NCBI RefSeq assembly: GCF_004339575.1
Contig: NZ_SMFV01000006.1
Location: forward strand, 1 to 64,000
Direction of reading: 5' to 3'
Length of the DNA: 64,000 nucleotides
Source of the DNA: Phorcysia thermohydrogeniphila
Lineage (GTDB): Bacteria; Aquificota; Aquificia; Desulfurobacteriales; Desulfurobacteriaceae
The notes under the pieces were generated by a model, which saw only the letters and a list, made by a program, of their open reading frames with translations, searched no databases and was not told the DNA's origin. The translations under genes and the position numbers were made by a program. Below, piece by piece: positions 1 through 64,000 of this stretch. How positions within the stretch are numbered: position 1 is the first letter of the stretch; the number at the start of each line of letters is the position of its first letter.

Positions 1-37
1 CTCCTGTCAAAGACCTTTTTGTGGCGCGCAATTTTTA

Positions 38-66
38 AATCTATTCCCTCACGGGGCTTCTGTCAA
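38..66 (-). promoter_or_regulatory. leftward sigma70-type promoter, second of a tandem set
   Basis: On the minus strand TTGACA (66 to 61) is followed after exactly 17 bases by TAGATT (43 to 38), and then by a GC-rich stretch (21-30) of the kind seen in the discriminators of stable-RNA promoters. A further minus-strand TTGACA lies at 10 to 5, so another promoter probably follows, its -10 being outside the window. The transcript would run off the left edge. The target is inferred. Confidence 0.55.
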
Positions 67-79
67 CCCCGCTTGAGGG
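46..79. repeat. interrupted hairpin around the second tandem promoter
   Basis: CCCTCA (46-51) plus CGGGG (52-56) pair with CCCCG (67-71) and TGAGGG (74-79), with a 2-base bulge at 72-73. The 10-base loop contains the -35 hexamer of the leftward promoter at 38-66. No U-run follows on either strand, so a terminator is unlikely. It may be a regulatory or RNA-processing structure. Only the pairing is seen; the role is unknown. Confidence 0.4.
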
Positions 80-101
80 ATTCTGTCGCTCGCGGGTGGA
101 A

Positions 102-129
102 AATATAGTTTCTCTTTAAGAAGTGTCAA
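102..129 (-). promoter_or_regulatory. leftward sigma70-type promoter, first of a tandem set
   Basis: On the minus strand a perfect TTGACA (129 to 124) is separated by 16 bases from TATATT (107 to 102). The following sequence is GC-rich (CCCGCGAGCG). It sits just downstream of the leftward tRNA-Gly and upstream of two more TTGACA elements about 60 bases apart. Such arrays are typical of rRNA operons. No rRNA is visible here, so that assignment is inference. Confidence 0.6.
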
Positions 130-193
130 GTCTTCTATCGTTTGATAGACGATGCCAACCAGCCGCTACGGGCATCCTTATTCAGGATGTTAA

Positions 194-269
194 TGGAGCG
201 GGCGACGGGACTTGAACCCGCGACCTAAGCCTTGGCAAGGCTTCGCTCTACCTACTGAGCTACGCCCGC
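194..269 (-). tRNA. tRNA-Gly (GCC)
   Basis: Read on the minus strand it folds as a 76-nt tRNA including an encoded CCA: 7-bp acceptor stem GCGGGCG/CGCCCGC, D arm, anticodon loop TTGCCAA between AAGCC and GGCTT (anticodon GCC), and T arm with GGTTCAAGTCC. It is identical base for base to the rightward copy at 10909-10984. It lies 25 bp downstream of a leftward lipoprotein gene and upstream of tandem leftward promoters. Confidence 0.97.
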
Positions 270-294
270 TCTTCATGCAGAGTTAATAAATTAG

Positions 295-735
295 CTACTC
301 TTCCTTCGTTGTCAACTCTCCACGAGGACCAATTTGGATGATAATTACCGTCTCTGCAAAGCCCTTGTTCGCCTGAATCTGGAGGGTTCTATCCGGCATA
401 ACGTAGGTAAGGGTTGCTTGATTTCCGTATACGCTAATTGCTACAGGTTCCCATCCCTGCTGAGGAAGAACGTCCTTGTAATAGCTTACAATTTCCTTGA
501 TAGAGGCTTTCCCGCTAAAGAAGAGCCTTCCCACTTTTATGTTTCCGGACTCGTAGGTAAAGCTCTTCGTAGGAATGAACTTAAACCCGGGATAAACGGG
601 AACCTCATCCCCAAGAAGGAGCTCCGGCTTCACCGTTTGGGTCTGGAGCTCTTGGGCATTTTTCTCTTGGGTTGCAGTAGTGGCACAGGCCGAAAGTGCT
701 ATAAGAAGTACTGGCAGGAACATCCACTTTTTCAT
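295..735 (-). CDS. putative lipoprotein of unknown function
   Basis: A 146-residue protein with a lipoprotein signal peptide: MKK, a hydrophobic stretch, and the lipobox LSAC with Cys17 as the expected lipidated residue. The mature part is soluble and contains VYPGFKF, then a YYKDVLPQQGW segment. That pattern occurs in short lipoproteins of related bacteria, but I cannot give it a function. The ATG follows GAGGGGG. It starts 10 bp downstream of priA on the same strand and is probably co-transcribed with it. It most likely sits on the periplasmic face of a membrane. Confidence 0.75.
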   Translation of the reverse strand: MKKWMFLPVLLIALSACATTATQEKNAQELQTQTVKPELLLGDEVPVYPGFKFIPTKSFTYESGNIKVGRLFFSGKASIKEIVSYYKDVLPQQGWEPVAISVYGNQATLTYVMPDRTLQIQANKGFAETVIIIQIGPRGELTTKEE

Positions 736-745
736 GTTTACCCCC

Positions 746-3106
746 TCAGACTATCCGCATTGGCTCAACCTCTATTTTATACCTGATTCCGCTGAAAGTT
801 GACGGAAATCTTTCTTTTATTACAGCAACTCCCTTCATTAACTTTTCTTCAGAGCTCGTCCTGAGGAAAGAGGTAAACCTGTAGCGGCCAGAGACCTTTG
901 GAAGGGGAGCAGGGGTAAGGTCTGAAACTGAAAAGAAAAGGGAGAGCTCATTTTTTATTTTTTCAAATTTCTCTCTTAGCTTTTTAAACTCGGCGAGTTT
1001 TTCAAGCTGAAATTCCAAGAGCAAGGTTTTTGTAAAAGGGGGAAAGCCCAAGAATTCCCTCGCCGTTAACTCTTCACGGTAAAACTCGTCAAACTTGTAG
1101 GTTGCAGCATACTTTACGGCAGGAAGGTCGGGCTTTAGGGCTTGGACAATTGCAGCTCCGGGTTTAAAGCGTCCAGCTCTACCCGTTGTGTGAACGATTA
1201 GCTGGAAGATTCTTTCAGAGGTTCTGTAATCTGGAGCTCCTCCGAGGAGGTCTGCAAGGAGAACACCTACAAGGGTGAGCTTTGGAAAGTTGTGCCCCTT
1301 GGTGGCTATCTGCGTTCCAACGATTACGTCGTACTTTCCTTCTTTGATTTCTTTTATGAGACGAGCTCCAACCTCTGGATTTTTAACAGTGTCTTGGTCA
1401 AGACGAACAACCCTAAATTTTGGGAAGAGAATTCTTAACTCTTCCTCTACTCTTTCTGTCCCGTAACCAAAAAAGTCAAGCCTCTTGCCGCACTTTGGAC
1501 AGCGGTAGATAGGTTCATAGCGTTTTCCACAAAGGTGACAAATGAGTTTTCTCTCGCTTTTGTGGTAAACGAGAGGGACGGAGCAGTCGCTACACTCCGC
1601 CACGTAGCCGCAGTTTAAACAGAAACTTTTCGCGAAAAAGCCCCTCCTATTTATGAAGAGGAGAACCTGCTCGCCCTTTTTAACGGTATTTTCTATGGCC
1701 GCAAGGAGCTCCTTAGAGAAGATGCTTATCCTTTCTGTTTCCTGAAGGTTTACAAGCTTTATGTATGGAAGGGGAACAGTTGAGACCCTTTCTTTTAGTT
1801 CAAGGAGTTTGATTTCTCCGAGCTTGCTTCTGTAGTAGGTTTCTACAGAGGGCGTTGCTGAAACGAGGAGAACGGGAAACTTCTCAATCTCTCCCCTCTT
1901 AAGGGCAACTTCACGGGCGTGGTAGTAGGGCTTTTGCTGCTCTTTGTAGGAAGAGTCCTGCTCTTCATCAACAACAATGAGACCTAAATCCTTTATAGGG
2001 AGCATAACCGCTCCTCGGGTTCCTATGAAGACCTTCACTTCTCCCCTTAACGCTTTAAGCCACGTGGAAACTTTCTCTTTTGGAGTTAATTTACCGTGAT
2101 AGATTCCTATGTTCTTGCCAAAATAACTTTCAACGCGGGCGCGGAGCTCTGGCGTGAGCAAGAGCTCAGGAACGAGTATGAGGACGGACTTTCCTCTTTT
2201 TACCACCTCGTAGGCTACCTTTAAATAGACTTCCATCTTTCCAGAGCCGGTAACACCGTAAAGGAGGAACTTCCCCTCTTTTGCCCCTACGAGCTCCTTG
2301 AAGGCCTTTTCCTGAGAGGGCGTTAGCTTTATTTTCTTGGTGTCCTTAAGCTCCCAAAGCCTGTTTTCAAGGGTAACCTTTTCTTCAACAATCTCTATTA
2401 AGCCTTTCTTAACTAATCCATTTATCACCTGTAAGCTAAAGTCTAAGGCTTTAAGAGTATTAACGCTTTCTTTCCCCTTCTCTTTGAGGTAATGTAGGAG
2501 CTCTCTTGATTTCTTTCCTCTGACCTCCCCGTCTTTTACAAAGACAGCAAAACGCTCACGGGGAACTGAGTCCCTTTTTATTAGCTCTTCCCTTACAACA
2601 ACAGACTTGGAAACGAGATTCCTCAAAACCTGATAAAAGGATGACAGCTTCACCCTTCTCCTTAAAGTAGATACTTTTAACTTCCCAGAGGAGTTTTTAA
2701 GGGTTTCAACTATCTTTTTCTCATTTTCAGTAAGCTTTACGGAAGGAGTAGGCTCTGAGAGTTTTACAAAAAGGGACTCTGTTACCTCAAATCCTCCCGG
2801 AAGGAAGGAAAAGAGGGTCTCTCCAAAGTAACCGCCGTAGTAGTCTGAGACAAAACGGCAAAGTTCCAAGCAGGATGGAGTGAAAAGTGGAAAGTCGTCC
2901 GGGATGTCAAATAGCTCCTTTATCTTTTCCTCTGGAAAGTCAACGTCATCTTTAACGCTTACGATTATTCCAGTCCTTAAAAGGTCGTTAGCGCCAAAGG
3001 GAACTATAACCCTCTTTCCAACCTCTGGAGGGTAGGAGATCACCTCTGGAACTTTATAGTAGAAGGTCCTATCAAGTGGAATGTCAAGAACAACTTCTAC
3101 GAACAA
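746..3106 (-). CDS. priA: primosomal protein N' (replication restart helicase PriA)
   Basis: PriA reloads the replicative helicase at stalled forks. The 786-residue length is usual. Visible parts are an N-terminal DNA-binding domain, a Walker A-like loop GVTGSGKM, the Walker B-like VVDEEQDSSY, the SATPS motif, eight cysteines in CLNCG, CSDC, CHLCG and CPKCG (zinc-binding insertion), and helicase motifs GTQIATKGHNFP and TTGRAGR. Two usually invariant positions differ: Met replaces Thr in GKT (codon ATG), and Gln replaces His in DEEH. The start is a TTG immediately after the TAG of the upstream lipoprotein gene, with GGAAGGA upstream, so translation is probably coupled. The family call is secure; whether ATP hydrolysis is altered is unknown. 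Confidence 0.95.
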   Translation of the reverse strand: MFVEVVLDIPLDRTFYYKVPEVISYPPEVGKRVIVPFGANDLLRTGIIVSVKDDVDFPEEKIKELFDIPDDFPLFTPSCLELCRFVSDYYGGYFGETLFSFLPGGFEVTESLFVKLSEPTPSVKLTENEKKIVETLKNSSGKLKVSTLRRRVKLSSFYQVLRNLVSKSVVVREELIKRDSVPRERFAVFVKDGEVRGKKSRELLHYLKEKGKESVNTLKALDFSLQVINGLVKKGLIEIVEEKVTLENRLWELKDTKKIKLTPSQEKAFKELVGAKEGKFLLYGVTGSGKMEVYLKVAYEVVKRGKSVLILVPELLLTPELRARVESYFGKNIGIYHGKLTPKEKVSTWLKALRGEVKVFIGTRGAVMLPIKDLGLIVVDEEQDSSYKEQQKPYYHAREVALKRGEIEKFPVLLVSATPSVETYYRSKLGEIKLLELKERVSTVPLPYIKLVNLQETERISIFSKELLAAIENTVKKGEQVLLFINRRGFFAKSFCLNCGYVAECSDCSVPLVYHKSERKLICHLCGKRYEPIYRCPKCGKRLDFFGYGTERVEEELRILFPKFRVVRLDQDTVKNPEVGARLIKEIKEGKYDVIVGTQIATKGHNFPKLTLVGVLLADLLGGAPDYRTSERIFQLIVHTTGRAGRFKPGAAIVQALKPDLPAVKYAATYKFDEFYREELTAREFLGFPPFTKTLLLEFQLEKLAEFKKLREKFEKIKNELSLFFSVSDLTPAPLPKVSGRYRFTSFLRTSSEEKLMKGVAVIKERFPSTFSGIRYKIEVEPMRIV

Positions 3107-3481
3107 CTATTCCTTCCCCGCCTCTTTAATCTCTATTACTTCAACGTAGGGAAAGTTAAACTGGGTGACCCTACCGTAGCCGAGAATCTTAACCCTCTTT
3201 CCAACAAAATCCTTCAGGTTTTTAGTATCGTCGTGGATATAGATGCACCCAGAGCTATCGCAGAGAAGAGCGTCGTTAAGGGAAAAGGGAGGAAACTGGT
3301 CTTGGGGTCTTTTAAGGGAGACTCTTCCGACGAGCTTTACGTAGCAGCCTACAAACTCCTTTGGATGGTTGGCGATTAGCCCTGCAGGGTAGGTAATGGT
3401 GTAGTCAGAGGTCGCAGTCTTACAGCTAAAGGATAAAGCTGTTAACAGAGCTCCTAAGAGCATCAAGGGAGTACTTTTCAC
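3107..3481 (-). CDS. putative lipoprotein with an OB-fold-like domain
   Basis: A 124-residue protein with a signal peptide ending in the lipobox-like LSFSC (Cys20). The remainder has the strand-rich layout GCYVKLVGRVS, IYIHDD, GKRVKILGYGRV and YVEVIEI, which resembles an OB fold such as those in small periplasmic nucleic-acid- or ligand-binding proteins. The fold call is inference. The GTG start has a strong AGGAGGAA site and overlaps the upstream glycosyltransferase by 56 bp; its stop abuts the priA start. It is probably translated from the polysaccharide-gene transcript. Confidence 0.65.
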   Translation of the reverse strand: MKSTPLMLLGALLTALSFSCKTATSDYTITYPAGLIANHPKEFVGCYVKLVGRVSLKRPQDQFPPFSLNDALLCDSSGCIYIHDDTKNLKDFVGKRVKILGYGRVTQFNFPYVEVIEIKEAGKE

Positions 3482-4481
3482 GGACTTCCTCCTCGGCTAA
3501 AAGCCCCATTCTCTTTAAATCTTTCTTAAAAGTAGCCCCTAAACCTTCCGCAAGTGAAGGAGGGGTGGGATGAACAACAATACCAAAATCTTCCTTAACA
3601 ATTTCGGGTAGAACCCCAACATCGCTTACAACAACCGGCCTCCTGCAGGCCATAAACTCTAAGGGAACCCTCGCTATCATCTCTGAACCTAAGGAAGGAA
3701 CAACCCCAACGTCAATGGCCGACATAATATCAACTATATCTTTTCGTCGCTCAGGGATAAAAGTTACGTCGCTACTTAAAGAGAGAGTGCGACAGAGCTC
3801 CAAAAGTTCACTCAGCTTTACGTTCTTTTCCTCACCGACGATAACGGCCTTAAACTTTAATCCCCTTTTCTTTAAAAGGGAGAGAGCTCTCAAAAAAACC
3901 TCATGACCTTTCACGGGGTCAAGCCTTCCAACTACTCCAAAGAGAAGTTCATTACCGACCTTTAACTCTTTCCTGACCCTTTTTCTTCCCTCCTCAGAGA
4001 AACGAAACTTTTCAACATCAACCGCCCCGGGAACAAAGAGCTTTGGAAGGTTTACTACAACCGAGTTAAGCGCTTTGCGTGAGGAAAGTATTACGCCGTC
4101 AACGTACCTCTCGTGTAAGAACTTGTTGAGGAAAGATTCCCTTATTCCCTTTGCCTCGCCGTGGAGTCTATAGAGCCTAAAGGAAAAGCGCTTTTTTAGG
4201 AGGGCAGAGAAGAGCATCTCATCACCACGAATCGTTAAGACCACCTGTGGTCTAAAGGTTTCAATGACCTTTTTAAGGGAGAGGAAGGGAGAGAGGGGAA
4301 ACTTCTTTCTTGGGTCTTCTATGTAGAAGGTAGGAATTCCAAGTTCCTTACACCTCTTTTCTGCAGGGAATCCCTTTAGTACGGCACAGGCAACTTTCCC
4401 TTCAAGTACAGAGGCAATTTTTACCCCAAGGTCTGTAAGGGCGCTGTTCCACCTCTCATCAAGAACGACGAGCTTTCTCAT
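3426..4481 (-). CDS. glycosyltransferase, GT4 family
   Basis: A 351-residue GT-B type enzyme expected to transfer a sugar from a nucleotide donor to a lipopolysaccharide or other envelope glycan on the cytoplasmic face. The C-terminal half has GVVGRLDPVKGHEVFLRAL and the donor-site E-x7-E motif in SEMIARVPLEFM, followed by CRRPVVVSDVGVLPEIV, all typical of GT4. Donor and acceptor cannot be read from sequence. It overlaps the GT2 gene upstream by 23 bp and the lipoprotein gene downstream by 56 bp, consistent with one tightly coupled operon with the deacetylase. Confidence 0.85.
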   Translation of the reverse strand: MRKLVVLDERWNSALTDLGVKIASVLEGKVACAVLKGFPAEKRCKELGIPTFYIEDPRKKFPLSPFLSLKKVIETFRPQVVLTIRGDEMLFSALLKKRFSFRLYRLHGEAKGIRESFLNKFLHERYVDGVILSSRKALNSVVVNLPKLFVPGAVDVEKFRFSEEGRKRVRKELKVGNELLFGVVGRLDPVKGHEVFLRALSLLKKRGLKFKAVIVGEEKNVKLSELLELCRTLSLSSDVTFIPERRKDIVDIMSAIDVGVVPSLGSEMIARVPLEFMACRRPVVVSDVGVLPEIVKEDFGIVVHPTPPSLAEGLGATFKKDLKRMGLLAEEEVREKYSLDALRSSVNSFIL

Positions 4482-5220
4482 TTTTCTCCAGTTCCCAAAG
4501 TTTTAAATACTTCAAGAACGTGTAGTGGGAGGCCATAACACTTAAGACGAAACCTTCAAAACCGTCAAGGAAGCCCCTTTTTAAAAGGTAACGCCTTAAA
4601 AAAGCTCCAGCAGGGGAAAGTAGGAGTTTTAGGAGGGAAAACTTTTTCCCTTTTTTGAACGCACCCTCAGCGTAAAGGCTCGTATAAAGGTCAATTTTTT
4701 TTAGGTGAAAGGATACAGAAGGATACGAGTAGTGAAGGAGGTCTCCCTTTAAATAACCTGTCTTTCCGTTGACGAGAAGCCTTTCGTGAACCCAATCCCC
4801 TACCCAGCGGCACTTCTCTCTCTTAGCAAGCCTTAACTGCCAGTCGGGATACCAAGCGTGTTTTATCCACCTTCCAAGGTAGTTTGTCAGACGGCTAACG
4901 TAGTAGCCGTCAACCGGCGGGTTTTCTTTCTTAATCTTTGATATTTGGGCTGCAAGCTCCTCACTTACAATCTCATCGTCGTCTAAAAAGAGAACCCAAT
5001 CTCCACGGCATAGAGAAAGAAGATGGTTTTTCTGGTTAACGAAGTTGTCAAACTTCCTATAAAATACGCGTGCGCCAAAGCGTTCAGCTATTTCAAGGGT
5101 TCTGTCCTCTGAACCTGAATCAAGAATAACTATTTCATCGGCAACGTCTTTAATGCTGTTTAAAACTTCCCCTATCCTCTTTTCAGAGTTAAAAGTGAGA
5201 ATTCCTACCGAGAGCTTCAA
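4459..5220 (-). CDS. glycosyltransferase, GT2 family (WaaE/KdtX-like)
   Basis: A 253-residue GT-A enzyme. The start LSVGILTFNSEKRI, the LDSGSEDRT nucleotide-binding turn, VNQKNHLLSLCRGDWVLFLDDDE (metal-binding DxD region) and the later WVHERL block match GT2 proteins of the WaaE/KdtX group that add sugars to the LPS core. The precise sugar is not known. It overlaps the polysaccharide deacetylase by 4 bp and the GT4 gene by 23 bp. Together they form a small envelope-polysaccharide operon. Confidence 0.85.
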   Translation of the reverse strand: MKLSVGILTFNSEKRIGEVLNSIKDVADEIVILDSGSEDRTLEIAERFGARVFYRKFDNFVNQKNHLLSLCRGDWVLFLDDDEIVSEELAAQISKIKKENPPVDGYYVSRLTNYLGRWIKHAWYPDWQLRLAKREKCRWVGDWVHERLLVNGKTGYLKGDLLHYSYPSVSFHLKKIDLYTSLYAEGAFKKGKKFSLLKLLLSPAGAFLRRYLLKRGFLDGFEGFVLSVMASHYTFLKYLKLWELEKNEKARRS

Positions 5221-6263
5221 AGTACCTTCCCCTTCTTAAAGAATTTGTAAAGGGATAGACCCAAATCGGTTGAAAAGGAAAAGAGCCTTCCAAGAACTGT
5301 AAAGATATCCTTTCCAAGGGAAACTCGGGGGAGCTCCTTAAAGTCTGACATTTCAGTAACAACTCCTCTCTTCGTCGTGAAGATGTAATCATAAACCCTT
5401 GCCGCAATCTCCTTACTAAACTCTGAGTAGTGTCCAAAGGGCCAAGCAAAGGTGTTTACCTTTACGCCGAGCTTTTCCTCTATCTCCGCCTTACTTTCTA
5501 AGAGCTCCCTCTCTATTCTCTCCCTTGCAATACTCTCCGTTTCAAACTCTCCAAGGGTTTTAAACCTCTTTTCTACTTCCCTCTTTAAGCTCTCCTTCCA
5601 GTTCCCTTCTTTTTTAAAGTCTTTGCAAAAGGTTAGGAACTCTTCAGAAGGATAGAACTTTCTTCCACTGAGCTCACTCCCCGTTTTAAAGAGGGGAAGA
5701 CCGATAAAGAGCTCTCTGGAATATAAAAGGGCTGTCCAGCGAAAGTTTTTCCCATCGTAGAAATCCTCTATCTCTGGGGATACAGGAAAAGAGAAGTGAT
5801 ACTTACCGTGAGCTCCAAAAGAAAAGACGTCCCTCATCCTGTCAAGCTCTTCCCAGCTTAAAAACTCTTCTGAACTTCCCCTCCTTACAAACTCAACGTG
5901 TCCTTCGTGCATTGACTTTGGAGAAAAGAGCTCTTTAAAAGAAACCTTCCCCTCCCAGTAGTCAAAAAGGGTTCTTCTAACTCCTTCCTCCCTTATCCTT
6001 CCAGAAGTAATAAAAATGTGGGCTGGAATTCCGAGCTTTTTCAGAACAGGGTAGGCATATACAAAGTTATCTGCGTAGCCGTCGTCAAATGTAATTGCCG
6101 CCCTACGGCACGTGTCATTTTCTTCAAAAATCGCCTGCAGGGGAACTACCTTAAAACGGCTCTTTATGAGACTGAGAGCTCTTTGGAAAGTATCAATATC
6201 TATATCGTCCCTTTTTCCTCTGTCCGGATAAACCCTATGGAGGAGGAAAACAACACCTGACAA
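5217..6263 (-). CDS. polysaccharide deacetylase family protein (NodB-like)
   Basis: A 348-residue carbohydrate esterase 4-type protein expected to remove N-acetyl groups from a glycan by metal-dependent hydrolysis. The first catalytic motif is clear in ITFDDGYADNF. The metal-ligand histidines are probably in GAHGKYHFSF, and FAWPFGHYS matches the later conserved motif. There is no obvious signal peptide, so it may act on a cytoplasmic or membrane-linked precursor. The TTG start is preceded by AGGAG at 7 bases. It is the first gene of the leftward polysaccharide cluster. Confidence 0.85.
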   Translation of the reverse strand: MSGVVFLLHRVYPDRGKRDDIDIDTFQRALSLIKSRFKVVPLQAIFEENDTCRRAAITFDDGYADNFVYAYPVLKKLGIPAHIFITSGRIREEGVRRTLFDYWEGKVSFKELFSPKSMHEGHVEFVRRGSSEEFLSWEELDRMRDVFSFGAHGKYHFSFPVSPEIEDFYDGKNFRWTALLYSRELFIGLPLFKTGSELSGRKFYPSEEFLTFCKDFKKEGNWKESLKREVEKRFKTLGEFETESIARERIERELLESKAEIEEKLGVKVNTFAWPFGHYSEFSKEIAARVYDYIFTTKRGVVTEMSDFKELPRVSLGKDIFTVLGRLFSFSTDLGLSLYKFFKKGKVL

Positions 6264-6340
6264 CCTTTTTCTCCTGAAAGGAGTAGATATATTTTAAGGC
6301 ACTGATATGGTATAATATTTTGAAAGGATAACCAAGTTTC

Positions 6341-7069
6341 CTAATCTCCGAACCGGAACTTCTTTAACCATTCATAAACAATGGAGAAACGGACATTTAC
6401 CGCATCGTAGTAAGCTTCTGTGTGAGACTCACTGAGAGCGTAAACTATACTAAAGGCCTCTACAAGGAGAAACTTTTCTCCAAGGGTTAGCGAATGCCAC
6501 TTCTGAAAAAGAACGGAAAACCAATCTTTTGTTATTAACCACTCAATAACTGGCTGATAGTAAAAACAAAGAGAAAAAATTGAGGTCAAAATAACAAGGT
6601 CTCTTTTTGGAGGTAAAAAAAGAAATCTAAAGACAAAGAAGAGGTTAACAGCAAAAAACCAAAAAAGGCTGTCCCATTGCAGGAGAAAAACGTCAATCAT
6701 GAGGAGAATGGGAGTTAAAAATAGAATTGAGAGAAAATACTTTTTGAACTCAAGAAACCAAAAATTGGAAGCTTTAATTGGTAAGCTTTCTAACTGTTTT
6801 AAGATGAAGACATCTTCAAGAAGTGCACTACGGGGATTTTCATTAAGATTTGAGAGGAAACTTTTAAACTTTTCAAACCACGGAGGTTTAGAGTCAGTGT
6901 CTATAAACCAAAGTCTTCTTTTATAGAGCTGGTTTAGGTCTTCTAAGTGTTTCTCAGCAGTTTCTTTTATCTCGGAAATTTTCTTACTTTCTTCTTTTTC
7001 TAAATTTTCAACTATTTTCAGTTCTTCCTCAAAGAACCTATTAACTTGAGAAGTAGTCCTTACAGCCAT
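6341..7069 (-). CDS. membrane protein of unknown function, last gene of the WYL/zinc-ribbon cluster
   Basis: A 242-residue protein that I do not recognise. Residues 1-60 are charged and helical, probably coiled coil. From about residue 105 to 165 there are two or three hydrophobic segments (ILFLTPILLMIDVFLLQW, LFWFFAVNLFFVF, LVILTSIFSLCFYY), and the C-terminus returns to charged helix. The ATG has a GGAGGG site and overlaps the upstream coiled-coil gene by 10 bp, so the two are translationally coupled. No GAGCTC palindromes occur here although they are abundant in neighbours, which hints at foreign origin. Confidence 0.7.
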   Translation of the reverse strand: MAVRTTSQVNRFFEEELKIVENLEKEESKKISEIKETAEKHLEDLNQLYKRRLWFIDTDSKPPWFEKFKSFLSNLNENPRSALLEDVFILKQLESLPIKASNFWFLEFKKYFLSILFLTPILLMIDVFLLQWDSLFWFFAVNLFFVFRFLFLPPKRDLVILTSIFSLCFYYQPVIEWLITKDWFSVLFQKWHSLTLGEKFLLVEAFSIVYALSESHTEAYYDAVNVRFSIVYEWLKKFRFGD

Positions 7070-7788
7070 CTTTCCCTCCAGTTTTTAACTACAAGAGCAA
7101 CCGCTGAGTTCTCCTTAACATTAAGCTCCGAAAGCTTTTTCTCTAAGTCTCTTGGAGCTTTAGTCAAAGCCTCCTTCCAAACAGAAGCATCTCCAACTAC
7201 TGCTTTCCCTTCCTTTGCGTCGTTGAGAGCACTCTTTAAGTAGGCAATTCCCCCCTCAATGAAGTAGGTTTTAAAAAATAGTAAAAGAGCTTCTTCTGCT
7301 TTCTCAACGGCAAAGTCTAAAACTCTCGTATCTGAAGGTTCATAAGAGCCAAGTTGATTCAACGTCCACAAAATCTTTTCTCTCAAGTAAGGAAGCTCTT
7401 TTTCTTCCAGAATCTTTAAGTTAGCAAGCTTTGTGTAGATAACGTTAACTCTTGCGTTTTTCAGCTCCTCCATCTTAGAACTAAATTCCCATTCCCACGA
7501 CTTTTTCTTAAACCAAGCCTTTCCATAGTTAAAAGCCGCACCAATTCCTTTAACAACGAACTTAACAGTCCCAACTAAGAGGTCGGAATCATCTAAATCC
7601 TCCAAGGCTTGTTTAAACATTTGGGAAGCCTTACTCATAAGGTTGTTGTATTCTTCAAGGATATTTAGAAAAGATTGATTTATACTATCAATGTCCATTT
7701 CAAGAACTGATAAACTTTGGTCTACTTTTTCCTTAATCTCTAAGAGTGTGGATTCTATCTTTTCAAGGGAGGGCGTTTGTGAGGTCAT
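7060..7788 (-). CDS. helical/coiled-coil protein of unknown function
   Basis: A 242-residue protein without a recognised domain. It is rich in Glu, Lys and Leu. Residues 1-70 look like a long amphipathic helix. Residues 72-90 (LVGTVKFVVKGIGAAFNYG) are moderately hydrophobic and glycine-containing, perhaps a membrane-interacting helix. The rest is predicted helical by eye. The ATG follows GGAGGGG, 9 bp after the upstream coiled-coil gene. The gene lies between a second coiled-coil gene and a membrane-protein gene, suggesting one complex. Confidence 0.7.
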   Translation of the reverse strand: MTSQTPSLEKIESTLLEIKEKVDQSLSVLEMDIDSINQSFLNILEEYNNLMSKASQMFKQALEDLDDSDLLVGTVKFVVKGIGAAFNYGKAWFKKKSWEWEFSSKMEELKNARVNVIYTKLANLKILEEKELPYLREKILWTLNQLGSYEPSDTRVLDFAVEKAEEALLLFFKTYFIEGGIAYLKSALNDAKEGKAVVGDASVWKEALTKAPRDLEKKLSELNVKENSAVALVVKNWRERWL

Positions 7789-7797
7789 CTCCCCTCC

Positions 7798-8334
7798 TTA
7801 AAGGGTCATGAACTGTAGTATCAACTCTGAAATCCTCTCCAGCAGTTTGTTCGCCCTGTCTATTAAGTGGAGTTTTCTCTCAAATAATTTGTCATCACTA
7901 CTGGGAATCTTTTCTGCTATTTTCATTATGTTCTCCAGTTGACTTTTATAGTTTTCAAGTATCTTCCTCACTGTCTCGGCTTTGGCCTTTAAAGAAATCC
8001 TGTATTCCTCAAGAGCTATTCTCCTCTTTTCAACTTCAACGTAAAGCTTTTGAGCTTCTAAACTGAGCCTTTGAATCTCCTTGTAAGTGTATAAGATTTC
8101 TTTAATATCCTCCCTTGCCTCTATAATTCCTTGAAGAACTTTTACAATAGTTTCAACCTTTTCCGAATCTGAAAGTGTTTTCTTGGAGCTCTTAGGGAGA
8201 ACTTTTATCTTTACTTCTTTTCCCTTGCTCTTAGTGTCTTTTTGGAGCTCAAACTTCTTCGTCTCCTCGTCCAAACGTTCCACCAAGTATTCTCCCACTT
8301 CTAAAACGTCAAGCCAGTATTTTTCATCTTTCAT
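7798..8334 (-). CDS. coiled-coil protein of unknown function
   Basis: A 178-residue, almost wholly charged-helical protein with heptad-like spacing from about residue 60 onward (for example VEKRRIALEEYRISLKAKAE). No catalytic motif, signal peptide or membrane helix is seen. The ATG has GGGAGGGAGAG just upstream and lies 13 bp after the zinc-ribbon gene. It is probably a structural or scaffold partner of the neighbouring proteins; that is inferred from position only. Confidence 0.65.
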   Translation of the reverse strand: MKDEKYWLDVLEVGEYLVERLDEETKKFELQKDTKSKGKEVKIKVLPKSSKKTLSDSEKVETIVKVLQGIIEAREDIKEILYTYKEIQRLSLEAQKLYVEVEKRRIALEEYRISLKAKAETVRKILENYKSQLENIMKIAEKIPSSDDKLFERKLHLIDRANKLLERISELILQFMTL

Positions 8335-8347
8335 TCTCTCCCTCCCT

Positions 8348-8593
8348 TCAAAGTCTTATCCAGAGGTGAGAACCCCCAGAGGGACAACCTACTCCAGCTG
8401 GAGTCGTTGTGCAATAAACGATTTTCCCGCACTTCCTACACTGGTAAGCTTTGGTTCCGGATTTAGGAGCAACACCCCCTGAGCTACAAATCCGATACCA
8501 AAGGTGAGAACCTCCAGCGGGACAACCTACTCCAGAAGGGGTTGAAGTACTCTCTACCATAGAACCACACTTAGAACAGATGAAGACGGCCAT
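8348..8593 (-). CDS. small tandem zinc-ribbon protein
   Basis: An 81-residue protein made of two near-identical halves. Each has CxxCG, about 12 residues, GVGCP, then GGSHLW: CSKCG...GVGCPAGGSHLW and CRKCG...GVGCPSGGSHLW. The Cys-x2-Cys...Cys...His pattern suggests one zinc per half. I cannot name a family. It begins the four-gene set running to 6341 and lies 67 bp downstream of a WYL regulator on the same strand. The ATG is preceded by GGGAGG. The internal duplication is clear from the residues; the metal content is inferred. Confidence 0.75.
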   Translation of the reverse strand: MAVFICSKCGSMVESTSTPSGVGCPAGGSHLWYRICSSGGVAPKSGTKAYQCRKCGKIVYCTTTPAGVGCPSGGSHLWIRL

Positions 8594-8643
8594 TGTCCCA
8601 ACCTCCCAAACTTTTTGTCTTTTTTAGTGTAAGAAGGGAATAA

Positions 8644-8656
8644 CCCAAAATTTGGG
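8644..8656. promoter_or_regulatory. palindrome between WYL regulator and zinc-ribbon gene
   Basis: CCCAAAATTTGGG is a perfect palindrome of 6-bp arms around one base. It lies in the 67-bp gap upstream of the zinc-ribbon gene and directly after the WYL regulator's stop. It could be an operator for that regulator or another protein. No convincing -35/-10 pair is placed with it, so this is a weak call. Confidence 0.3.
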
Positions 8657-8660
8657 CCAT

Positions 8661-9737
8661 TTATAGGTTTTTAAAGAGTTTTTTCCTAACTTCAAAGAAT
8701 CTACGGAGCTCCTTAAGAAAGACCCTGTAGCGAACAAGGTTTTTTGAAAGGTCAAGAGAAAGGTCAGGATAGATTCTTTTTAACCTTTTTTGTTTGGCTA
8801 ACTCAATGTCCTCTTCACTTGGAGGGTAAAGAGCCTTAACCTCATCCAAAATGAGCCAGCTTACAAAGCGATAACTGGCATAACCAACAAGCCAGACCAG
8901 CGTTTTTTCCTTATCACTTTTCAAGTGGAACTGAGTAGGATAGAGGTATAGTTCGTGTTCAGGTCTACAATAGGCTGTATAGTCTGGAGGGAGCTCTACT
9001 TTAAAAATAAAGGGTTTCTCAGGAAAAGTAAAAAACGTGTCCTTGTAGCGTTTCCAGTAAAAGAGGGGATATGTTTCTTCCGTTAGTCCATAAGCTTTAA
9101 GCATCATAACAAGAAAAGTCCTTAGTTTTTTTGTCTTTCCATCTAAAGCTAAAAGGTAAAAAGTGCCATTGTAGTGAAAAATCTTTATGGGCAGAATTTT
9201 TATTTGTTTACTTTTGTAGGAAACAATGAGAGCCCTCCTCTGTATAATCGCTTTAAAAATCAGTTCAAGGGTTTCTTTTTCAACCCTGTTGTAACGTTCA
9301 ACAGGGAGAGGCAGATAATCAAAGGACTCCTTGGCTATTTCTTTTTCTTCACTATCAAGAAACTTTCCGAACCTGTTTATGGCATTAAGGGCCGGCTCCA
9401 ATATAGGAAGCTGCCTATACTTCTTAGGGACGAAAGAAACAAGAGTAAAGAGGGATATTAGCTCCTCTTCAGTGTAGGAAATGAGATAGGGAAAAGCTTC
9501 TATGTTGAGTTTCCAGTCCTGTGGTTTTTTGCCCCGAAGGTTATCAGATTTTTTCTCTACGTATCCTTCCTTGTAGAGGTCAGAAAGAGCTCTTTGAAGT
9601 CTTTTCCTTTCAGCTTTTCCTTCCCCTAAAACACCTCTTCTTTTAAGTTCTTTGTAAATATCGGTTGTGGAAAGAAATCTATCCCCGTTCTCCGAAAGTA
9701 ATTTTAAAATTTCAAGGATAAGGGTTATCTTTTTCAT
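8661..9737 (-). CDS. WYL-domain transcriptional regulator
   Basis: A 358-residue protein. The N-terminal ~75 residues form a winged-helix-like HTH (ILEILKLLSENG, STTDIYKELKRRGV, RALSDLYKEGYVEKK). The middle matches the WYL sensor domain: FKAIIQRRALIVSYKSK, ILPIKIFHYNGTFYLLAL and KLRTFLVMMLKAYGL. The C-terminus is a longer WCX-like extension. I chose the ATG at 9737, preceded by AGAGG at 6 bases, over an upstream in-frame start because the HTH begins there. It is divergent from ispE (64 bp apart) and upstream of the zinc-ribbon/coiled-coil cluster on the same strand. WYL regulators often control defence or stress loci in response to nucleic-acid ligands, but the target here is not shown. Confidence 0.85.
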   Translation of the reverse strand: MKKITLILEILKLLSENGDRFLSTTDIYKELKRRGVLGEGKAERKRLQRALSDLYKEGYVEKKSDNLRGKKPQDWKLNIEAFPYLISYTEEELISLFTLVSFVPKKYRQLPILEPALNAINRFGKFLDSEEKEIAKESFDYLPLPVERYNRVEKETLELIFKAIIQRRALIVSYKSKQIKILPIKIFHYNGTFYLLALDGKTKKLRTFLVMMLKAYGLTEETYPLFYWKRYKDTFFTFPEKPFIFKVELPPDYTAYCRPEHELYLYPTQFHLKSDKEKTLVWLVGYASYRFVSWLILDEVKALYPPSEEDIELAKQKRLKRIYPDLSLDLSKNLVRYRVFLKELRRFFEVRKKLFKNL

Positions 9738-9801
9738 CCTGTTCCTCTGAATGGTTTTAGATATAATCAGAATTAAGTCTTTGAAAGTCAAGAAGGAAAA
9801 T

Positions 9802-10641
9802 ATGAGGCTGATACTACCATCCCCAGCAAAGATAAACCTCTCCCTCTGGGTCAAAGGAAAGCGTCCAGACGGCTACCACGAGCTCGTAACCGTTATGCAC
9901 ACCGTTAACCTATTTGACGTTCTGTCTTTCCTTCCCTCAGACAGATTGGTCTTAAGCGTCAGGGGGAACAACTCTCTACCACTTGATAGGAGTAACCTCA
10001 TAATAAAGGCTTGCAGGCTCTTTAAGGAAAAAACGGGGATAAACCCTAAGGTAAGCATAAAGCTGACAAAGAGAATACCCGTCGGCGCGGGACTTGGAGG
10101 CGGGAGCTCTAACGCAGCGGCGACACTGAAGGGGCTAAATACCATATACGGTAATCCGTTAAGCGAGGAGGAGCTCCACGAGTTAGCGGCCAAGCTCGGC
10201 AGTGACGTTCCCTTCTTCTTAAAAGGTGGGCTCGCCATAGCTTACGGAAGGGGTGAAAAGCTAAAGTTCTTTAGTCCGGCCAACTTTGAAATCCTACTGG
10301 TCTTCCCCGGCTTTCCCTGCTCAACGGCAGAGGTCTATCAGAACCTTCCCTCTATTAAGAGGGAGGTTGCCGTTGAAGACGCAGAAAGGCTCATAATATC
10401 TCCCCTCATAAACGAGAACTTTTCAGAGCTCATAGACAACATGGAAAACGACCTTGAAAAGTCAGAATCCCCCTGCGTGAAGGAGGTCCTCAGAGTCAAG
10501 GAAAAGCTAAAGGAAATAGGACTAAAGCCTTTAATGAGTGGAAGCGGCTCGTGCGTATTTGCCATCATAAAAGGTGAAAAACCTGACACTACCCCCTTGA
10601 AAAAAGAGGGCTGGTGGTTTAAATTTCTCTCTGCAGTGTAG
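9802..10641 (+). CDS. ispE: 4-diphosphocytidyl-2-C-methyl-D-erythritol kinase
   Basis: IspE phosphorylates CDP-methylerythritol in the non-mevalonate isoprenoid pathway. The 279-residue GHMP kinase shows the N-terminal PSPAKINLSLWVKGKRPDGYHE block, the ATP-binding glycine loop PVGAGLGGGSSNAAA, and the C-terminal MSGSGSCVFAI. The ATG at 9802 (AAGGA upstream) puts the conserved PAKINL at its usual distance from the start; an ORF opening at 9751 would add a non-conserved leader. A tRNA-Gln gene follows 3 bp after the stop. Confidence 0.95.
   Translation: MRLILPSPAKINLSLWVKGKRPDGYHELVTVMHTVNLFDVLSFLPSDRLVLSVRGNNSLPLDRSNLIIKACRLFKEKTGINPKVSIKLTKRIPVGAGLGGGSSNAAATLKGLNTIYGNPLSEEELHELAAKLGSDVPFFLKGGLAIAYGRGEKLKFFSPANFEILLVFPGFPCSTAEVYQNLPSIKREVAVEDAERLIISPLINENFSELIDNMENDLEKSESPCVKEVLRVKEKLKEIGLKPLMSGSGSCVFAIIKGEKPDTTPLKKEGWWFKFLSAV
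10597..10625 (+). promoter_or_regulatory. promoter for the five-tRNA cluster
   Basis: Inside the 3' end of ispE, TTGAAA (10597-10602) and TAAATT (10620-10625) are separated by exactly 17 bases and point at tRNA-Gln, which starts 19 bases after the -10. This would let the tRNA cluster be transcribed independently of ispE. The call rests on hexamer match and spacing only. Confidence 0.5.
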
Positions 10642-10644
10642 AGC

Positions 10645-10719
10645 TGGGGCGTAGCCAAGCGGTAAGGCAGCGGACTTTGGATCCGCCATTCGCAGGTTCG
10701 AATCCTGCCGCCCCAGCCA
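10645..10719 (+). tRNA. tRNA-Gln (TTG)
   Basis: A 75-nt tRNA with encoded CCA. The acceptor TGGGGCG pairs with CGCCCCA. The anticodon arm GCGGA-CTTTGGA-TCCGC gives anticodon TTG. The T arm contains GGTTCGAATCC. First gene of a five-tRNA cluster, 3 bp after ispE. Confidence 0.97.
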
Positions 10720-10729
10720 TTTTATTATG

Positions 10730-10805
10730 GTGGGAGTAGCTCAGTTGGTGGAGCGCCGGGTTGTGGCCCCGGCGGTCGCGGGTTCAAGTCCCGTCTCCCA
10801 CCCCA
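10730..10805 (+). tRNA. tRNA-His (GTG)
   Basis: The acceptor GTGGGAG pairs with CTCCCAC. The anticodon arm CCGGG-TTGTGGC-CCCGG reads GTG. A G at 10729 can provide the G-1 opposite C73 that marks tRNA-His. CCA is encoded. It lies 10 bp after tRNA-Gln. Confidence 0.97.
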
Positions 10806-10816
10806 CATTCCGCCAT

Positions 10817-10902
10817 GCGGGAGTGGCGGAACTGGCAGACGCGCTGGACTTAGGATCCAGTGCCCTCTGGGCGTGTGGGTTCGACTCCCACCTCCCGCAC
10901 CA
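10817..10902 (+). tRNA. tRNA-Leu (TAG)
   Basis: An 86-nt class II tRNA with a long variable arm. The acceptor GCGGGAG pairs with CTCCCGC. The anticodon arm CTGGA-CTTAGGA-TCCAG gives TAG. CCA is encoded. Confidence 0.97.
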
Positions 10903-10908
10903 TAAAGA

Positions 10909-10984
10909 GCGGGCGTAGCTCAGTAGGTAGAGCGAAGCCTTGCCAAGGCTTAGGTCGCGGGTTCAAGTCCCGTCGCCCGCTCCA
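10909..10984 (+). tRNA. tRNA-Gly (GCC), second copy
   Basis: A 76-nt tRNA identical over its full length to the leftward copy at 194-269: anticodon loop TTGCCAA, acceptor GCGGGCG/CGCCCGC, encoded CCA. It lies 6 bp after tRNA-Leu. Confidence 0.97.
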
Positions 10985-10989
10985 CTAAT

Positions 10990-11064
10990 GGCGGCGTAGC
11001 CAAGTGGTAAGGCAGGGGACTGCAAATCCCTTATTCGGCGGTTCGATTCCGCCCGCCGCCTCCA
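10990..11064 (+). tRNA. tRNA-Cys (GCA)
   Basis: A 75-nt tRNA. The acceptor GGCGGCG pairs with CGCCGCC. The anticodon arm GGGGA-CTGCAAA-TCCCT reads GCA (one G-T pair in the stem). CCA is encoded. Last of the cluster; a T-rich stretch (ATTTTTTAA, from 11068) follows and may help end transcription. Confidence 0.97.
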
Positions 11065-11096
11065 CTTATTTTTTAATCAAAATCAAAAAGAGAAAG

Positions 11097-11417
11097 ATGC
11101 TAAAAACAGCAGAATCTATTGAACTTAAGAAAGAAGATATCCTTAGAATCTTGAAAGAACACAAAAATTACCTCAGAGAGAGCTTCGGAGTTAAAGAAAT
11201 TGGGCTCTTTGGTTCTTTTGCAAGAGAAGAACAAACGAAAGATAGCGATATTGACATCTTGATTGAAGTTGAAAAGAATAAAATTGGACTTATAAGTTAC
11301 ATAAAGCTTAAACTTTTCCTTGAAGAGCTCTTTGGAAGAAAAGTTAACTTAGTCACCAAGAAAGCTCTCAGACCAGAGCTAAAGGAAACTATTCTAAGAG
11401 AAGTTGTTTATGTCTAA
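11097..11417 (+). CDS. MNT-type nucleotidyltransferase (MntA-like antitoxin)
   Basis: A 106-residue minimal nucleotidyltransferase. GLFGSFAREEQTKDSDIDIL carries the GSF and DxD motifs of the MNT fold that transfers AMP. In type VII HEPN/MNT toxin-antitoxin pairs such a protein inactivates a HEPN RNase by AMPylation. No HEPN gene lies beside it: upstream is tRNA-Cys, downstream (11418-11470) is too short, and then hyuB runs in the opposite direction. It may be an orphan or act on a distant toxin. I chose the ATG at 11097 because the earlier in-frame start lies inside tRNA-Cys. The ribosome site is weak (AGAAAG). Confidence 0.75.
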   Translation: MLKTAESIELKKEDILRILKEHKNYLRESFGVKEIGLFGSFAREEQTKDSDIDILIEVEKNKIGLISYIKLKLFLEELFGRKVNLVTKKALRPELKETILREVVYV

Positions 11418-11470
11418 ACATAATAGTTCTGAAATTAGGAACATTCTCTCTAACGAACTGTGAATTCGTC

Positions 11471-13033
11471 CTATTTGTTTCTTCCCCAGCCTCCGCCTCC
11501 GGGAGTTTCTATCCTTAAAAGGTCTCCAGCAGAAAGTTTCTCTGTAAACTTGGCAGGTTTTAGAACTTTCTTCCCGTTCTTTACAACCCAGTTTTCACCA
11601 ACTTTACCGGGCTCTCCTCCAAAGAGGCCGTAAGGGGGAATTTTTCTCCTTTCGGAAACCACTGTTACTTCAACATCCGTAAGGAACTTAAACTCCCTGA
11701 CAATTCCATCACCTCCGTTAAAAAGTCCCCTTCCTCCCGAACCTCTTCTAACGGAATACTCTGTAACCATAAATGGGTAAGCAAATTCAAGGGCTTCTAT
11801 CGGAGTGTTGAGGGTGTTTGTCATGTGGGAGTGAACTGCGCTTTCTCCGTTGCCTTTAGCCCAAGCGCCCATTCCTCCGCCAATTGTTTCGTAGTAGGTA
11901 AAGGGAGTACCAGTTTCTGGATCAATTCCTCCTACGGTTACGTTGTTCATAGTTCCCTGAGAGGCAGAAGGAATGAAGTCGGGGAGGGCTTTTGATAGAG
12001 CTCCAAGCAATACATCAACAATCCTCTGAGACGTCTCAACGTTACCGGCAGAAACGGCACGGGGAAAGTTAGCGTCAACTATCGTCCCTTTTTTGGTTAT
12101 CACCTTTATGGGTCTCATACAGCCGGCGTTTGTCGGAATGTCCTCCTTCACAAGACACCTAAAAACGTAGAGAACTGCTGAAAGTGTTATAGCCCTAACG
12201 CTGTTTATGCTTCCCTCAACTTCTTTATCTGAACCTGAAAAGTCAACTACGGCACTGTCTCCGCTTATTGTGATTTTTACCTTTATTTTTACGTCTTTTC
12301 TCCCAAGTCCGTCGTCTTCCATGAAATCTTCAAACTCGTAAACACCGTCTGGTATTGACTCTATGGTCTTTCTCATGATTTTTTCGGAGTAGTCAATGAG
12401 AGCTCTGCTGTAATCTTTAACCGTAGAAAGGGAGTATTTCTCTACGAGCTCTAAAAGCCTTTTTATGGCAACTCTATTTGCCATGATTTGGGCTGTAAAG
12501 TCTCCTTCTCTTTCTTCTGGAGTCCTGACGTTTGCTTTTATGAGGGCTAAGAACTCCTCGTTTATCCTTCCAGCCTCAACAATTTTTAGAGGAGGAATCC
12601 TTATACCTTCCTGAAAGAGGGAAGTTGCAAGGGGCATTGAGCCGGGGGAGATTCCCCCTATGTCTGCGTGGTGAGCTCTGTTTGCAACGTAAAAAACAGG
12701 TTTTCCGTCAACGTAAACGGGAGCAACTATCGTAACGTCTGGAAGGTGAGTTCCTCCCCTAAAAGGGTCGTTTAGAATTGCCATATCGCCTTCTTTAAGC
12801 TCTAAGCTCTCTATCACGGACTTAACAGACAGAGGCATTGAGCCAAGATGAACGGGAATGTGGGCAGCCTGAGCAACCATTTCACCGTTTTCGTCAAATA
12901 TGGCACAGGAAAAGTCTTTCCTCTCCTTTATGTTCGGAGAAAAGGAAGTCCTCTGAAGGACGATTCCCATCTCTTCAGCAATAGAAGAAAACCTGTTCTT
13001 AAAGACTTCAAGGAGTATAGGATTAACTCCCAT
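11471..13033 (-). CDS. hyuB: hydantoinase B/oxoprolinase family protein
   Basis: A 520-residue HyuB-type subunit. With HyuA it forms an ATP-dependent enzyme that opens the ring of hydantoins, 5-oxoproline or similar cyclic substrates; the substrate here is not known. Seen motifs are the N-terminal ILLEVFKNRFSSIAEEMG, NDPFRGGTHLPDV, ANRAHHADIGG and the C-terminal SGGRGLFNGGDGIVREF and TPGGGGWG, all usual in the family. The length is typical. The ATG follows AAAGGAGG. It lies 18 bp after an AAA ATPase gene rather than directly after hyuA, which is 2.1 kb further upstream. Confidence 0.92.
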   Translation of the reverse strand: MGVNPILLEVFKNRFSSIAEEMGIVLQRTSFSPNIKERKDFSCAIFDENGEMVAQAAHIPVHLGSMPLSVKSVIESLELKEGDMAILNDPFRGGTHLPDVTIVAPVYVDGKPVFYVANRAHHADIGGISPGSMPLATSLFQEGIRIPPLKIVEAGRINEEFLALIKANVRTPEEREGDFTAQIMANRVAIKRLLELVEKYSLSTVKDYSRALIDYSEKIMRKTIESIPDGVYEFEDFMEDDGLGRKDVKIKVKITISGDSAVVDFSGSDKEVEGSINSVRAITLSAVLYVFRCLVKEDIPTNAGCMRPIKVITKKGTIVDANFPRAVSAGNVETSQRIVDVLLGALSKALPDFIPSASQGTMNNVTVGGIDPETGTPFTYYETIGGGMGAWAKGNGESAVHSHMTNTLNTPIEALEFAYPFMVTEYSVRRGSGGRGLFNGGDGIVREFKFLTDVEVTVVSERRKIPPYGLFGGEPGKVGENWVVKNGKKVLKPAKFTEKLSAGDLLRIETPGGGGWGRNK

Positions 13034-13051
13034 GAAACCGGCCTCCTTTTT

Positions 13052-14257
13052 TCAGTAGATGAAGCCAAACAACCATAGAGGAATTCTCTTTCCAGAGCCG
13101 ATTTCTACTCCGTCAACTGCTAAATAAGCATTACTAAGACCTTTTACCTGTTCCAACTTTTTGTTCTTACCTCCTACTTCAAAGATGAACTTTTCGTCTA
13201 CGAAGAAGTCTCCTCTATCAACGTAGTTTAATTTGTGCCTGTAAGAGGTTACAGAGGCAAAGAAGGTTTCTCTTTCTGTTCCCTTTTCTCTCTCTAAGCA
13301 TAGTGCATTTAAAAGGTTTGTATTGGCAAGGAAGAGTTTATCTGGCTTTCTTACCGCCCGAAACCTTTTGGCTTCGTGCTGAACGTGAATAATAAGGTCA
13401 GCCCTTGAAAGATACTCTATGTATTTATAGAGGGTAGCTTTAGAAACTCCAACAAGGGACGCCACGTTTTCAACGGACAGTTCCATAGGTTTTGAAACGC
13501 ATATCGTAACCAAGAGTTTTTTTATCGTTTGAACTTTCTCAGGATTAACAGAGTAGAGAAGAGCAATGTCAGAGGAGATTGCCAAATCCACAGAAGCTGC
13601 AAGCTTCTCAAGAAACTTTTCGGGGTCTTCAAAGTAGAAAGGGTAAGCTCCATGTAACTTGTATTCTTCAAATAGTTCAAGTATTTTCCTGTCGCTGAAA
13701 GTTCTAACTATCCCAAAGGCAATATCTTCGTGATTGTCTATGATATCTGTGAGGGTAAGAGGAGAAAAGTCTATTCCAGTAGAAAGTTCTATAAATTCTC
13801 TGAAAGAGAGAACTGGCAGTTTAAACATTGAAAAACGTCTTGCAAAGTCTGGGTTATTAAGGTATACAGCAGAAGAACCTGAAAAATAAACTTTTAGGTC
13901 AAGGAAATCGTAGACAGATTTTAGGTGAGACTGAAAGTCTTTCACTCTGTGAATCTCGTCTATAAAGACGTACTTTCCTCCTAAGGATGCGTATTCCTCT
14001 AAGAATTCAAATAACGAAAAACCAGAAAAGGCAGGATGGTCGCAGGATATAAAGAGAGCTTTTGATGGAGGAAGGTTCAGCTCTTTTAAAATTTGAACCA
14101 TTAAGGTTGTCTTTCCAACGCCACGACCGCCGTATATACCAACCAGTTTAGAGGGACTATTCTTAACCTGACTGTAGAGAAACCTTTTATACTCCGGCAC
14201 TTTTTGGGAAGTTTTAAGAACGGTCAGACGCTTGGCTACCTCAAGTAACCTTTCCAT
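13052..14257 (-). CDS. AAA-type ATPase with DUF4143-like C-terminus
   Basis: A 401-residue protein. Walker A is in GIYGGRGVGKTTL (about residues 40-52). Walker B is in YVFIDEIHRVKDF, and a sensor-like YFSGSSAVYL follows, as in the AAA_14 family. The C-terminal half (SVENVASLVGVSKATLYKYIEYL as a winged helix, then VDRGDFFVDEKFIFEVGGKNK) matches DUF4143, which often has a degenerate nuclease-like fold. Such ATPases occur singly in accessory DNA of thermophiles and their function is mostly unknown. It interrupts the usual hyuA-hyuB order. Two direct repeats lie just upstream of its start. Confidence 0.85.
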   Translation of the reverse strand: MERLLEVAKRLTVLKTSQKVPEYKRFLYSQVKNSPSKLVGIYGGRGVGKTTLMVQILKELNLPPSKALFISCDHPAFSGFSLFEFLEEYASLGGKYVFIDEIHRVKDFQSHLKSVYDFLDLKVYFSGSSAVYLNNPDFARRFSMFKLPVLSFREFIELSTGIDFSPLTLTDIIDNHEDIAFGIVRTFSDRKILELFEEYKLHGAYPFYFEDPEKFLEKLAASVDLAISSDIALLYSVNPEKVQTIKKLLVTICVSKPMELSVENVASLVGVSKATLYKYIEYLSRADLIIHVQHEAKRFRAVRKPDKLFLANTNLLNALCLEREKGTERETFFASVTSYRHKLNYVDRGDFFVDEKFIFEVGGKNKKLEQVKGLSNAYLAVDGVEIGSGKRIPLWLFGFIY

Positions 14258-14267
14258 TAGTTCAGCC

Positions 14268-14315
14268 CATTAAACTAAAGTTGGTATTTTAAGTTTAACA
14301 CATTAAACTAAACTT
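14268..14315. repeat. pair of 15-bp direct repeats upstream of the AAA ATPase
   Basis: CATTAAACTAAAGTT (14268-14282) and CATTAAACTAAACTT (14301-14315) differ at one base and start 33 bp apart, about three helical turns. They lie 11 to 58 bp upstream of the ATPase start (minus strand). They look like paired binding sites for a regulator, possibly the ATPase's own winged-helix domain; that is inference. Confidence 0.5.
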
Positions 14316-14486
14316 CATCCATCCTTGAACCTGAGCAAGGAAACAGCTTTAAGCATTGTAGAATCCTTAAACGATTGCCTGAAAGGTTCTTACTATGTTT
14401 CACTGCTTTAAACTATTGTTAATTAAAACTTTAAGGGAATAAATATTCAGTTCTTGAAGGTTACATTACAACGGCTTAACCCCTTG

Positions 14487-14495
14487 TGCTATAAT
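14487..14495 (+). promoter_or_regulatory. extended -10 promoter element
   Basis: TGCTATAAT is a perfect extended -10 (TGnTATAAT), 48 bases upstream of the start at 14544. No good -35 is seen, as is usual for extended -10 promoters. It would drive the possible nuclease gene. Confidence 0.6.
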
Positions 14496-14543
14496 TTTTA
14501 ACAGCTTATACTAGATGGAAACTGCTAAGAAAAGGGGGGTAAA

Positions 14544-15164
14544 ATGCCACCAAATGCCAGTATGGATTCAATTTTAAAAGCCTGTGTAAATGGAACAAAA
14601 AAGGCATGGAAAGAATACTATGAAATAAGTGGTGGAGAGTGGTTGTGGACAGCTCCCGAATATTTCATAACAGTAAAAATTTTTGAAGAACTTTCAAAAC
14701 TCAACTTGTTATTGGAACTGGAAAGTAAGGTAGGAGAGACTATATTCAACGCTGATATACAGTATCCGGGTCGCTACCCAAGAGCACTAAAGCTAAATGG
14801 CAGATTTGACATAACATTATGGTGGAAAAATGGTTACCCGCGCGGAGTTATTGAAGTAAAGGTTATGAGAAACAATTCCTTAAATCCCATCAGAAACGAC
14901 TTAGAGGAAATAACAGAATTTCTAAGGCTGGCAAGGAATAAGGATTCTAAGGTTCAGTTTGGAATTATTACAGTCTACACAGACTACTATGATGAGGGAG
15001 GCAAAGCGAACAAAGTAGTGGAACGGAGACTTAACAACATATTAGAAGAATGTAAATCCGTTTCTAGAAGAAACGATTTTGAGATTAAATGGAAGGATGT
15101 GATTAAAAAAGTTGAAAATGAAGAAAGTGCATATGGAATAATTGCCTGCTTACTTAAAGTCTGA
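14544..15164 (+). CDS. hypothetical protein with a possible PD-(D/E)XK nuclease core
   Basis: A 206-residue soluble protein that I do not recognise as a named family. The stretch GRFDITLWWKNGYPRGVIEV followed by KV places an Asp, then about 15 residues later an Ile-Glu-Val-Lys (E-x-K) at the end of a strand, as in the PD-(D/E)XK nuclease core. Support is limited to this motif. The ATG has a strong AGGGGGG site. It is rightward between two leftward genes, ends 2 bp from the 3' end of hyuA, and with the ATPase forms the insert that separates hyuA from hyuB. Confidence 0.6.
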   Translation: MPPNASMDSILKACVNGTKKAWKEYYEISGGEWLWTAPEYFITVKIFEELSKLNLLLELESKVGETIFNADIQYPGRYPRALKLNGRFDITLWWKNGYPRGVIEVKVMRNNSLNPIRNDLEEITEFLRLARNKDSKVQFGIITVYTDYYDEGGKANKVVERRLNNILEECKSVSRRNDFEIKWKDVIKKVENEESAYGIIACLLKV

Positions 15165-15166
15165 TT

Positions 15167-17140
15167 CTAAACCTCAATCACCAAGTTCCTAAACTCATCA
15201 ACGAAGGCCTTAGCAAAGGGAGGGATAACTACGGTAGAGCTGTACTCAACGATTATTGCAGCTCCGTCTATCCTGTTACCGGGAAGGAGTTTTTCTCTGT
15301 CGTAAACGGGGGTGTCAAGCCACCTTCCTTCAAAGTGGACTTTTTTGACTTCAAGGAGAGCTCCCTCCGGTATCCTCTCTGAGAAGGTCTCAGCCCTCTT
15401 AATTTCAGGCTTTTCCGTTTCTCCTATCGCTCTTACCCTCACGTTTACAAGTTCTATTGGTCTACCCCTGTGGGCGTAACCGTAGAGCCTTTCGTGCTCC
15501 CTGTGGAAAGTTTCCACAAAGTTATCGCTAAAGGGGACTGTAATTTCAAATGACTGTCCCTTGTAACGTAGGTCAACGTATCTTTCTAACTTCTGTTTTT
15601 CTTCCGGAATTCCTTCTACGTTTAGTTCTTCTCTGGCTTTTTCTTCAAGGACTTTAAAGAACTTCTCAAGATTCTCCTTTTTAAAGGCTTTTCCGGAGAG
15701 CATGACTGTGAGGGAGTAGTCCCTTACTATGTCTGAAAGAACCATTCCGAGGGCTGAGAGAGTTCCGGGATTGGAAGGAACAATTACCCTTGGAATTCCA
15801 AGGAGTGCTGCTAAGTATGCAGCGTGGAGCCCTCCAGCTCCTCCAAAGGAAAAGAGGGAAAAGTCCTTCGGGTCGTATCCCCTTTCAATAGAGATAGCCC
15901 TTATAGCTTTTTCCATTTTTGTGTTTGCTACTTCCAGAATACCTTCTGCAAGCTCCAGCGGTGTAAGCTTTAGCTTCCTTGCCATTTCCTCAAAGAAGGG
16001 AAGGAGCTTCTTATCGTTCAGTTTCATCTTACCGCCAAGGAAGCGGTGAGGAATGAGGCGTCCGAGGAAGAGGTTAGCGTCGGTTATCGTTATTCTGTCT
16101 CCTCCCCTGTCGTAGCATATCGGACCGGGGTCAGCTCCGGCGCTTTCAGGGCCAACGGTGAGAGCTCCGCCTGCGTCAACCCTCGCTATTGAACCTCCAC
16201 CAGCTCCAACGGTGTGAATGTCTATTACGGGAACTTTTATGGGATAGCCTTCTATTTTTGCCTCAGTCGTAACTATCGGCCTACCGTCTATGAGTGAAAC
16301 GTCGGTTGACGTTCCTCCCATATCAAAGGTTATGAGCTTTTCATACCCTGCAAGTTTTCCTATCTTCCACGCCCCAGCCACGCCGCCGGCAGGCCCAGAG
16401 AGAATAGTTCTAACCGGCTGTTCCATTACCGTTTCGGCAGAGATAACCCCACCGTTTGACTGCATTATCCGGAACTTGTCTTTTTTCCCGAGGTTTTCTT
16501 TTAAGAAAGAAACGTAACTTTTCATTTTTGGCATGACAAAGGCGTTTATGACCGTTGTAGAAGCCCTTTCATATTCCCTGAATTCTGGAACTATTCTGCT
16601 TGAGATAGAAACGAAAAAGCCCTTCTCTTTTAAGACTTTCTCTACTAACTCTTCGTGCTCTGGATTTAAGAAGGAAAAGAGAAATGAAACGGCAACAGAC
16701 TCTACGCCCTTTTCCTTTAGCTCTTCTGAAAGTTTTTCAACTTCCTCTAACTCAAGCTCCTGAACTATCTCCCCTTTAGCCGAAACCCTGCAGTTAAGTC
16801 CGAAGGAGAGCTCTGAAGGAACGAGAGGAGGTCTTTTCCTGTAGTGGAGGTTGTAGAGCTCCTCCCTGTTCTGCCTGCCTATGATGAGAATATCCTCAAA
16901 GCCCTTGTTTGTTACAAAGGCCGTTTTAGCTCCTTTCTTCTCAAGGACGGCGTTTGTTGCAACGGTCGTTCCGTGAACGATGTTTTTCTCCTCTTCACCG
17001 GCTATTATCTTTAATCCTTTAAGGACTGCCCTTGCCGGATTATCCGGGGTTGAAAGAACCTTTAAGACTCCCCACTCCTTTCCCTTCTTATAGACGAAAT
17101 CTGTAAACGTTCCTCCAGTATCAACGCCGATTATAACCAT
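15167..17140 (-). CDS. hyuA: hydantoinase/oxoprolinase family protein, A subunit
   Basis: A 657-residue ASKHA-fold ATP-binding subunit, partner of HyuB. It opens with GVDTGGTFTDFVYKKG (phosphate loop), then HGTTVATNAVLEKKGAKTA, SGPAGGVAGAW, TFDMGGTSTDVSLI (second phosphate motif), HTVGAGGGSIARVDAGGAL and FSFGGAGGLHAAYLA, all characteristic. The length is normal. The ATG follows GAGGAG. It lies 27 bp downstream of arsC on the same strand. hyuB is 2.1 kb downstream, separated by two unrelated genes. Confidence 0.93.
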   Translation of the reverse strand: MVIIGVDTGGTFTDFVYKKGKEWGVLKVLSTPDNPARAVLKGLKIIAGEEEKNIVHGTTVATNAVLEKKGAKTAFVTNKGFEDILIIGRQNREELYNLHYRKRPPLVPSELSFGLNCRVSAKGEIVQELELEEVEKLSEELKEKGVESVAVSFLFSFLNPEHEELVEKVLKEKGFFVSISSRIVPEFREYERASTTVINAFVMPKMKSYVSFLKENLGKKDKFRIMQSNGGVISAETVMEQPVRTILSGPAGGVAGAWKIGKLAGYEKLITFDMGGTSTDVSLIDGRPIVTTEAKIEGYPIKVPVIDIHTVGAGGGSIARVDAGGALTVGPESAGADPGPICYDRGGDRITITDANLFLGRLIPHRFLGGKMKLNDKKLLPFFEEMARKLKLTPLELAEGILEVANTKMEKAIRAISIERGYDPKDFSLFSFGGAGGLHAAYLAALLGIPRVIVPSNPGTLSALGMVLSDIVRDYSLTVMLSGKAFKKENLEKFFKVLEEKAREELNVEGIPEEKQKLERYVDLRYKGQSFEITVPFSDNFVETFHREHERLYGYAHRGRPIELVNVRVRAIGETEKPEIKRAETFSERIPEGALLEVKKVHFEGRWLDTPVYDREKLLPGNRIDGAAIIVEYSSTVVIPPFAKAFVDEFRNLVIEV

Positions 17141-17167
17141 ACCGGACTCCTCAGGGCTTAGTGAACT

Positions 17168-17596
17168 TTACAGTTGTTCCAGCAAATTCTTAACTTTCTC
17201 TTCTATCTCGTCTCTCACTACCCGAAAAGCCTTTAGCCTTTCTTCTTTTTCTCCTTGAACCTTTGCAGGGTCTGGTAGTCCCCAGTGGATAACTTTTGCT
17301 CCGTCAACCACAGGACAGCTTTCGGCAGCGTCGCCACAGAGGGTAACCACAACGTTAAGGAAGTCAAAGGGGATATCCTCTAAGGACTTTGACTTCTGGT
17401 GGCTGATGTCTATGCCCCTTTCTTCCATTACCTTTACTGCCAACGGGTGAACGTAACCGGAAGGGTTTGAGCCTGCAGAGAAGACCTCTACCTTTTTACC
17501 AAACTTATCGGCGTAGTAACGGGCAAAACCTTCTGCCATTTGGCTTCTGGCTGAGTTTCCCGTGCAGATGAATCCGACCTTTAACGACTTTCCCAA
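17168..17596 (-). CDS. arsC: arsenate reductase, low-molecular-weight phosphatase type
   Basis: A 142-residue protein expected to reduce arsenate to arsenite using thioredoxin. The phosphatase-like P-loop is ICTGNSARSQMAEGFA with the nucleophilic Cys and Arg of CX5R. The further pair in VTLCGDAAESCPV supplies the second and third cysteines of the pI258-type redox relay, and GLPDPAK carries the acid residue. The start is a TTG (AAGGTAG upstream). No arsB or arsR is next to it. The neighbour upstream is an iron-sulphur protein. Confidence 0.9.
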   Translation of the reverse strand: MGKSLKVGFICTGNSARSQMAEGFARYYADKFGKKVEVFSAGSNPSGYVHPLAVKVMEERGIDISHQKSKSLEDIPFDFLNVVVTLCGDAAESCPVVDGAKVIHWGLPDPAKVQGEKEERLKAFRVVRDEIEEKVKNLLEQL

Positions 17597-17606
17597 CTTT
17601 ACTACC

Positions 17607-18023
17607 TTAAAACTCGGCAGAGTATATGATTCTTAAGGGGCAGGCAGGTATGCAGTGGCCACAGCCGACACACTTATCCTTATCAAATTCAACTCTAAAG
17701 GTTTTCTTGTCTAAGTAAAAGGCGTTTGTCGGACAGGGGGCTATACAAGCGCCACAGTGAACACACTTTTCGTCTTCCCTGAAAATATCAAGCTCTAAGG
17801 GCTTTACCTTTATTTTGAGACTTCTTAAGAACCTGATGGCGTCTCCGAGCTTCTTCCTGTCTCCCCTCAGCTCAATAACGGCAGAACCTTCCATACGGGG
17901 GAGTATCTCTGCCCTGAGTATGTTTACTATCAGGTCGTAGTCTTTGACGAGCTTGTAGATTACCGGCTTATCCCACGTCTCCTTCGGGAAGTGCAGAACG
18001 AGCCTTGTGGAAGTCTCTTTCAA
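17607..18023 (-). CDS. NIL-domain ferredoxin-like protein
   Basis: About 138 residues. The N-terminal half (TRLVLHFPKET, DYDLIVNILRAEILPRMEG) is a NIL domain, an ACT-like ligand-binding fold. The C-terminal half has two 4Fe-4S motifs, CVHCGACIAPCP and CVGCGHCIPACP. Proteins with this architecture have been linked to homocysteine/methionine synthesis in anaerobes; that link is from the family and not shown here. I favour the TTG at 18023 (AAGGAG seven bases upstream) over a GTG at 18032 whose ribosome site would touch the start codon. Confidence 0.85.
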   Translation of the reverse strand: MKETSTRLVLHFPKETWDKPVIYKLVKDYDLIVNILRAEILPRMEGSAVIELRGDRKKLGDAIRFLRSLKIKVKPLELDIFREDEKCVHCGACIAPCPTNAFYLDKKTFRVEFDKDKCVGCGHCIPACPLRIIYSAEF

Positions 18024-18133
18024 TCTATCCACTCCTTAGGTTTATTTGCTCAAGGTATGAGAACCTCCAGAGCTCCTGGCTCATCGTAACTATATAAAGT
18101 AACTTCAAAGGAGGGATATTGCAAACTTCCTGC

Positions 18134-18583
18134 TTAACTTTTAACTATCTGGACAGGAATCCTTCTCCTAACAAAGACCTTTACAAAGTTCTGGAACTTT
18201 CCTGCCAGACCTTCCTCTCTGGAGATGAGGGCAAAGAGTAAGTCCTCGTCCTTCTTAACTCTAAAGAAGAAACTGTAGGAGTAGATTTTCCACGTCTTTT
18301 TATAGCCTGCAGCTGCAGCTTCTACCTTTTTCCAATCCAACCTTCTAACGACTTCTCCTTTTAAGTTCAGAACCTTAATCTCCTTAGGGGTTAAAAGGAG
18401 CTGATAGTTCCTGTAGATTGGCCTTGACTGCCAGAGGACAACCCCTGCAAAACCTAAGGAAAGGGCAATAAGTATCCACTTGAAGAAGCTGTCTATGAAG
18501 AGAGCTCCAACAAAAACTATGAGGTTAAGAACGAGAGGAATCACAACAAAGGCCAAATCCTGCTTAACCCTGAACTCTTTCAT
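18134..18583 (-). CDS. membrane protein with PH-like domain
   Basis: A 149-residue protein with two adjacent membrane helices at about residues 10-50 (FVVIPLVLNLIVFVGALF; WILIALSLGFAGVVLW). After it comes a soluble part with the strand pattern of bacterial PH-like (bPH) domains: YQLLLTPKEIKVLNLKGEVV, RLDWKKVEAA, SFFFRVKKDED. The function is unknown. The ATG has GGGG upstream and lies 10 bp after nadA; they are probably co-transcribed. Confidence 0.7.
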   Translation of the reverse strand: MKEFRVKQDLAFVVIPLVLNLIVFVGALFIDSFFKWILIALSLGFAGVVLWQSRPIYRNYQLLLTPKEIKVLNLKGEVVRRLDWKKVEAAAAGYKKTWKIYSYSFFFRVKKDEDLLFALISREEGLAGKFQNFVKVFVRRRIPVQIVKS

Positions 18584-18593
18584 TTTTTCCCCT

Positions 18594-19499
18594 TTAACTT
18601 ACTTCAAGCATTCTCTCTATTGCTGTGCGTGCTTTGTCGGCAACTTCTTCGGGAACAGTTATCTCAAACTGTTCAGTTTCTAAACACTTGAGAAGTCTCT
18701 CAACGGTTATCATCTTCATCTGGTCGCAGGTAAACTCACTGTAAGCCGGGATAAACTCAACGTCCGGACGCACCTTTTTAAGCTGGTGAATTATCCCCCT
18801 TTCAGTTCCAACTATTACCTTTTTGGCAGTTGTCTCTTTAACGAACTTAACGATTTTTGACGTGCTACCGACAAAGTCGGCCATATCCCTGACTTCTTTC
18901 CTACACTCTGGATGAGCTACAAAGACAGCGTCCGGATTTTCCTTCTTTCTACGTTCTGCCTCTTCAGGCGTTAACTTCTGGTGAACGGGACAGTACCCGT
19001 CCCAGAGTTTAATCTCCTTCCCTTTTACCTTCTCTGCTATATAACTTCCAAGGTTTTTATCGGGAACGAAGAGAATCTTATCCGACTCAACGGCCTCAAT
19101 AACCTTAACGGCATTTGCAGAGGTACAGCAGATATCTGAAACGGCCTTAACGTCGGCAGAGCTGTTTACGTAGGTAACAACAACGTAGTCTGGGTTCTTC
19201 TCCTTAAACTCCTTAATTTCTTCTGCAATGGCCATGTCTGCCATGAGGCATCCGGCCTTGTAGTAGGGAATGAGAACCTTCCTCTCTGGGTTAAGAATCT
19301 TTGCCGTTTCGGCCATAAAGTAAACGCCACAGAGGACGATGATATCGCAGTCTACTTCCCTTGCCTTCCTTGCAAGCTCTAAGGAGTCCCCTACAAAGTC
19401 GGCTACGTCCTGTATTGCACCGTCAACGTAGTAGTGAGCCAAGATAACAGCGTTCTTGGACTCTTTAAGCTCCTTTATCCTCTCCAGCACTTTCTCCAT
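18594..19499 (-). CDS. nadA: quinolinate synthase A
   Basis: A 301-residue iron-sulphur enzyme that condenses iminoaspartate with dihydroxyacetone phosphate to quinolinate in NAD synthesis. Seen motifs are AHYYVDGAIQDVADFVGDS, LCGVYFMAETAKIL, DICCTSANA and AHPECRKEVRDMADFVGSTS, which include the cluster-binding cysteines. The ATG at 19499 lies 4 bp after the guaA stop, with GGGAG in the guaA tail as ribosome site. An in-frame start 18 bp earlier would overlap guaA and is less likely. Confidence 0.95.
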   Translation of the reverse strand: MEKVLERIKELKESKNAVILAHYYVDGAIQDVADFVGDSLELARKAREVDCDIIVLCGVYFMAETAKILNPERKVLIPYYKAGCLMADMAIAEEIKEFKEKNPDYVVVTYVNSSADVKAVSDICCTSANAVKVIEAVESDKILFVPDKNLGSYIAEKVKGKEIKLWDGYCPVHQKLTPEEAERRKKENPDAVFVAHPECRKEVRDMADFVGSTSKIVKFVKETTAKKVIVGTERGIIHQLKKVRPDVEFIPAYSEFTCDQMKMITVERLLKCLETEQFEITVPEEVADKARTAIERMLEVS

Positions 19500-19503
19500 T
19501 ATC

Positions 19504-21057
19504 CTACTCCCACTCAATTGTTCCCGGAGGTTTTGAGGTGATGTCGTAAACCACCCTGTTTACGCCTTCTACCTCGTTTATTATCCTATTTGATATCCTC
19601 TCTAAGAGCTCGTAGGGAAGCTTAACCCAGTCGGCCGTCATTCCGTCTACACTTTCAACAGCTCTTATTGCAATAACGTAGTCGTAAGTTCTCTCATCTC
19701 CCATAACACCAACCGTCTGTATGGGAAGGAAAACTGCAAAGGACTGCCAAATTTTATCGTAGAGGCCTGCCTTCTTTATCTCTTCAAGGACTATGGCGTC
19801 GGCGTCCCTTAAAATCCTTAAGTACTCAGACTTTACCTCCCCGATGATTCTAATGGCAAGTCCGGGGCCGGGGAATGGCTGTCTCTTTATGATTTCCTCA
19901 GGAAGTCCAAGCTGTCTTCCGAGTTCCCTTACCTCGTCCTTAAAGAGCTCCCTAAGTGGCTCAATCAGCTTAAAGTTGAGCTTTTCGGGTAGTCCCCCTA
20001 CGTTGTGGTGGGACTTGATAGTGGCGGAAGGCCCTTTAACTGAAACGCTCTCAATAACGTCGGGGTAGAGAGTCCCCTGTGCTAAGAACTCGGCATTTGG
20101 TATTTCTTTTGCAGCCTTTTCAAAGACCTCAATGAAGGTATGGCCAATTATCTTTCTCTTTTTCTCGGGGTCAACAACACCCTTTAGTCTCTCAAGGAAG
20201 AGGTCACTTGCATCTACAACCCTAAAGTTTTTCATGTTGAACTTTTCTTTGAATGTCCTCTCAACGGACTCCCTCTCTCCTTTCCTTAAAAGACCAGTGT
20301 CAACGAAGATTGGGTACAGCTGGTCTCCTATTGCCCTGTGAAGGAGGGCAGCAACGACTGAAGAATCAACACCACCGGAGAGGGCACATATAACGTTTTT
20401 ATCGCCAACGGTTTCCCTTATCTTCTCTACTTCGTACTCAATGAAGTTTTCCATAGTCCATAAAGGCTCACAGCCACAGATTACCTTTGCAAAGTTCTCA
20501 AGAACCTTATCTCCAAACTGGGAGTGCTTTACCTCTGGGTGGAACTGGACGCCGTAAATTGGTTTTTCCTTGTGTCTTACAGCTGCAAAAGGAGCATTTT
20601 CCGTTTTTGCTATGGGCTCAAAACCTTCTGGGACTTCAAGGACTCTGTCGGCGTGGCTCATCCAGACGACAAACTTTTCTGGAAGCCCTTTAAAGAGGTC
20701 TGAAGAATCAAGAACTTGTAACTCTGCCCTTCCGTACTCGTGCTTTTCAGCCCTTACTACCTTGCCCCCAAAGAGGTGGGTTATAAGCTGCATTCCGTAG
20801 CAAATTCCGAGAACCGGAACGCCAAGCTCAAAGATTTCTTTGCTTACCTTGGGAGCTCCCTCCTCATAAACGCTTGCAGGGCCTCCAGAAAGGATTATTC
20901 CCTTTGGGTTGAACTCCTTTATATTTTCAATGGAAGTGTTAAAGGGGTGTATCTCACAGTATATATTCTTTTCCCTTAGCCTTCTGGCTATGAGCTGTGT
21001 GTACTGTGAGCCAAAGTCCAGAATTAGAACTTTACTCTCGTGAATGTCCCTCACCAT
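19504..21057 (-). CDS. guaA: GMP synthase (glutamine-hydrolysing)
   Basis: A 517-residue enzyme converting XMP to GMP. The N-terminal class I glutamine amidotransferase shows the catalytic Cys in [11 protein letters not shown] and the His-Glu in [11 protein letters not shown]. The ATP pyrophosphatase loop is [16 protein letters not shown]. The dimerisation domain ends in the canonical KPPGTIEWE. The ATG has GGAG at 6 bases. A 30-residue membrane-protein ORF lies 16 bp upstream and nadA 4 bp downstream, which suggests one leftward operon. Confidence 0.97.
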
Positions 21058-21073
21058 GGAAATCTCCTACCAA

Positions 21074-21166
21074 TTAAAGTTTCTTCAGGACAAAGTAGAG
21101 GAAAACCAAAGAGCCTACAAGCCCTACTGTAAACACCGCTATCAGCTGTAGAAGCTTAGCATCCAT
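21074..21166 (-). CDS. 30-residue single-helix membrane protein
   Basis: A short ORF starting MDAKLLQLIAVFTVGL, with one hydrophobic helix of about 20 residues and a VLKKL end whose lysines would stay in the cytoplasm (positive-inside). The ATG at 21166 is preceded by AAGGGA at a suitable distance, and the stop is 16 bp before the guaA start. I do not know the family. Support is the reading frame, ribosome site, membrane pattern and position at the head of the guaA-nadA run. Confidence 0.55.
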   Translation of the reverse strand: MDAKLLQLIAVFTVGLVGSLVFLYFVLKKL

Positions 21167-21330
21167 AAAGTTTCCCTTGAAAAGGTTGAAGGTATTTTAC
21201 AGGAAAAATATGCGAGAAACCTCCTATTTCAAAGGAAAGATAAATAAGCACAACAAAGGCCAACACAGTTGACAAAAATCAATGTCAGAAGGTAGGAGCA
21301 ATAAGAAAATTAAACTTTCAGGAGGGAACG

Positions 21331-22605
21331 GTGAAACTATCCACTCTCGCTGTAGTCCTTTTTTTTCTCTTTAGTTCTGCAAAGGCCATTACACTAAAAG
21401 AGGCAGAGGAGCTCGCAGTTAAAAACTACCCACAGCTTGAAGCCCTCAGCCTTAAATCGGAAGGTTTAAAGAAAAGAGCTCTCTCTACGAAACTCTTCCG
21501 CCTTGGAGAGGTTAACCTCATTTTAGACCTTCGCCACTTTGATAAGGAGTACCTCTTAGTCCCAATGTCCTCTATTCCGTTGCCCTTAAACCGGCCTCCC
21601 TTTGACAGGGACAAGCTCTCTTGGGGAATAGACTACTCCATTCCTCTATACCTCGGAGGAAATACGGCAAGACAGGTAAAGGTACTAAAGCTAAGGTCTG
21701 AAATTCTTGAAAACCTTAAAGAGTCTACAAAGTGGCAACTTAAGTTCAACGTGGACTCCGTCTTTTTAAGCTATCTTGCCCTTGATGAGGTGGAGAGAGC
21801 TCTCAAAGACTACAGGAAAAGCCTTGAGAGGCTAAAAGAGAGCATTGAGGCCGGAATCTCTGCAGGAAAGTTTGCAAAGGTTGACCTTTTAAAGGTGACT
21901 TCCCAGATAAAGAGCACAGAGGCAAGGATAGACGAGGTTAGGGCTAAAAAAGAGTCTTTAAAGACTGCTCTTGAAATCCTCATCGGTAAAGAGGTGGAAA
22001 CCGTTGAAGCCTATGAAGTCTCCTACGCTCCGGTGGAACTCTCCTTAAACGAGCTATACAGAAAGCTCGTCAAAAACAACAGCCTCTTAAAGGCAAAGGA
22101 AAAGGAAGTAAGGGTATCCGAGAGGGAGAAGGAGATTGAGGAAGGAAAGTTTGGCCTGAAAGTTAAGGCCGAAATTTTTTACACCAGAAACTACGGGTTT
22201 AACTCCTCAGAGAACGAGGGCTACGGCTACGCAGGCGTTACCCTTTCCTACCCGGTCTTTGAGTTCGGGAGGAAGAGGTTAAGCGTTCTAAGTGCAAAAC
22301 TTCAAAAACTTGCAAGGATAAAGGAGCTTGAGACGGAGAAGTTAAAGCTAAAGAAAGAGCTCTCTGAAAGCCTTTCAGACTTAAGGGCGATTCAGTCAAA
22401 GATAGGAGCTCTTAAGGAGAAGCTAAAACTTGCTGAAGAGGTTGAGAGGATAGAGGAGCTAAAGTACAAAAGTGGCAAAGGGGATATTAACCACCTCCTC
22501 CTTGCAAAGTCTGAAAGGTTTTTAACAGAGGCTGAGCTAAAAGAGGCCTACTACAGGTGGGAGATTGCAAGGAGAAGAATCAGAGCTCTCCTGGAGGAAA
22601 AATGA
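21331..22605 (+). CDS. TolC-family outer-membrane efflux protein
   Basis: A 424-residue protein with an N-terminal signal peptide (MKLSTLAVVLFFLFSSAKA). The following two repeats of long amphipathic helices and strands are typical of TolC-like trimers that form the outer-membrane channel of tripartite pumps. The region FGLKVKAEIFYTRNYGF and YAGVTLSYPVFEFG matches the strand segments. It has a GTG start after GGAGGG. The stop overlaps the start of the adaptor gene (ATGA), so the three pump genes form one operon. Confidence 0.9.
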   Translation: MKLSTLAVVLFFLFSSAKAITLKEAEELAVKNYPQLEALSLKSEGLKKRALSTKLFRLGEVNLILDLRHFDKEYLLVPMSSIPLPLNRPPFDRDKLSWGIDYSIPLYLGGNTARQVKVLKLRSEILENLKESTKWQLKFNVDSVFLSYLALDEVERALKDYRKSLERLKESIEAGISAGKFAKVDLLKVTSQIKSTEARIDEVRAKKESLKTALEILIGKEVETVEAYEVSYAPVELSLNELYRKLVKNNSLLKAKEKEVRVSEREKEIEEGKFGLKVKAEIFYTRNYGFNSSENEGYGYAGVTLSYPVFEFGRKRLSVLSAKLQKLARIKELETEKLKLKKELSESLSDLRAIQSKIGALKEKLKLAEEVERIEELKYKSGKGDINHLLLAKSERFLTEAELKEAYYRWEIARRRIRALLEEK

Positions 22606-23780
22606 AAAGCAAAAGGGCTTGGATAATCTTTGGACTGATTCTTGTAGTCAGCGTAATCGTAGGGGTTAAGGCAGTAAAGAAGAGAAAACTTGAAATGGCA
22701 AAGACTCCACCTCCAAAAACCTACCCCATACCGGTTAACTACTCGGTTGTCAGTGAAGGAGAGTTAAGGAAAACCTTTAAATACGTCGGAACTGTAAAGC
22801 CCTACAGGGACGCAAGTATATCAACAAAAATCTCAGGAACAGTCCTACGGGTTTACAAGTCAGAAGGAGAATCCTTTAAAAAGGGAGAGCTCCTTCTAAA
22901 AATTGACGACTCAGAGATAAGGAAGGAGATAGGAGCTCTTGAAAGGGAGATAGAGGCAAGCGAGAAGGCACTTTCGGCACTAAGGGCAGAGCTCACATCT
23001 TCAAAAGTCCTCTTAAAGAACGCAAAGGAAAACTATGAGAGGGAAAAGTTCCTCTACGAAAAGGGTGCAGTTCCAAAAGTTTCACTTGAAGAGGCAGAAA
23101 ACAGATTAGCTCTGGCAGAGTCAAAGGTTAAGTCCTTAAAGGCAAAGATAGAGGAAACGGAACTTAAAAAAGAAGCCCTAAAGGAAAGAAGAGAAGCCCT
23201 GTTATCAAGGCTTAAGTACACAGAGATAAGAGCTCCTCAAGACGGCGTAGTATCAGGGTTATTTGTCCACGAGGGAGATACGGCACTCCCCGGAAAGCCG
23301 TTAATGAAGGTGATTTACCCTCAGTTTGGGATGAGGGTTCTCTTAAACGTCCCCCCAGAAGAGGCAAAGGAGATACCTGTCGGAAGTCCGGTTAAGTTAA
23401 ACGGCCTATCGGTCGGAAAGGTTGTGAAAGTCTATCCGGCTACAGAGAACTCCCTCTACGTTTTAGAGGTAAAGGTTGAAGGTGGAAACTTTAAGGCAGG
23501 AGAAAGGGTTATAGCCGAAGTAAATGGAAGGAGTTTCAGAGGAAAAATTGTCCCCGTCAGCTCCATCCTACACCTTAAGGACGGCGACTACGTCCTTGCA
23601 ATTGAGAACGGAAACAGAGTAAAGCCGGTAAATGTAAAAGTTTTGAAGGTGGTTGAGGGGAGAGCTCTCATCTCCTCCGACATTCCCGTCGGCACGAAAG
23701 TTGTAACTGGAAGGGAGAGTAAGCTCCTTGAAGTTTACAGGAGAGGAGTTGTTCTACCTGTGGAGGTCATCAATGAATAG
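22602..23780 (+). CDS. RND efflux periplasmic adaptor (HlyD/MFP family)
   Basis: A 392-residue membrane-fusion protein. It has an N-terminal anchor helix (AWIIFGLILVVSVIVGVKAV), a lipoyl half-motif (SISTKISGTVLRVYKSEGES), a long alpha hairpin at about 105-205, the second lipoyl half (TEIRAPQDGVVSGLFVHEGD), then beta-barrel and membrane-proximal domains. It links the inner-membrane pump with the TolC protein. The ATG at 22602 overlaps the tolC-like stop by 4 bp, with GGAGG upstream. The 3' end overlaps the pump gene by 8 bp. Confidence 0.92.
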   Translation: MKSKRAWIIFGLILVVSVIVGVKAVKKRKLEMAKTPPPKTYPIPVNYSVVSEGELRKTFKYVGTVKPYRDASISTKISGTVLRVYKSEGESFKKGELLLKIDDSEIRKEIGALEREIEASEKALSALRAELTSSKVLLKNAKENYEREKFLYEKGAVPKVSLEEAENRLALAESKVKSLKAKIEETELKKEALKERREALLSRLKYTEIRAPQDGVVSGLFVHEGDTALPGKPLMKVIYPQFGMRVLLNVPPEEAKEIPVGSPVKLNGLSVGKVVKVYPATENSLYVLEVKVEGGNFKAGERVIAEVNGRSFRGKIVPVSSILHLKDGDYVLAIENGNRVKPVNVKVLKVVEGRALISSDIPVGTKVVTGRESKLLEVYRRGVVLPVEVINE

Positions 23781-26700
23781 AGTAATAGAGTGGTACGTCA
23801 AAAAGCCCCACAGCGTTCTTGCGTTTCTATTCCTCTTCTGCGTTATAGGAATTATCGGTTTTAAGGAAATCCCCCGCAAGTTCTTCCCCGACGCAAACAG
23901 GCCTCAGGTTGCAGTAGTAACAGTTGAGCCGGGAGCTTCTGCAAGCGACATCGCCTCCCACGTTACCCGTCCTATTGAGCAAAGGATGAAAACCCTTGAA
24001 CTTGTTAGGGAAGTAAGGTCTGTAACGAAAGATGAAGTTTCCGTTGTAACCGTTGAGTTTGAGTATGAAAAGAGCATAGACTCAGCTGCAACAGACGTAT
24101 CCAACGAGCTCTCAAAGATTCTTCCCCAACTTCCAAAGGACATTCTCCCCCCTCAGGTTTACAAAGTTACAGACGCCACAAGACCTGTAATGATTATCTC
24201 TGTCTCTCCAAAGCCGGGCAGTCACCTCTCAATGGCTCAGGTAAGGGAGCTTGCAGAGAACGAGATAAAGGACAAGCTCCTATCCCTCCCCCACGTTTCA
24301 GACGTTGAAGTCTTTGGAGGTTATAAGAGGGAAATCAGGATACACCCCGACTACTTAAAGATGGCAAAGTACGGGGTAACCCTGCAGGAGCTCGTGAGAG
24401 CTCTTAAGGAGCAGAACAGCAACTTTCCCGTCGGAATGGTAATAAACAAGGAAGGTCTTGTAGTTTTAAAGCTGGAGGATGAGGCAAAAAGGATAGAAGA
24501 GCTTGAGAACATCTACGTAAAGCCAAACATTCGCTTAAAAGACGTAGCAGAAGTTAAGTGGGGATATAAAGAGAGGCTTTCTGCCTACCACGGAAACGGA
24601 AAGCCTGCCATTGGAATATCAATCCTTCGCTCCCCGTCAGGCTACGAGCTCCCTGCAATAGAGTCTGTAATGAAGTTCCTCCCGGAACTGAAAAAAGAGT
24701 ATCCACAGCTTGAGTTTCAGATTCCCTACACGGAAGAGTGGCTGATAAAGCTCTCAAACAAGAACATGGTTGAGGCTCTAAGGGACGCCATTATTATGAC
24801 CCTCCTTGTTATATTCCTTTTCCTTGCAAACGTAAGGATGCTCCTTGTTTCATTTTTCTCAATCCCTATTACCTACCTAATAACCGTAGGGTTAATGTGG
24901 CTCTTTGGCTTTAACTTCAACATTGTAACCCTTACGGCAGTGATATTAGCCCTCGGTATGCTGACAGACGACGCCGTCGTTATCCTTGAGAACATAGAAA
25001 GGCACTACTTTGAGCTTAAAAAGGACATCTGGAGAGCTACCGTTGAGGGAACAAGGGAGGTAATGGCCGCAGTTTTAAGTGGAACTTACACAACTATCGT
25101 TATGCTCCTTCCAATTGTCTTTATCGGAGGCTACGTTCAGAAAATCTTAGCACCGTTAGCCCTTACCCTCATAATCGCTCTCGTCGTTTCATACTTCGTC
25201 GCCGTCACCGTTATTCCTATCCTCGCTCCACGCCTCTTAAAGAAAGTTCCGGATAAAAACCTCCTTGAACAGAAAATTTACAGCTGGTTTGTAGAGGCAA
25301 TCGTCAATAGGATAAGGAACTTCTACGTTGCCTTAGTAGAACCTCTCCTTGATAGGCCACTTTTAAAAGTCCTCTTTGTCATCTGCGGTTTTGCCCTCTT
25401 TGCCGTTACGATGAAAAACGTTGTCCCGGTTCTCGGAAGAGACCTCATGCCCCCTATGGACACAGGAGTAGTAATTGTTAGGGCAGAGACAGACGCAAAC
25501 TCTTCCTTGGAGAAGACGGAAGAGATACTGAATGAGATGGAAAAAATTATTTATTCAATGCCGGGAGTTATCAGGGTGTCCTCTGTAATCGGTTCAGAGC
25601 CGGGAGTTCTCTCCTTTGGAAGTGGCAAACTGCCCCAGCAGATAGAGATGACCGTTCAGTTTATAGACCGTTTCCACAGGAAAGAGACGATATGGGAGAT
25701 AGAGGAAAAACTCAGGGAAGCTTTCAGCAAAATTCCCGGACTTAGATACGTTAACGTGATGGAATTTGGGGCGACTCCCCTTTCATCAATAAAGGCAACG
25801 ATAAACGAGGTAATCTACGGAAAAGACCCGGAAGTTCTTGACACTCTCGGCAACAAGCTCCTCTCTCTGCTTCAAAAGGTTAAAGGCATCACCTCCACAT
25901 CAAGGGGCTGGTATATGGACAAGGAGGAGCTCCTTTTAGAGATAGACGAGAATAGAGCTCTCTCCTTTGGACTTACTCCCCTCAAGATTGCCGAATACGT
26001 CGGCGGTTTCCTAAGAGGTATTAATGCCTCCTCTTTTGTCGTTCCGATGGAAAACGGAATTTCTATCCGCGTCGTTCTGCCAGATAGCGAAAGGGACTCA
26101 GTAGAAAAGCTCAAGAACATCCCGATTCCAACAGAAAAAGGCTTAATTCCCCTTTCCTACTTTGCGAAAGTTAGCACTAAAAAGACACAGAACGTAATTA
26201 CCCGTAAAGACCTCATGAACGTTTTAGACGTTGAAGGTTACAGGGCAAAAGTTCCGGTTACCTTCCTACAAATGCAGGTGAACAAGTTAGAGGAGGGGGT
26301 GGAGCTCCCCTCAGGCTACAAAATCTCCCACGAGGGAGAAATAAAGGAGATGAACGAAAGCTTTAAGAGGCTCATTCGCGCCCTTGCGATAGGCGTTATT
26401 CTCCTCTACTTCTCATTAGTTCCGGCCTTTTCCTCCTTCTCTTATCCAATTTCAATCATTGCAGCAATTCCCTTAGCCCTTATTGGTGCTGCCTTCTCAA
26501 TGCTCATTACACACAAACCCCAATGCATGCCCTCTTTTATGGGAATGATTCTCCTTGCCGGAATAATCGTTAAAAACTCCATTCTCCTTATAGACTTCAT
26601 AAAGGAAGCAAAAGAAAGTGGAAAAACAACAAAAGAGGCAATACTCGGCAGTATAAGGGTAAGAACCCGTCCCGTCCTAATGACGGCCTTTGGAACATCC

Positions 26701-26856
26701 GCCGGAATGCTCCCTATTGCCCTCGGTTTAGCCTTAGGACTTGAAAGACTTGCCCCCTTAGCCGTTGTAGCAATCGGCGGTCTAATAATAGGAACGTTTA
26801 TGACACTTGTATTTGTTCCAATTTTTGTTTCCCTAGAAGATAATATAAGTCGCTAA
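23773..26856 (+). CDS. RND family efflux transporter permease
   Basis: A 1027-residue inner-membrane pump with two homologous halves. TM1 is followed by PRKFFPDANRPQVAVVTVEP (start of the first periplasmic loop). TM2-TM6 contain LGMLTDDAVVILENIERH, whose adjacent aspartates are the proton-relay residues of the family. The second half repeats this layout and ends GIIVKNSILLIDFIKEA and VLMTAFGTSAGMLPIALGL. It exports hydrophobic or amphiphilic compounds by proton antiport; the substrate is not predictable. It starts at the ATG at 23773 within the adaptor gene's last codons. Confidence 0.93.
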   Translation: MNRVIEWYVKKPHSVLAFLFLFCVIGIIGFKEIPRKFFPDANRPQVAVVTVEPGASASDIASHVTRPIEQRMKTLELVREVRSVTKDEVSVVTVEFEYEKSIDSAATDVSNELSKILPQLPKDILPPQVYKVTDATRPVMIISVSPKPGSHLSMAQVRELAENEIKDKLLSLPHVSDVEVFGGYKREIRIHPDYLKMAKYGVTLQELVRALKEQNSNFPVGMVINKEGLVVLKLEDEAKRIEELENIYVKPNIRLKDVAEVKWGYKERLSAYHGNGKPAIGISILRSPSGYELPAIESVMKFLPELKKEYPQLEFQIPYTEEWLIKLSNKNMVEALRDAIIMTLLVIFLFLANVRMLLVSFFSIPITYLITVGLMWLFGFNFNIVTLTAVILALGMLTDDAVVILENIERHYFELKKDIWRATVEGTREVMAAVLSGTYTTIVMLLPIVFIGGYVQKILAPLALTLIIALVVSYFVAVTVIPILAPRLLKKVPDKNLLEQKIYSWFVEAIVNRIRNFYVALVEPLLDRPLLKVLFVICGFALFAVTMKNVVPVLGRDLMPPMDTGVVIVRAETDANSSLEKTEEILNEMEKIIYSMPGVIRVSSVIGSEPGVLSFGSGKLPQQIEMTVQFIDRFHRKETIWEIEEKLREAFSKIPGLRYVNVMEFGATPLSSIKATINEVIYGKDPEVLDTLGNKLLSLLQKVKGITSTSRGWYMDKEELLLEIDENRALSFGLTPLKIAEYVGGFLRGINASSFVVPMENGISIRVVLPDSERDSVEKLKNIPIPTEKGLIPLSYFAKVSTKKTQNVITRKDLMNVLDVEGYRAKVPVTFLQMQVNKLEEGVELPSGYKISHEGEIKEMNESFKRLIRALAIGVILLYFSLVPAFSSFSYPISIIAAIPLALIGAAFSMLITHKPQCMPSFMGMILLAGIIVKNSILLIDFIKEAKESGKTTKEAILGSIRVRTRPVLMTAFGTSAGMLPIALGLALGLERLAPLAVVAIGGLIIGTFMTLVFVPIFVSLEDNISR

Positions 26857-26890
26857 AGTAAAATATAAGGTTAACCGCGGACAACTATCT

Positions 26891-26989
26891 CTATTCTTCT
26901 AAAAACTTTCGTAGTTCCTGAATTAACTTAACGCACATTGCAATAAAGACTACATTAGCGATGACAGTTGCTACGGTATTCTCTGTCAT
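26891..26989 (-). CDS. 32-residue membrane protein
   Basis: A short ORF starting MTENTVATVIANVVFI, with one hydrophobic helix (about residues 6-20) and a charged amphipathic tail (KLIQELRKFLEE). The ATG at 26989 is preceded by a strong GGAGGAAGAA site, the best reason to believe it. It lies alone in the 370-bp gap between the pump gene and ppdK. The function is unknown. It ends 34 bp from the convergent pump gene. Confidence 0.5.
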   Translation of the reverse strand: MTENTVATVIANVVFIAMCVKLIQELRKFLEE

Positions 26990-27201
26990 TTCTTCCTCCG
27001 AAATTTGAGTTTCGTTCTACTGCTTGTAATTCCTTAATTCTGATTTTATCCCCTTTTTATCCTTTTTTGTTAAAGGAAAGGGAAAATATGAAAAATAGCT
27101 TTCCTCAAAGGCTTGTCTTGAAATGATTTTAAAAAGTTGAAAATATTTTTAGACAAAGTGTGTTGTAATATTCTTTATGTCCCTAAGTAAAGTCAAATAG
27201 G
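26990..27201. other. AT-rich intergenic stretch
   Basis: Between the 32-residue ORF and the ppdK terminator there are about 210 bp of AT-rich sequence with no further ORF. No clear promoter pair is seen, although the promoter for the small leftward ORF should lie here. Confidence 0.5.
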
Positions 27202-27222
27202 AAAAAGGGGGCAGAAGCCCCC
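27202..27222 (-). terminator. rho-independent terminator of ppdK
   Basis: Read leftward, GGGGGC-TTCT-GCCCCC (27222 to 27207) forms a perfect 6-bp GC stem with a 4-base loop, followed at once by TTTTT (27206 to 27202). It begins 4 bp after the ppdK stop. Confidence 0.9.
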
Positions 27223-27226
27223 GGGA

Positions 27227-29917
27227 TTAGAGCTCTCCCCTCTTTTGCTTTATCTTGGCCTGAGCGGCGGCAAGTCTTGCTATTGGAACTCTGAACGGAG
27301 ATGGGCTTATGTACTTAACGCCAACTTTCTGGAAGAAGTCTATGGAGCGAGGGTCTCCTCCGTGCTCTCCACATATACCGGTCTTAATGCCTTCCCTTAC
27401 CTTGTTACCTTTCTCTATGGCTATCCTTATGAGCTCTCCAACACCGCTTTCATCTATGTGGACAAATGGGTCTCCTTCAAGAATTCCACGCTCTATGTAC
27501 TCTCCTATGAACTTGCCGGCATCGTCCCTTGAAAGTCCAAAGGCCATCTGTGTAAGGTCGTTTGTACCGAAAGAGAAATACTCGGCGTAACGGGCGAGCT
27601 TGTCTGCAATTAGAGCTGCACGGGGAATTTCAACCATCGTTCCAACTTGGTAAGGAACTTCTACGCCGGTCTCAAGGAATACTTCTGCAGCAACCTTGTC
27701 TATGAGCTTTTTGAGTTCCGCAAGCTCTTTGTCGTCTGCAATGAGTGGAAGCATTATCTCGGGGAATACTTCTATACCGTTCTTCTTGCAGTGGCAGGCA
27801 GCTTCAAGGATAGCTCTTACCTGCATCTCGTATATCTCAGGGTAAACGATTCCAAGCCTTGAACCCCTAAGACCGAGCATAGGGTTGACTTCTTGGAGCT
27901 CTTCAGCCCTCTTCTTAACCTCTTCAACCGGAAGCCCCATCTCCTTGGCCGTTCTCTCAAACTCCTCCTCTGTTCTTGGGAGGAACTCGTGGAGTGGTGG
28001 GTCAAGGAGTCTGATGTTTACGGGAAGGCCGTTCATAGCCTCAAAGATTGCAATGAAGTCAGCCCTCTGCATTGGAAGGAGCTTTTCAAGAGCTCTCTTC
28101 CTCTCCTCAGGTGTTTTAGCAAGAATCATCTCACGAACAACGGGGATTCTCTCTTCCTTAAAGAACATGTGCTCCGTTCTACAGAGTCCGATACCCTCTG
28201 CTCCGAACTCTCTACCCTGTCTTGCGTCCTCTGGAGTATCGGCGTTAACCCTGACCTGCATATCCCTTATCTCATCTGCCCACTTCATAAGCTCTTCAAA
28301 CTCTCCGGATATGTGGGCAGGGATTGTCTTCACCTCACCGTGGAAGATTTCTCCCGTAGAGCCGTCTATGGTTATAACCTCACCTTCCTTGACGACAACG
28401 TCGCCAACGCGGAACTCCTTCTTGTCGTAGTCAATCTGGATGGACTCAGCTCCAGCGATACAGGTCTTACCCATTCCCCTTGCAACAACGGCAGCGTGGG
28501 ATGTCATTCCACCGCGGGCGGTGAGGATACCCTCGGCTGCGTGCATTCCGTGGATGTCCTCAGGGGAAGTTTCGTGCCTTACGAGGATTACTTTTTCGCC
28601 CTTTTCGGCAAGCTCTACGGCGTCGTCAGCGTTAAATACAACTTTTCCGGAAACTGCTCCGGGAGCTGCAGGAAGACCTTTTGCAATGAGCCTCCCCTCT
28701 GCAATTGCCCTCTTCCTGTCCTCCTCGTCAATCATTGGGTGGAGGAGCTGGTTGATGAGGAGGGGGTCAACCCTCATAATGGCTTCTTCTTTTGTAATGA
28801 GACCTTCCTTAACCATATCAACGGCAATCTTTACAGCAGCCCTCGCCGTCCTCTTTCCTGCCCTTGTTTGGAGCATCCAGAGACGGCCGTTCTCTATGGT
28901 GAACTCAATGTCCTGCATGTCTCTATAGTGCTTTTCAAGTATCTCCCTTACCTCTAAGAGCTGTTTGTAAACCTCGGGAAACTCCTCCTCTAAGGAAGTC
29001 TGGCCTTCGGAGGTTTTCTGAGACTTTGTAAGGGGCTGTGGAGTTCTGATTCCGGCAACGACGTCCTCACCCTGAGCGTTCTTGAGGTATTCACCGTAGA
29101 ACTCGTTCTCTCCCGTTGATGGGTTTCTCGTGAAGGCAACGCCAGTTCCGGAGGTGTCTCCCATGTTTCCAAAGACCATTGCAACGATGTTTACGGCCGT
29201 TCCGTAGTCTTCTGGGATGTTGTGAATTTCGCGGTACTTTATAGCCCTTGGGTTGTTCCATGAGTCAAATACAGCCCTTATGGCCATACGGAGCTGTTCG
29301 TAGGGGTCTTGAGGAAAGTCCTTACCGGTTTCCTTCTTGACGAGCTCTTTATACTTTTCTACAATATCCTTTAGGTCTTCTGCCGTTAGGTCTACGTCCT
29401 GCTTTGCTCCGACCTCCCTCTTTTTCTCCTCCAAGATGTGCTCAAACTTGTCGTGGGGAATTCCCATTACAACGTTTCCGAACATCTGGATGAAACGCCT
29501 GTAAGAGTCCCAAGCAAACCTTTCATTTCCGGTTGACTTTGCAAGTCCCTCAACGGTTTCGTCGTTGAGTCCGAGGTTTAGGATTGTGTCCATCATTCCG
29601 GGCATGGAGACTGGAGCTCCAGACCTAACAGAAACAAGGAGTGGATTTTCCTTATCGCCGAACTTTTTGCCCATTTCATCTTCAATCTTCTTGAGCCCTT
29701 CAAGAACCTGCTCCCACATACCTTCTGGGAACTGCTTTCCAAGGGCGTAGTACTCCCTACAAACCTCTGTTGTTATGGTTATACCCGGAGGAACTGGAAG
29801 ACCGAGGTTGGTCATTTCGGCAAGGTTAGCTCCTTTACCACCTAAGAGAAGTTTCATATCTGCTCTACCTTCGGCCTTTCCACCGCCAAAGTAGTAAACC
29901 ATCTTTTTGCCGGACAT
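27227..29917 (-). CDS. ppdK: pyruvate, phosphate dikinase
   Basis: An 896-residue enzyme interconverting pyruvate + ATP + Pi and PEP + AMP + PPi, central to gluconeogenesis in autotrophic thermophiles. The N-terminal ATP-grasp domain starts LLGGKGANLAEMTNLGLPVPPG. The phosphohistidine domain has GGMTSHAAVVARGMGKTCIA near residue 470. The C-terminal PEP-binding barrel has LRGSRLGIVYPEIYEMQ and the catalytic Cys in GICGEHGGDP. I chose the ATG at 29917, with GGGGGG six bases upstream and 13 bp after the glyS stop; an earlier in-frame start overlaps glyS. It is the last gene of a glyQ-glyS-ppdK run closed by a strong terminator. Confidence 0.96.
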   Translation of the reverse strand: MSGKKMVYYFGGGKAEGRADMKLLLGGKGANLAEMTNLGLPVPPGITITTEVCREYYALGKQFPEGMWEQVLEGLKKIEDEMGKKFGDKENPLLVSVRSGAPVSMPGMMDTILNLGLNDETVEGLAKSTGNERFAWDSYRRFIQMFGNVVMGIPHDKFEHILEEKKREVGAKQDVDLTAEDLKDIVEKYKELVKKETGKDFPQDPYEQLRMAIRAVFDSWNNPRAIKYREIHNIPEDYGTAVNIVAMVFGNMGDTSGTGVAFTRNPSTGENEFYGEYLKNAQGEDVVAGIRTPQPLTKSQKTSEGQTSLEEEFPEVYKQLLEVREILEKHYRDMQDIEFTIENGRLWMLQTRAGKRTARAAVKIAVDMVKEGLITKEEAIMRVDPLLINQLLHPMIDEEDRKRAIAEGRLIAKGLPAAPGAVSGKVVFNADDAVELAEKGEKVILVRHETSPEDIHGMHAAEGILTARGGMTSHAAVVARGMGKTCIAGAESIQIDYDKKEFRVGDVVVKEGEVITIDGSTGEIFHGEVKTIPAHISGEFEELMKWADEIRDMQVRVNADTPEDARQGREFGAEGIGLCRTEHMFFKEERIPVVREMILAKTPEERKRALEKLLPMQRADFIAIFEAMNGLPVNIRLLDPPLHEFLPRTEEEFERTAKEMGLPVEEVKKRAEELQEVNPMLGLRGSRLGIVYPEIYEMQVRAILEAACHCKKNGIEVFPEIMLPLIADDKELAELKKLIDKVAAEVFLETGVEVPYQVGTMVEIPRAALIADKLARYAEYFSFGTNDLTQMAFGLSRDDAGKFIGEYIERGILEGDPFVHIDESGVGELIRIAIEKGNKVREGIKTGICGEHGGDPRSIDFFQKVGVKYISPSPFRVPIARLAAAQAKIKQKRGEL

Positions 29918-29930
29918 GCCGTGCCCCCCT

Positions 29931-32003
29931 TTAAAGTCCAATTTTTGAGAAGTCTGCGAGTTTGAGTAACTCGTCGGCTATGGTTTTAAGAAGGCTAAGC
30001 CTTCTATTTCTTACGTTTTCGTCCTTGTCCATAACCATAACGTTGTCAAAGAAGGCATCAACTGCCGGTTTTAGCTCCTTTATAAGGAGGAGAGCTCCCC
30101 TGTAATCTCCAGAGGATATGAGCTTTTGGAGCTCTTCCCTCTTTTCACTGAAGCTATTAAAGAGGTTAGTCTCGTACTCACCTTCAGGCTCAAGGTGCTC
30201 TATCTTAATAAAGCCTTCGGGAATGATGTTTATAACCCTTCTCATCGTTATGAGAACGTCGTCAAACTCCTCAGAATTCCTCAGGTCGTCTATCGCCTCA
30301 GCCCTTAAAAGGATGTCGTAGATGTCGTCGGTTACAGGAAGAACGGCCTCAATCGTGTCTGGCCTGTGTCCCTTCTCTCTGAGGAAGACCCTTAACCTTT
30401 CCTTGATGAATGAGAGGACTTCCTGAGACGTTCCCTCTGAAACGTCTATCCCAAGCTCCCTGTAGAGGTTTTCTGCCTTCTCAAGAATCTGAGAAAGACC
30501 TAAGGAGAGTTTATTTAAAACGAGAGTCTGGATTATACCGAGGGCGTTTCTCCTCAAAGAAAACGGGTCTGCAGAGCCTGTTGGCTTTATTCCGACGCCG
30601 AAGAAGCCAACTAAGTTGTCAACCTTTTCGGCAATCGCTAAGGAGATTCCCGCTTTAGTTTCTGCAACCTTATCGCCTGAAAACCTCGGGAAGTAGTGTT
30701 CCTCTATTGCAAGGGCTACCTCTTCCTCCTCTCCGTCAAGGAGGGCATAGTACTTACCCATAGTTCCCTGAAGTTCTGGGAACTCGTTAACCATCTCTGT
30801 TAAGAGGTCGGTTTTTGCAAGCTCTGCTGCCCTTTTTACTTTTTCATTTTCATCAAAGCCGAGCTTTTCTGAAACGAAAGGAGAGAGCTCTTTAATCCTT
30901 TCGGTTTTATCAAGCATCGTTCCGAGTTTTTCGTGGAAGACGATACCCTTTAAGGCAGGGACTCTCTCTTCAAGTTTCTTCTTCCTGTCCTCGTTAAAGA
31001 AGAAGAGGGCGTCTGATAGCCTTGCCCTTAGGACTTTTTCATACCCTCTACGGATAATATCCTCATCTACGGGCTTTATATTTGCAACGCCAATGAAGTA
31101 GTTCTTTAACTTACCTTCACCGTCAACGACTGAGAAGAACTTTTGATGGTCCTTCATAACGACGATGGGAACTTCTTTTGGAAGCTGTAGGAACTCCTCG
31201 CTGAAAGAGCCACGTATCGGATAGGGGTACTCAACGAGGTTTACAACTTCTTCAAGGAGCTCCTCGTCGGCTAAGAGCTCCCCACCTGCCTCTTCTGCCA
31301 ACTTCCTTGCCGTATCAAGGATAATTGCCTTCCTCTTCTCTAAACTAGCAACAACAAAACGGCTCTCAAGCTCATCAATAAAGGAGTTTACGTTTTCTAT
31401 TTCAAAAGGTTCAGGGGAGAGGAATCTATGGCCGAAAGAAGTTTTTCCACTTTTAATGCCGTCCACCTCAAAGGGCACAACCTCTTCACCGTAAACGGCT
31501 GCTATCCAGCGGATAGGTCTACCAAAGCGAACTTTTTTAGTTCCCCAGCGCATACTCTTTTTAAAGGGAATTGAGAGGATGAGCTCCGGCAAAACTTGAG
31601 AGAGAATCTGAACTGCCGGCTTACCCTTTACTGTTCTCCTGACGGCAACGTACTCCCCTTTCCTTCCGGGAGGATTCTCTACCCTGATGAGCTCCTCTAC
31701 ACTAACGCCCCTTGACCTTGCAAATCCGAGGGCGGCCTTTGTTGGGTTGCCATTTTCGTCAAAGGCAGCCCTTACAGATGGCCCAACTATGAGCTCTTCC
31801 CTATTTGGCTGAACCTCAGGAACGTCGTAGGCGATAACTATAAGCCTTCTTGGCGTTCCGTAGGTTTCTACGCCGGAAGGAGGAATGTATGCAGAAGAGA
31901 GCTTTTCCTGAATCTTCTCTTTAAGGAAGGAAAGTGCAGGTTTAATAAAAGATGCTGGAAGTTCTTCACAGCCTATTTCAAGAAGAAAGTTTTGCGTCTT
32001 CAC
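29931..32003 (-). CDS. glyS: glycyl-tRNA synthetase, beta subunit
   Basis: About 690 residues. It is the tRNA-recognising subunit of the bacterial alpha2beta2 glycyl-tRNA synthetase. The N-terminal [19 protein letters not shown], then [33 protein letters not shown] and the C-terminal [20 protein letters not shown] are characteristic. I prefer the GTG at 32003 (AGAGGG five bases upstream) to the TTG at 32021; either overlaps the end of glyQ. Translation is coupled to the alpha subunit. Confidence 0.95.
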
Positions 32004-32847
32004 CTCTACCCTCTTTTTCAAGGTACTTTTTGGCGCACTTAGAGGCGAGTCTTCTAACCCTTGCTATAAAGGCAGCCCTTTCGGCTACAGAGATAGCTCC
32101 GCGGGCGTCAAGAAGGTTAAAGACGTGGGAACACTTGAGACAGTAGTCGTAGGCCGGTAAAACAAGCCCCTCCTCAACGAGCCTTTCAGACTCTTTTTCG
32201 TACATGTTAAAGAGAGAAAAGAGCATTTCGGTATCTGCCTTCTCAAAGTTGTAAGTTGACCACTCCCTTTCGTTTTCCTTGTATAAATCCCCGTACTTGA
32301 CCCCTTCTGTCCACTCTATATCGTAAACGCTGTCAACCCCTTGAATGTACATCGCAATTCTTTCAAGGCCGTAGGTAATCTCAACAGAAACGGGGTCAAG
32401 GGTTATCCCGCCGGCCTGCTGGAAGTAGGTAAATTGAGTTATCTCCATACCGTCAAGCCAGACTTCCCAGCCAAGTCCCCAAGCTCCAAGTGTCGGGGAC
32501 TCCCAGTCGTCCTCAACAAAGCGGATGTCGTGCTCATTTAACTTTATCCCGAGGGCTTCAAGGCTACCCAAGTAAAGTTCCTGAGAGTTTTCTGGTGACG
32601 GCTTTAAGATTACCTGAAACTGGAAGTAGTGCTGGAGTCTGTTGGGGTTTTCACCGTAACGGCCGTCGGCAGGACGCCTGCAGGGCTGAACGTAGGCAAC
32701 GTTCCAAGGCTCTTTTCCGAGGACTTTCAGGAAGGTAAACGGGTGCATCGTTCCTGCACCCTGTTCAACATCGTAGGGAGAAGCTATAATACATCCCTTT
32801 GAAGCCCAGTACTCCTGTAACGTGAAAATTATCTCCTGAAAGGTCAA
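31978..32847 (-). CDS. glyQ: glycyl-tRNA synthetase, alpha subunit
   Basis: A 289-residue catalytic subunit with class II synthetase motifs: [40 protein letters not shown] and [20 protein letters not shown]. The TTG start follows GGGAGA. It is divergent from queC (85 bp between) and is the first gene of the leftward glyQ-glyS-ppdK unit. Confidence 0.96.
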
Positions 32848-32932
32848 GGTAGTTCTCCCTTACAAGAAGTGTTCTGCCTGCGTAATTTTAGTTTGATAAT
32901 AAATTTCAGTCAAATTCTTTCGGAGGGGAAAG

Positions 32933-33640
32933 ATGACTTCTGCCGTAGTTATCTTCTCAGGTGGTCTTGACTCCACAACGGCCCTCTACTGGGCAAAGAG
33001 GGAGTTTGACGAGGTTTACGCCATAACATTTTACTACGGTCAAAGGCACTCCTTAGAAGTTGAAATGGCAAAGATAACTGCAAAGAACGCTAAGGTAAAA
33101 GAACACCTCCTCTTTGAGGTTGACCTTTCTAAGGTAGGAGCTTCAGCCCTTACCGATAAAAGCATAGAAGTTCCCGAAACAAAGAGCGTTGAGGAGATAA
33201 AGGAGAGGGGAATCCCTGTAACCTACGTTCCTTTTAGGAACGGCGTGTTTATCTCAATTGCGGCGGCTTACGCAGAAAGCCTTGGAACTACACACCTTGT
33301 TGGAGGGTGGAACGCCGTTGACTACAGCGGTTATCCGGACTGTCGCCCGGAGTTCTTAAGGGCTATGGAGGAGACCCTTAACAGGGGAACAAAGCTCGGA
33401 GCCGAGGGAAGAAAGTGGCAGATTCACGCTCCGTTACTTTACCTTACTAAGGGAGAAATAATAAAGCTCGGACTTGAGCTTGGGGCAGACTACTCCTATT
33501 CCCTTTCGTGCTACAGGGGAAGTGAAGTTCCCTGTATGAAGTGCGATAGTTGCGTTCTAAGGGCAAAAGGTTGGGCAGAAGTCGGAGTTACAGACCACCT
33601 GATTGAGAGGCTGAAAAGAGAGGGGAAGATAGTAGAGTAG
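32933..33640 (+). CDS. queC: 7-cyano-7-deazaguanine synthase
   Basis: A 235-residue ATP-dependent enzyme converting 7-carboxy-7-deazaguanine to preQ0 in queuosine synthesis. The PP-loop is [18 protein letters not shown]. The zinc site is CYRG...CMKCDSC near residue 190. The ATG has GGAGGGG upstream. No preQ1 riboswitch-like structure was found in the short leader. hemW converges on it with 1 bp between stops. Confidence 0.95.
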
Positions 33641-33641
33641 G

Positions 33642-34754
33642 TTAGTCAAAGAGGACACTGCAGAGCTTACCGATAACGGTGTTTGAGATAAAAAGTCCCG
33701 GAGTTCCCAAAGAGAGCTCCGGCTCTCTATAGACCAAATAACCTTCCTCAAGTAAAAGCTGAAGCGCCGGCTCTTTTTGAAGGGCTGATTCAAACTTTTC
33801 CTTTAAACCTAACTCATTAAGGTTAACGCCCCTCAAGAGCCTCATTCCCATTATGAGCCTTAACTCCTTTTCCTCTTCTTCGCTGTGGTCAACGGTTTCC
33901 TCTATAAAAGGCCTACCCTCTAAGAGAGCTCTCACGTACTCCTTAACGTCAGAGATGTTCTTTGTGTAACGGCCATTTACGTAGGAGGCTGCAGAAGGGC
34001 CAATCCCGATGTAGTTTCTTAACTCCCAGTAACTTAAGTTGTGCTTTGACTCAAACCCCGGTAGTGAGAAGTTTGAAATCTCGTAGTGCTTAAAGCCTGA
34101 AGACTCTAAGGATTCCTTTATAAGGTAGTACATCTCCCTGAGGAGCTCTTCTGGAGGTAACTCCTGTTTCCCCGATTTGACCAAGCTATAAAGAGGCGTT
34201 TCCTCGTAGACAGTTAGGGCGTAAGTAGAAACGTGCTTTACCGGAAAGGAGAGGAGTATTTCTAAGTCTTTCTGGAGTTCCTTTAAGCTCTGGCCGGGGA
34301 CGCCGTAGATGATGTCAACTGAAACGTTTGAGAAGACGGAGAGGGTCTCTTCAAGGGCTTTTAGGTTTTCGCTGGAGCTCTGTCTTCTACCGAGGGTTTT
34401 AAGGGTTTTGTCTAAGAAACTCTGAATACCCAAGCTTACCCTGTTTACTCCGGCCTCTTTTAGAAGATTTAGGTAGTCCCTCTTTACATCCTCGGGGTTT
34501 ATCTCAACTGTAACCTCTGAAAACTGCCCGACAGCTCTCAGTATTGACTCAAAAAACTCAACCCCCATAAGGGAGGGAGTTCCACCTCCAAAGTAGATAG
34601 TTGGAAACTGAACAAACTCTGGAGAGCGGTAGGAGAGTTCAAGAAGGACGGCTTTGGCGTAGGACTTTTTTAAATCAAGACGTGGAACGGAGTAGAAGTC
34701 GCAGTAGGGACACTTACTTCTGCAGAAAGGAACGTGAACGTAAAGGGAGCTAAT
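33642..34754 (-). CDS. hemW: radical SAM heme chaperone HemW-like protein
   Basis: About 370 residues. The reading frame continues upstream of the first ATG (34568) through the whole conserved N-terminus: SLYVHVPFCRSKCPYCDFYS, with the CxxxCxxC that binds the SAM cluster, then IYFGGGTPSLM. It therefore cannot start at that ATG. Upstream is an in-frame TGA, and between it and the conserved start the only candidates are CTG (34757) or ATT (34754); there is no ATG, GTG or TTG. AGAGGG lies 7 bases before the ATT, which overlaps the stop of the TPR gene by one base. I annotate the ATT start. The protein resembles HemW, which carries heme to respiratory enzymes, rather than a true coproporphyrinogen oxidase. 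Confidence 0.85.
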   Translation of the reverse strand: MSSLYVHVPFCRSKCPYCDFYSVPRLDLKKSYAKAVLLELSYRSPEFVQFPTIYFGGGTPSLMGVEFFESILRAVGQFSEVTVEINPEDVKRDYLNLLKEAGVNRVSLGIQSFLDKTLKTLGRRQSSSENLKALEETLSVFSNVSVDIIYGVPGQSLKELQKDLEILLSFPVKHVSTYALTVYEETPLYSLVKSGKQELPPEELLREMYYLIKESLESSGFKHYEISNFSLPGFESKHNLSYWELRNYIGIGPSAASYVNGRYTKNISDVKEYVRALLEGRPFIEETVDHSEEEEKELRLIMGMRLLRGVNLNELGLKEKFESALQKEPALQLLLEEGYLVYREPELSLGTPGLFISNTVIGKLCSVLFD

Positions 34755-36238
34755 CAGCTTGCCCTCTCAAGCTGGTTGATTTTCTCCTTTATGTCAGGGT
34801 CGTTTAAGACCCTGTCGGCTTCCCTGTACCAGAGGAGAGCTCTATCCTTTTCCCCCATCTCCTCGTATATCTCACCAATAGTTTCCTTGAGCCTTGCCCT
34901 CTCCTCTTCTGTAAGGCGGGAATCGTTGACGTAATCCATAAGGAAGGCAATGGCATCTCTAAACCTTCCCTTAAGCCTATAGGCGTTGGCAATTAGCTGA
35001 ATAGCCTTAAAGAAGTGTTTATCAAAGTTCATCGCTTTCTTTGCGTTCTCTACAGCGCTGTCAAAGTTTCCAATACCCAACATGGCCTCAGCCATTGAGA
35101 TATACTTCGTTCCGTCTTCTTCCAGTCTCCTTATTTCTGTGCTTATATCTTTTTCTTCCTTCGGTTCCTCAGAGCTCCTTACATACTCCTGAGCTACAGT
35201 CTCAAAGTTGCCCTCTATGACTTGGTCAAGAGCTCCCAGTATCTCGTCAACATCAGGTAGTTCTTCAGCAGAGAACGAGACGTGCATCTCTTCAAGATCT
35301 GGATACTTGGAGCTGACCGTTGTAAACAGAACTTTATACATGTTGCTGTCAAGGAGTTTGAGCTTCTCAAGGTACTCGTAACCCTCTTCTACCTCTCCCA
35401 GCTCAAAGTTTACTAAGGAAAGTAAAAAGTACTTAGCCTTTGGAGAGGTAACAGACTTAGCAATGTTTTTAAGGAAGTTCAGCCTGTGGGTAGCCTTGAA
35501 GACAGAAACGACAAACTTAAGGAAATCAGGGTTATCGTGGTACTCCTCTATTAGCTTGATAAGCAGGGTACTTACGTTACCGTCAGAAAGGTAAGAAAGG
35601 GTTTCCACTATTTGTCTATCTAAATTCTCAGTCTGTTTTATTTCACGGGCTTTAAGGAAAGCCCTAAGGGCGGCCTTGAAGTTGCCAAGGTTGGCATACA
35701 TATTCCCCGTAAGAATGTAATTCGTGAACGCCTCTTCCTTCCTTCCCTCCTGCATAAGGATGTCTGCGTACTTCTCGTAAAAGAGAGGGTGAAACTGTTC
35801 CTGAAGGAACTTTTCAAAGAGGCTCGTTAGAATTTCTGTCTTTCCACCGCTCTTTTTAAACTCCCTGTAGGCCTCCTCTAAGACTTTAAAGGCTTCATAA
35901 AAGAGCTCTTTCTTTCTATAGGCCTGTATAAGAAGCTTAAGGGCCTGAACGTTAAGGGGGTCTATTTTGAGAACCTTCTTAAGTATAGGAATAGCAATAT
36001 CGTAGTACTCCTCTTTAATTTTTTTCTCAGCAAAGCTAAGGAGTGCCTTAACTGCCTTCTCCTTCTTACCGAGCTTAACAAGGGCGTCTACGTAAGAGTT
36101 CAGTATAGAAACCGAATCTGGGTACTTTTTGATTAGCTTTTCTCCTATTTCTGCAACCGTCAAGTAGTCCCTACTACTTACGGCGCGACTGAACTCTTCC
36201 TCTTCAGAACGTTTCTTAAACAGGCCAAAGAAACCCAA
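34754..36238 (-). CDS. TPR-repeat protein
   Basis: A 494-residue cytoplasmic protein composed largely of helical TPR-like repeats. Clear examples are YLTVAEIGEKLIKKYPDS near the start, YYDIAIPILKKVLKIDPLN, and FDSAVENAKKAMNFDKHFFK near residue 395. A more acidic section at about 310-375 separates the two repeat arrays. It probably scaffolds protein complexes; the partner is unknown. It is divergent from a pseudopilin gene (169 bp) and translationally coupled to hemW downstream. Confidence 0.85.
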   Translation of the reverse strand: MGFFGLFKKRSEEEEFSRAVSSRDYLTVAEIGEKLIKKYPDSVSILNSYVDALVKLGKKEKAVKALLSFAEKKIKEEYYDIAIPILKKVLKIDPLNVQALKLLIQAYRKKELFYEAFKVLEEAYREFKKSGGKTEILTSLFEKFLQEQFHPLFYEKYADILMQEGRKEEAFTNYILTGNMYANLGNFKAALRAFLKAREIKQTENLDRQIVETLSYLSDGNVSTLLIKLIEEYHDNPDFLKFVVSVFKATHRLNFLKNIAKSVTSPKAKYFLLSLVNFELGEVEEGYEYLEKLKLLDSNMYKVLFTTVSSKYPDLEEMHVSFSAEELPDVDEILGALDQVIEGNFETVAQEYVRSSEEPKEEKDISTEIRRLEEDGTKYISMAEAMLGIGNFDSAVENAKKAMNFDKHFFKAIQLIANAYRLKGRFRDAIAFLMDYVNDSRLTEEERARLKETIGEIYEEMGEKDRALLWYREADRVLNDPDIKEKINQLERAS

Positions 36239-36407
36239 CTTCCCTCCGTAAGCTCCAAAGTTTATTTCAGTTCTACTCGTGTATTATAATACATCTTGGC
36301 TATCAATATGATAAACTGCATAAGTTTAAAATATTTTAAAACTCATAATTGCCTCTACACGTTCTAATGAACATTTTATTACAAAAAAGCAGTAAGGTGG
36401 ATGCAAA

Positions 36408-36902
36408 ATGAAAAGAGCCTTCACGCTCCTTGAGCTTGTAATAGTTCTGGTGATTATCTCTCTCGTTTCCATAGTAACACTACCGGCCTTCGTAAATAGA
36501 GGAAGTAACTCCTTAGAAGGATTTGAAAATCAGATAAAGAGCGTAATGGGAAGCTTATTCTCCTTCTCCTCAACTCCTGAAGTTTGTATAGATTTCAAAA
36601 ACAGTACCGTAGAAGTTTCGGGGGATAAAGTACCCTTTCCGGATGGATTTGAGCTAACGAGCTTCGTTTCCCCCGGCAAAATAGTTTCGTCCCATAGTGT
36701 CTCTAAATACTGCTTCTCTGGAAATACCCCTACAGTTTTTGGGCTCATAGCGAAGGGAGATTCGGTATACTACACAGTAATGGTATTCATCCCCTCTGGG
36801 GAAACCCACATAATGCAACTAAATGAAGCAGAAGCAGAAACCTTCAAGGATAAGATTCTCAAGGGGAGGATAGCGGAGTGGTTCAGCTTTTACTCATCCT
36901 AA
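36408..36902 (+). CDS. type IV pilin/pseudopilin-like protein
   Basis: A 164-residue protein beginning MKRAFTLLELVIVLVIISLV. This is a short class III leader, a prepilin-peptidase site before Phe (Ala at -1 in place of the usual Gly), Glu5 of the mature form and the hydrophobic assembly helix. The rest is a small globular domain with two cysteines (EVCIDF, KYCFSG) that may form a disulphide. It is probably a minor pilin or type II secretion pseudopilin exported to the envelope. No pilus assembly genes are adjacent. Confidence 0.88.
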   Translation: MKRAFTLLELVIVLVIISLVSIVTLPAFVNRGSNSLEGFENQIKSVMGSLFSFSSTPEVCIDFKNSTVEVSGDKVPFPDGFELTSFVSPGKIVSSHSVSKYCFSGNTPTVFGLIAKGDSVYYTVMVFIPSGETHIMQLNEAEAETFKDKILKGRIAEWFSFYSS

Positions 36903-37123
36903 TACTACTTGCTATAATGGGATTGTTCCTCTTTTCAATTAGGCTCTTTTTCTACATGAAAGAGCTATTTTTAAAGGTAGAAGAAGTAGAAGCTGAACTC
37001 GTAAAGCTTGACAAAAAAATCACTGAACTTGCAGACGAACTCGCAAGAAAAGAGGGCGAAATAAAGTTCCTTCAGAATCAGTACAAGGTATTCATAAAAG
37101 CCTTGGAGGAGCAGGAGAGATGA
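36878..37123 (+). CDS. small membrane-anchored coiled-coil protein
   Basis: An 81-residue protein with an N-terminal membrane helix (LLLILILLAIMGLFLFSI) followed by a heptad-rich coiled coil (KVEEVEAELVKLDKKITELA). The family is not recognised; the layout resembles FtsB/FtsL-type bitopic proteins but no motif supports that. The GTG start has GGGGAGG upstream and overlaps the pilin gene by 25 bp. The stop overlaps the argF start by 4 bp, so the three are coupled. Confidence 0.7.
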   Translation: MVQLLLILILLAIMGLFLFSIRLFFYMKELFLKVEEVEAELVKLDKKITELADELARKEGEIKFLQNQYKVFIKALEEQER

Positions 37124-38049
37124 AGGATTTTATATCAATGCTTGATGCTGACATGCTCTTCATAGAGAACATCATCCACTTAAGCGCATTCTTAAAAGAA
37201 AAGCAGAAAAAAGGGGAAATTTACAGGCCTCTTGAAGGCTTTACGGCAGCCCTAATCTTTGAAAAACCCTCTACCAGAACCCGCGTCTCCTTTGAGGTGG
37301 GCGTGTACCAGCTTGGAGGACACGGGGTTTATATGGACACCCAAGGCTCACAGCTTGGTAGGGGAGAACCTATTAAAGACACAGCAAGAGTTCTCTCCCG
37401 CTACGTTGACCTAATAGTTATAAGGACATTCGGCCAAGAGAGAGTAGAGGAGCTGGCAAGGTACTCAGACGTTCCAGTTATAAACGCCCTCACGGACGAA
37501 GAGCATCCCTGTCAAGTTCTTGCAGACCTCTTTACAATTTGGGAGTACAAGAGGACACTAAAAGGTTTAAAGGTTGCCTTCATAGGCGACGGCAACAACA
37601 TGTGTAACTCTTGGCTCATTGCAGCAGCCTTCACGGGAATGAAATTCTACGCTGCAACGCCTGAAGGTTTTGAACCTCTTGAACGCTACGTTAAGAAGGC
37701 TAAGGAAATTGCCTCAGAGACCGGCGCTGAGATTGTAGTTACAAACGACCCGGTAGAAGCAGCAAAGGATGCTGACGTTATTTACACAGATGTTTGGGCT
37801 TCAATGGGACAGGAAAAAGAGGCCGAGGAGAGAAAAGAGGTATTCATGCCCTATCAAGTTAACAGGGAGCTTGTAAAACACGCAAAGCCCGATTTCCTCT
37901 TTATGCACTGCCTCCCTGCCCACAGGGGAGAAGAGGTAACGGAGGAGATACTTGAAGGTGAAAGGTCTATCGTGTGGGATCAGGCAGAAAACAGGCTCCA
38001 CACCCAGAAGGCCTTAATACTTAAGCTTGTAAGAAAGGCTACCCTCTAA
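37120..38049 (+). CDS. argF: ornithine carbamoyltransferase
   Basis: A 309-residue enzyme that transfers the carbamoyl group to ornithine to form citrulline in arginine synthesis. The carbamoyl-phosphate motif is FEKPSTRTRVSFE. HPCQVLADL and the ornithine-site FMHCLPAHRGEEV are intact. The ATG overlaps the previous stop. It needs carbamoyl phosphate, whose synthetase large subunit is encoded at 47773. Confidence 0.96.
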   Translation: MKDFISMLDADMLFIENIIHLSAFLKEKQKKGEIYRPLEGFTAALIFEKPSTRTRVSFEVGVYQLGGHGVYMDTQGSQLGRGEPIKDTARVLSRYVDLIVIRTFGQERVEELARYSDVPVINALTDEEHPCQVLADLFTIWEYKRTLKGLKVAFIGDGNNMCNSWLIAAAFTGMKFYAATPEGFEPLERYVKKAKEIASETGAEIVVTNDPVEAAKDADVIYTDVWASMGQEKEAEERKEVFMPYQVNRELVKHAKPDFLFMHCLPAHRGEEVTEEILEGERSIVWDQAENRLHTQKALILKLVRKATL

Positions 38050-38115
38050 GAGAACTACTGACAAAGAGAACAACCACTTCTCAGGGAATTTCGGGAGGAG
38101 GAAGGGAAAGGGGGA

Positions 38116-38613
38116 TTAACCTGAAATTTTCTTATGCTTCCTTATACTCTTAACGTAGTTCTTAACAACCGTTGCTTCCTTTTCAAGGAGCTTTTTAATA
38201 CCAAAGTAAGAGAGTACCGAGAATATCGTTCCGAGAAAGATTCCACCGACAAACATGGGAAGTATTATCTCTTTCCCTGCAGAAATAAGGCTACTTAATG
38301 AAGTGAAATCTACGTGGGGAGTACAGGCTTTCCTTCCTAAGAGGAAACAACCAACGTAGTAGTCAATTATTAAAACTGGAATCGTAGTCCAAGGGTTCGT
38401 TACGTGAGTTCCGATAGCAGCAGCCATTTTACTGACTCTTGTTAAGGCTGCAATGGTAACGGCAATGAGAACCTGAAATCCATTAATGGGAAGGAAACCA
38501 ATAAAAACTCCAAGTGCAAGCCCCTTTGCCATCTCGTCGGGGCTTTCCTTCATCTCTAAAAGCTTGTTAAGGTAATACTTCAAGGATAAAGCTTTTTTTA
38601 TCCTGTTTTTCAT
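38116..38613 (-). CDS. DUF2062 membrane protein
   Basis: A 165-residue protein with the DUF2062 signature: ESPDEMAKGLALGVFIGFLP, GTHVTNPWTTIPV and a C-terminal membrane helix (GGIFLGTIFSVLSYFGI). Two further hydrophobic segments suggest an integral inner-membrane protein. The function of the family is unsettled. I chose the ATG at 38613 (MKNRIKKAL) over a TTG at 38652. Neither has a clear ribosome site, and an AT-rich TAATAT just upstream suggests a short or absent leader. Confidence 0.82.
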   Translation of the reverse strand: MKNRIKKALSLKYYLNKLLEMKESPDEMAKGLALGVFIGFLPINGFQVLIAVTIAALTRVSKMAAAIGTHVTNPWTTIPVLIIDYYVGCFLLGRKACTPHVDFTSLSSLISAGKEIILPMFVGGIFLGTIFSVLSYFGIKKLLEKEATVVKNYVKSIRKHKKISG

Positions 38614-38710
38614 AACAGGCTTAATATTACAATATTGGAAAAGGAAGGGCAAGCCTGAAAGCTTGCAGTTTTCCCTTTATACCCCTCCGAGCTACTTTTT
38701 ATTTTTATTA

Positions 38711-38733
38711 AAGGGGAGGAAAAACCTCCCCTT
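38711..38733 (-). terminator. terminator hairpin downstream of the cytochrome-like gene
   Basis: AAGGGGAGG (38711-38719) and CCTCCCCTT (38725-38733) form a perfect 9-bp stem with a 5-base loop, 6 bp after the leftward stop at 38740. On the minus strand a short T-run and AT-rich sequence follow; on the plus strand GTTTTT follows, so it may work in both directions. Confidence 0.75.
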
Positions 38734-38739
38734 CTGTTT

Positions 38740-39447
38740 TTACCTTGTCTTTGAATGGCACTCCATACAGTCCATCTTCGTCTTCTGGAATCCTTTAATC
38801 TTTACAGGGACAAGCCTACCCTCGTGGTAGTCGTTGAGGAGTTCCACCGTCTTCCTCGCAACGCTTGCAGAGAGCCTTGCACACCTTTCAGACCTTTCCT
38901 TGCTGTTGTAGGCAATGTGTCTTCCAAAGTGGTTTGTCGCGGCCTTACACCACTTCATAACAGATACGTGACAGAGTGGAGAGTTGGAAACGCTCTTTGG
39001 ATAGGCAACCTTCCCTTTAGGAACAAAGGTAGGGAGCTCCGTCTTCTCATACCAGCTAAAGAGAGTATCTATCAGCTTCCCGTAGTCCTTGCAGGTTAGG
39101 GTTATTATTCCGCAAGCACCGTTGAGAGTTCCACACACAGTTCCCCAGCCTACAATTCCGCCCTTACCGTAAACGTAGAGCTCTGAAGGTATGTAGGTAT
39201 AGGGCTCTCCAACCTTCTCCTTAAGCTCATCAAGTATTGCAGCAAAGACTGCATAGGCGCAGTGTCCCTTGCGGTAGTAGTTGTAAGCCCTCTGAGCAAC
39301 TCTTTCTGGGTCAAGTTTAACGTAAGGGTATGGTAGGTTGGTATTTTCTCCCCTGCTTGCAAGGGCAATACCACCTCCAGCCGCAACTCCAACAGCAACA
39401 CCTAAACCAACCTTTAGGCCGTTCTTAAGGAAGTTTCTTCTATCCAT
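38740..39447 (-). CDS. C_GCAxxG_C_C family (split-Soret cytochrome-like) protein
   Basis: A 235-residue exported redox protein. It opens with a Tat-type signal (MDRRNFLKNG, then GLGVAVGVAAGGGIALA). The family cysteines are visible in KGHCAYAVF, WGTVCGTLNGACGI, TCKDYG and NSPLCHVS. A C-terminal CMECH is a single heme c attachment site. Split-Soret cytochromes and relatives occur in anaerobes; the electron partner is unknown. I chose the ATG at 39447 because it has GGAGGAT upstream and gives the Tat motif at the N-terminus. A consensus promoter with an operator-like repeat precedes it, divergent from a TrmB-type regulator. Confidence 0.85.
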   Translation of the reverse strand: MDRRNFLKNGLKVGLGVAVGVAAGGGIALASRGENTNLPYPYVKLDPERVAQRAYNYYRKGHCAYAVFAAILDELKEKVGEPYTYIPSELYVYGKGGIVGWGTVCGTLNGACGIITLTCKDYGKLIDTLFSWYEKTELPTFVPKGKVAYPKSVSNSPLCHVSVMKWCKAATNHFGRHIAYNSKERSERCARLSASVARKTVELLNDYHEGRLVPVKIKGFQKTKMDCMECHSKTR

Positions 39448-39457
39448 GGCATCCTCC

Positions 39458-39479
39458 TTAACCACCATTTAGTGGTTAA
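39458..39479. promoter_or_regulatory. operator-like inverted repeat between cytochrome gene and TrmB regulator
   Basis: TTAACCAC (39458-39465) and GTGGTTAA (39472-39479) are perfect 8-bp arms around 6 bases. The repeat overlaps the end of the leftward -10 hexamer and would cover the transcription start and leader of the cytochrome-like gene, a typical repressor position. The divergent TrmB-type protein is the obvious candidate to bind it; that is inference. Confidence 0.65.
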
Positions 39480-39506
39480 TATATCAGCTAAGTTGTCAAG
39501 TGTCAA
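39478..39506 (-). promoter_or_regulatory. promoter of the cytochrome-like gene
   Basis: On the minus strand TTGACA (39506 to 39501) and TATATT (39483 to 39478) are separated by exactly 17 bases. A second TTGACA lies 7 bases further along (39499 to 39494), giving an imperfect palindrome GTTGACACTTGACAAC that could be another protein site. Confidence 0.75.
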
Positions 39507-39520
39507 CTTAACCCTAATAT
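39493..39520 (+). promoter_or_regulatory. probable promoter of the TrmB-type regulator
   Basis: TTGTCA (39493-39498), 16 bases, then TAATAT (39515-39520), on the plus strand 45 bp before the regulator's ATG. Its -35 lies inside the leftward promoter, so the two promoters face each other and overlap, a usual arrangement for joint control. Confidence 0.45.
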
Positions 39521-39564
39521 TTAGCTCTGGTTACCTCTTGCAAAATACGCCTTTGGGAGATAGG

Positions 39565-40335
39565 ATGAAAATCCAGCTTGACGAGGAAGTTATAAAGCTA
39601 CTTAAGGAGTACAGCTTAAACAGCTACGAGGCAAAGGCCTACTACGTTCTGCTTCTACTTGGAGAGGCAACGGCAACATTAATAGCCCGAGAAGCCCAGA
39701 TACCCCAGCAGAGGGTCTACGACGCCCTCAGGTCACTTGAAAGAAAAGGATTTGTACAAGTAAAAAACACAAACCCCAAAAGGTACATTCCAATTCCTCC
39801 CCGCAAGGCGCTCAACAACAGGATAAGGCAGCTAAGACTTGAATTTGAGATAAGAGAGGACAATCTAAAGAAGCTCGTAGACAAGATTGAGGAGAAAATA
39901 CCTGAAGCCAAAAATAGCTCCTTTGACAACGGCTTTCAGGTATTCATCCTTGAAGGCAGGGAGTCCATCGTAAATCAGGCTATCTCAATGATAAGCTCTG
40001 CAAGGTCAACGGTAAAAATTGCTGGAATTAAGCCCCTGTTTACTCTGGGATGCAAAGGGAACCTCAAAAAGTACCTTAAGAGAAAGGTAAAAATCCTCGC
40101 AATGGGAGAGTTTGATAAACCTTGCAAGGAAGAGATTAAAAAGCTCGGAGGCGAGTACTGCGAAGCTGCTGCCTGCTGTCAGTACCTTCTGATAGTTGAT
40201 GACAGTAAACTCCTAATCGTCTACTTTGATGAAAAAGGAGCTCCAAACGGCCTCTACACCGAGAATGAAGCGATAATAAAGCCGTTCATCCTATTCTTTG
40301 ATCAGCAGTGGAAAAATTGTCCCTCAAAGGATTAG
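39565..40335 (+). CDS. TrmB-family transcriptional regulator with cysteine-rich sensor
   Basis: A 256-residue regulator. Residues ~10-75 are the TrmB winged helix (LNSYEAKAYYVLLLLGEATA, REAQIPQQRVYDALRSLERKG), then a dimerisation coiled coil (~90-120) and a C-terminal PLD-like domain (FQVFILEGRESIVNQAISMI). Classical members bind sugars, but this one has cysteines clustered in LGCKG, KPCKEE, EYCEAAACCQY and NCPS, which suggests metal, iron-sulphur or redox sensing. I chose the ATG at 39565 with GGGAG upstream. It is divergent from a redox protein gene it probably controls. Confidence 0.8.
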   Translation: MKIQLDEEVIKLLKEYSLNSYEAKAYYVLLLLGEATATLIAREAQIPQQRVYDALRSLERKGFVQVKNTNPKRYIPIPPRKALNNRIRQLRLEFEIREDNLKKLVDKIEEKIPEAKNSSFDNGFQVFILEGRESIVNQAISMISSARSTVKIAGIKPLFTLGCKGNLKKYLKRKVKILAMGEFDKPCKEEIKKLGGEYCEAAACCQYLLIVDDSKLLIVYFDEKGAPNGLYTENEAIIKPFILFFDQQWKNCPSKD

Positions 40336-40365
40336 ACTCTACCTGAAAATTTCCTCTCTTATCTC

Positions 40366-40394
40366 TTGACACTCTACTGGACAGTTACTATATT
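40366..40394 (+). promoter_or_regulatory. promoter of tRNA-Asn
   Basis: A perfect TTGACA (40366-40371), 17 bases, and TATATT (40389-40394), ending 15 bases before the tRNA-Asn gene. Confidence 0.8.
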
Positions 40395-40409
40395 ACTAAT
40401 CAGCAAAGC

Positions 40410-40485
40410 TCCCCGGTAGCTCAGCTGGTAGAGCGGGTGGCTGTTAACCACCAGGTCGCTGGTTCGAGCCCGGCCCGGGGAGCCA
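40410..40485 (+). tRNA. tRNA-Asn (GTT)
   Basis: A 76-nt tRNA with encoded CCA. The acceptor TCCCCGG pairs with CCGGGGA. The anticodon arm GGTGG-CTGTTAA-CCACC reads GTT. The T arm contains GGTTCGAGCCC. It stands alone behind its own promoter. Confidence 0.97.
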
Positions 40486-40534
40486 TTTTTATTTTACCCC
40501 TCCAAAAGATTCACTTCCTCAAGGATAAAATCCC

Positions 40535-41041
40535 GTGAAAAACCGAGCTGTTTTTTTAGACAGGGACAATACGCTTATTCATGACGATGGATTTATCCAC
40601 GAGCCAGAAAAGGTAAAGCTCTTACCCGGAGTCCCTGAAGGCTTAAAGCTCCTTAAAGAAAGTGGTTACCTTCTAATAGTCACCAGCAACCAGTCCGGTA
40701 TAGGCAGGGGATACTTTCAAGAAGATGACTTTCACGCAGTCAACAGGAAACTACAGGAGTTTCTCAAACCCTACGGCGTCCAAATTGACGACTTCTTCTT
40801 CTGTCCCCACAGACCAGAAGATGGATGTAACTGCAGAAAACCCAGAACAGGAATGGTTGAAAAAGCTGCTGAAAAATGGAATATTGACGTATCAGAAAGC
40901 TTTGTCATAGGAGATAGAGATTCCGATATTCAGCTTGCGGTAAATGCAGGCTGTAAAGGTGGAGTAAAGGTAAGAACTACTCTCTTCCCAGATTTTTTAA
41001 GCGCAGCCAAACATATTGTCTCTCTCGGGGATGAAAGTTGA
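40535..41041 (+). CDS. gmhB: HAD-IIIA phosphatase, D-glycero-D-manno-heptose 1,7-bisphosphatase-like
   Basis: A 168-residue HAD phosphatase. The catalytic motif is AVFLDRDNTL (two Asp), VTSNQSGIGRG is motif II, the zinc loop is CPHRPEDGCNCRKP, and FVIGDRDSDIQLA is the last motif. This matches GmhB, which removes the 7-phosphate during ADP-heptose synthesis for LPS core. Related histidinol-phosphatases share the fold, but the context gives no histidine genes. The GTG start has AGGA nine bases upstream. The stop overlaps truD by 4 bp. Confidence 0.85.
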   Translation: MKNRAVFLDRDNTLIHDDGFIHEPEKVKLLPGVPEGLKLLKESGYLLIVTSNQSGIGRGYFQEDDFHAVNRKLQEFLKPYGVQIDDFFFCPHRPEDGCNCRKPRTGMVEKAAEKWNIDVSESFVIGDRDSDIQLAVNAGCKGGVKVRTTLFPDFLSAAKHIVSLGDES

Positions 41042-42207
41042 AGCTCTACAACAAGATAAAGAGAAAACCAGAAGACTTTATTGTTGAAGAGGTTCCCCTT
41101 CTTGAGCCTCAAGAAAAAGGAAAGTTCCATCTATTAAAACTGGTAAAGTCAAATGTTTCTACCCTTGAAGCTCTAAGAGTTCTTTCGCGTTTCACCAAGA
41201 TACCGTTAAAGGAAATCGGGTTTGCCGGCCTTAAAGATAAGTTTGCAGTAACGACTCAATACCTCACCGTTCCTGTTAACTACTCTGTTGAAAAAGTATG
41301 CTTCAAACCTGTTAGAAATCGCTGGACAGAAGTCTCCCACGTAGAAATCGGCAAGGAAATGGGTTTCTGCGTTGAACCCGTTGGTTACGTTAATAGGCCC
41401 TTAGGTCTTGGAGACCTTAAGGGTAATAAGTTCACCATCACGATTAGGGAGTTTGAAAAAAGCCTAAGAGAGCGTTTCTATAGAAATCTTGAGGTTGTCA
41501 GGAACTATGGCTTTCCCAACTACTTTGGAGAACAGAGGTTTGGAAGCGTTAAGAGCAGGGACGACTTCGTTCTCCGCTACATCCTGAAAGGGGACTTTGA
41601 CGGAGCTCTGAGGAGCTACTTCTTTGGCAAGAGCTCCGTTGACTTCTGGGGAGACTGGAAAAAGCTCTACAGAACCTTAGCTCCAGCTCTTGAAGAGTAC
41701 GAGAAGGACCTCATAAGAGGACTCATGAGGGGACTTTCCCCGGAAAAAGCTTTTAGAATCCTTCCAAAGAACGTAAGGCTCATGTTCAACTTCGCCTTTC
41801 AGAGTTTCCTCTGGAACGAGTACTTGAGGGAGTACATTGAGGCAAAGTACCCATTCGTAAGAGTCCCCTTCATTAACAACTGGAAACTTTCCTACTACCT
41901 TGAAGTTAGTGACTTTGACTACCTCAGAGAGCTTGAAGTTCCATATACAGGACACAAACACTTACCTGAAGATAAAATCCTCAGAAGGGCAATACACAAG
42001 GTTCAGGAGAGGTACGGCATTAAGAGGGAGTGGTTTGACAAGGAAGTTGCCGGTATGGTGGTAATGACCGACGGCCTGAGGAAAGCCGTCGTTTTCCCTG
42101 AAAATTTCAAAATCCTTGAAAAGACAAAAAGGAGAATGAAAATAACCTTTACTTTACCCTCAGGAGCTTACGCAACGGTTCTCTTAAGGTTCCTCCTTAA
42201 AGCGTAG
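41038..42207 (+). CDS. truD: tRNA pseudouridine(13) synthase TruD
   Basis: A 389-residue enzyme that isomerises U13 of tRNA. The catalytic aspartate lies in FAGLKDKFAVTTQYL. NYFGEQRFGSVK and the FNFAFQSFLWNEYL block are also family hallmarks. The length is in the family range. The TTG start overlaps the gmhB stop. The 3' end overlaps the convergent HDOD gene by 11 bp. Confidence 0.93.
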   Translation: MKLYNKIKRKPEDFIVEEVPLLEPQEKGKFHLLKLVKSNVSTLEALRVLSRFTKIPLKEIGFAGLKDKFAVTTQYLTVPVNYSVEKVCFKPVRNRWTEVSHVEIGKEMGFCVEPVGYVNRPLGLGDLKGNKFTITIREFEKSLRERFYRNLEVVRNYGFPNYFGEQRFGSVKSRDDFVLRYILKGDFDGALRSYFFGKSSVDFWGDWKKLYRTLAPALEEYEKDLIRGLMRGLSPEKAFRILPKNVRLMFNFAFQSFLWNEYLREYIEAKYPFVRVPFINNWKLSYYLEVSDFDYLRELEVPYTGHKHLPEDKILRRAIHKVQERYGIKREWFDKEVAGMVVMTDGLRKAVVFPENFKILEKTKRRMKITFTLPSGAYATVLLRFLLKA

Positions 42208-42847
42208 AAAGTATAGCCTGAGCCCTTTTCTCAGACTCAAGACAGCCTTCAATAAGCTCTTCCTTCGTGAAAGCTGAAAACTCCTCAGGTAACTTAACAT
42301 CCTCCTCAACGATTAAACTGTTGCAGAGCTCCATAAGCTTCTCCGCAAGTTCCTTCAGCTTTCCAAGTTTGCTGTCAGGGTTGAGAAGCCCGTTAACAAC
42401 TTGTTCCGAAACGCCAGCCTTTACAAGTATCTCTCTTATCTCTTCTCCCACTTCCTTCTTTACAGGTTCAAGGATTCCTACCATAAAAGCCTCATCAGCA
42501 TGCTCAGGCATAATCCTTTCAGCCATGTTCCTCATCAAGTAAGCAAACTTCAGAATCTCCTTTATCTCGTCCCTACTTTTACTTTTAAGGAAAGAGGAGG
42601 TCAGCAGGACAAAAACGTAATCTTTTAAGTTTTTATAACCTAAGTAAGCAATTGTCTGAACGATAGACTTAATTTCTTTCCTCAATCCAAAGAAAGGTGA
42701 GTTTATAAATTTAAGGAGCCTAGCCGATAGGTTAGGGTCCATGCTAATGATATTAGCAATCTCATCAAGTTCTTCTCCATCTATAAGAGCCTTTATTAAC
42801 CTGAGCATTACTTCCCTATTTAACTCCAGCCTTTCAACATCTGCCAT
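42197..42847 (-). CDS. HDOD-domain protein, second paralogue
   Basis: A 216-residue stand-alone HDOD protein. The core helices are ANIISMDPNLSARLLKFINSP, FFGLRKEIKSIVQTIAYLGY and KNLKDYVFVLLTSSFL. HDOD is a metal-free relative of HD phosphohydrolases used in signalling and chemotaxis-linked regulation. It is closely similar to the upstream gene at 42899 (same length, same MDP...LL.(Y/F)(V/I)NSP(Y/F)FGLR pattern), so a tandem duplication. The ATG has AGGAGGAAG. It is last in the receptor-AK6-rsmB-HDOD-HDOD run. Confidence 0.82.
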   Translation of the reverse strand: MADVERLELNREVMLRLIKALIDGEELDEIANIISMDPNLSARLLKFINSPFFGLRKEIKSIVQTIAYLGYKNLKDYVFVLLTSSFLKSKSRDEIKEILKFAYLMRNMAERIMPEHADEAFMVGILEPVKKEVGEEIREILVKAGVSEQVVNGLLNPDSKLGKLKELAEKLMELCNSLIVEEDVKLPEEFSAFTKEELIEGCLESEKRAQAILSTL

Positions 42848-42898
42848 AGCTTCCTCCTCTCCTCACTCTATGACACTGTAAGGATTATAACCTCTCTT

Positions 42899-43549
42899 CT
42901 AAAGCAGTTCCAATATCTGATTTGTTACATTTTCAGAATCTATACAGCTTTTTACGACTGCAGATTTGAGGTTTTCAGGAGTTTTAACGGGAATCTCCTC
43001 TATTTCCCCTTCAATAAATTTTTTACACAGGGGCAACAACTTGGCGACTATTGATTTAAGCTTTCCAAGAGCTGAACGTTGGTTGTACAGTCCCTCTATG
43101 ACGATATCGGAAACTCCCGCTTTAATTAATATTTCCTTCAGTTCATCCCCAAGCTCTTCCCTTATTGGTTCAAAGAGTCCTACCATAAATGCTTCATCTT
43201 CATACTTGGGGTAGAGTTTCCTCGCCAGAAACTTCATTAGGTAAGCAAACTGTAGAACTTTCTTAACCTCCTCCCTCGGCTTGTTCTGCAAGACAGAGGT
43301 AGTCAACAGGATAAAAGCAAACTCTTTAAGCTTCTTGTAGCCCAAATAGGCGACAGCGTGCTCTACAGACGTTATCTCTCTCCTAAGCCCAAAGTAGGGA
43401 GAGTTTACGTACTTTAAGACACGAGCCAACAAGTGGGGATCCATGGAAATAATCTGGGATATAACTTTCAGCTCCTCCTGATCTATTATTGCCTTTATCA
43501 GCCTTATCAAGACCTGACGGTTTAATTCCTGCTTCTCAAGCTCAGACAT
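42899..43549 (-). CDS. HDOD-domain protein, first paralogue
   Basis: A 216-residue HDOD protein: SQIISMDPHLLARVLKYVNSP, YFGLRREITSVEHAVAYLGY and KKLKEFAFILLTTSVL. No EAL, response-regulator or other domain is attached. The start lies 4 bp after the rsmB stop with GGAGA upstream. The downstream copy at 42197 has diverged mainly in the C-terminal third, where these two may bind different partners (inference). Confidence 0.82.
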   Translation of the reverse strand: MSELEKQELNRQVLIRLIKAIIDQEELKVISQIISMDPHLLARVLKYVNSPYFGLRREITSVEHAVAYLGYKKLKEFAFILLTTSVLQNKPREEVKKVLQFAYLMKFLARKLYPKYEDEAFMVGLFEPIREELGDELKEILIKAGVSDIVIEGLYNQRSALGKLKSIVAKLLPLCKKFIEGEIEEIPVKTPENLKSAVVKSCIDSENVTNQILELL

Positions 43550-43553
43550 CAGG

Positions 43554-44891
43554 TTATCTCCTGAAGATTGCGTAGAAGAAACCGTCCATGTTGTTCCGGT
43601 GAGGGAATACTCTTAGGGTATTACCCTTTAAACCTGCTTTAAGCTCCTCAAAAAGGTTTGAAAACTCGTAAGGAGAGTAACCGAAGTTGAGCGCTGCTTT
43701 CGCGTTCTCCTCACCCTCTTCCTGTTCTAATGAACAGACGCTAAAGAGCAGGACTCCACCGGGTTTTAGGAGCTCATAGGCACTTTTAAGTAGCGCTCTC
43801 TGTACCTTCTGGTTGTGCCTTATAAGCTCAATAGACTTGTTCCACTTGCCCTCAGGGTGTCTCCGTATTACGCCGGTAGCGCTACAGGGAGCGTCTATTA
43901 AGATTCTATCAAAGGAGCTCCTGAACTTCTCCCTAAAGCTTCTATCCTTAGAGATATCCGTCAAAACGAAAGAAACGTTTTTTACGCCAAGCTTTTTGCA
44001 GTTGGCCTTTAGGAGCTCCATCCTCTTCTTATTCACGTCAACGGCCACAATTTTTGCTCTATTTTCCGTTATTGAAGCAATTGCTGTAGTTTTTCCACCG
44101 GGAGCTGCGCCAACGTCAAGTATCAGCTCAGAAGGCTTAGGGTCAAGGAGATAGGCAGCCAAGAAAGACGCGGGGTCCTGAATGTAAAAGTAACCTTCTT
44201 TATACCCGGGAAGGCTCTCTATGGGAACTCTTCCCTTTATCCTTAGTATATCCGGTATGAAGGGATGTCTTTCAACTTCTATTCCCTTACTCTCAAGTAA
44301 GGAGAAAAGCTTCTCGGGCGTCACCTTTATCCTGTTAACCCTTAAACAGAGGGGAGCTACCTTGTTGAGAGATTTAAGGAGCTCTTCAATTTCATCCTTA
44401 CCGTAAAATCTCGCCCAGCGCCTTACCATCCATGTTTCAAAAGAGTAAAGGGTAGAAATCCTCTCAAAATAGGAGGGAATACGCTCTACCTCACGCCTAT
44501 AGTTAAACCCGAGTAACTTTTTGGAAGCTGCGTTTACAAAGCCGGCCGGCTTCTTCCCTAAAAGCCTCTTAACAGCCTCTACCGTCTCATTTACCGCAGC
44601 GTAGGCCGGAACTCCTGTAAAGAAGAGCTGATAGGCTATGAGCCTAAGCGCATTTCTGACCGAAGGTTTCTGACCCTTTAGGTTTTTCTTAAGAGCTCTC
44701 TGCAGGGAAAAGTCAAGAAGTCTTAAATACCTGACAGTCCCTGAGGCTATTTCCCTTATAAAAGCCCTGTCAAGCGGAGAGAGATTAACGGTAAACTTTT
44801 CTACGTGCTCCCTTAACTTTTTGTCCTTCTCAAAAGCATTAAGGATTTTTATAGCTATTTCCCTGCTCTTCCAACCAATCAACGTCGTCAA
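43554..44891 (-). CDS. rsmB: 16S rRNA (cytosine-5) methyltransferase RsmB-like
   Basis: A 445-residue enzyme. The N-terminal NusB-like RNA-binding domain (ARAFIREIASGTVRYLRLLD-type pattern, KKPAGFVNAASKKLL) precedes a Rossmann methyltransferase with the SAM motif LILDVGAAPGGKTTAIA and the two catalytic cysteines in IDAPCSATGVIRRHPEGKW and LLFSVCSLEQEE. RsmB methylates C967 of 16S rRNA. The TTG start lies inside the AK6 kinase gene (53-bp overlap), with AGGAGAAGAGG upstream. Confidence 0.92.
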   Translation of the reverse strand: MTTLIGWKSREIAIKILNAFEKDKKLREHVEKFTVNLSPLDRAFIREIASGTVRYLRLLDFSLQRALKKNLKGQKPSVRNALRLIAYQLFFTGVPAYAAVNETVEAVKRLLGKKPAGFVNAASKKLLGFNYRREVERIPSYFERISTLYSFETWMVRRWARFYGKDEIEELLKSLNKVAPLCLRVNRIKVTPEKLFSLLESKGIEVERHPFIPDILRIKGRVPIESLPGYKEGYFYIQDPASFLAAYLLDPKPSELILDVGAAPGGKTTAIASITENRAKIVAVDVNKKRMELLKANCKKLGVKNVSFVLTDISKDRSFREKFRSSFDRILIDAPCSATGVIRRHPEGKWNKSIELIRHNQKVQRALLKSAYELLKPGGVLLFSVCSLEQEEGEENAKAALNFGYSPYEFSNLFEELKAGLKGNTLRVFPHRNNMDGFFYAIFRR

Positions 44892-45366
44892 AAACCTCTT
44901 CTCCTTCTATACACCTGAGGATTAACTGGACTACCTCTTCCGGAGTCCTGTTTGTCGTATCTATGTGAGCTATTCTCGGAGCTCTCGGGTTTTCAAAAGC
45001 TTCCGTAGCTATTACAGCAAGCCTCTCAGCCTCTACGTTCTCAGCCACTTTAAGAGGAGAGTACCCTCTGCCGGCGAGCCTTTTGGGGAGCTCTGAAGGG
45101 TGAACTCTCAAAATTATACACAGGTCAGAAGGTAGATAGTGGGCAACAAGCCCTTCGGCTATGAACTTCTCCTTTCCTTTAAAGAATTCCGTCAACTTTT
45201 CCACATCTGTAACGTAGGCGTCCCTTTCCTCGTCGTAGTCTGTATAGAAACCTTTCTCCCTAATAAGGTCAGAGAGGTGGAAAACTGGAATTCCCGTTAA
45301 CTCCGATAGGAGCTTAGCCACCGTTGTCTTTCCAGACCCCGGCGTTCCGGTTATAGTAATCCTCAA
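44839..45366 (-). CDS. adenylate kinase, archaeal/eukaryotic AK6 (Fap7/hCINAP) type
   Basis: A 175-residue P-loop kinase. Walker A is ITGTPGSGKTTVAKLL. The blocks HLSDLIREKGFYTDYDEERD, FIAEGLVAHYLPSDLCIILR, LAGRGYSPLKVAENVEAE and the near-terminal DDVDWLEE are those of the AK6/Fap7 family, which is typical of archaea and eukaryotes, where it helps small-subunit rRNA maturation. A bacterial copy next to a 16S rRNA methyltransferase gene suggests transfer from an archaeon and perhaps a linked role; both are inference. TTG start, with AAGGAG eight bases upstream. Confidence 0.85.
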   Translation of the reverse strand: MRITITGTPGSGKTTVAKLLSELTGIPVFHLSDLIREKGFYTDYDEERDAYVTDVEKLTEFFKGKEKFIAEGLVAHYLPSDLCIILRVHPSELPKRLAGRGYSPLKVAENVEAERLAVIATEAFENPRAPRIAHIDTTNRTPEEVVQLILRCIEGEEVFDDVDWLEEQGNSYKNP

Positions 45367-45379
45367 TCTCTATCTCCTT

Positions 45380-47671
45380 TTATCTTATCTTGGTCTTAAA
45401 GGTAGATATGATGTTGTTGAGCTCATCAATTTCCCTGTAGAGCTCCTTTATCTTCAAAAGTATTTCCTCAACGCTTTTAGCGTTTGATTCAGAAATCTCG
45501 TCTATCTCCTTTATGTTCTCAATCAAGCTTTCAACCTGCGCAATAAGCCCGTTGGAGCTCTCACTCAGCGTCCTTGATACAGTCCTTGTTTTCTCCATTA
45601 CGTCGGTAACTTCCTTCATTTCACCTATCACATGCTCCGAGACAGATCTTAAGAACTCCATGTTCTCCGAGTTACTCTTTTCAATCTTCTGGGTCGTCTC
45701 CGATATAGAAAGGACAATACCATTGAGTATCCTGTTGATGTTTACCGTGTTCCTCTGAATCTGCTCGGCCAACTTCCTTATCTCCTCGGCAACGACGGCA
45801 AATCCTTTTCCGGTTTCTCCTGCCTTAGCAGCTTCTATAGAAGCGTTGAGAGCTAAGAGGTTAGTCTTATCGGCAATGTCCTCTATTATCTCTATGATGT
45901 TCTTTATGCTCTCTGCTTCCCTGTTGAGCTCTTTAAGCTCATGAATAGAGGCTAAGCTCTCTCTCTCCGTTTTCTCTATGGTTTTCTGGAGCTCCTCTAT
46001 GCTGTTCATCGTTGATGTCAGCTTCCTGCTTGCCCTCTCAACCTCTTTCTCTGATGAGGATACAAGCTCCTTAAACTCTTTAATCGGTTCTGTTATAGCT
46101 GCTGCTGTTTCTGTTGCCTTATTTACCGTTTCTTTCTCCTCCGTTATCCTTCTTTTTACGTTCTCGGCGTTGTTTTTAAGAACCGTCGCTATCTTTACGT
46201 TCCTGCGGGCCGACTGTTTCGCCCTCTCAATTATCGTCCTGACCTTCTCTATGAAGGCGTTAAAGTATTTAGCCGCCCTTCCAAGTTCGTCGTTACGGTT
46301 GATAGAAAGTTCTCTCGTCAGGTCTCCTTCGCCCTCAGCTAAGTCCTTAGTTGTAAGGATAAGCTCGTTAAGGGGAGCAACGATACTCCTCTTAACAAAG
46401 ATTAAAAAGGCAGCAACCATCATCAGGAGGAAAAGAAGGGTGAAGATGAGCATCTTGTTTTTCTTGGGAGAGGTGATACCTGAAAGTATCTCATCCTCCT
46501 CTATTTCTGCCACAATTGCCCACCTATTTCCGAAGACGTTAATCGGAGCGTAAGAGACTAAGACTCTCTTTCCGAAGAAGTTCTCGGAAATCGCCACTCC
46601 CTTTTCGCCTTTAAGGGCCTTCCTAACCGGTAGGGTATCTACCTTCAGTATCCCTATAGTGGTTCCCGCCTTCCTTACTATTGGGTCATCTATCTCCCTG
46701 AGAAACCTTATGTTGTTCTTAAGGGTGTAATCCGAGCCGGCAATATAGACTTCCCCGGTCTTACCGAGCCCTGCCTCCTTAAACCTGTAGTTAAAGTTGA
46801 CTATCGCATCTATCTTGTCTATTGGAAGCTGGAAAATTAAGACCCCTACTTTCTCACTACCTTCGTAAACCGGCGTCGCTATGAAGGCTGCAGGCTGGTT
46901 GTAGCTTGGCTCATAGGGTTTAAAGTCTGAAAAAACTACCCTGCCGGGAGGGGAGCTTATGGCCTCCCTAAAGGCCTTAGCTATTCCTGTACCGCTGTAA
47001 GGGCCTGAGATGAGGTTTGTTGCAAAGTCTTTTTCCTTAAAGGTCGTGTAGACAATAGTCCCCCTCTTATCAACCAAAAATATGTCGTAGAGACCAAACT
47101 CCTTAAGGAGGTGATTAAAGTCTGGGTGGAACTTCTTGTGAACTTTCACGTATGAACAGGGGTACTTTTCGTTGTAGACGAGCCTGTTCTTTTTCCCTAC
47201 AGGGTAGGGGTTCTCTACGATAAAGAGAAACTGCGCCAGTAGTCCGTTGGGATTTTTAGGAAGGTAGAACTCAACCTCCCGCCGTGGTGGAGCTCCGGGA
47301 ATATCGTAGTTCACCAGATTAAGGTAGTGTCTTTCGTACTCCTCTTCTAAAGCTCTCTTAACATCATCAATATCAAGGTCTAACTCCTCTGAAAGCCTGT
47401 AGAAGGACTCCTCAAAGGCCCTTAAACTTTCCCTTGCGAGGCTACTGTTGGCAATTGAGGAAAGGAGGCTTTCCATGTAGGAGAAGTAGTCCTCAATGTG
47501 CTGGCTCTTTGCCTCCCTTACAACGGTTAACCTCTGGAAGGTTTCTGTAGTGAGGTTTTCTTTTGTAGCCCTGTAGGAGGAGAAGCCCAGAATGAGCGTT
47601 AGGACGAGGATTCCAACCAGTCCCCCGAGGGTTACTTTCTTCCCGAGGGACATGTCTTTAAGCAGCTTCAT
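45380..47671 (-). CDS. methyl-accepting chemotaxis protein
   Basis: A 763-residue transmembrane receptor. TM1 is at about 12-32 ([18 protein letters not shown]). A large periplasmic Cache-like sensor runs to about 400 (with [12 protein letters not shown] and [13 protein letters not shown]). TM2 is at about 402-420, followed by HAMP, then the cytoplasmic four-helix bundle with the conserved tip [19 protein letters not shown] and [18 protein letters not shown] near 600-645. It signals to CheA/CheW; the ligand is unknown. It heads the leftward run with the AK6 kinase 13 bp downstream. Confidence 0.93.
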
Positions 47672-47772
47672 CGCGCCTTTACCCTTTATTCCGTTACCCT
47701 TTTAAATCTTAGCAAAACCCAATTCTACTTTTATCGTAAAATTTTCAAAACACTTTAAAGCTGGAGGCTCCT

Positions 47773-50700
47773 TTGCCGAAGAGAGAAGACATCAGGAAAA
47801 TCCTCATAATCGGTTCTGGCCCTATAGTCATCGGTCAGGCCGCAGAGTTTGACTACTCCGGAACGCAGGCCTGTAAAGCTTTAAAGGAGGAAGGCTACGA
47901 GGTCATTCTCGTCAACTCCAACCCGGCAACGATTATGACAGACCCCGGCGTTGCCGATAGAACCTACATAGAGCCGTTAACAGTTGAGGTTCTTGAGAAA
48001 ATCATTGAGAAGGAAAGGCCTGACGCCCTCCTCCCAACGGTCGGTGGACAGACAGCCCTCAACTTGGCTGTAGAGCTCCACGAGGCAGGAATCCTTGAGC
48101 GTTACGGCGTTGAGCTGATAGGTGCAAAGGTAGAGGCCATAAAGAAGGCAGAGGACAGGGAGCTCTTCAAAGAGGCAATGCTCAAAATAGGCCTTGAAGT
48201 TCCAAAGAGTGGCCTTGCCCGCTCCTTAGAGGAGGCCTTAGAGGTCGTTAAAGAAGTTGGCCTTCCTGCAATAATCAGGCCGGCCTTTACCCTCGGTGGA
48301 GAGGGAGGAGGCGTAGCCTACAACATAGAGGAGTTTAAGGAAATAGCAAAGAGAGGACTTGATGCAAGCCCCATAAACGAGATTCTCATAGAGGAGAGCG
48401 TTTTAGGCTGGAAGGAGTACGAGCTTGAGGTAATGAGGGACTTAAACGACAACGTTGTGATTATCTGTTCAATTGAAAACGTTGACCCGATGGGTGTTCA
48501 CACCGGCGACTCCATAACTGTAGCTCCAGCCCAGACTCTAACGGACAAGGAATACCAGATACTAAGGGACGCTGCCATTGCCATCATCAGGGAAATTGGA
48601 GTTGAAACCGGAGGTTCAAACGTTCAGTTTGCAGTAAACCCCGAAAACGGAAGAGTAATCGTTATTGAAATGAACCCGAGGGTTTCCCGTTCCTCGGCAT
48701 TGGCTTCTAAAGCTACCGGATTCCCAATTGCAAAAATAGCCGCGAAACTCGCCGTCGGATACACATTAGATGAGCTTCCAAACGACATAACAAAGAAAAC
48801 GCCAGCCTCCTTTGAACCGGCAATTGACTACTGCGTCGTTAAGTTTCCAAGGTGGGCCTTTGAGAAGTTCCCGGAGGCCGACTCATCCCTCACCACGAGG
48901 ATGAAGTCTGTCGGTGAGGTAATGGCCATAGGCAGAACTTTTAAGGAGGCACTCCTTAAGGCGATACGCTCCTTAGAGATTGGAAGGTACGGCCTCCTTA
49001 TGAAAGGTACTGAAAAGGTATCTGACGATGAGCTTGAAAGCAAAATTGCAGTTCCAAACGCCGACCGTATCTGGTACATAGCAGAAGCTCTAAGGAGAGG
49101 CTGGAGCATTGAAAAGCTCTACGAGCTATCAAGGATAGACAGGTGGTTCCTCCACAACATAAGGCAGATAGTTGAGCTTGAAAAGGAGATAAAGAAGTAC
49201 ACCTTAGATACTCTTCCTTCCGATGTCCTGAAGTTTGCCAAAAAGTGGGGATTCTCTGATAGGTATATTGCGGAGCTCCTTGGTGTTTCAGAAAAAGAGG
49301 TCAGGGAAAAGAGGAAAAAGACCGTTCCTGTTCTATACAAGACCGTTGATACCTGTGCCGGAGAGTTTGAGGCCTACACCCCCTACTACTACTCAACATA
49401 CGATGGAAAAGAGTGTGAGGCTAATCCGAGCAGTAAGAAAAAAGTTACCGTCTTTGGTTCAGGTCCAAACAGGATAGGTCAGGGTGTAGAGTTTGACTAT
49501 TGCTGTGTCCACGCAGTCTGGGCTCTAAGGGAACTTGGGTATGAAGCCCACATGGTCAACTGTAACCCCGAAACCGTTTCAACAGACTACGATACTTCCG
49601 ATAAGCTCTTCTTTGAGCCACTTACCTTAGAAGATGCCCTAAACATCGTAGAAAAGGAAAAGCCGGAAGGAGTAATCGTTCAGTTTGGTGGTCAGACACC
49701 ACTAAAGCTTGCCGTTCCCCTTGAAAAGGAAGGGGTAAAAATACTTGGAACTTCCTCTGAGAGCATTGACATAGCAGAGGACAGGGAGAGGTTTAGGGAG
49801 CTCCTAAACAAACTTGGCCTAAAGCAACCTCCATCCGGTATTGCCCGCTCTTTAGAGGAGGCCGAGAAAGTTGCTCAGGAAATCGGCTTCCCCGTCCTCA
49901 TGCGTCCCTCCTACGTCCTTGGTGGAAGGGCCATGAGGATTGTTTATAACTTGGAGGAGCTCCGTCAGTACATGGCCGAAGCCGTTGAGGTCTCAGAAGA
50001 AAAGCCCGTCCTCATAGACAAGTTCCTTGAAGACGCCGTTGAGTTTGACGTTGACGCCGTCTGTGACGGAAGGCGCGTCGTAATAGGTGGAGTAATGGAG
50101 CACATAGAGGAGGCGGGAATCCACTCCGGAGATAGCGCCTGCGTTCTTCCGACCTTCTCAGTTCCAAAGGAGATTGTTGAAGAAATCAAGGAAATAACGA
50201 GGAAGATAGCCTTAGAGCTGAACGTTAAAGGTCTCATAAACATCCAGTTTGCCGTTAAGGACGGAGAAATCTACATCATTGAGGTCAACCCGAGGGCTTC
50301 AAGAACCGTTCCTTTCGTCAGTAAAGCGATAGGACTACCCCTTGCAAAGATTGCAACAAAAGTTGCAATGGGTAAGACCCTTGACGAACTCGGAGTTGAG
50401 GAAGTAGAGCCGGACTACTACTCCGTAAAAGAGGCCGTCTTCCCCTTCAACCGCTTCCCGGAGGTTGACCCAATCTTAAGCCCCGAGATGAAGTCAACCG
50501 GCGAGGTTATGGGAATAGACAAGGACTTCGGCATTGCCTTCTATAAAGCCCAGCTTGCAGCCGGCTCAAGGCTTCCCCTTGACCCATCTAAGGGTAAGGT
50601 CTTCATAAGCGTTAAGGACAAGGATAAGCCGAGGGTTTACGGAATTGCCAAGAAGTTAGTGGAGATGGGCTTTAAGATTGTCTCCACGGAGGGAACGTAC

Positions 50701-51000
50701 AGGTTCCTCAAAGAAAAGGGGCTACCCGTTGAGGTTGTCTACAAGATTCAGGAGGGAAGGCGTCCCAACGTAGAGGACCTCATAAAGAATGGAGAGGTAG
50801 CCCTGATAATAAATACTCCAACGGGAGCAAAATCTAAGAGGGACGCTAAGAGCATAAGGAGACTTGCAGTCAACTACGGTATCCCCTACTACACAACTAT
50901 AAGGGGAGCTCAGGCTGCCGTTATGGCTATAGAGTCCATGAGAAAGGGACAGATGAGCGTTCGCTCACTTCAGGAATACTACGGAGGGAAAAATGGCTGA
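47773..51000 (+). CDS. carB: carbamoyl-phosphate synthase, large subunit
   Basis: A 1075-residue enzyme making carbamoyl phosphate for arginine and pyrimidines. Two homologous ATP-grasp halves are seen: [20 protein letters not shown] at the start and [20 protein letters not shown] near 560. Each carries an [18 protein letters not shown] or [18 protein letters not shown] motif. The C-terminal allosteric domain starts around [20 protein letters not shown]. The TTG start has GGAGG five bases upstream. The stop overlaps the thioesterase gene by 8 bp. carA is not nearby. Confidence 0.97.
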
Positions 51001-51559
51001 CGAAAAGAAAGGACAGGAACAGAAACAGCCTCAGGTTATAGTTGGAAGTATGCCCTACAGGGTTTCAATGGCAGAGGTTGATGCTTACGGGGTTATGTAC
51101 TACTCAAGAATTTTTGACGTCTTTGAGAGGGGAAGGACGGAGCTCTTCAGGGCCCTTGGCTTTGAGTACAAGAAAATATTCCAGCAAAGGCAAATCCTCA
51201 TGCCGGTCGTTGAGGCCGCCTGCAGGTACATGGCTCCAATTGCCTACGATGACCTTTTAACCGTTGAAACCGCCATAACGAACATCGGTTCAAGGGGAAT
51301 CAGGTTTGACTACAGAATCCTCAGGGACGATGTTGTCTTAGCTGTGGGCTTTACGCAGCACATCTTCATTGACCCACAGGGAAGGCCTGTAAGCTTTGGA
51401 AAGGAAATCTTTGAGGAGCTCAAGAAGAAGGGACTCATAAAAGAAGGACAACAGTTAGAACAGCAAGAACCAAAGCAGGCGCAGTCTCAGGAGGGAATTT
51501 CTGAAAAGCTCAGGAAGCTCGTAGTTGAAAGGGTTAAGGGAGAGGACAAACCCAACTAA
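50993..51559 (+). CDS. acyl-CoA thioesterase, hotdog fold (YbgC/4HBT-like)
   Basis: A 188-residue protein. After a charged 18-residue leader comes the hotdog core: [20 protein letters not shown] (with the catalytic-type Asp), [31 protein letters not shown] and GFTQHIFID. The C-terminal tail is rich in Gln and Glu. It would hydrolyse an acyl-CoA; the substrate is unknown. The ATG overlaps carB by 8 bp. Confidence 0.85.
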
Positions 51560-51615
51560 ATTTAAAATTTGCTAAAATCTTAATAACTTTATCCAACGGC
51601 CTTGTGGAGGTTACT

Positions 51616-51939
51616 ATGGCTAAGAGCTTTAACGATGGCCTCGCAAAGGGTCTGGGTTTAGGGGCTACAATCGTTGGCTTTATGATGATGTCAATGTTTT
51701 CCTTGCTTCCACTTGGGATTTTCTCAAGTGTCCTTGACCTAAAGCACTACATGGGACTCAAATTATCCCTTGCCGCACTTTTTGCCCTTCTCACCTTTAG
51801 CTTCTACGTAAAGTACGTTAAAAACCTGAAACTTCCCCCAATCGTCTGGGGATTCGGAACTATGATTTCCCTCATAATGTCCGGCGTTCTCTTCTTTGTC
51901 ACAGTTGACGTAGTTTTGAAGATTCTCGGCCTTGAATAG
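51616..51939 (+). CDS. small membrane protein of unknown function
   Basis: A 107-residue protein with three hydrophobic segments (ATIVGFMMMSMFSLLPLGIF, LKLSLAALFALLTFSFYV, FGTMISLIMSGVLFFVTV). I do not recognise the family. The ATG at 51616 has GGAGG five bases upstream; an in-frame GTG 12 bp earlier would overlap that site. It lies 7 bp before a LysR regulator and may share its transcript. Confidence 0.7.
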   Translation: MAKSFNDGLAKGLGLGATIVGFMMMSMFSLLPLGIFSSVLDLKHYMGLKLSLAALFALLTFSFYVKYVKNLKLPPIVWGFGTMISLIMSGVLFFVTVDVVLKILGLE

Positions 51940-51946
51940 CAGTTAG

Positions 51947-52849
51947 ATGGACATAAGGCAGTTAGAAGTTTTCACAAAAGTTTTTGAGCTAAAGAGCTTT
52001 TCAAAGGCTGCAGAGAAGCTGGGAATATCTCAGCCGACTGTTAGTGCCCACGTTCAGCACTTAGAGGACGCCCTCGGAAAGCGCCTCTTTGACCGCATAG
52101 GGAGGAAGGTTGTCCCAACGGTTGAGGCGAAGGTCCTCTACAGGTACGCAGTAGAGATTTTGAGGAAGAGAGATGAGGCAATCGCAGAGCTCCTCTCCTT
52201 AGACAGTAACTCAGAAGGAACTCTAAAAATTGCCGCCAGTAATATTCCGGGGGATTTCCTCATCCCCCACGCCATTCCGGAACTTAGGAAGCTTTTGCCT
52301 CAAACAGTCATAGTTGTTGAAATACTTGACTCAAGAAAAGTAGTTAAGCTACTCACCGAAAACATCCCGGACTTTGACGTTGGATTTGTAGGGATAGAAG
52401 TTTCCGACCCGAGGCTTGAGAAGAAAAAAATTATAGAGGATGAAATTATCCTTATAGCCCCTCCTAATTTCAAACGCCCTTCTATTTCTTTTAGCGAGCT
52501 TGTGGAGCTCCCACTCTTTTTAAGGGAAGCTGACTCTGGAACAAGAGCTTCAGTTGAGAGGGCACTCAAAAGTAGCGGTATAAACCCTGCCGAGCTAAAA
52601 ATTGCAGGCGTTCTCGGGAGTAACACTGCAATAAAGGAAGCAGTCAAGCGTGGAGCTGGTTTTGGACTCGTCTCTAAATACTCCGTTAGCGAGGAAGTAT
52701 CCTGTGGAAGGCTCAAGGCCGTGAAAATTAAAGGACTTGAAATAAAGAGGAGTTTCTACGCCATAAGGAGAAAAGATATCACCCCCGTCCCGGCAGCAAG
52801 AGTCCTCTGGGGAAACATAGACAAACTGTTTAAATCCCCAAGAACTTGA
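51947..52849 (+). CDS. LysR-family transcriptional regulator
   Basis: A 300-residue regulator. The N-terminal helix-turn-helix is KSFSKAAEKLGISQPTVSAH followed by VQHLEDALGKRLFDR. A linker helix and a periplasmic-binding-protein-like effector domain from about 90 follow (TLKIAASNIPGDFLIPHAIP). The effector and target are unknown. Its 3' end overlaps the convergent CitE-like gene by 20 bp. Confidence 0.92.
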   Translation: MDIRQLEVFTKVFELKSFSKAAEKLGISQPTVSAHVQHLEDALGKRLFDRIGRKVVPTVEAKVLYRYAVEILRKRDEAIAELLSLDSNSEGTLKIAASNIPGDFLIPHAIPELRKLLPQTVIVVEILDSRKVVKLLTENIPDFDVGFVGIEVSDPRLEKKKIIEDEIILIAPPNFKRPSISFSELVELPLFLREADSGTRASVERALKSSGINPAELKIAGVLGSNTAIKEAVKRGAGFGLVSKYSVSEEVSCGRLKAVKIKGLEIKRSFYAIRRKDITPVPAARVLWGNIDKLFKSPRT

Positions 52850-53813
52850 GCTTATTGATGGCGTCCCTGTATATGGGTTGGTCTATGAACTTTCCGTTGT
52901 AGGTAATTCCTCCTCTCCCTTCTTTGAGAGCCCTCTCGTAGAGCGCTACTATCCTCTTTGCTTCCTCAATCTCCTCTTCCGTTGGGGAAAAGACTCTATT
53001 GGCTATGCCGACCTGCTTTACAGAGATACACATCTTACCGGCAAAACCAAGCTCCTTCTCCTCAAGGGCTTCTTTCTCAAAACCTTCAAGGTCTGCATAG
53101 TCCTGATAGGCAGGAGCAATTGGAGAAACGTTAAAGGCTCTACAGGTAGAAACGAACTTTGACTTTAAGTAAGTGGCAAGGGGGGAAGATTTTGTGAGCT
53201 CTTGAGAAAGTCCTAAGTCTGCGAACAGGTCAAGAATTCCGAGGTAAGCAGCGTTTATCCTTTCTGATGCCGAAAGAATCTCAGAAAGCCTCTCTACAGC
53301 TTTTCCCGTTTCTATGGAAAGCTGGATTTTTATGGATTTTTCAGGAAGACCTGCCGAAAGCTCGTAGGCCTTCATAATTCCGTCAAGAACTACAACGTCT
53401 TCAGGCTTTTCAACCTTAGAAAGCCTTATAGCGTGAGGAACAACGGGAAGGAGCTCCAAAACGTCTTCCCAGAAGAACGCTGAATCAAGAGGGTTAATCC
53501 TTATTACAACTTCCTTGTTCCCGTCAAAAGGAACATTTTTTAAAAACTTCTTCAAGAGAAGACGGGCAAACTTCTTATTACTCTCAGCAACACCGTCTTC
53601 AACGTTAAAGATGATAACGTCGGCTTCCCTCAGAAAAACCTTTTTTAAGTGCCTTGGTCTATCACCAGAAACTATCAAAGCCGAACGCCTAAAGGGGTTT
53701 TCAAAGGGCTTCCTTAAAGGCTCTGCTTCCTCCGGAAACTTCTCAAGGCTCTCAATTCCCTCAACTCCTTCTACAACCTTTTCCGCAACGTCAAAGAGCT
53801 CCTCCAAAACCAC
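52830..53813 (-). CDS. CitE/HpcH-HpaI family aldolase/lyase
   Basis: About 327 residues. The TIM-barrel core shows RRSALIVSGDRPRHLKK, DVIIFNVEDGVAESNK (metal-ligand Asp/Glu region), VVIRINPLDS, HAIRLSKVEKPEDV and IQLSIETGKAV, as in citrate lyase beta, malyl-CoA lyase and citryl-CoA lyase relatives. The reaction is not resolved; a CoA-thioester C-C lyase is likely. About 45 residues precede the usual start of the barrel. I chose the GTG at 53813 (GGAGG five bases upstream); earlier in-frame starts run into the region shared with the divergent Sel1 gene. Confidence 0.8.
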   Translation of the reverse strand: MVLEELFDVAEKVVEGVEGIESLEKFPEEAEPLRKPFENPFRRSALIVSGDRPRHLKKVFLREADVIIFNVEDGVAESNKKFARLLLKKFLKNVPFDGNKEVVIRINPLDSAFFWEDVLELLPVVPHAIRLSKVEKPEDVVVLDGIMKAYELSAGLPEKSIKIQLSIETGKAVERLSEILSASERINAAYLGILDLFADLGLSQELTKSSPLATYLKSKFVSTCRAFNVSPIAPAYQDYADLEGFEKEALEEKELGFAGKMCISVKQVGIANRVFSPTEEEIEEAKRIVALYERALKEGRGGITYNGKFIDQPIYRDAINKLKFLGI

Positions 53814-53878
53814 CTCTACCTCCACTGTGATAGAATTTCTCAAAACCAAGCAGTAGGTTATTTTAACAGGGGGAAAAG

Positions 53879-55144
53879 ATGTTACTCCGAGTTCTCCTTG
53901 CTTTGGTTTTACTCGTTTCAAACGCTCTTGCGGAATCTCCGGAAGTTCAAAAAGCCATGACGGCCATGAAATCCGGTAACCTCAAGGAAGCCTACAAAAT
54001 TTTGGAAGCTTCTTGTAAGACGGGAAATCAGGAAAGTTGCGCTTCACTTGGAGAATTCTACATGAATGGCTGGGAAGTTAAAAGGGACTTGGATAAAGCT
54101 TATCAGTTACTCTCAAAAGCCTGTTCAGAAGGAATTGCACTCGGATGTAGCGACATCGGCATCATGTACATGGAGGGTTTAAAGTTCTCTAAAGACCCTA
54201 AGAAAGCTTTAAAATTTTTTTTAAAAGCATGCAATAGAAATTCTTTTGGACAAGAAATAGGATGTTACAACTCCGGTTTGGCTTTCTTTCTTGGAAAAGG
54301 TGTAGATACGGACTATTCCAAAGCCCTCTCATTTTTCCTCAAGTCTTGCAATTTAGGCTATACTCCGGGATGCAACAATGTAGGGATTATTTATGAAAGA
54401 GGATTAGTAGCAAAAAAGGACATTAAGAAAGCTCTCAATTTCTACAATATAGCCTGTCTTTCTGACGATATAACGGCTAAAAAGGTGGGGTGCTACAACT
54501 TGGGAAAGCTTCTTTACAAAGTTGGTAAAAAGGATGAGGAAAGCTTAAAGAAAGTTACTGAACTCCTATCCACTTCCTGCAACTTAGGCTACCAAGCCGC
54601 CTGCGATGAACTTAAGAAAATCTCCCTTACCAAAGAGAGGCCTTCTCCTTTCGGTTTAACGGTAGGCGTTACAACTGAGGACGAGTTTAAAGAGATAGTC
54701 AAAAATAAGGGCTGGCAGATAGTTGAATCTGGTTACAGAGTCATAAAAAACGACATATCCAACCCCGATGTAACCGGCTATAAAGTTGCAGGCCTTCCGC
54801 TTGAAAAGCTTAAAAGCGCCTACTTCTGGTTTTTCAAAGGGAAGCTGATGAAAATTGACTATCGTCTTGAAGAGTTCATGGACAAATCCACATTCTACAT
54901 GTACTACGACCTGCTCAAGAACAAGTACGGCACCCCTTTGAGCTATAAAAAGCCTCAGGTTTCAGAGGGAAGAGCCCTCTGGAAGATTGGCGGAGTGGAA
55001 ATAGAACTCTACTGTCCATGGGTTACAACTACAACCTACTTATCTTACACAGACCCTGACCTTTATTCAAAAGCGGCTGAGTCTGACAGGGCTGTCTACG
55101 AAGAACAGACAAAGAAGAAGGCCAAGTCCCTTGAAGGTATCTAA
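53879..55144 (+). CDS. secreted Sel1-repeat protein
   Basis: A 421-residue protein with a signal peptide (MLLRVLLALVLLVSNALA). Residues ~25-245 hold about six Sel1-like repeats with paired cysteines (for example SCKTGNQESCASLGEFYMNG, ACSEGIALGCSDIGIMYMEG), the disulphide-linked type seen in Hcp proteins. The C-terminal ~170 residues are a different domain (FGLTVGVTTEDEFKEIVKNK, YWFFKG-like strands) that I do not recognise. It is probably periplasmic and binds proteins or cell-wall fragments. The ATG follows GGGGG. Confidence 0.82.
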   Translation: MLLRVLLALVLLVSNALAESPEVQKAMTAMKSGNLKEAYKILEASCKTGNQESCASLGEFYMNGWEVKRDLDKAYQLLSKACSEGIALGCSDIGIMYMEGLKFSKDPKKALKFFLKACNRNSFGQEIGCYNSGLAFFLGKGVDTDYSKALSFFLKSCNLGYTPGCNNVGIIYERGLVAKKDIKKALNFYNIACLSDDITAKKVGCYNLGKLLYKVGKKDEESLKKVTELLSTSCNLGYQAACDELKKISLTKERPSPFGLTVGVTTEDEFKEIVKNKGWQIVESGYRVIKNDISNPDVTGYKVAGLPLEKLKSAYFWFFKGKLMKIDYRLEEFMDKSTFYMYYDLLKNKYGTPLSYKKPQVSEGRALWKIGGVEIELYCPWVTTTTYLSYTDPDLYSKAAESDRAVYEEQTKKKAKSLEGI

Positions 55145-55191
55145 GAGAAGGATAAGTTTAAGTCTTAGATTAAGGTTTATAAGGAAAGGAA

Positions 55192-55845
55192 ATGGTATTC
55201 AGAGACAGGAGAGAAGCGGGGGAGCTCCTTGCAGAGGCAATTCTTAAGAAGTACAACGGAACGCTTGAAAACCCGGTAGTTGTCGCAATACCCCGTGGCG
55301 GTGTAGTTGTCGCAGAGCCGATAGCAGAAGCTTTAAACGCTCCCTTAGAACTCGCTATACCGAGGAAGATAGGAGCTCCCTTTAACGAGGAGTTTGCCGT
55401 CGCAGCAGTTACAGAGGACGGGACAATCTTAATGAACCCTTCCATTACTGGCGATGTAGCCTACAGGCTCGGAATCTCAGAAGATTACATAAGGAGGAAA
55501 GCTCTTCAAGAAATTGAAGAGATTAAACGCAGGAAAGAAAAATACCTCGGGAGTAGGGAAAAATTACCTCTAACAGGAAGAGAGGTCATCCTCGTTGATG
55601 ACGGAATAGCCACAGGATTAACAGTTAAAGCAGCAATAGCTTCCTTGAGAAAGGAAAAACCGAAAAAAATTATCCTTGCCGTTCCCGTTATGCCTGCCGA
55701 TAAAGTCCCTGAGTTTCAGGAGCTCGTTGACGACCTAATTGTCATTCACGCCCCTGAGTTTTTCAGCGCCGTAGGACAGTTCTACTATGACTTTTCACAA
55801 ACTACCGACGAAGAAGTCATTGAGATAATGGAAAAATACAGGTAA
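55192..55845 (+). CDS. phosphoribosyltransferase-domain protein
   Basis: A 217-residue type I PRTase-fold protein: PVVVAIPRGGVVVAEPIAEA at the start and the PRPP loop VILVDDGIATGLTVKAAIAS. The family is common beside stress or dienelactone-hydrolase genes and its substrate is not established. The ATG has AAGGAAAGG upstream. It lies 47 bp after the Sel1 gene. Confidence 0.88.
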   Translation: MVFRDRREAGELLAEAILKKYNGTLENPVVVAIPRGGVVVAEPIAEALNAPLELAIPRKIGAPFNEEFAVAAVTEDGTILMNPSITGDVAYRLGISEDYIRRKALQEIEEIKRRKEKYLGSREKLPLTGREVILVDDGIATGLTVKAAIASLRKEKPKKIILAVPVMPADKVPEFQELVDDLIVIHAPEFFSAVGQFYYDFSQTTDEEVIEIMEKYR

Positions 55846-55862
55846 GCAACACCTTTTTCCCC

Positions 55863-56708
55863 TCAAAGACGGGACTTTAGAACAAGCATTGGGTCCGCCC
55901 TTACGCTGCTTACGTAAAACCCAAAGTGAAGGTGGGGTCCCGTTGACCTGCCCGTAGAGCCAACCTTTCCTATGAGCTGGCCAGCTTTTACGAACTGCCC
56001 CTCTTTAACGGTTATCTTTGAAAGGTGAGCGTAGAGGGTATGAATCCCAAGTCCGTGGTCAATTATTACGGTTTTTCCGGTAAAGTAGAGCTCCCTCGCA
56101 AGAACCACCTTGCCAGAGAGCGCAGCGTAAACGGGAGCGCCGAGGGGAGCTCTAAAATCTGTTCCCCAATGAACGGAGCGCTTTTTACCGTTGATTATCC
56201 TCTTTGCCCCAAAAGGCGTTGAGACCCTTAGTTTTTTAAGAGGCCTCCTTAGAAAAGTCTCACTAAACTTTTTCGGAGTTACCTGAGAGAAGATAGTTCG
56301 TAAAAGTTTTTGCTCTTCTTTTATCCTTTTTAGGAGCTCTGGGGGATACTTCTTCGGCTCTTTTACCCAAATTCTTGAAACCCTGTACTTTTTACGAGCA
56401 ACTTTTATAACTCTCCTATCCTTTTCCTTTCCATCCTCGTACAGAGTAACAAAAACCTTTCCTTTACTTCCGTAGGGAATTACAAAGTAAGCCTTTTCAG
56501 ACAGAACGGGAAAGGTGTATTCTCTGTTTCCGGCCTTTACTACTACTTTAGCTTTTTTAGGTATTTCCTTAAGCTTAAAGAACCCTATAGAACCGGGATA
56601 AGTGTAAGAAAGATAAAAAGGCTCAGCTGCAAGGTTCACAGGAGCAACTAAGAAAGTAAAAACAAAAACGAAAACTCCAAAAAGTTTCTTAAACAGCTTA
56701 GCCGTCAT
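55863..56708 (-). CDS. M23-family (LytM) peptidase
   Basis: A 281-residue exported protein with an N-terminal signal or anchor (LFGVFVFVFTFLVAPVNLAA), a beta-rich middle domain and the C-terminal zinc peptidase. The motifs are HWGTDFRAPLGAPVYAA (H-x3-D) and GPHLHFGFYV (HxH), with the intervening HTLYAHLSKITVKEGQ. The metal ligands are complete, so it should be an active peptidoglycan endopeptidase. It is the last of a three-gene leftward run with a lipoprotein and a small protein. Confidence 0.93.
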   Translation of the reverse strand: MTAKLFKKLFGVFVFVFTFLVAPVNLAAEPFYLSYTYPGSIGFFKLKEIPKKAKVVVKAGNREYTFPVLSEKAYFVIPYGSKGKVFVTLYEDGKEKDRRVIKVARKKYRVSRIWVKEPKKYPPELLKRIKEEQKLLRTIFSQVTPKKFSETFLRRPLKKLRVSTPFGAKRIINGKKRSVHWGTDFRAPLGAPVYAALSGKVVLARELYFTGKTVIIDHGLGIHTLYAHLSKITVKEGQFVKAGQLIGKVGSTGRSTGPHLHFGFYVSSVRADPMLVLKSRL

Positions 56709-56717
56709 CTCCTCTCT

Positions 56718-57077
56718 TCAACCTACCACTGGCTGACGGTAAGAAACAAGGAGCTCTACAAGCTGCTTTAGTTGAATCAATTTTTCCTGAGGGATAAACT
56801 TTGAATGTCTTTCAAGGTAGCTCAGAGCTCTAAGAGTCGCTCCTACATCAGAGTGAGTACCTTTAAGGAAACCTTCTAAGGTATCAACCGCATCTACAAA
56901 TTTTTTACTTTCTTTCAACCCTTTTAAAGACTCAAGATATTTTAAAGCCTCAGCAACCCGCTCCTCTAAATCAAACTTTACCGTCGCATAAGCCGTTCCT
57001 GCCGTCTCCTCTACCTTCTCACTCCCGCAGGAAACCGAAAGCAAAAGCAAAATCACCAGAGTTCCTATCTTCCTCAT
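56718..57077 (-). CDS. small helical lipoprotein
   Basis: A 119-residue protein with a signal peptide and lipobox LSVSC (Cys17). The mature part is predicted helical (VAEALKYLESLKGLKESKKF, DTLEGFLKG). The function is unknown. The ATG lies 2 bp after the upstream stop and the M23 gene follows 9 bp after its own stop, so a joint envelope role is plausible. Confidence 0.7.
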   Translation of the reverse strand: MRKIGTLVILLLLSVSCGSEKVEETAGTAYATVKFDLEERVAEALKYLESLKGLKESKKFVDAVDTLEGFLKGTHSDVGATLRALSYLERHSKFIPQEKLIQLKQLVELLVSYRQPVVG

Positions 57078-57079
57078 CC

Positions 57080-57463
57080 CTATAAGCCTCCACTTCTCAA
57101 CTCACTAACAGGTATGTTACCATCACCCTCATCCCACAACAAGTGTTGACCCACATCCTTATCTGAAGCTATTCTAATAGCAATTTCTTTACTAACACTA
57201 AAAATTCCAAAATACTTACCTACCTTTAATTCCTGCTCTTCTTGGTAGAATCTGTAAGCTTCCTTTTGTACTTCTTTATAAATCTCCTTCTTTCTTATTA
57301 ACTTCTTAACCACAGACGTTAAACCCTTATCAGTTTCCTTAGTACTTAACCGGCAAAGGACCTTAAACATAATCTTTGAAACTTGCTTTCCTACTTTAAA
57401 AGAATATTCCTTAGTTGCCTCTCTAAACTCTTTCTCCTTCCTCAACATTAGTTTCTTTTCCAA
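57080..57463 (-). CDS. hypothetical basic protein
   Basis: A 127-residue, lysine-rich soluble protein with no recognised domain. The N-terminal 80 residues look helical. The C-terminus is VGQHLLWDEGDGNIPVSELR and a few more residues. The TTG start has AGGAGG four bases upstream. It is more AT-rich than the genes to its left and sits at the edge of the dnd region, so it could belong to either unit. Confidence 0.55.
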   Translation of the reverse strand: MEKKLMLRKEKEFREATKEYSFKVGKQVSKIMFKVLCRLSTKETDKGLTSVVKKLIRKKEIYKEVQKEAYRFYQEEQELKVGKYFGIFSVSKEIAIRIASDKDVGQHLLWDEGDGNIPVSELRSGGL

Positions 57464-57673
57464 TTCTCCTCCTGACGTACACTTTAAACCTCACTAACAA
57501 TTTGCCTCAGGCAACCATCTGTTTTACTACCTCTTTAGATTAAGTCTAGAAAAATTTTCATAGTTCCGTTTTTTACCCTCTGTGATTGAGGGTTTCGGTC
57601 TTTTCCCCAGGAGATTAGTTTACTTTCTCTAGCTACACAAAATATCGTACACTATTTTCATCATTTCTCCTAT
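57464..57673. other. intergenic stretch left of the dnd promoter
   Basis: AT-rich and without a supportable ORF. It holds one small hairpin, ACCCTC (57575-57580) with GAGGGT (57588-57593), with a T-run before it and TTT after on the plus strand. It may mark the left boundary of the dnd segment. No direct repeat or attachment site was recognised. Confidence 0.4.
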
Positions 57674-57702
57674 TTGAGATTACAGGATAATGCGTGTATA
57701 AT
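57674..57702 (+). promoter_or_regulatory. promoter of the dnd operon
   Basis: TTGAGA (57674-57679), exactly 17 bases, then a perfect TATAAT (57697-57702). The expected start of transcription is around 57709, inside the inverted repeat that begins at the next base. Confidence 0.85.
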
Positions 57703-57734
57703 TATGTGGAAGTTTTACAATAAACTTCCACATA
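57703..57734. promoter_or_regulatory. perfect 13-bp inverted repeat, candidate dnd operator
   Basis: TATGTGGAAGTTT (57703-57715) and AAACTTCCACATA (57722-57734) are exact reverse complements separated by 6 bases. The repeat abuts the -10 and covers the predicted +1, the classical position for a repressor site. DndB-type proteins have been reported to repress their own operons in other bacteria, so DndB is the first candidate to bind it. A role as RNA hairpin in the leader is also possible. Confidence 0.8.
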
Positions 57735-57750
57735 TAGAATAGAGGTAACA

Positions 57751-58803
57751 GTGGGTAATTCCTACTATGTATTTCCTGCTGTCAGAGGTATTCAAGCAGG
57801 AAGAGAATTTTACACAGCAATGTGCCCTCTAAAGTTAATACCTGAGCTTTTTAAAGAAATTAATATTCCTTTAGTTCCTCCTAGATTAAGAGCACAAAGG
57901 ATTCTTAATAAAAGGAGAATTCCTGAAATTAAAAGGTATATATTAGAAAATCCATATACCTATGTTTTTTCATCAATCACTATTTCCATTGATGGAAACA
58001 TAGAATTTGAACCCGTTAGTGAAGACGACTATCAAATAGGAAAGCTCAAGATAGATAAAAGCTCAAGGGTTATAATAAATGATGGACAACATCGTATTGA
58101 AGCTATTAAGCAAGCTCTACAGGAAAATCCACGATTAGCATACGAAACCATTTCAGTCGTCATCTTCGTTGATTTAGGACTGGAAAGAAGTCAGCAGATA
58201 TTTACAGATCTCAATAGATATTCTGTAAAACCCACCCCTTCCATTAGCATTCTCTATGATTATAGAGATCAAATGGCAGAGTTAGCTAGGTATTTATCAG
58301 AAAATGTCTATTACTTTAAAGGCCTTGTTGAATATGAAAGAAGCTCTATATCCAATAGATCTCACAAACTCTTTACACTCAGTAGCATTTATCATGCTAC
58401 TAAGGAACTTTTAGGTAAGAAGGGAAATAAGATAGAAATAAGCGATGAAGACAGAATATTGTCCTTCGAGTTTTGGGAAGAAGTAGGTAGGAACATCCCT
58501 GAATGGGAAAAGATAAAGAAAGGAGAGTTAGCGGCTTACAAAGCAAGACAAGAATATATCCATTCTCATGGGCTTTTCCTTAACGCCATTGCCATGGTAG
58601 GCCGCGTAATTATTAGTAACCACTTAAGCTTGCAGGAAACTCTTTCCAAGTTGAGAGATATTAACTGGCATAGAAATAATCCCGAATGGGAAGGGATAGC
58701 TTTAAACAAAGGCAGATTAAATAAAGCTAATGTAAATATAAAGGCTACAGCAAATTTCATTCTAAAGAAAATCCTAGGAGAAAAATATGTCTTCCAGATC
58801 TAA
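57751..58803 (+). CDS. dndB: DNA phosphorothioation regulator/accessory protein DndB
   Basis: A 350-residue protein with the DGQHR motif at residues 111-115 (VIINDGQHRIEAIKQAL), followed by SVVIFVDLGLERSQQIFTDL and NRYSVKPTPS, characteristic of DndB. In known systems DndB is not needed for sulphur insertion but influences modification frequency and represses the operon. The GTG start at 57751 has AGAGGT upstream. Its end overlaps dndC by 17 bp. First gene of a four-gene operon, notably AT-rich compared with the genes to the left of 57000. Confidence 0.93.
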   Translation: MGNSYYVFPAVRGIQAGREFYTAMCPLKLIPELFKEINIPLVPPRLRAQRILNKRRIPEIKRYILENPYTYVFSSITISIDGNIEFEPVSEDDYQIGKLKIDKSSRVIINDGQHRIEAIKQALQENPRLAYETISVVIFVDLGLERSQQIFTDLNRYSVKPTPSISILYDYRDQMAELARYLSENVYYFKGLVEYERSSISNRSHKLFTLSSIYHATKELLGKKGNKIEISDEDRILSFEFWEEVGRNIPEWEKIKKGELAAYKARQEYIHSHGLFLNAIAMVGRVIISNHLSLQETLSKLRDINWHRNNPEWEGIALNKGRLNKANVNIKATANFILKKILGEKYVFQI

Positions 58804-60223
58804 GAAGATTTTCCTACTTGGAGGAAAAACTTTAGAGGATATTTACAAAGAAATTGAAAGTATTTATTTCTCAAATAGTTATCCTTGGATAGTAGGGTAC
58901 AGCGGAGGAAAGGACTCTACAGCAACATTACAATTAGTTTGGGAAGCTTTAGAAAGATTACCAAGAAACAAACTAAAGAAGCCTATATATGTACTTTCAT
59001 CTGATACATTGATAGAAATTCCTAAGGTCATAAATTACGTTGATAAAAACTTAAGTCTTATCAACAAAACTGCTAAAGAAAAAGGGTTACCTATTCAGGC
59101 AGTAAAAGTTTATCCTCGGATTTCAGATACTTTCTGGGTTAATCTGATAGGAAGGGGATATCCTGCCCCCACCAAAGAGTTTAGATGGTGCACTGATAGA
59201 TTAAAAATAGAGCCTTCAAATAGATTTGTAGTGGAAACCGTAAGTAAGTACGGGGAAGTAGTTGTTGTTTTAGGCGTTAGGAAATCCGAAAGTCTCAACA
59301 GGGAAAGGACAATAAATGAACATAAAATAGAAAACCATAGGCTATCAAGACATTCAACCCTTCCTGGAGCTCTAGTTTATACACCTATAGAAGACTGGAC
59401 CGTTGAAGATGTCTGGAACTACCTACTTAACTTTGAATCTCCATGGGGAGGAGATAACCAAGAACTATTTGAAATGTACAAACAAGCAAATGCAGGAGAA
59501 CCGCCTATTATAGTTGGAGATTTAGTCGCAGCTAACGAACAAAGTGGAGGTAACAGTAGGTTTGGTTGTTGGGTTTGCACTGTTGTAAAAAATGAAAAAT
59601 CCCTCAGTTCCCTCATTGAAAGCGGAGAAATTTGGCTAAAACCTCTTCAAAAGTTTAGAGAGATGCTTGTTGAAACTCAGGATCCAGAGAAAAAGCATAT
59701 TTACCGCGATTACAAAAGAAGAGATGGGAGTATATATTTCCTAAGAAATAGCTGCGGAGATGGCTCTAAAAAACTTGGAAGAGGTCCTTATAAGTTTGAG
59801 TACAGAAAGCTTTTTCTAGAAAAGCTTTTAGAAACTGAGAAAGAGGTAAATAAGAATAATCCTTACGAAGAAGAGATTAAATTGATATCCTTAGAGGAGC
59901 TTTTAGAAATTAGAAGAATTTGGAAGCTAGAAGAGGGAGATTGGGAAGATAGTGTTGCGAAAATTTACAAAAAGGTTTATGGAAAAGAATTAGAAATACC
60001 AAAGGAAGATGTTGGTATTTTCTCTGCAGAAGATAAGAGGCTAATAGAGTTATTAGCAGCAGAAGAAGAGATAGATCCGAGATTGATAATCAAATTGCTT
60101 AATACCTGTCAATATAACGCTTTTTCTTCAAGAAAAAGTTCCCTACTTAGGAAACTCGAAAAAATTCTTAATGAGGAGTGGAGAACAGAAGAAGAAATCT
60201 TGAGAGAGGTCAACGGGCAATGA
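58787..60223 (+). CDS. dndC: DNA phosphorothioation sulphurtransferase DndC
   Basis: A 478-residue PAPS-reductase-like ATP pyrophosphatase that activates the DNA backbone for sulphur insertion. The PP-loop is GYSGGKDSTATLQL (residues 38-51). The iron-sulphur cysteines are visible as Cys135 in EFRWCTDRLKIEP and Cys261/Cys264 in RFGCWVCTVV, with Cys323 in NSCGDGSKKL as a further candidate. The C-terminal ~150 residues are helical. The ATG overlaps dndB by 17 bp, and dndD starts within the dndC stop. Confidence 0.95.
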   Translation: MSSRSKKIFLLGGKTLEDIYKEIESIYFSNSYPWIVGYSGGKDSTATLQLVWEALERLPRNKLKKPIYVLSSDTLIEIPKVINYVDKNLSLINKTAKEKGLPIQAVKVYPRISDTFWVNLIGRGYPAPTKEFRWCTDRLKIEPSNRFVVETVSKYGEVVVVLGVRKSESLNRERTINEHKIENHRLSRHSTLPGALVYTPIEDWTVEDVWNYLLNFESPWGGDNQELFEMYKQANAGEPPIIVGDLVAANEQSGGNSRFGCWVCTVVKNEKSLSSLIESGEIWLKPLQKFREMLVETQDPEKKHIYRDYKRRDGSIYFLRNSCGDGSKKLGRGPYKFEYRKLFLEKLLETEKEVNKNNPYEEEIKLISLEELLEIRRIWKLEEGDWEDSVAKIYKKVYGKELEIPKEDVGIFSAEDKRLIELLAAEEEIDPRLIIKLLNTCQYNAFSSRKSSLLRKLEKILNEEWRTEEEILREVNGQ

Positions 60224-62154
60224 TCCTAACTTCTTTAACATTAGAAAATGTAGGTCTCTATAAAGGAAAAAATGTTTTAGATCTAAGACCAAAAGAAGGG
60301 AAAAATATTGTCTTATTTGGTGGAAAAAACGGAACTGGCAAGACTACCTTACTCGAATCTGTAAAGTTATGCTTGTACGGCAACAATATCTACGGATATA
60401 CAAAAAAACAGTATGAAGAGTTTATTAAAAAGCTTATACACAAAGGAGAAAAAAGCGCTCAAGTCACTCTTGAATTTATTTACTTTTCTTTGGAATCTCA
60501 TGACACCTACAAAGTAGTTAGAAAGTGGGATCTCGGCAAGCGTTTTAAAGAGGAATTCCTTCTTTACAAAAATGGTGAAATCTATAAAGAAATACCTAGG
60601 GAACAGTGGCAAGAGTTTATTTCTGACATTATTCCTCCTAGCTTAGTTAACTTTTTCTTTTTCGACGGAGAGAAAATAGAAAAACTCGCAGAAGATTTCT
60701 CAGAAGTTGAGTTTGTAAATGATGTTAAATCTCTCTTAGGAGTTACAGTGATAGATACTTTAAGAACAAGTTTAGATATATTGAGAAAAAGATATATTAA
60801 CCAAGAAGATGTATCCGAAGAAATAAGTCAAAAGCTTCAAGAGTTAGAGGAAAAGAGAAAAACTTTGGAGAAAGAATTAGAGAAAAAACTTCAGAGTCTT
60901 GCCGATATAGAAAATAAGAAACAAGTGTTAGAGAGGAAACTAAAAACGGCCGAAAGGGAATTTATAGAAAAAGGCGGAGAAGCTTTTAGAAGTTATGAAA
61001 GAAATAAAACAAGAAAAGAATTCTTAGAAAGTGAAATTGAAAAGATCAAGAATGAGATTAGAGAACTAGCTTCCAAAGATTTGCCTCTCGCGACAGGTAT
61101 GGATCTAGTGGAGGAACTCCTTGTACAGTTAGAGATGGAAAAAGAAATAAAAAGAATAAATTTTGAAAAAGAAATTTTGCAAAACAAGCTCAAGGAGCTT
61201 GAGAACATTTTGACTCCTCTCTCTTTGGACAAGGAAGTATTAGAGAAAATACGAAACTTATTCTCAGTCAATAAAGAAATTAAATCAGATATTATTCTCG
61301 ATCTCTCTGAAAAAGAAAACAAGACGGTAGAAGTAGTTATTCAAAATCTGAAAACTAATACTTTGGGCAAAGCTAAAAATTTATTTCTCAAGTTAGAGAA
61401 TCTAGAAGAAGAACTACTTGAAGTTGAAAGTGCTTTACAGAATGTTCCAGAGGAGGAATTTATTAAACCATATTTAGAAAAACTTTCACGGCTAGAAAGG
61501 AAAAGAATGGAATATGAAACTATAAGGAAATGCTTAGAAGAAGAAATTAGAAAACTGGAAAAAGAAAAAAACAAAGTAGAGAAGGAAATTGAAAAATTAG
61601 AAAGCTTTATCAAACAAAAGATGAAAAAGAGAATGGTTATTCATATAATAGAGAAATCCCAAAAGGTCATTGATAGATTTAGGAAAGAGTTCGTAAAGAG
61701 GAAAATAAAAATTCTCGAAAAAGAGATCCTAGATGCCTTTTACAAACTTAAAAGAAAAGAAAACTTCATAAGAGATTTACATATTAATCCAGAAACTTTT
61801 GAAATCACTCTTTTTGATGTAAACAATAGAAAAATTCCCATCGATAGACTCTCTTCAGGAGAAAGACAGATATTTGCAATATCATTCTTATGGGGACTTG
61901 CAAGAGCTTCTGGTAAAAAATTACCAGTAATCATAGATACCCCTTTGGGTAGATTAGATAATGAACATAGAGAGAACCTCGCTAAGAACTATTTCCCACA
62001 TATTAGTCATCAAGTTATTATCCTATCCACAGATGTAGAAGTAGACAAAGAACTTTTTGAGATGTTAAGAACACATATATCACACTCATACCAATTGGTC
62101 TACGACGAAGATTGTATGTGCACCAAAGTGCACAAAGGATATTTTTGGAATTAG
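60220..62154 (+). CDS. dndD: DNA phosphorothioation ATPase DndD
   Basis: A 644-residue SMC/Rad50-like ATPase. Walker A is FGGKNGTGKTTLLES (GGKNGTGKT, residues 34-42). The ABC signature is RLSSGERQIFAIS near 545 and Walker B is LPVIIDTPLGRLD near 567-580. Between them lies a long coiled coil (about 200-510). No CxxC zinc hook is seen. It is thought to drive DNA structural change during modification. The ATG at 60220 overlaps the dndC stop (ATGA); an in-frame start 42 bp earlier lies inside dndC and adds a non-conserved leader. Confidence 0.95.
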   Translation: MILTSLTLENVGLYKGKNVLDLRPKEGKNIVLFGGKNGTGKTTLLESVKLCLYGNNIYGYTKKQYEEFIKKLIHKGEKSAQVTLEFIYFSLESHDTYKVVRKWDLGKRFKEEFLLYKNGEIYKEIPREQWQEFISDIIPPSLVNFFFFDGEKIEKLAEDFSEVEFVNDVKSLLGVTVIDTLRTSLDILRKRYINQEDVSEEISQKLQELEEKRKTLEKELEKKLQSLADIENKKQVLERKLKTAEREFIEKGGEAFRSYERNKTRKEFLESEIEKIKNEIRELASKDLPLATGMDLVEELLVQLEMEKEIKRINFEKEILQNKLKELENILTPLSLDKEVLEKIRNLFSVNKEIKSDIILDLSEKENKTVEVVIQNLKTNTLGKAKNLFLKLENLEEELLEVESALQNVPEEEFIKPYLEKLSRLERKRMEYETIRKCLEEEIRKLEKEKNKVEKEIEKLESFIKQKMKKRMVIHIIEKSQKVIDRFRKEFVKRKIKILEKEILDAFYKLKRKENFIRDLHINPETFEITLFDVNNRKIPIDRLSSGERQIFAISFLWGLARASGKKLPVIIDTPLGRLDNEHRENLAKNYFPHISHQVIILSTDVEVDKELFEMLRTHISHSYQLVYDEDCMCTKVHKGYFWN

Positions 62155-62173
62155 TAGTTTTAGGAGAGAGAAA

Positions 62174-62542
62174 ATGAAGTTTAACAGGATTATCCTGGAT
62201 AAGAAAATTAGCCAAAAACTCTTCATACTAAAAGGAAGAACAGGTCTTACCCCTAATATCCTTTGCAGATTTGGCCTAATCCTTTCTTTGAAAGATCCAA
62301 CAGTACCAGATCCGAAGTGGTATAAGCAAGATGGTCAAGAGTTAATGAGACATGTATTACTTGGCGACTTAGATACTATTCTAATTTGCCTTTTTAAACA
62401 AAGAGCTTATAGGGATGGAGTAAATCTGAAAGATGAAAAACTTCTTCTTGAACTCTTTAGAGCTCATATAAACAGAGGAGCAGAGCTCCTCTATAATAGG
62501 ATTAAGAATCTTAGTAGCATAAAAGAATTAATTGACTTATAA
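62174..62542 (+). CDS. dndE: DNA sulphur modification protein DndE
   Basis: A 122-residue small basic protein. KLFILKGRTGLTPNILCRFG, LILSLKDPTVPDP and LFRAHINRGAELLYNRIKN match DndE, which in structural work forms tetramers that bind nicked DNA. The ATG lies 19 bp after dndD with GGAGAGA upstream. It ends 12 bp from the convergent DUF262 gene. No dndF, G or H follows on this strand. Confidence 0.93.
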   Translation: MKFNRIILDKKISQKLFILKGRTGLTPNILCRFGLILSLKDPTVPDPKWYKQDGQELMRHVLLGDLDTILICLFKQRAYRDGVNLKDEKLLLELFRAHINRGAELLYNRIKNLSSIKELIDL

Positions 62543-62554
62543 TTCCAATACTTC

Positions 62555-64000
62555 TTAATCAAAATAGGAAAGCTTAAAATTACTACCATTATTATCTATT
62601 AAAATGAATTTTAAAAGACCCTTGAAAGCTTTAGATCTATTTTCAATTGCCTCTTTTCCCCACATTTCTTCTTCACCTAAAGGTCTAAAAAATTCATGGA
62701 ACTTTTGTCTATAGACTCTATATTCATGCGTTCCGTCAACAATTTCTTCTTTTATTGAGCGGGTAATATATATATTTTGATTACTCTTTAGGGCATTTAT
62801 TTTCTCTTCAAAACAACTATTTCTACTGGAAGAATTAAAAGATCTATCCACTAAAGTTAAATTTCCTATTCTATGAACATAGTTTTTATAATTTTCCTCT
62901 GTAATATCCGAATATCTACATTCCCCAAAGTTAGGAGTCTGAGGTAAGATATGCTCAACCGAAATATTGTTACTATCTACCTTTGTACCTTCAAGATGAT
63001 AGTTTGCAATACTCAGTAGTAACTTAGTTAACTTCTTCTTCTTTCTATACAGGGGTAAAACTTCTATATTTGTCTCAAAATCACTTAGGTAAGAATCTAT
63101 CTTCTCAGAAATCCAACTATTTACCTTTTCTATGTTTCCACTTTCAGTTACAATGGTTTTACAAAGTTCAGGTACAATTTCACTAAGCTTTTTGGTCTTA
63201 TCTGCAATCATGTAGACAACAGCTAATCTTAGTATCATTAAGAGAATCCTTTTCTTATGGAACTCAAAATCTCCTTCTCCTAAAACCTCGTAAAAAGACA
63301 AAAGTATCTTAAAACCTAAATTGAAATTTATCAAATTTAGATATTTCTGCACAAGAGTATCTCTCTTGAGCTCCTTATATTTGGCAGCAACCCTAATTAA
63401 ATCACCTAATAAACTCAGAGAGTCTTCATAATTTTCTGTCCTTAACGCCTTGAAAGTAGTAAAAATCGGGTTATTTCCTCTAGATACTATCTCTATACCT
63501 TTTATAGTTAAGTAATCCTCTAAAAACTCCCTTGGCTGGATCTTAGTTCTAGAAGGATTAATATTGTTAATGATTTCTAATAACCTTTCCCATTCAGTAG
63601 AAAGAGTACTATACTCTGTTTCATTAGCAGAAAAAAACAAAAAGTTCTTCAAAAGATCCTCAGGCTTTAAAGTAATTCCACTATCATTTAGTTTTTCAAA
63701 AACAAGAAAACCAGTATCCACATCATTAGTTTTCGTTACAACAAGCTTAGTATTATTTAAAAATTGATCACAAAAGTCCAAAAGAGTCCCCTCATCTTTA
63801 TCAGAAAAGAAAGAGTCTATTTCGCACACTATATTAAGTAAGTTCTTCTGATATTCATTCAAAGGAAAGTCAAAAACATCCTCCAAACTTTTATTAGAGC
63901 ACAAATCACACCTATTCTCACCATCTAACAGTAAATTAATTACCCTTTCAAAGACAGGTGCCAGCGAATCATTCCGCTCAACAATATAGCTACGTTCAAC
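62555..64000 (-). CDS. DUF262/DUF1524 protein (SspE/GmrSD-like), N-terminus beyond the window
   Basis: The visible 481 residues are the C-terminal part. The frame is open to base 64000, so the TTG at 63904 is not the true start. Late DUF262 is seen in FEKLNDSGITLKPEDLLKNF. The C-terminal DUF1524 HNH-like nuclease is seen in ISVEHILPQTPNFG (His and Pro of HxxP) and VHRIGNLTLVDRSFNSSSRN (GNLTL plus Asn). The NTPase DGQQR motif expected in DUF262 would lie off the right edge. This architecture is that of GmrS-GmrD fusions and of SspE, the effector of Ssp phosphorothioate defence. Its convergent position 12 bp from dndE suggests a phosphorothioate-linked restriction role; that is inference. Confidence 0.85.
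   Translation of the reverse strand, partial: VERSYIVERNDSLAPVFERVINLLLDGENRCDLCSNKSLEDVFDFPLNEYQKNLLNIVCEIDSFFSDKDEGTLLDFCDQFLNNTKLVVTKTNDVDTGFLVFEKLNDSGITLKPEDLLKNFLFFSANETEYSTLSTEWERLLEIINNINPSRTKIQPREFLEDYLTIKGIEIVSRGNNPIFTTFKALRTENYEDSLSLLGDLIRVAAKYKELKRDTLVQKYLNLINFNLGFKILLSFYEVLGEGDFEFHKKRILLMILRLAVVYMIADKTKKLSEIVPELCKTIVTESGNIEKVNSWISEKIDSYLSDFETNIEVLPLYRKKKKLTKLLLSIANYHLEGTKVDSNNISVEHILPQTPNFGECRYSDITEENYKNYVHRIGNLTLVDRSFNSSSRNSCFEEKINALKSNQNIYITRSIKEEIVDGTHEYRVYRQKFHEFFRPLGEEEMWGKEAIENRSKAFKGLLKFILIDNNGSNFKLSYFD

What the first reader, a model, noticed from the sequence alone, without database searches (positions are those of the whole stretch)
6341..9737. Unrecognised operon: WYL regulator, tandem zinc ribbon, two coiled-coil proteins, membrane protein
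Five leftward genes are tightly packed (gaps of 67, 13 and 9 bp and one overlap), each of the four small ones with a strong ribosome site. None of the last four matches a family I can name. A WYL regulator ahead of a zinc-ribbon sensor, scaffold-like helices and a membrane effector is the kind of layout seen in stress or anti-phage loci. The stretch 6341-8180 lacks the GAGCTC motif of its surroundings, hinting at transfer. A defence role is speculation; the operon itself is clearly visible.
Basis: partly seen in the sequence, partly recalled or inferred. Interest (0 to 1): 0.6.

Follow-up and report, generated by a model that had tools for sequence, protein, structure and literature searches.

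The report
Mobile WYL-controlled zinc-ribbon membrane cassette
A heat-loving deep-branching bacterium carries a five-gene block, missing at the same site in nine relatives, in which a switch protein probably acts on a conserved DNA site to control a small zinc protein, two rod-shaped proteins and a membrane protein of unknown kind; it is probably an optional defence or stress module, but nobody has tested what it does.

Summary
The operon is real: WYL regulator, tandem zinc ribbon (ZnR), two helical proteins (CC1, CC2) and a membrane protein (MEM), with the stated gaps and ribosome sites. The GAGCTC argument for transfer fails, but better evidence exists. In nine of nine relatives examined, including a same-genus one, the neighbouring deacetylase gene and ispE are adjacent, so about 3.5 kb was inserted here. 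CC1-CC2-MEM occurs together, in fixed order and next to ZnR, in only 4 of 136 genomes of the phylum. Five other genomes keep just WYL+ZnR, two WYL alone. ZnR stays under purifying selection. New here: a 30-bp element (imperfect palindrome plus a -10-like box) lies between WYL and ZnR in all seven contiguous WYL-ZnR loci. No other exact match occurs in 22 genomes. A held-out eighth cassette has it at the same spacing. A paralogous WYL in this genome precedes a GmrSD restriction gene. None of the four partner proteins matches Pfam, NCBIfam, PADLOC or PHROGs convincingly; CC2 and MEM match no PDB fold. Best reading: a mobile WYL-switched accessory cassette whose helical proteins act at the inner membrane, most likely in conflict or stress. 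A defence role is plausible but unproven.

The parts
8661..9737 (-). WYL-domain transcription regulator, 358 aa
   Evidence: Pfam WYL E=7.4e-8, above cut-off; PADLOC WYL E=1.9e-8; orthologues 46-56% identical in 7 family members
8644..8656 (-). putative operator, CCCAAATTTTGGG (13-bp palindrome CCCAAA-T-TTTGGG)
   Evidence: conserved between WYL and ZnR in 7 genomes, with a held-out eighth site in G008
8626..8631 (-). -10-like box TACACT, 12 nt after the palindrome in every site
   Evidence: consensus TANANT in the alignment of 7 loci; activity inferred
8348..8593 (-). tandem zinc ribbon (ZnR), 81 aa: two CxxC-x14-C-x5-H units that are 20/32 identical
   Evidence: all eight putative metal ligands invariant in 9 homologues; internal repeat; no Pfam or NCBIfam match reaches its cut-off
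7798..8334 (-). CC1, soluble helical protein, 178 aa
   Evidence: no family match; homologues only in G000, G008, G009 and G016 of 136 genomes apart from weak coiled-coil hits; no hydrophobic segment
7060..7788 (-). CC2, helical protein, 242 aa: helices 8-66 and 76-147 joined by a low-confidence hinge, then three shorter helices
   Evidence: AlphaFold2 mean pLDDT 75.7, pTM 0.68; no PDB or viral fold match with E<=0.001
6341..7069 (-). MEM, membrane protein, 242 aa: N-terminal helix 2-53, then hydrophobic segments at about 112-212
   Evidence: hydropathy in all four homologues; AlphaFold2 mean pLDDT 81.8; no PDB fold match
6264..9801 (.). stretch between deacetylase and ispE that holds the whole cassette; 53 bp in the same-genus relative G001
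   Evidence: deacetylase and ispE adjacent in 9 of 9 relatives

Best explanation
This is a mobile accessory cassette with a one-component switch. Shown by sequence: a WYL regulator gene, a conserved palindrome plus -10-like box directly behind it, then ZnR, CC1, CC2 and MEM packed as one transcription unit, inserted between two housekeeping genes. Inferred: a WYL dimer binds the palindrome, which sits where the -35 hexamer of the ZnR promoter would be, and turns the promoter on or off when its WYL domain binds a ligand made during infection or genotoxic stress. Inferred: CC1 and CC2 form a helical assembly tethered to the inner membrane by MEM, with ZnR as sensor or adaptor, and the assembly disturbs or protects the membrane. 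The likeliest purpose is anti-phage or related conflict, with stress response second. Rough odds: mobile accessory operon 0.95; WYL acts through this operator 0.85; helical proteins act together at the membrane 0.6; conflict/defence role 0.4.
For: Insertion: deacetylase and ispE adjacent in nine relatives, 53 bp apart in G001. Patchiness: CC1, CC2 and MEM each clearly found in the same 4 of 136 genomes, in the order CC1-CC2-MEM with ZnR adjacent. Stepwise presence: WYL+ZnR+CC in G009, WYL+ZnR in G011, G015, G017, G018 and G021, WYL alone in G004 and G014, all in the same surE-to-hemW slot. Operator: all exact matches in 22 genomes lie at WYL-ZnR junctions, and G017's junction site matches with one mismatch; leave-one-out scores are 13.6-33 against 7-15.8 for the best site in shuffled 64-kb windows; held-out G008 site with the same 12-nt spacing. 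Guilt by association: a WYL paralogue (38% identical) precedes GmrSD at G000:C7, and paralogues elsewhere precede AAA+ genes. Published precedent: BrxR and CapW are WYL regulators that bind inverted repeats or palindromes before defence genes, and type IV restriction enzymes are among the commonest BrxR partners (PMC9122601, PMC9122588).
Against: No partner protein matches a known defence family. The full cassette sits beside ispE, not inside a defence island; the Dnd genes are about 48 kb away. ZnR is kept under selection in genomes without CC1-CC2-MEM, so ZnR has a role of its own. G016 has the helical genes without a WYL or the operator. Only four members are known, so no deep conservation or covariation can be used. 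No complex prediction was possible.
Confidence: 0.42

Rival explanations
1. Envelope or metal stress module: ZnR senses metal or redox state, WYL responds to a stress metabolite, and the helical/membrane proteins reinforce or remodel the inner membrane; unrelated to phages.
For: WYL+ZnR is maintained under purifying selection at a fixed chromosomal slot in five genomes without the helical genes, which looks like a standing physiological role. WYL proteins also control DNA-damage and genotoxic-stress responses (PMC10693628, PMC11804915).
Against: The patchy distribution, insertion at a new site and repeated absence of the helical part are unusual for housekeeping stress genes. No metal transporter or chaperone is linked to it.
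Confidence: 0.3
2. Conflict module with ZnR as immunity or control factor: CC1-CC2-MEM harm the cell or an invader and ZnR restrains them, so that ZnR and WYL persist as orphans after the harmful part is lost.
For: Presence pattern: full cassette, WYL+ZnR, WYL alone. ZnR is adjacent whenever CC1-CC2-MEM is present, even in G016 where the gene order differs. CC-carrying loci are not one clade in the WYL tree, which fits repeated loss.
Against: No toxin family or pore-former fold detected: CC2 and MEM have no PDB match with E<=0.001. Repeated gain would give the same pattern.
Confidence: 0.2
3. Cargo genes of a mobile element with no benefit to the host, on the way to being lost.
For: Patchy, inserted, lower G+C in CC1-MEM (37%) than flanks (44-47%).
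Against: No integrase or transposase gene lies between the deacetylase and ispE; ZnR and WYL under purifying selection; G009's cassette has the G+C of its flanks.
Confidence: 0.08

Closest known systems
BrxR / CapW WYL-domain regulators of defence loci (PMC9122601, PMC9122588)
   Same: WYL regulator directly ahead of a variable cassette; palindromic site in the promoter region of that cassette; a paralogue in this genome precedes a GmrSD-type restriction gene
   Different: No sequence match to any solved structure at E<=0.01; palindrome is 13 bp, takes the place of the -35 region and lies downstream of the regulator gene, whereas CapW sites are 19-24 bp and overlap the -10; downstream genes are not a known system
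PafBC-type WYL activators of the DNA-damage response (PMC11804915)
   Same: A promoter with a -10-like box and no recognisable -35 would suit a WYL activator that helps RNA polymerase
   Different: Single WYL gene, not a heterodimer; activation not tested; different targets
CoCoNuT type IV restriction systems (PMC11090510)
   Same: Combine zinc ribbons and long coiled coils
   Different: Defined by an McrB-like GTPase and McrC; neither is present here
Unnamed CxxC...CPxGGxHxW zinc-ribbon repeats in secreted proteins (L038 Bacteroidetes, huge phage LR756504)
   Same: Same repeat unit as ZnR, 39-50% identical
   Different: Those copies have an N-terminal signal-like segment and two or three units; ZnR here has none and sits in an operon with WYL

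Membership tests
BrxR/CapW-type WYL defence regulator | WYL domain | tested here: met
   Pfam PF13280 E=7.4e-8, above cut-off
BrxR/CapW-type WYL defence regulator | N-terminal winged helix-turn-helix DNA-binding domain | tested here: inconclusive
   Residues 8-65 match only weakly (PADLOC CARF3 E=0.0045); region conserved in 11 homologues
BrxR/CapW-type WYL defence regulator | Palindromic site in the promoter region of the controlled genes | tested here: met
   7 loci plus held-out G008; binding itself not testable here
BrxR/CapW-type WYL defence regulator | Known defence genes directly downstream | tested here: not met
   No PADLOC match for the four downstream proteins; met only for the paralogue at G000:C7
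BrxR/CapW-type WYL defence regulator | Sequence relationship to solved BrxR or CapW chains | tested here: not met
   No PDB chain at E<=0.01 with an 11-sequence profile
CoCoNuT / McrBC type IV restriction | McrB-like GTPase and McrC in the operon | tested here: not met
   Five genes, none with these domains
Alpha-helical pore-forming protein (ClyA-like, tripartite) | Fold match to solved members | tested here: not met
   CC2 best ClyA match E=0.09, TM 0.26; MEM best such match E=0.69
Alpha-helical pore-forming protein (ClyA-like, tripartite) | Membrane-inserting activity | not testable with these tools
   needs liposome or growth assay
Known anti-phage system in PADLOC-DB | Match of effector proteins to a system model | tested here: not met
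   Best DruC E=0.023 and DrmB E=0.018, both chance level

The most novel reading that the evidence does not exclude
A previously undescribed anti-phage (or anti-plasmid) system of Desulfurobacteriaceae: a WYL switch releases a zinc-ribbon sensor and a two-coiled-coil plus membrane-protein complex that acts on the inner membrane of infected cells.
Probability: 0.3. Interest if true: 0.65.

Novelty: new variant of a known kind. Interest (0 to 1): 0.42.

Why it matters
It would add an effector type with no recognised relatives to the WYL-controlled cassettes, in a deep-branching thermophile lineage whose defence repertoire seems little studied. The operator makes the regulatory half directly testable with one purified protein and one short DNA probe.

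Tried and rejected
GAGCTC depletion as a sign of transfer: rejected, four larger gaps in the window. V-ATPase, dynamin-helical and Druantia-like hits: chance-level coiled-coil matches, not repeated between homologues. ClyA-like, TolQ-like and STAT-like fold hits for CC2 and all fold hits for MEM: E>0.005 and low TM-scores, rejected. Weak CC1/CC2 hits in other genomes of the phylum: short and marginal, read as coiled coils from their lengths and scores, not examined singly. ZnR hit in G019: 32 aa with three stops in frame, inside another ORF. Phage, plasmid and viral-contig searches: no CC homologue; ZnR found in no plasmid and one phage only. Only one genome-contig scan was available; it found ZnR outside the family only in a Bacteroidetes secreted protein and in two long Clostridia proteins with a weak partial match. 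Consensus promoter scan: fewer sites than in shuffles, so not used.

Full report
What is there. The window is the first 64 kb of a 92-kb contig of a 1.62-Mb genome. The near relatives with record titles are Desulfurobacteriaceae (Thermovibrio and others). Gaps are 67, 13 and 9 bp with a 10-bp overlap, and each of the four small genes has a strong ribosome site. Only WYL reaches a curated family cut-off. ZnR scores below every cut-off; NCBIfam, PADLOC and PHROGs give only weak or chance-level matches for the four small proteins.

Anatomy. ZnR is two copies of one unit, CxxC-x14-C-x5-H, 20 of 32 residues identical to each other. All eight putative zinc ligands and both tryptophans are invariant in nine homologues. 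CC1 is charged and has no hydrophobic segment. CC2 is predicted as two helices of about 60 and 70 residues joined by an uncertain hinge, then three shorter helices. MEM has a 52-residue N-terminal helix and then several hydrophobic segments. Neither CC2 nor MEM has a PDB fold match with E<=0.001, and CC2 none among viral models. The models rest on four-sequence alignments and should be read with care.

It was inserted here. In nine relatives examined, including the same-genus genome G001, the deacetylase gene (5217-6263 in the window) lies directly beside ispE; in G001 the two are 53 bp apart. In the window 3538 bp separate them. The neighbouring genes on the deacetylase side keep their order in all nine. 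No integrase gene lies in the inserted stretch and no clear target duplication was seen; the junction DNA has diverged too far to place the ends to the base. CC1-MEM is 37% G+C against 44-47% in the flanks, but the same module in G009 matches its flanks, so composition alone is weak evidence.

Distribution. CC1, CC2 and MEM each find the same four genomes among 136 of the phylum with strong scores: G000, G008, G009 and G016. The order CC1-CC2-MEM is the same in all four and ZnR is always adjacent: before CC1 in three (with an extra small ORF between in G008) and after MEM in G016. The helical proteins are only 20-34% identical to the window's, while ispE is 59-71% identical between the same genomes, so they evolve fast or have travelled. 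In a slot between surE and hemW, G009 has the full set, five genomes have WYL+ZnR and two have WYL alone. ZnR and WYL are under purifying selection in the genomes that lack the helical genes: omega 0.05-0.24 for ZnR among G011, G015, G018 and G021, 0.05-0.18 for WYL among G011, G015 and G018; larger distances are saturated. In the WYL tree the CC-carrying loci are not one clade; repeated loss or repeated transfer would both explain that, and the data do not decide.

A conserved operator. The WYL-ZnR gap holds a conserved element in all seven genomes where the two genes lie together on one contig: an imperfect palindrome, then 12 nt, then a -10-like TANANT box. A 30-bp pattern search of 22 family genomes found exact matches only at the WYL-ZnR junctions of six genomes, and the seventh (G017) with one mismatch. 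Three other one-mismatch hits in G006, G018 and G009 lie elsewhere and were not followed; the reversed control pattern gave one hit. Leave-one-out scores of the seven sites (13.6-33) mostly exceed the best site in shuffled 64-kb windows (7-15.8); G017 is the weakest. G008 was not used to build the matrix, yet has CCCAATTTTTGGG, 12 nt, TAGACT just ahead of its cassette; its score of 14.7 would not stand out in a whole genome, but its place and spacing are those expected. Its WYL gene ends within about 20 bp of the end of another contig, so WYL and the cassette are probably neighbours across a contig break (inference). WYL-only genomes lack the element. Synonymous sites between the window and the others are near saturation (pS about 0.7), so 30 bp of conserved intergenic DNA implies selection. 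The palindrome lies where a -35 hexamer would be, so WYL could repress by blocking polymerase or activate by replacing the -35 contact; sequence alone cannot tell.

What the regulator family does. A WYL paralogue in the same genome (G000:C7, 38% identical) is followed in the same direction by a GmrSD restriction gene. Paralogues in G007 and G012 are followed by AAA+ genes. More distant WYL paralogues in G004 lie among NADAR and McrC genes. Published WYL regulators BrxR and CapW bind inverted repeats or palindromes before defence genes, and type IV restriction enzymes are among the commonest partners of BrxR (PMC9122601, PMC9122588). This is why a conflict role is ranked first. It is association, not proof.

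Mechanism, with status of each step. WYL acts on the 8644-8656 palindrome: inferred from conservation. A ligand or signal changes WYL activity: inferred from known WYL proteins. ZnR, CC1, CC2 and MEM are made together: read from the tight packing. CC1, CC2 and MEM act as one unit at the membrane: inferred from fixed order, co-occurrence and MEM hydropathy. The target (phage, plasmid or stress): unknown. ZnR must also do something without the helical genes, since it is kept alone with WYL.

Limits. Only four full cassettes are known. The genome-collection scan could be run once. No complex prediction was possible. Several relatives are metagenome-assembled genomes, so absences and the broken WYL in G008 and G021 may be assembly faults.

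Verdict. A real, mobile, regulated accessory operon with unrecognised effector proteins and a conserved operator: a new variant of the WYL-controlled cassette theme. Defence is the leading but unproven purpose.

Noticed in passing
window 57751-64000 (to 64465 in the contig, L097): Complete DndB-DndC-DndD-DndE DNA phosphorothioation genes, with a convergent 636-aa GmrSD_N/GmrSD_C (DUF262/DUF1524) protein next to them that looks like DndI; it runs past the window end and is intact.
   Followed up: partly
L025 (G000:C7) 4943-8227: Second WYL regulator of the same subfamily followed in the same direction by a 601-aa GmrSD-type restriction gene.
   Followed up: yes
window 11076-14257: Small nucleotidyltransferase-like gene (PADLOC PDC-S09) behind a five-tRNA cluster, then after a hydantoinase-like gene an AAA/DUF4143 ATPase (PDC-S01).
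   Followed up: no
window 14544-15164: 206-aa protein with a weak match to the phage-exclusion protein Tin (PADLOC E=5e-7) and no Pfam hit.
   Followed up: no
L023 (G004:C4) 10407-17343: Next to the WYL slot: further WYL genes, a NADAR-domain protein and an McrC-type protein, a possible defence island.
   Followed up: partly
L022 (G016:C15) 5796-9324: Cassette without WYL and with ZnR last; an HVO_A0114-type helix-turn-helix gene lies divergently upstream and may be a substitute regulator.
   Followed up: partly
L038 5941-6348; L062 3935-4222: The same zinc-ribbon repeat in proteins with signal-like N-termini: three units in a Bacteroidetes genome, two in a 636-kb uncultured phage.
   Followed up: partly
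L016 (G008:C112) 62-886: Two extra small ORFs flank ZnR in the G008 cassette: about 60-72 aa before it and 88 aa with CxxC pairs after it (the latter with an assembly gap).
   Followed up: no

What the first reader, a model, noticed from the sequence alone, without database searches (positions are those of the whole stretch)
57751..64000. dndBCDE operon facing a DUF262/DUF1524 effector instead of dndFGH
The sequence shows a complete dndB-C-D-E set with intact catalytic motifs. Twelve bases away is a convergent gene with DUF262 and DUF1524 (HNH-like) features. Known Dnd defence usually pairs BCDE with DndFGH or PbeABCD, while DUF262-DUF1524 SspE belongs to the SspABCD system. A Dnd module joined to an SspE-like effector would be a hybrid phosphorothioate-sensing system, here in an apparent thermophile. 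An alternative is that the DUF262 protein is a type IV enzyme against other modified phage DNA that merely sits nearby.
Basis: partly seen in the sequence, partly recalled or inferred. Interest (0 to 1): 0.78.

Follow-up and report, generated by a model that had tools for sequence, protein, structure and literature searches.

The report
Dnd DNA-sulfur operon with DndI-like nuclease
This small bacterial genome carries genes that tag its own DNA with sulfur, sitting end to end with a nuclease gene that probably uses the tag to spare self DNA and cut phage DNA; the pairing is real, but a system of this kind (DndBCDE-DndI) was published in 2024, so it is a new example rather than a new kind of immunity.

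Summary
dndB, dndC, dndD and dndE are complete, score above the curated family cut-offs and keep their catalytic motifs. Twelve bases after dndE lies a convergent DUF262-DUF1524 gene. I read it past the window edge: it is 636 aa, with PRYQRRY, DGQQR and HNH residues intact. No dndFGH or Pbe genes adjoin it. A whole-genome search found no dptH, with positive controls, and no true PbeA.

The two parts look acquired together. The DUF262 gene and dndD are the two lowest-GC ORFs of 69 on the contig, and a same-genus genome lacks both in one gap. In three related dnd loci a convergent gene also ends within about 30 bp of the dndE stop. In two of these it is a different DUF262 protein; in the third it is a GHKL ATPase.

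The "hybrid" is already known. Salmonella IscS-DndBCDE-DndI uses a DUF262-DUF1524 effector, and 61 genomes have dndBCD+dndI without dndFGH (PMC11662687). The protein here is no closer to DndI than to SspE, and its best sequence relatives are not dnd-linked, so DndI orthology is unproven.

One oddity is that the genome shows no recognisable cysteine desulfurase, so the sulfur donor is unclear.

Verdict: probable DndBCDE-DndI-like defence locus; a new member of a known kind.

The parts
57751..58803 (+). dndB: DGQHR/ParB-superfamily DndB, likely regulator of the modification operon
   Evidence: TIGR03233 413.8 bits against cut-off 328; Pfam DndB 8e-121; DGQHR motif aligned
58787..60223 (+). dndC: PAPS-reductase-like sulfurtransferase with SGGKDS loop and the conserved cysteines
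   Evidence: TIGR03183 513.6 bits against cut-off 290; motifs aligned with E. coli DndC
60220..62154 (+). dndD: ABC/SMC-like ATPase; the GTG at 60178 is a longer alternative start, but the profile starts at the ATG at 60220, which overlaps the dndC stop
   Evidence: TIGR03185 544.3 bits against cut-off 246, match from residue 15 of the longer reading; Walker A, signature and Walker B aligned
62174..62542 (+). dndE
   Evidence: TIGR03184 85.2 bits against cut-off 71.9; Pfam DndE 2e-23
62555..64000 (-). DUF262-DUF1524 (GmrSD_N + GmrSD_C) putative nuclease, DndI-like effector; residues 156-636 lie in the window and the gene continues to contig position 64465. HNH His505 codon at 62953-62951, Asn544 codon at 62836-62834; the PRYQRRY (32-38) and DGQQR (93-97) motifs lie beyond the window edge
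   Evidence: full ORF; Pfam; motif alignment with DndI (9JFL); PDB search
57464..57750 (.). intergenic region upstream of dndB, divergent from the 127-aa gene; best promoter-like site at window about 57674-57702 (11 of 12 matches, but the total of such sites is no more than chance)
56112..64000 (.). variable block absent from the same-genus genome G001; on the assembly it spans 56112-64907 and holds dndBCDE + DUF262 plus the 5' part of the M23 gene and two small genes; the dnd/DUF262 part is about 30-38% GC against 43.8% mean for ORFs on the contig
   Evidence: blastn empty-site comparison; ORFs of L049; GC ranks

Best explanation
The locus is a single-effector phosphorothioate (PT) defence system that works like Salmonella IscS-DndBCDE-DndI. 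DndC, DndD and DndE put PT marks in the host's DNA, with DndB regulating this. The convergent DUF262-DUF1524 protein is the restriction part: an NTP-hydrolysing N-terminal domain that senses PT controls a C-terminal HNH nickase, so that PT-marked self DNA is released and unmarked phage DNA is nicked. Shown here: intact genes and motifs, adjacency, shared foreign composition, absence of both from a relative as one gap, and absence of the other Dnd restriction modules. Inferred: PT modification itself, PT sensing by the effector, nuclease activity, and phage restriction.
For: Equivalog-level dndBCDE. Complete DUF262-DUF1524 protein with P32-Y34-Q35-R36, D93GQQR97, H505 and N544 aligned to DndI P23-Y25-Q26, D83GQQR87, H508 and N541, the residues named for DndI in PMC11662687 apart from H508. 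phmmer match to the DndI structure 9JFL at E=2.7e-15. No dptH in the whole genome, while two control records with known dptH give over 1300 bits; TIGR03236 also silent, though without a positive control. PbeA absent: 45 bits from a generic helicase against 593 and 767 bits in G008 and G041. DUF262 gene rank 1, dndD rank 2, dndB rank 4 and dndC rank 7 lowest GC of 69 ORFs on the contig. In same-genus G001, homology jumps from an M23-gene remnant (contig 56111) straight to 64908, so dndBCDE and DUF262 are missing together. In G008, G041 and L016 a convergent gene overlaps the end of dndE by about 20-30 bp; in G008 and L016 it is a DUF262 protein. Precedent: DndBCDE + DndI restricts phages in E. 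coli (PMC11662687).
Against: The motifs shared with DndI, including the PT-sensing Tyr, also occur in DUF262 proteins that are not next to dnd genes. The best sequence relatives found are not dnd-linked, and one of them matches DndI better (63.6 bits) than this protein does. No second genome was found with the same DUF262 family beside dnd. The modification half may be incomplete, since no cysteine desulfurase was recognised in the genome.
Confidence: 0.62

Rival explanations
1. The DUF262-DUF1524 protein is an independent type IV-like enzyme (GmrSD/BrxU manner) against phage DNA with modified bases, carried in the same defence island but not coupled to PT.
For: Its nearest sequence relatives sit apart from dnd genes. 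The key motifs are general to DUF262 proteins. The genome has two other DUF262 genes away from dnd, one closest to BrxU. The gene has its own strand, so no shared transcript is implied.
Against: 12-bp convergent packing, matched GC, joint absence in the same genus, and a convergent gene in the same slot in three related dnd loci. BrxU was not among its PDB hits at E<=0.01, whereas SspE and DndI were.
Confidence: 0.25
2. An SspE-like mode: PT activates the effector's nuclease (harmless without PT), here with Dnd double-strand marks as the trigger.
For: SspE (6JIV/7DRS) is as close as DndI in the PDB search (59.9 against 59.0 bits). Both use the same Tyr pocket (PMC11662687).
Against: SspE is described with SspABCD single-strand CCA marks, and no ssp genes were seen in the locus. 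The length of 636 aa is nearer DndI (596) than SspE (771-818).
Confidence: 0.15
3. Decayed or chance neighbourhood: dndBCDE is a modification remnant and the DUF262 gene an unrelated neighbour in a turnover hot spot.
For: The site is variable: G001 has a two-ORF insert that resembles a toxin-antitoxin pair (by eye) and an M23 remnant there. No desulfurase was recognised.
Against: All five frames are intact with catalytic motifs. The effector slot recurs in relatives.
Confidence: 0.08

Closest known systems
IscS-DndBCDE-DndI of Salmonella enterica Cerro 87 (PMC11662687; structure 9JFL)
   Same: dndBCDE with a DUF262-DUF1524 effector gene beside it; motif residues for PT sensing, NTP hydrolysis and HNH catalysis conserved; a dndFGH-free form exists in 61 of 568 dndBCD genomes in that survey
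   Different: in Salmonella dndI is co-transcribed with dndFGH; here dndFGH is absent, sequence identity to DndI is low (36% over 80 residues at best), DndI is not the closest relative, and no IscS was recognised
SspABCD-SspE
   Same: DUF262-DUF1524 effector; SspE is the top PDB match
   Different: modification genes here are dndBCDE, not sspABCD; the protein is 636 aa against 771-818 aa
DndBCDE with DndFGH (DptFGH)
   Same: same modification genes, with the restriction genes lying next to and facing the dndE end in E. coli and Aliivibrio loci
   Different: no dptH anywhere in this genome
Dnd-Pbe loci of related genomes G008 and G041
   Same: dndBCDE 55-89% identical, with a convergent gene overlapping the dndE end
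   Different: those carry PbeA, PbeC and a small protein plus a 710-aa DUF262 or a GHKL ATPase; here only the DUF262-DUF1524 gene is present
GmrSD/BrxU type IV enzymes and PADLOC HEC-06
   Same: same two Pfam domains; HEC-06 is the best PADLOC match of the part in the window
   Different: the HEC-06 label carries no mechanism in that library, and the relatives found here are not dnd-linked

Membership tests
Dnd phosphorothioation module | DndC, DndD and DndE present with catalytic motifs | tested here: met
   NCBIfam equivalog cut-offs exceeded; motifs aligned
Dnd phosphorothioation module | cysteine desulfurase (DndA or IscS) as sulfur donor | tested here: inconclusive
   none found: no desulfurase among the locus genes, and the only class-V aminotransferase in the genome at E<=1e-10 is aspartate/serine-glyoxylate-like; but this is a single profile search on a 99.4% complete genome
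Dnd phosphorothioation module | PT present in genomic DNA | not testable with these tools
   needs LC-MS or iodine cleavage
DndI-type effector | N-terminal DUF262 plus C-terminal DUF1524 HNH in one protein | tested here: met
   Pfam over both cut-offs
DndI-type effector | gene beside dndBCDE | tested here: met
   12 bp from dndE, convergent
DndI-type effector | Tyr of the PT pocket, DGQQR, HNH His/Asn | tested here: met
   not diagnostic, since unlinked DUF262 proteins share them
DndI-type effector | closer in sequence to DndI than to other DUF262 proteins | tested here: not met
   SspE 59.9 against DndI 59.0 bits; unlinked relatives score 83-108 bits in pairwise BLAST against 63 for DndI (DndI sequence partial)
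DndI-type effector | PT-stimulated ATPase and PT-relieved nicking | not testable with these tools
   biochemistry needed
DndFGH-coupled Dnd system | dndF/G/H in the genome | tested here: not met
   TIGR03237 (DptH) zero matches in the genome with positive controls; TIGR03236 zero, but its controls were silent too
Pbe-coupled Dnd system | PbeA helicase-nuclease in the genome | tested here: not met
   45 bits from a generic helicase against 593-767 bits in carriers
SspABCD-SspE | sspABCD modification genes with the effector | tested here: not met
   DndC scores 607 bits on DndC models against 42 on SspD; no other ssp genes in the locus

The most novel reading that the evidence does not exclude
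A Dnd system that runs without any cysteine desulfurase, with DndC taking sulfur from free sulfide (as SMS-type Fe-S assembly does in Methanocaldococcus, PMC12192291), and that is read by a single DUF262-HNH effector of a lineage separate from DndI and SspE.
Probability: 0.15. Interest if true: 0.7.

Novelty: new member of a known kind. Interest (0 to 1): 0.4.

Why it matters
If it works as proposed, it extends single-gene DndI-type restriction to a probable thermophile (thermophily inferred, not tested) and to a DUF262 lineage not tested so far. It would also show that the position facing dndE in these bacteria is a slot for exchangeable effectors. A heat-stable two-part system would be convenient for biochemistry of PT sensing. 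The apparent lack of a cysteine desulfurase, if confirmed, raises a clean question about where the sulfur in PT comes from.

Tried and rejected
TIGR03236 as a dndFGH probe: uninformative alone because its controls were silent; replaced by TIGR03237 with known carriers. Orthologue hunt for the DUF262 protein: no relative among viral contigs; only about 25-40% local matches in 60 related genomes, 395 genomes of another phylum, and plasmids. Use of the PT-sensing Tyr as proof of PT sensing: rejected because unlinked DUF262 proteins have it. E. coli reference dndI: three annotated E. coli loci and one unannotated one held no full-length DUF262-DUF1524 protein, so the 9JFL alignment text was used instead. 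Promoter and terminator scan: counts no higher than in shuffled sequence. A meaning for the PADLOC label Orf5 was not found in the papers.

Full report
What is there. The four + strand genes at 57751-62542 are dndB, dndC, dndD and dndE. All pass NCBIfam equivalog cut-offs and keep the motifs expected of each. dndD is best started at the ATG at 60220. The gene facing dndE, 12 bases away, is cut by the window edge. On contig C6 of the source genome (1.62 Mb, 8 contigs, 99.4% complete) it runs from 64465 to 62555 and encodes 636 aa. It has a DUF262 (GmrSD_N) domain at E=6.9e-35 and a DUF1524 (GmrSD_C) domain at E=4.7e-22, with PRYQRRY at residues 32-38, DGQQR at 93-97, and HNH residues His505 and Asn544 that align with DndI His508 and Asn541.

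What is not there. The flank beyond 64000 has a PD-(D/E)XK gene, an MntA/HepT-like pair, proS, a glycosyltransferase and dnaA. DptH (TIGR03237) gives no match in the genome, while two plasmids with known dptH give over 1300 bits. PbeA gives only a generic helicase match of 45 bits, against 593 and 767 bits in two related genomes that do carry Pbe genes. There is no dndA in the locus. The only class-V aminotransferase in the genome at E<=1e-10 is of the aspartate/serine-glyoxylate type, not a cysteine desulfurase. This rests on one profile search, so a missed or unassembled gene remains possible. M. jannaschii, which has no desulfurase according to PMC12192291, also rings in that control set, so the controls do not test desulfurases specifically.

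Evidence that the two parts belong together. First, GC content: the DUF262 gene (31.7%), dndD (32.1%), dndB (34.9%) and dndC (35.9%) rank 1, 2, 4 and 7 lowest of 69 ORFs of 150 aa or more on the contig, whose mean is 43.8%. Second, in same-genus genome G001 the flanking phosphoribosyltransferase, PD-(D/E)XK, MntA/HepT-like, proS and dnaA genes are conserved at 82-94% protein identity. Between them G001 has only a short insert of two ORFs, which looks like a toxin-antitoxin pair by eye, and a 100-bp remnant of the M23 gene. The alignment jumps from contig position 56111 to 64908, so dndBCDE and the DUF262 gene are missing together. This is equally compatible with gain here or loss there. Third, dndC is rare in the phylum (3 of 136 genomes over the cut-off), and in the related dnd loci a convergent gene overlaps the end of dndE by about 20-30 bp. 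In G008 and in L016, a contig from a MAG labelled Methanocaldococcaceae (dndC 85% identical), it is a 710-aa DUF262 protein of another family, frame-disrupted in L016. In G041 it is a 623-aa GHKL ATPase. G008 and G041 carry PbeA and PbeC behind it. This looks like an exchangeable effector slot, though it rests on four loci.

Evidence that limits the claim. The protein is no closer to DndI (59.0 bits) than to SspE (59.9 bits) among solved structures. A DUF262 protein from a genome where it has no dnd neighbour matches DndI better (63.6 bits). The best relatives of the window protein, at 25-27% identity, are not dnd-linked within the stretches read. The Tyr of the PT pocket and DGQQR occur in several of them. 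Sequence therefore supports a DUF262-HNH nuclease but cannot by itself show PT sensing. The genome has two further DUF262 genes away from dnd, one closest to BrxU and one closest to DndI.

Comparison with what is known. In Salmonella, IscS-DndBCDE with DndI, a DUF262-DUF1524 protein, is an antiphage system by itself. PT raises DndI's ATPase and helps it leave self DNA, DndI nicks unmodified DNA, and DndI is toxic without PT. That survey found 61 genomes with dndBCD and dndI but no dndFGH (PMC11662687). A separate survey showed that dndABCDE is commonly decoupled from dndFGH and that other nucleases sit beside it (PMC10853773). The present locus fits this known kind.

Most likely working. DndCDE mark host DNA with PT and DndB regulates this. 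The DUF262-DUF1524 protein scans DNA, hydrolyses NTP on meeting PT and lets go, and nicks DNA without PT. The marking and sensing steps are inferred from homology and from the Salmonella precedent; none was tested here. The main rival is an unlinked type IV-like enzyme that happens to share the island.

Noticed in passing
whole genome; G000:C3:109004-109957 (L060): No cysteine desulfurase recognised in a genome that has dndBCDE; the only class-V aminotransferase at E<=1e-10 is glyoxylate-aminotransferase-like. The three related dnd loci also lack an adjacent dndA, whereas Geobacter, Rhizobium, Ruegeria and Halorubrum loci have a desulfurase gene next to dndE.
   Followed up: partly
L021:326-7373 and L022:11885-18656: Related genomes G008 and G041 carry dndBCDE facing PbeA, PbeC and a dnd_assoc_4-like small protein; the gene touching dndE differs (710-aa DUF262 against 623-aa GHKL ATPase). 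PbeA in G008 is split into two ORFs.
   Followed up: partly
L016:1-12983: Contig from a MAG labelled Methanocaldococcaceae with dndBCDE 72-87% identical to the window and a DUF262 gene broken by a frame change; either transfer between vent organisms or a mis-binned bacterial contig.
   Followed up: no
L048:19117-21850: E. coli PK8566 has an ATP-dependent nuclease gene and a 396-aa DUF262 gene between dndE and dptHGF.
   Followed up: no
L008:6442-8247 and L009:10017-11618: Two further DUF262 genes in the same genome, away from dnd; one closest to BrxU among solved structures, the other to DndI.
   Followed up: partly
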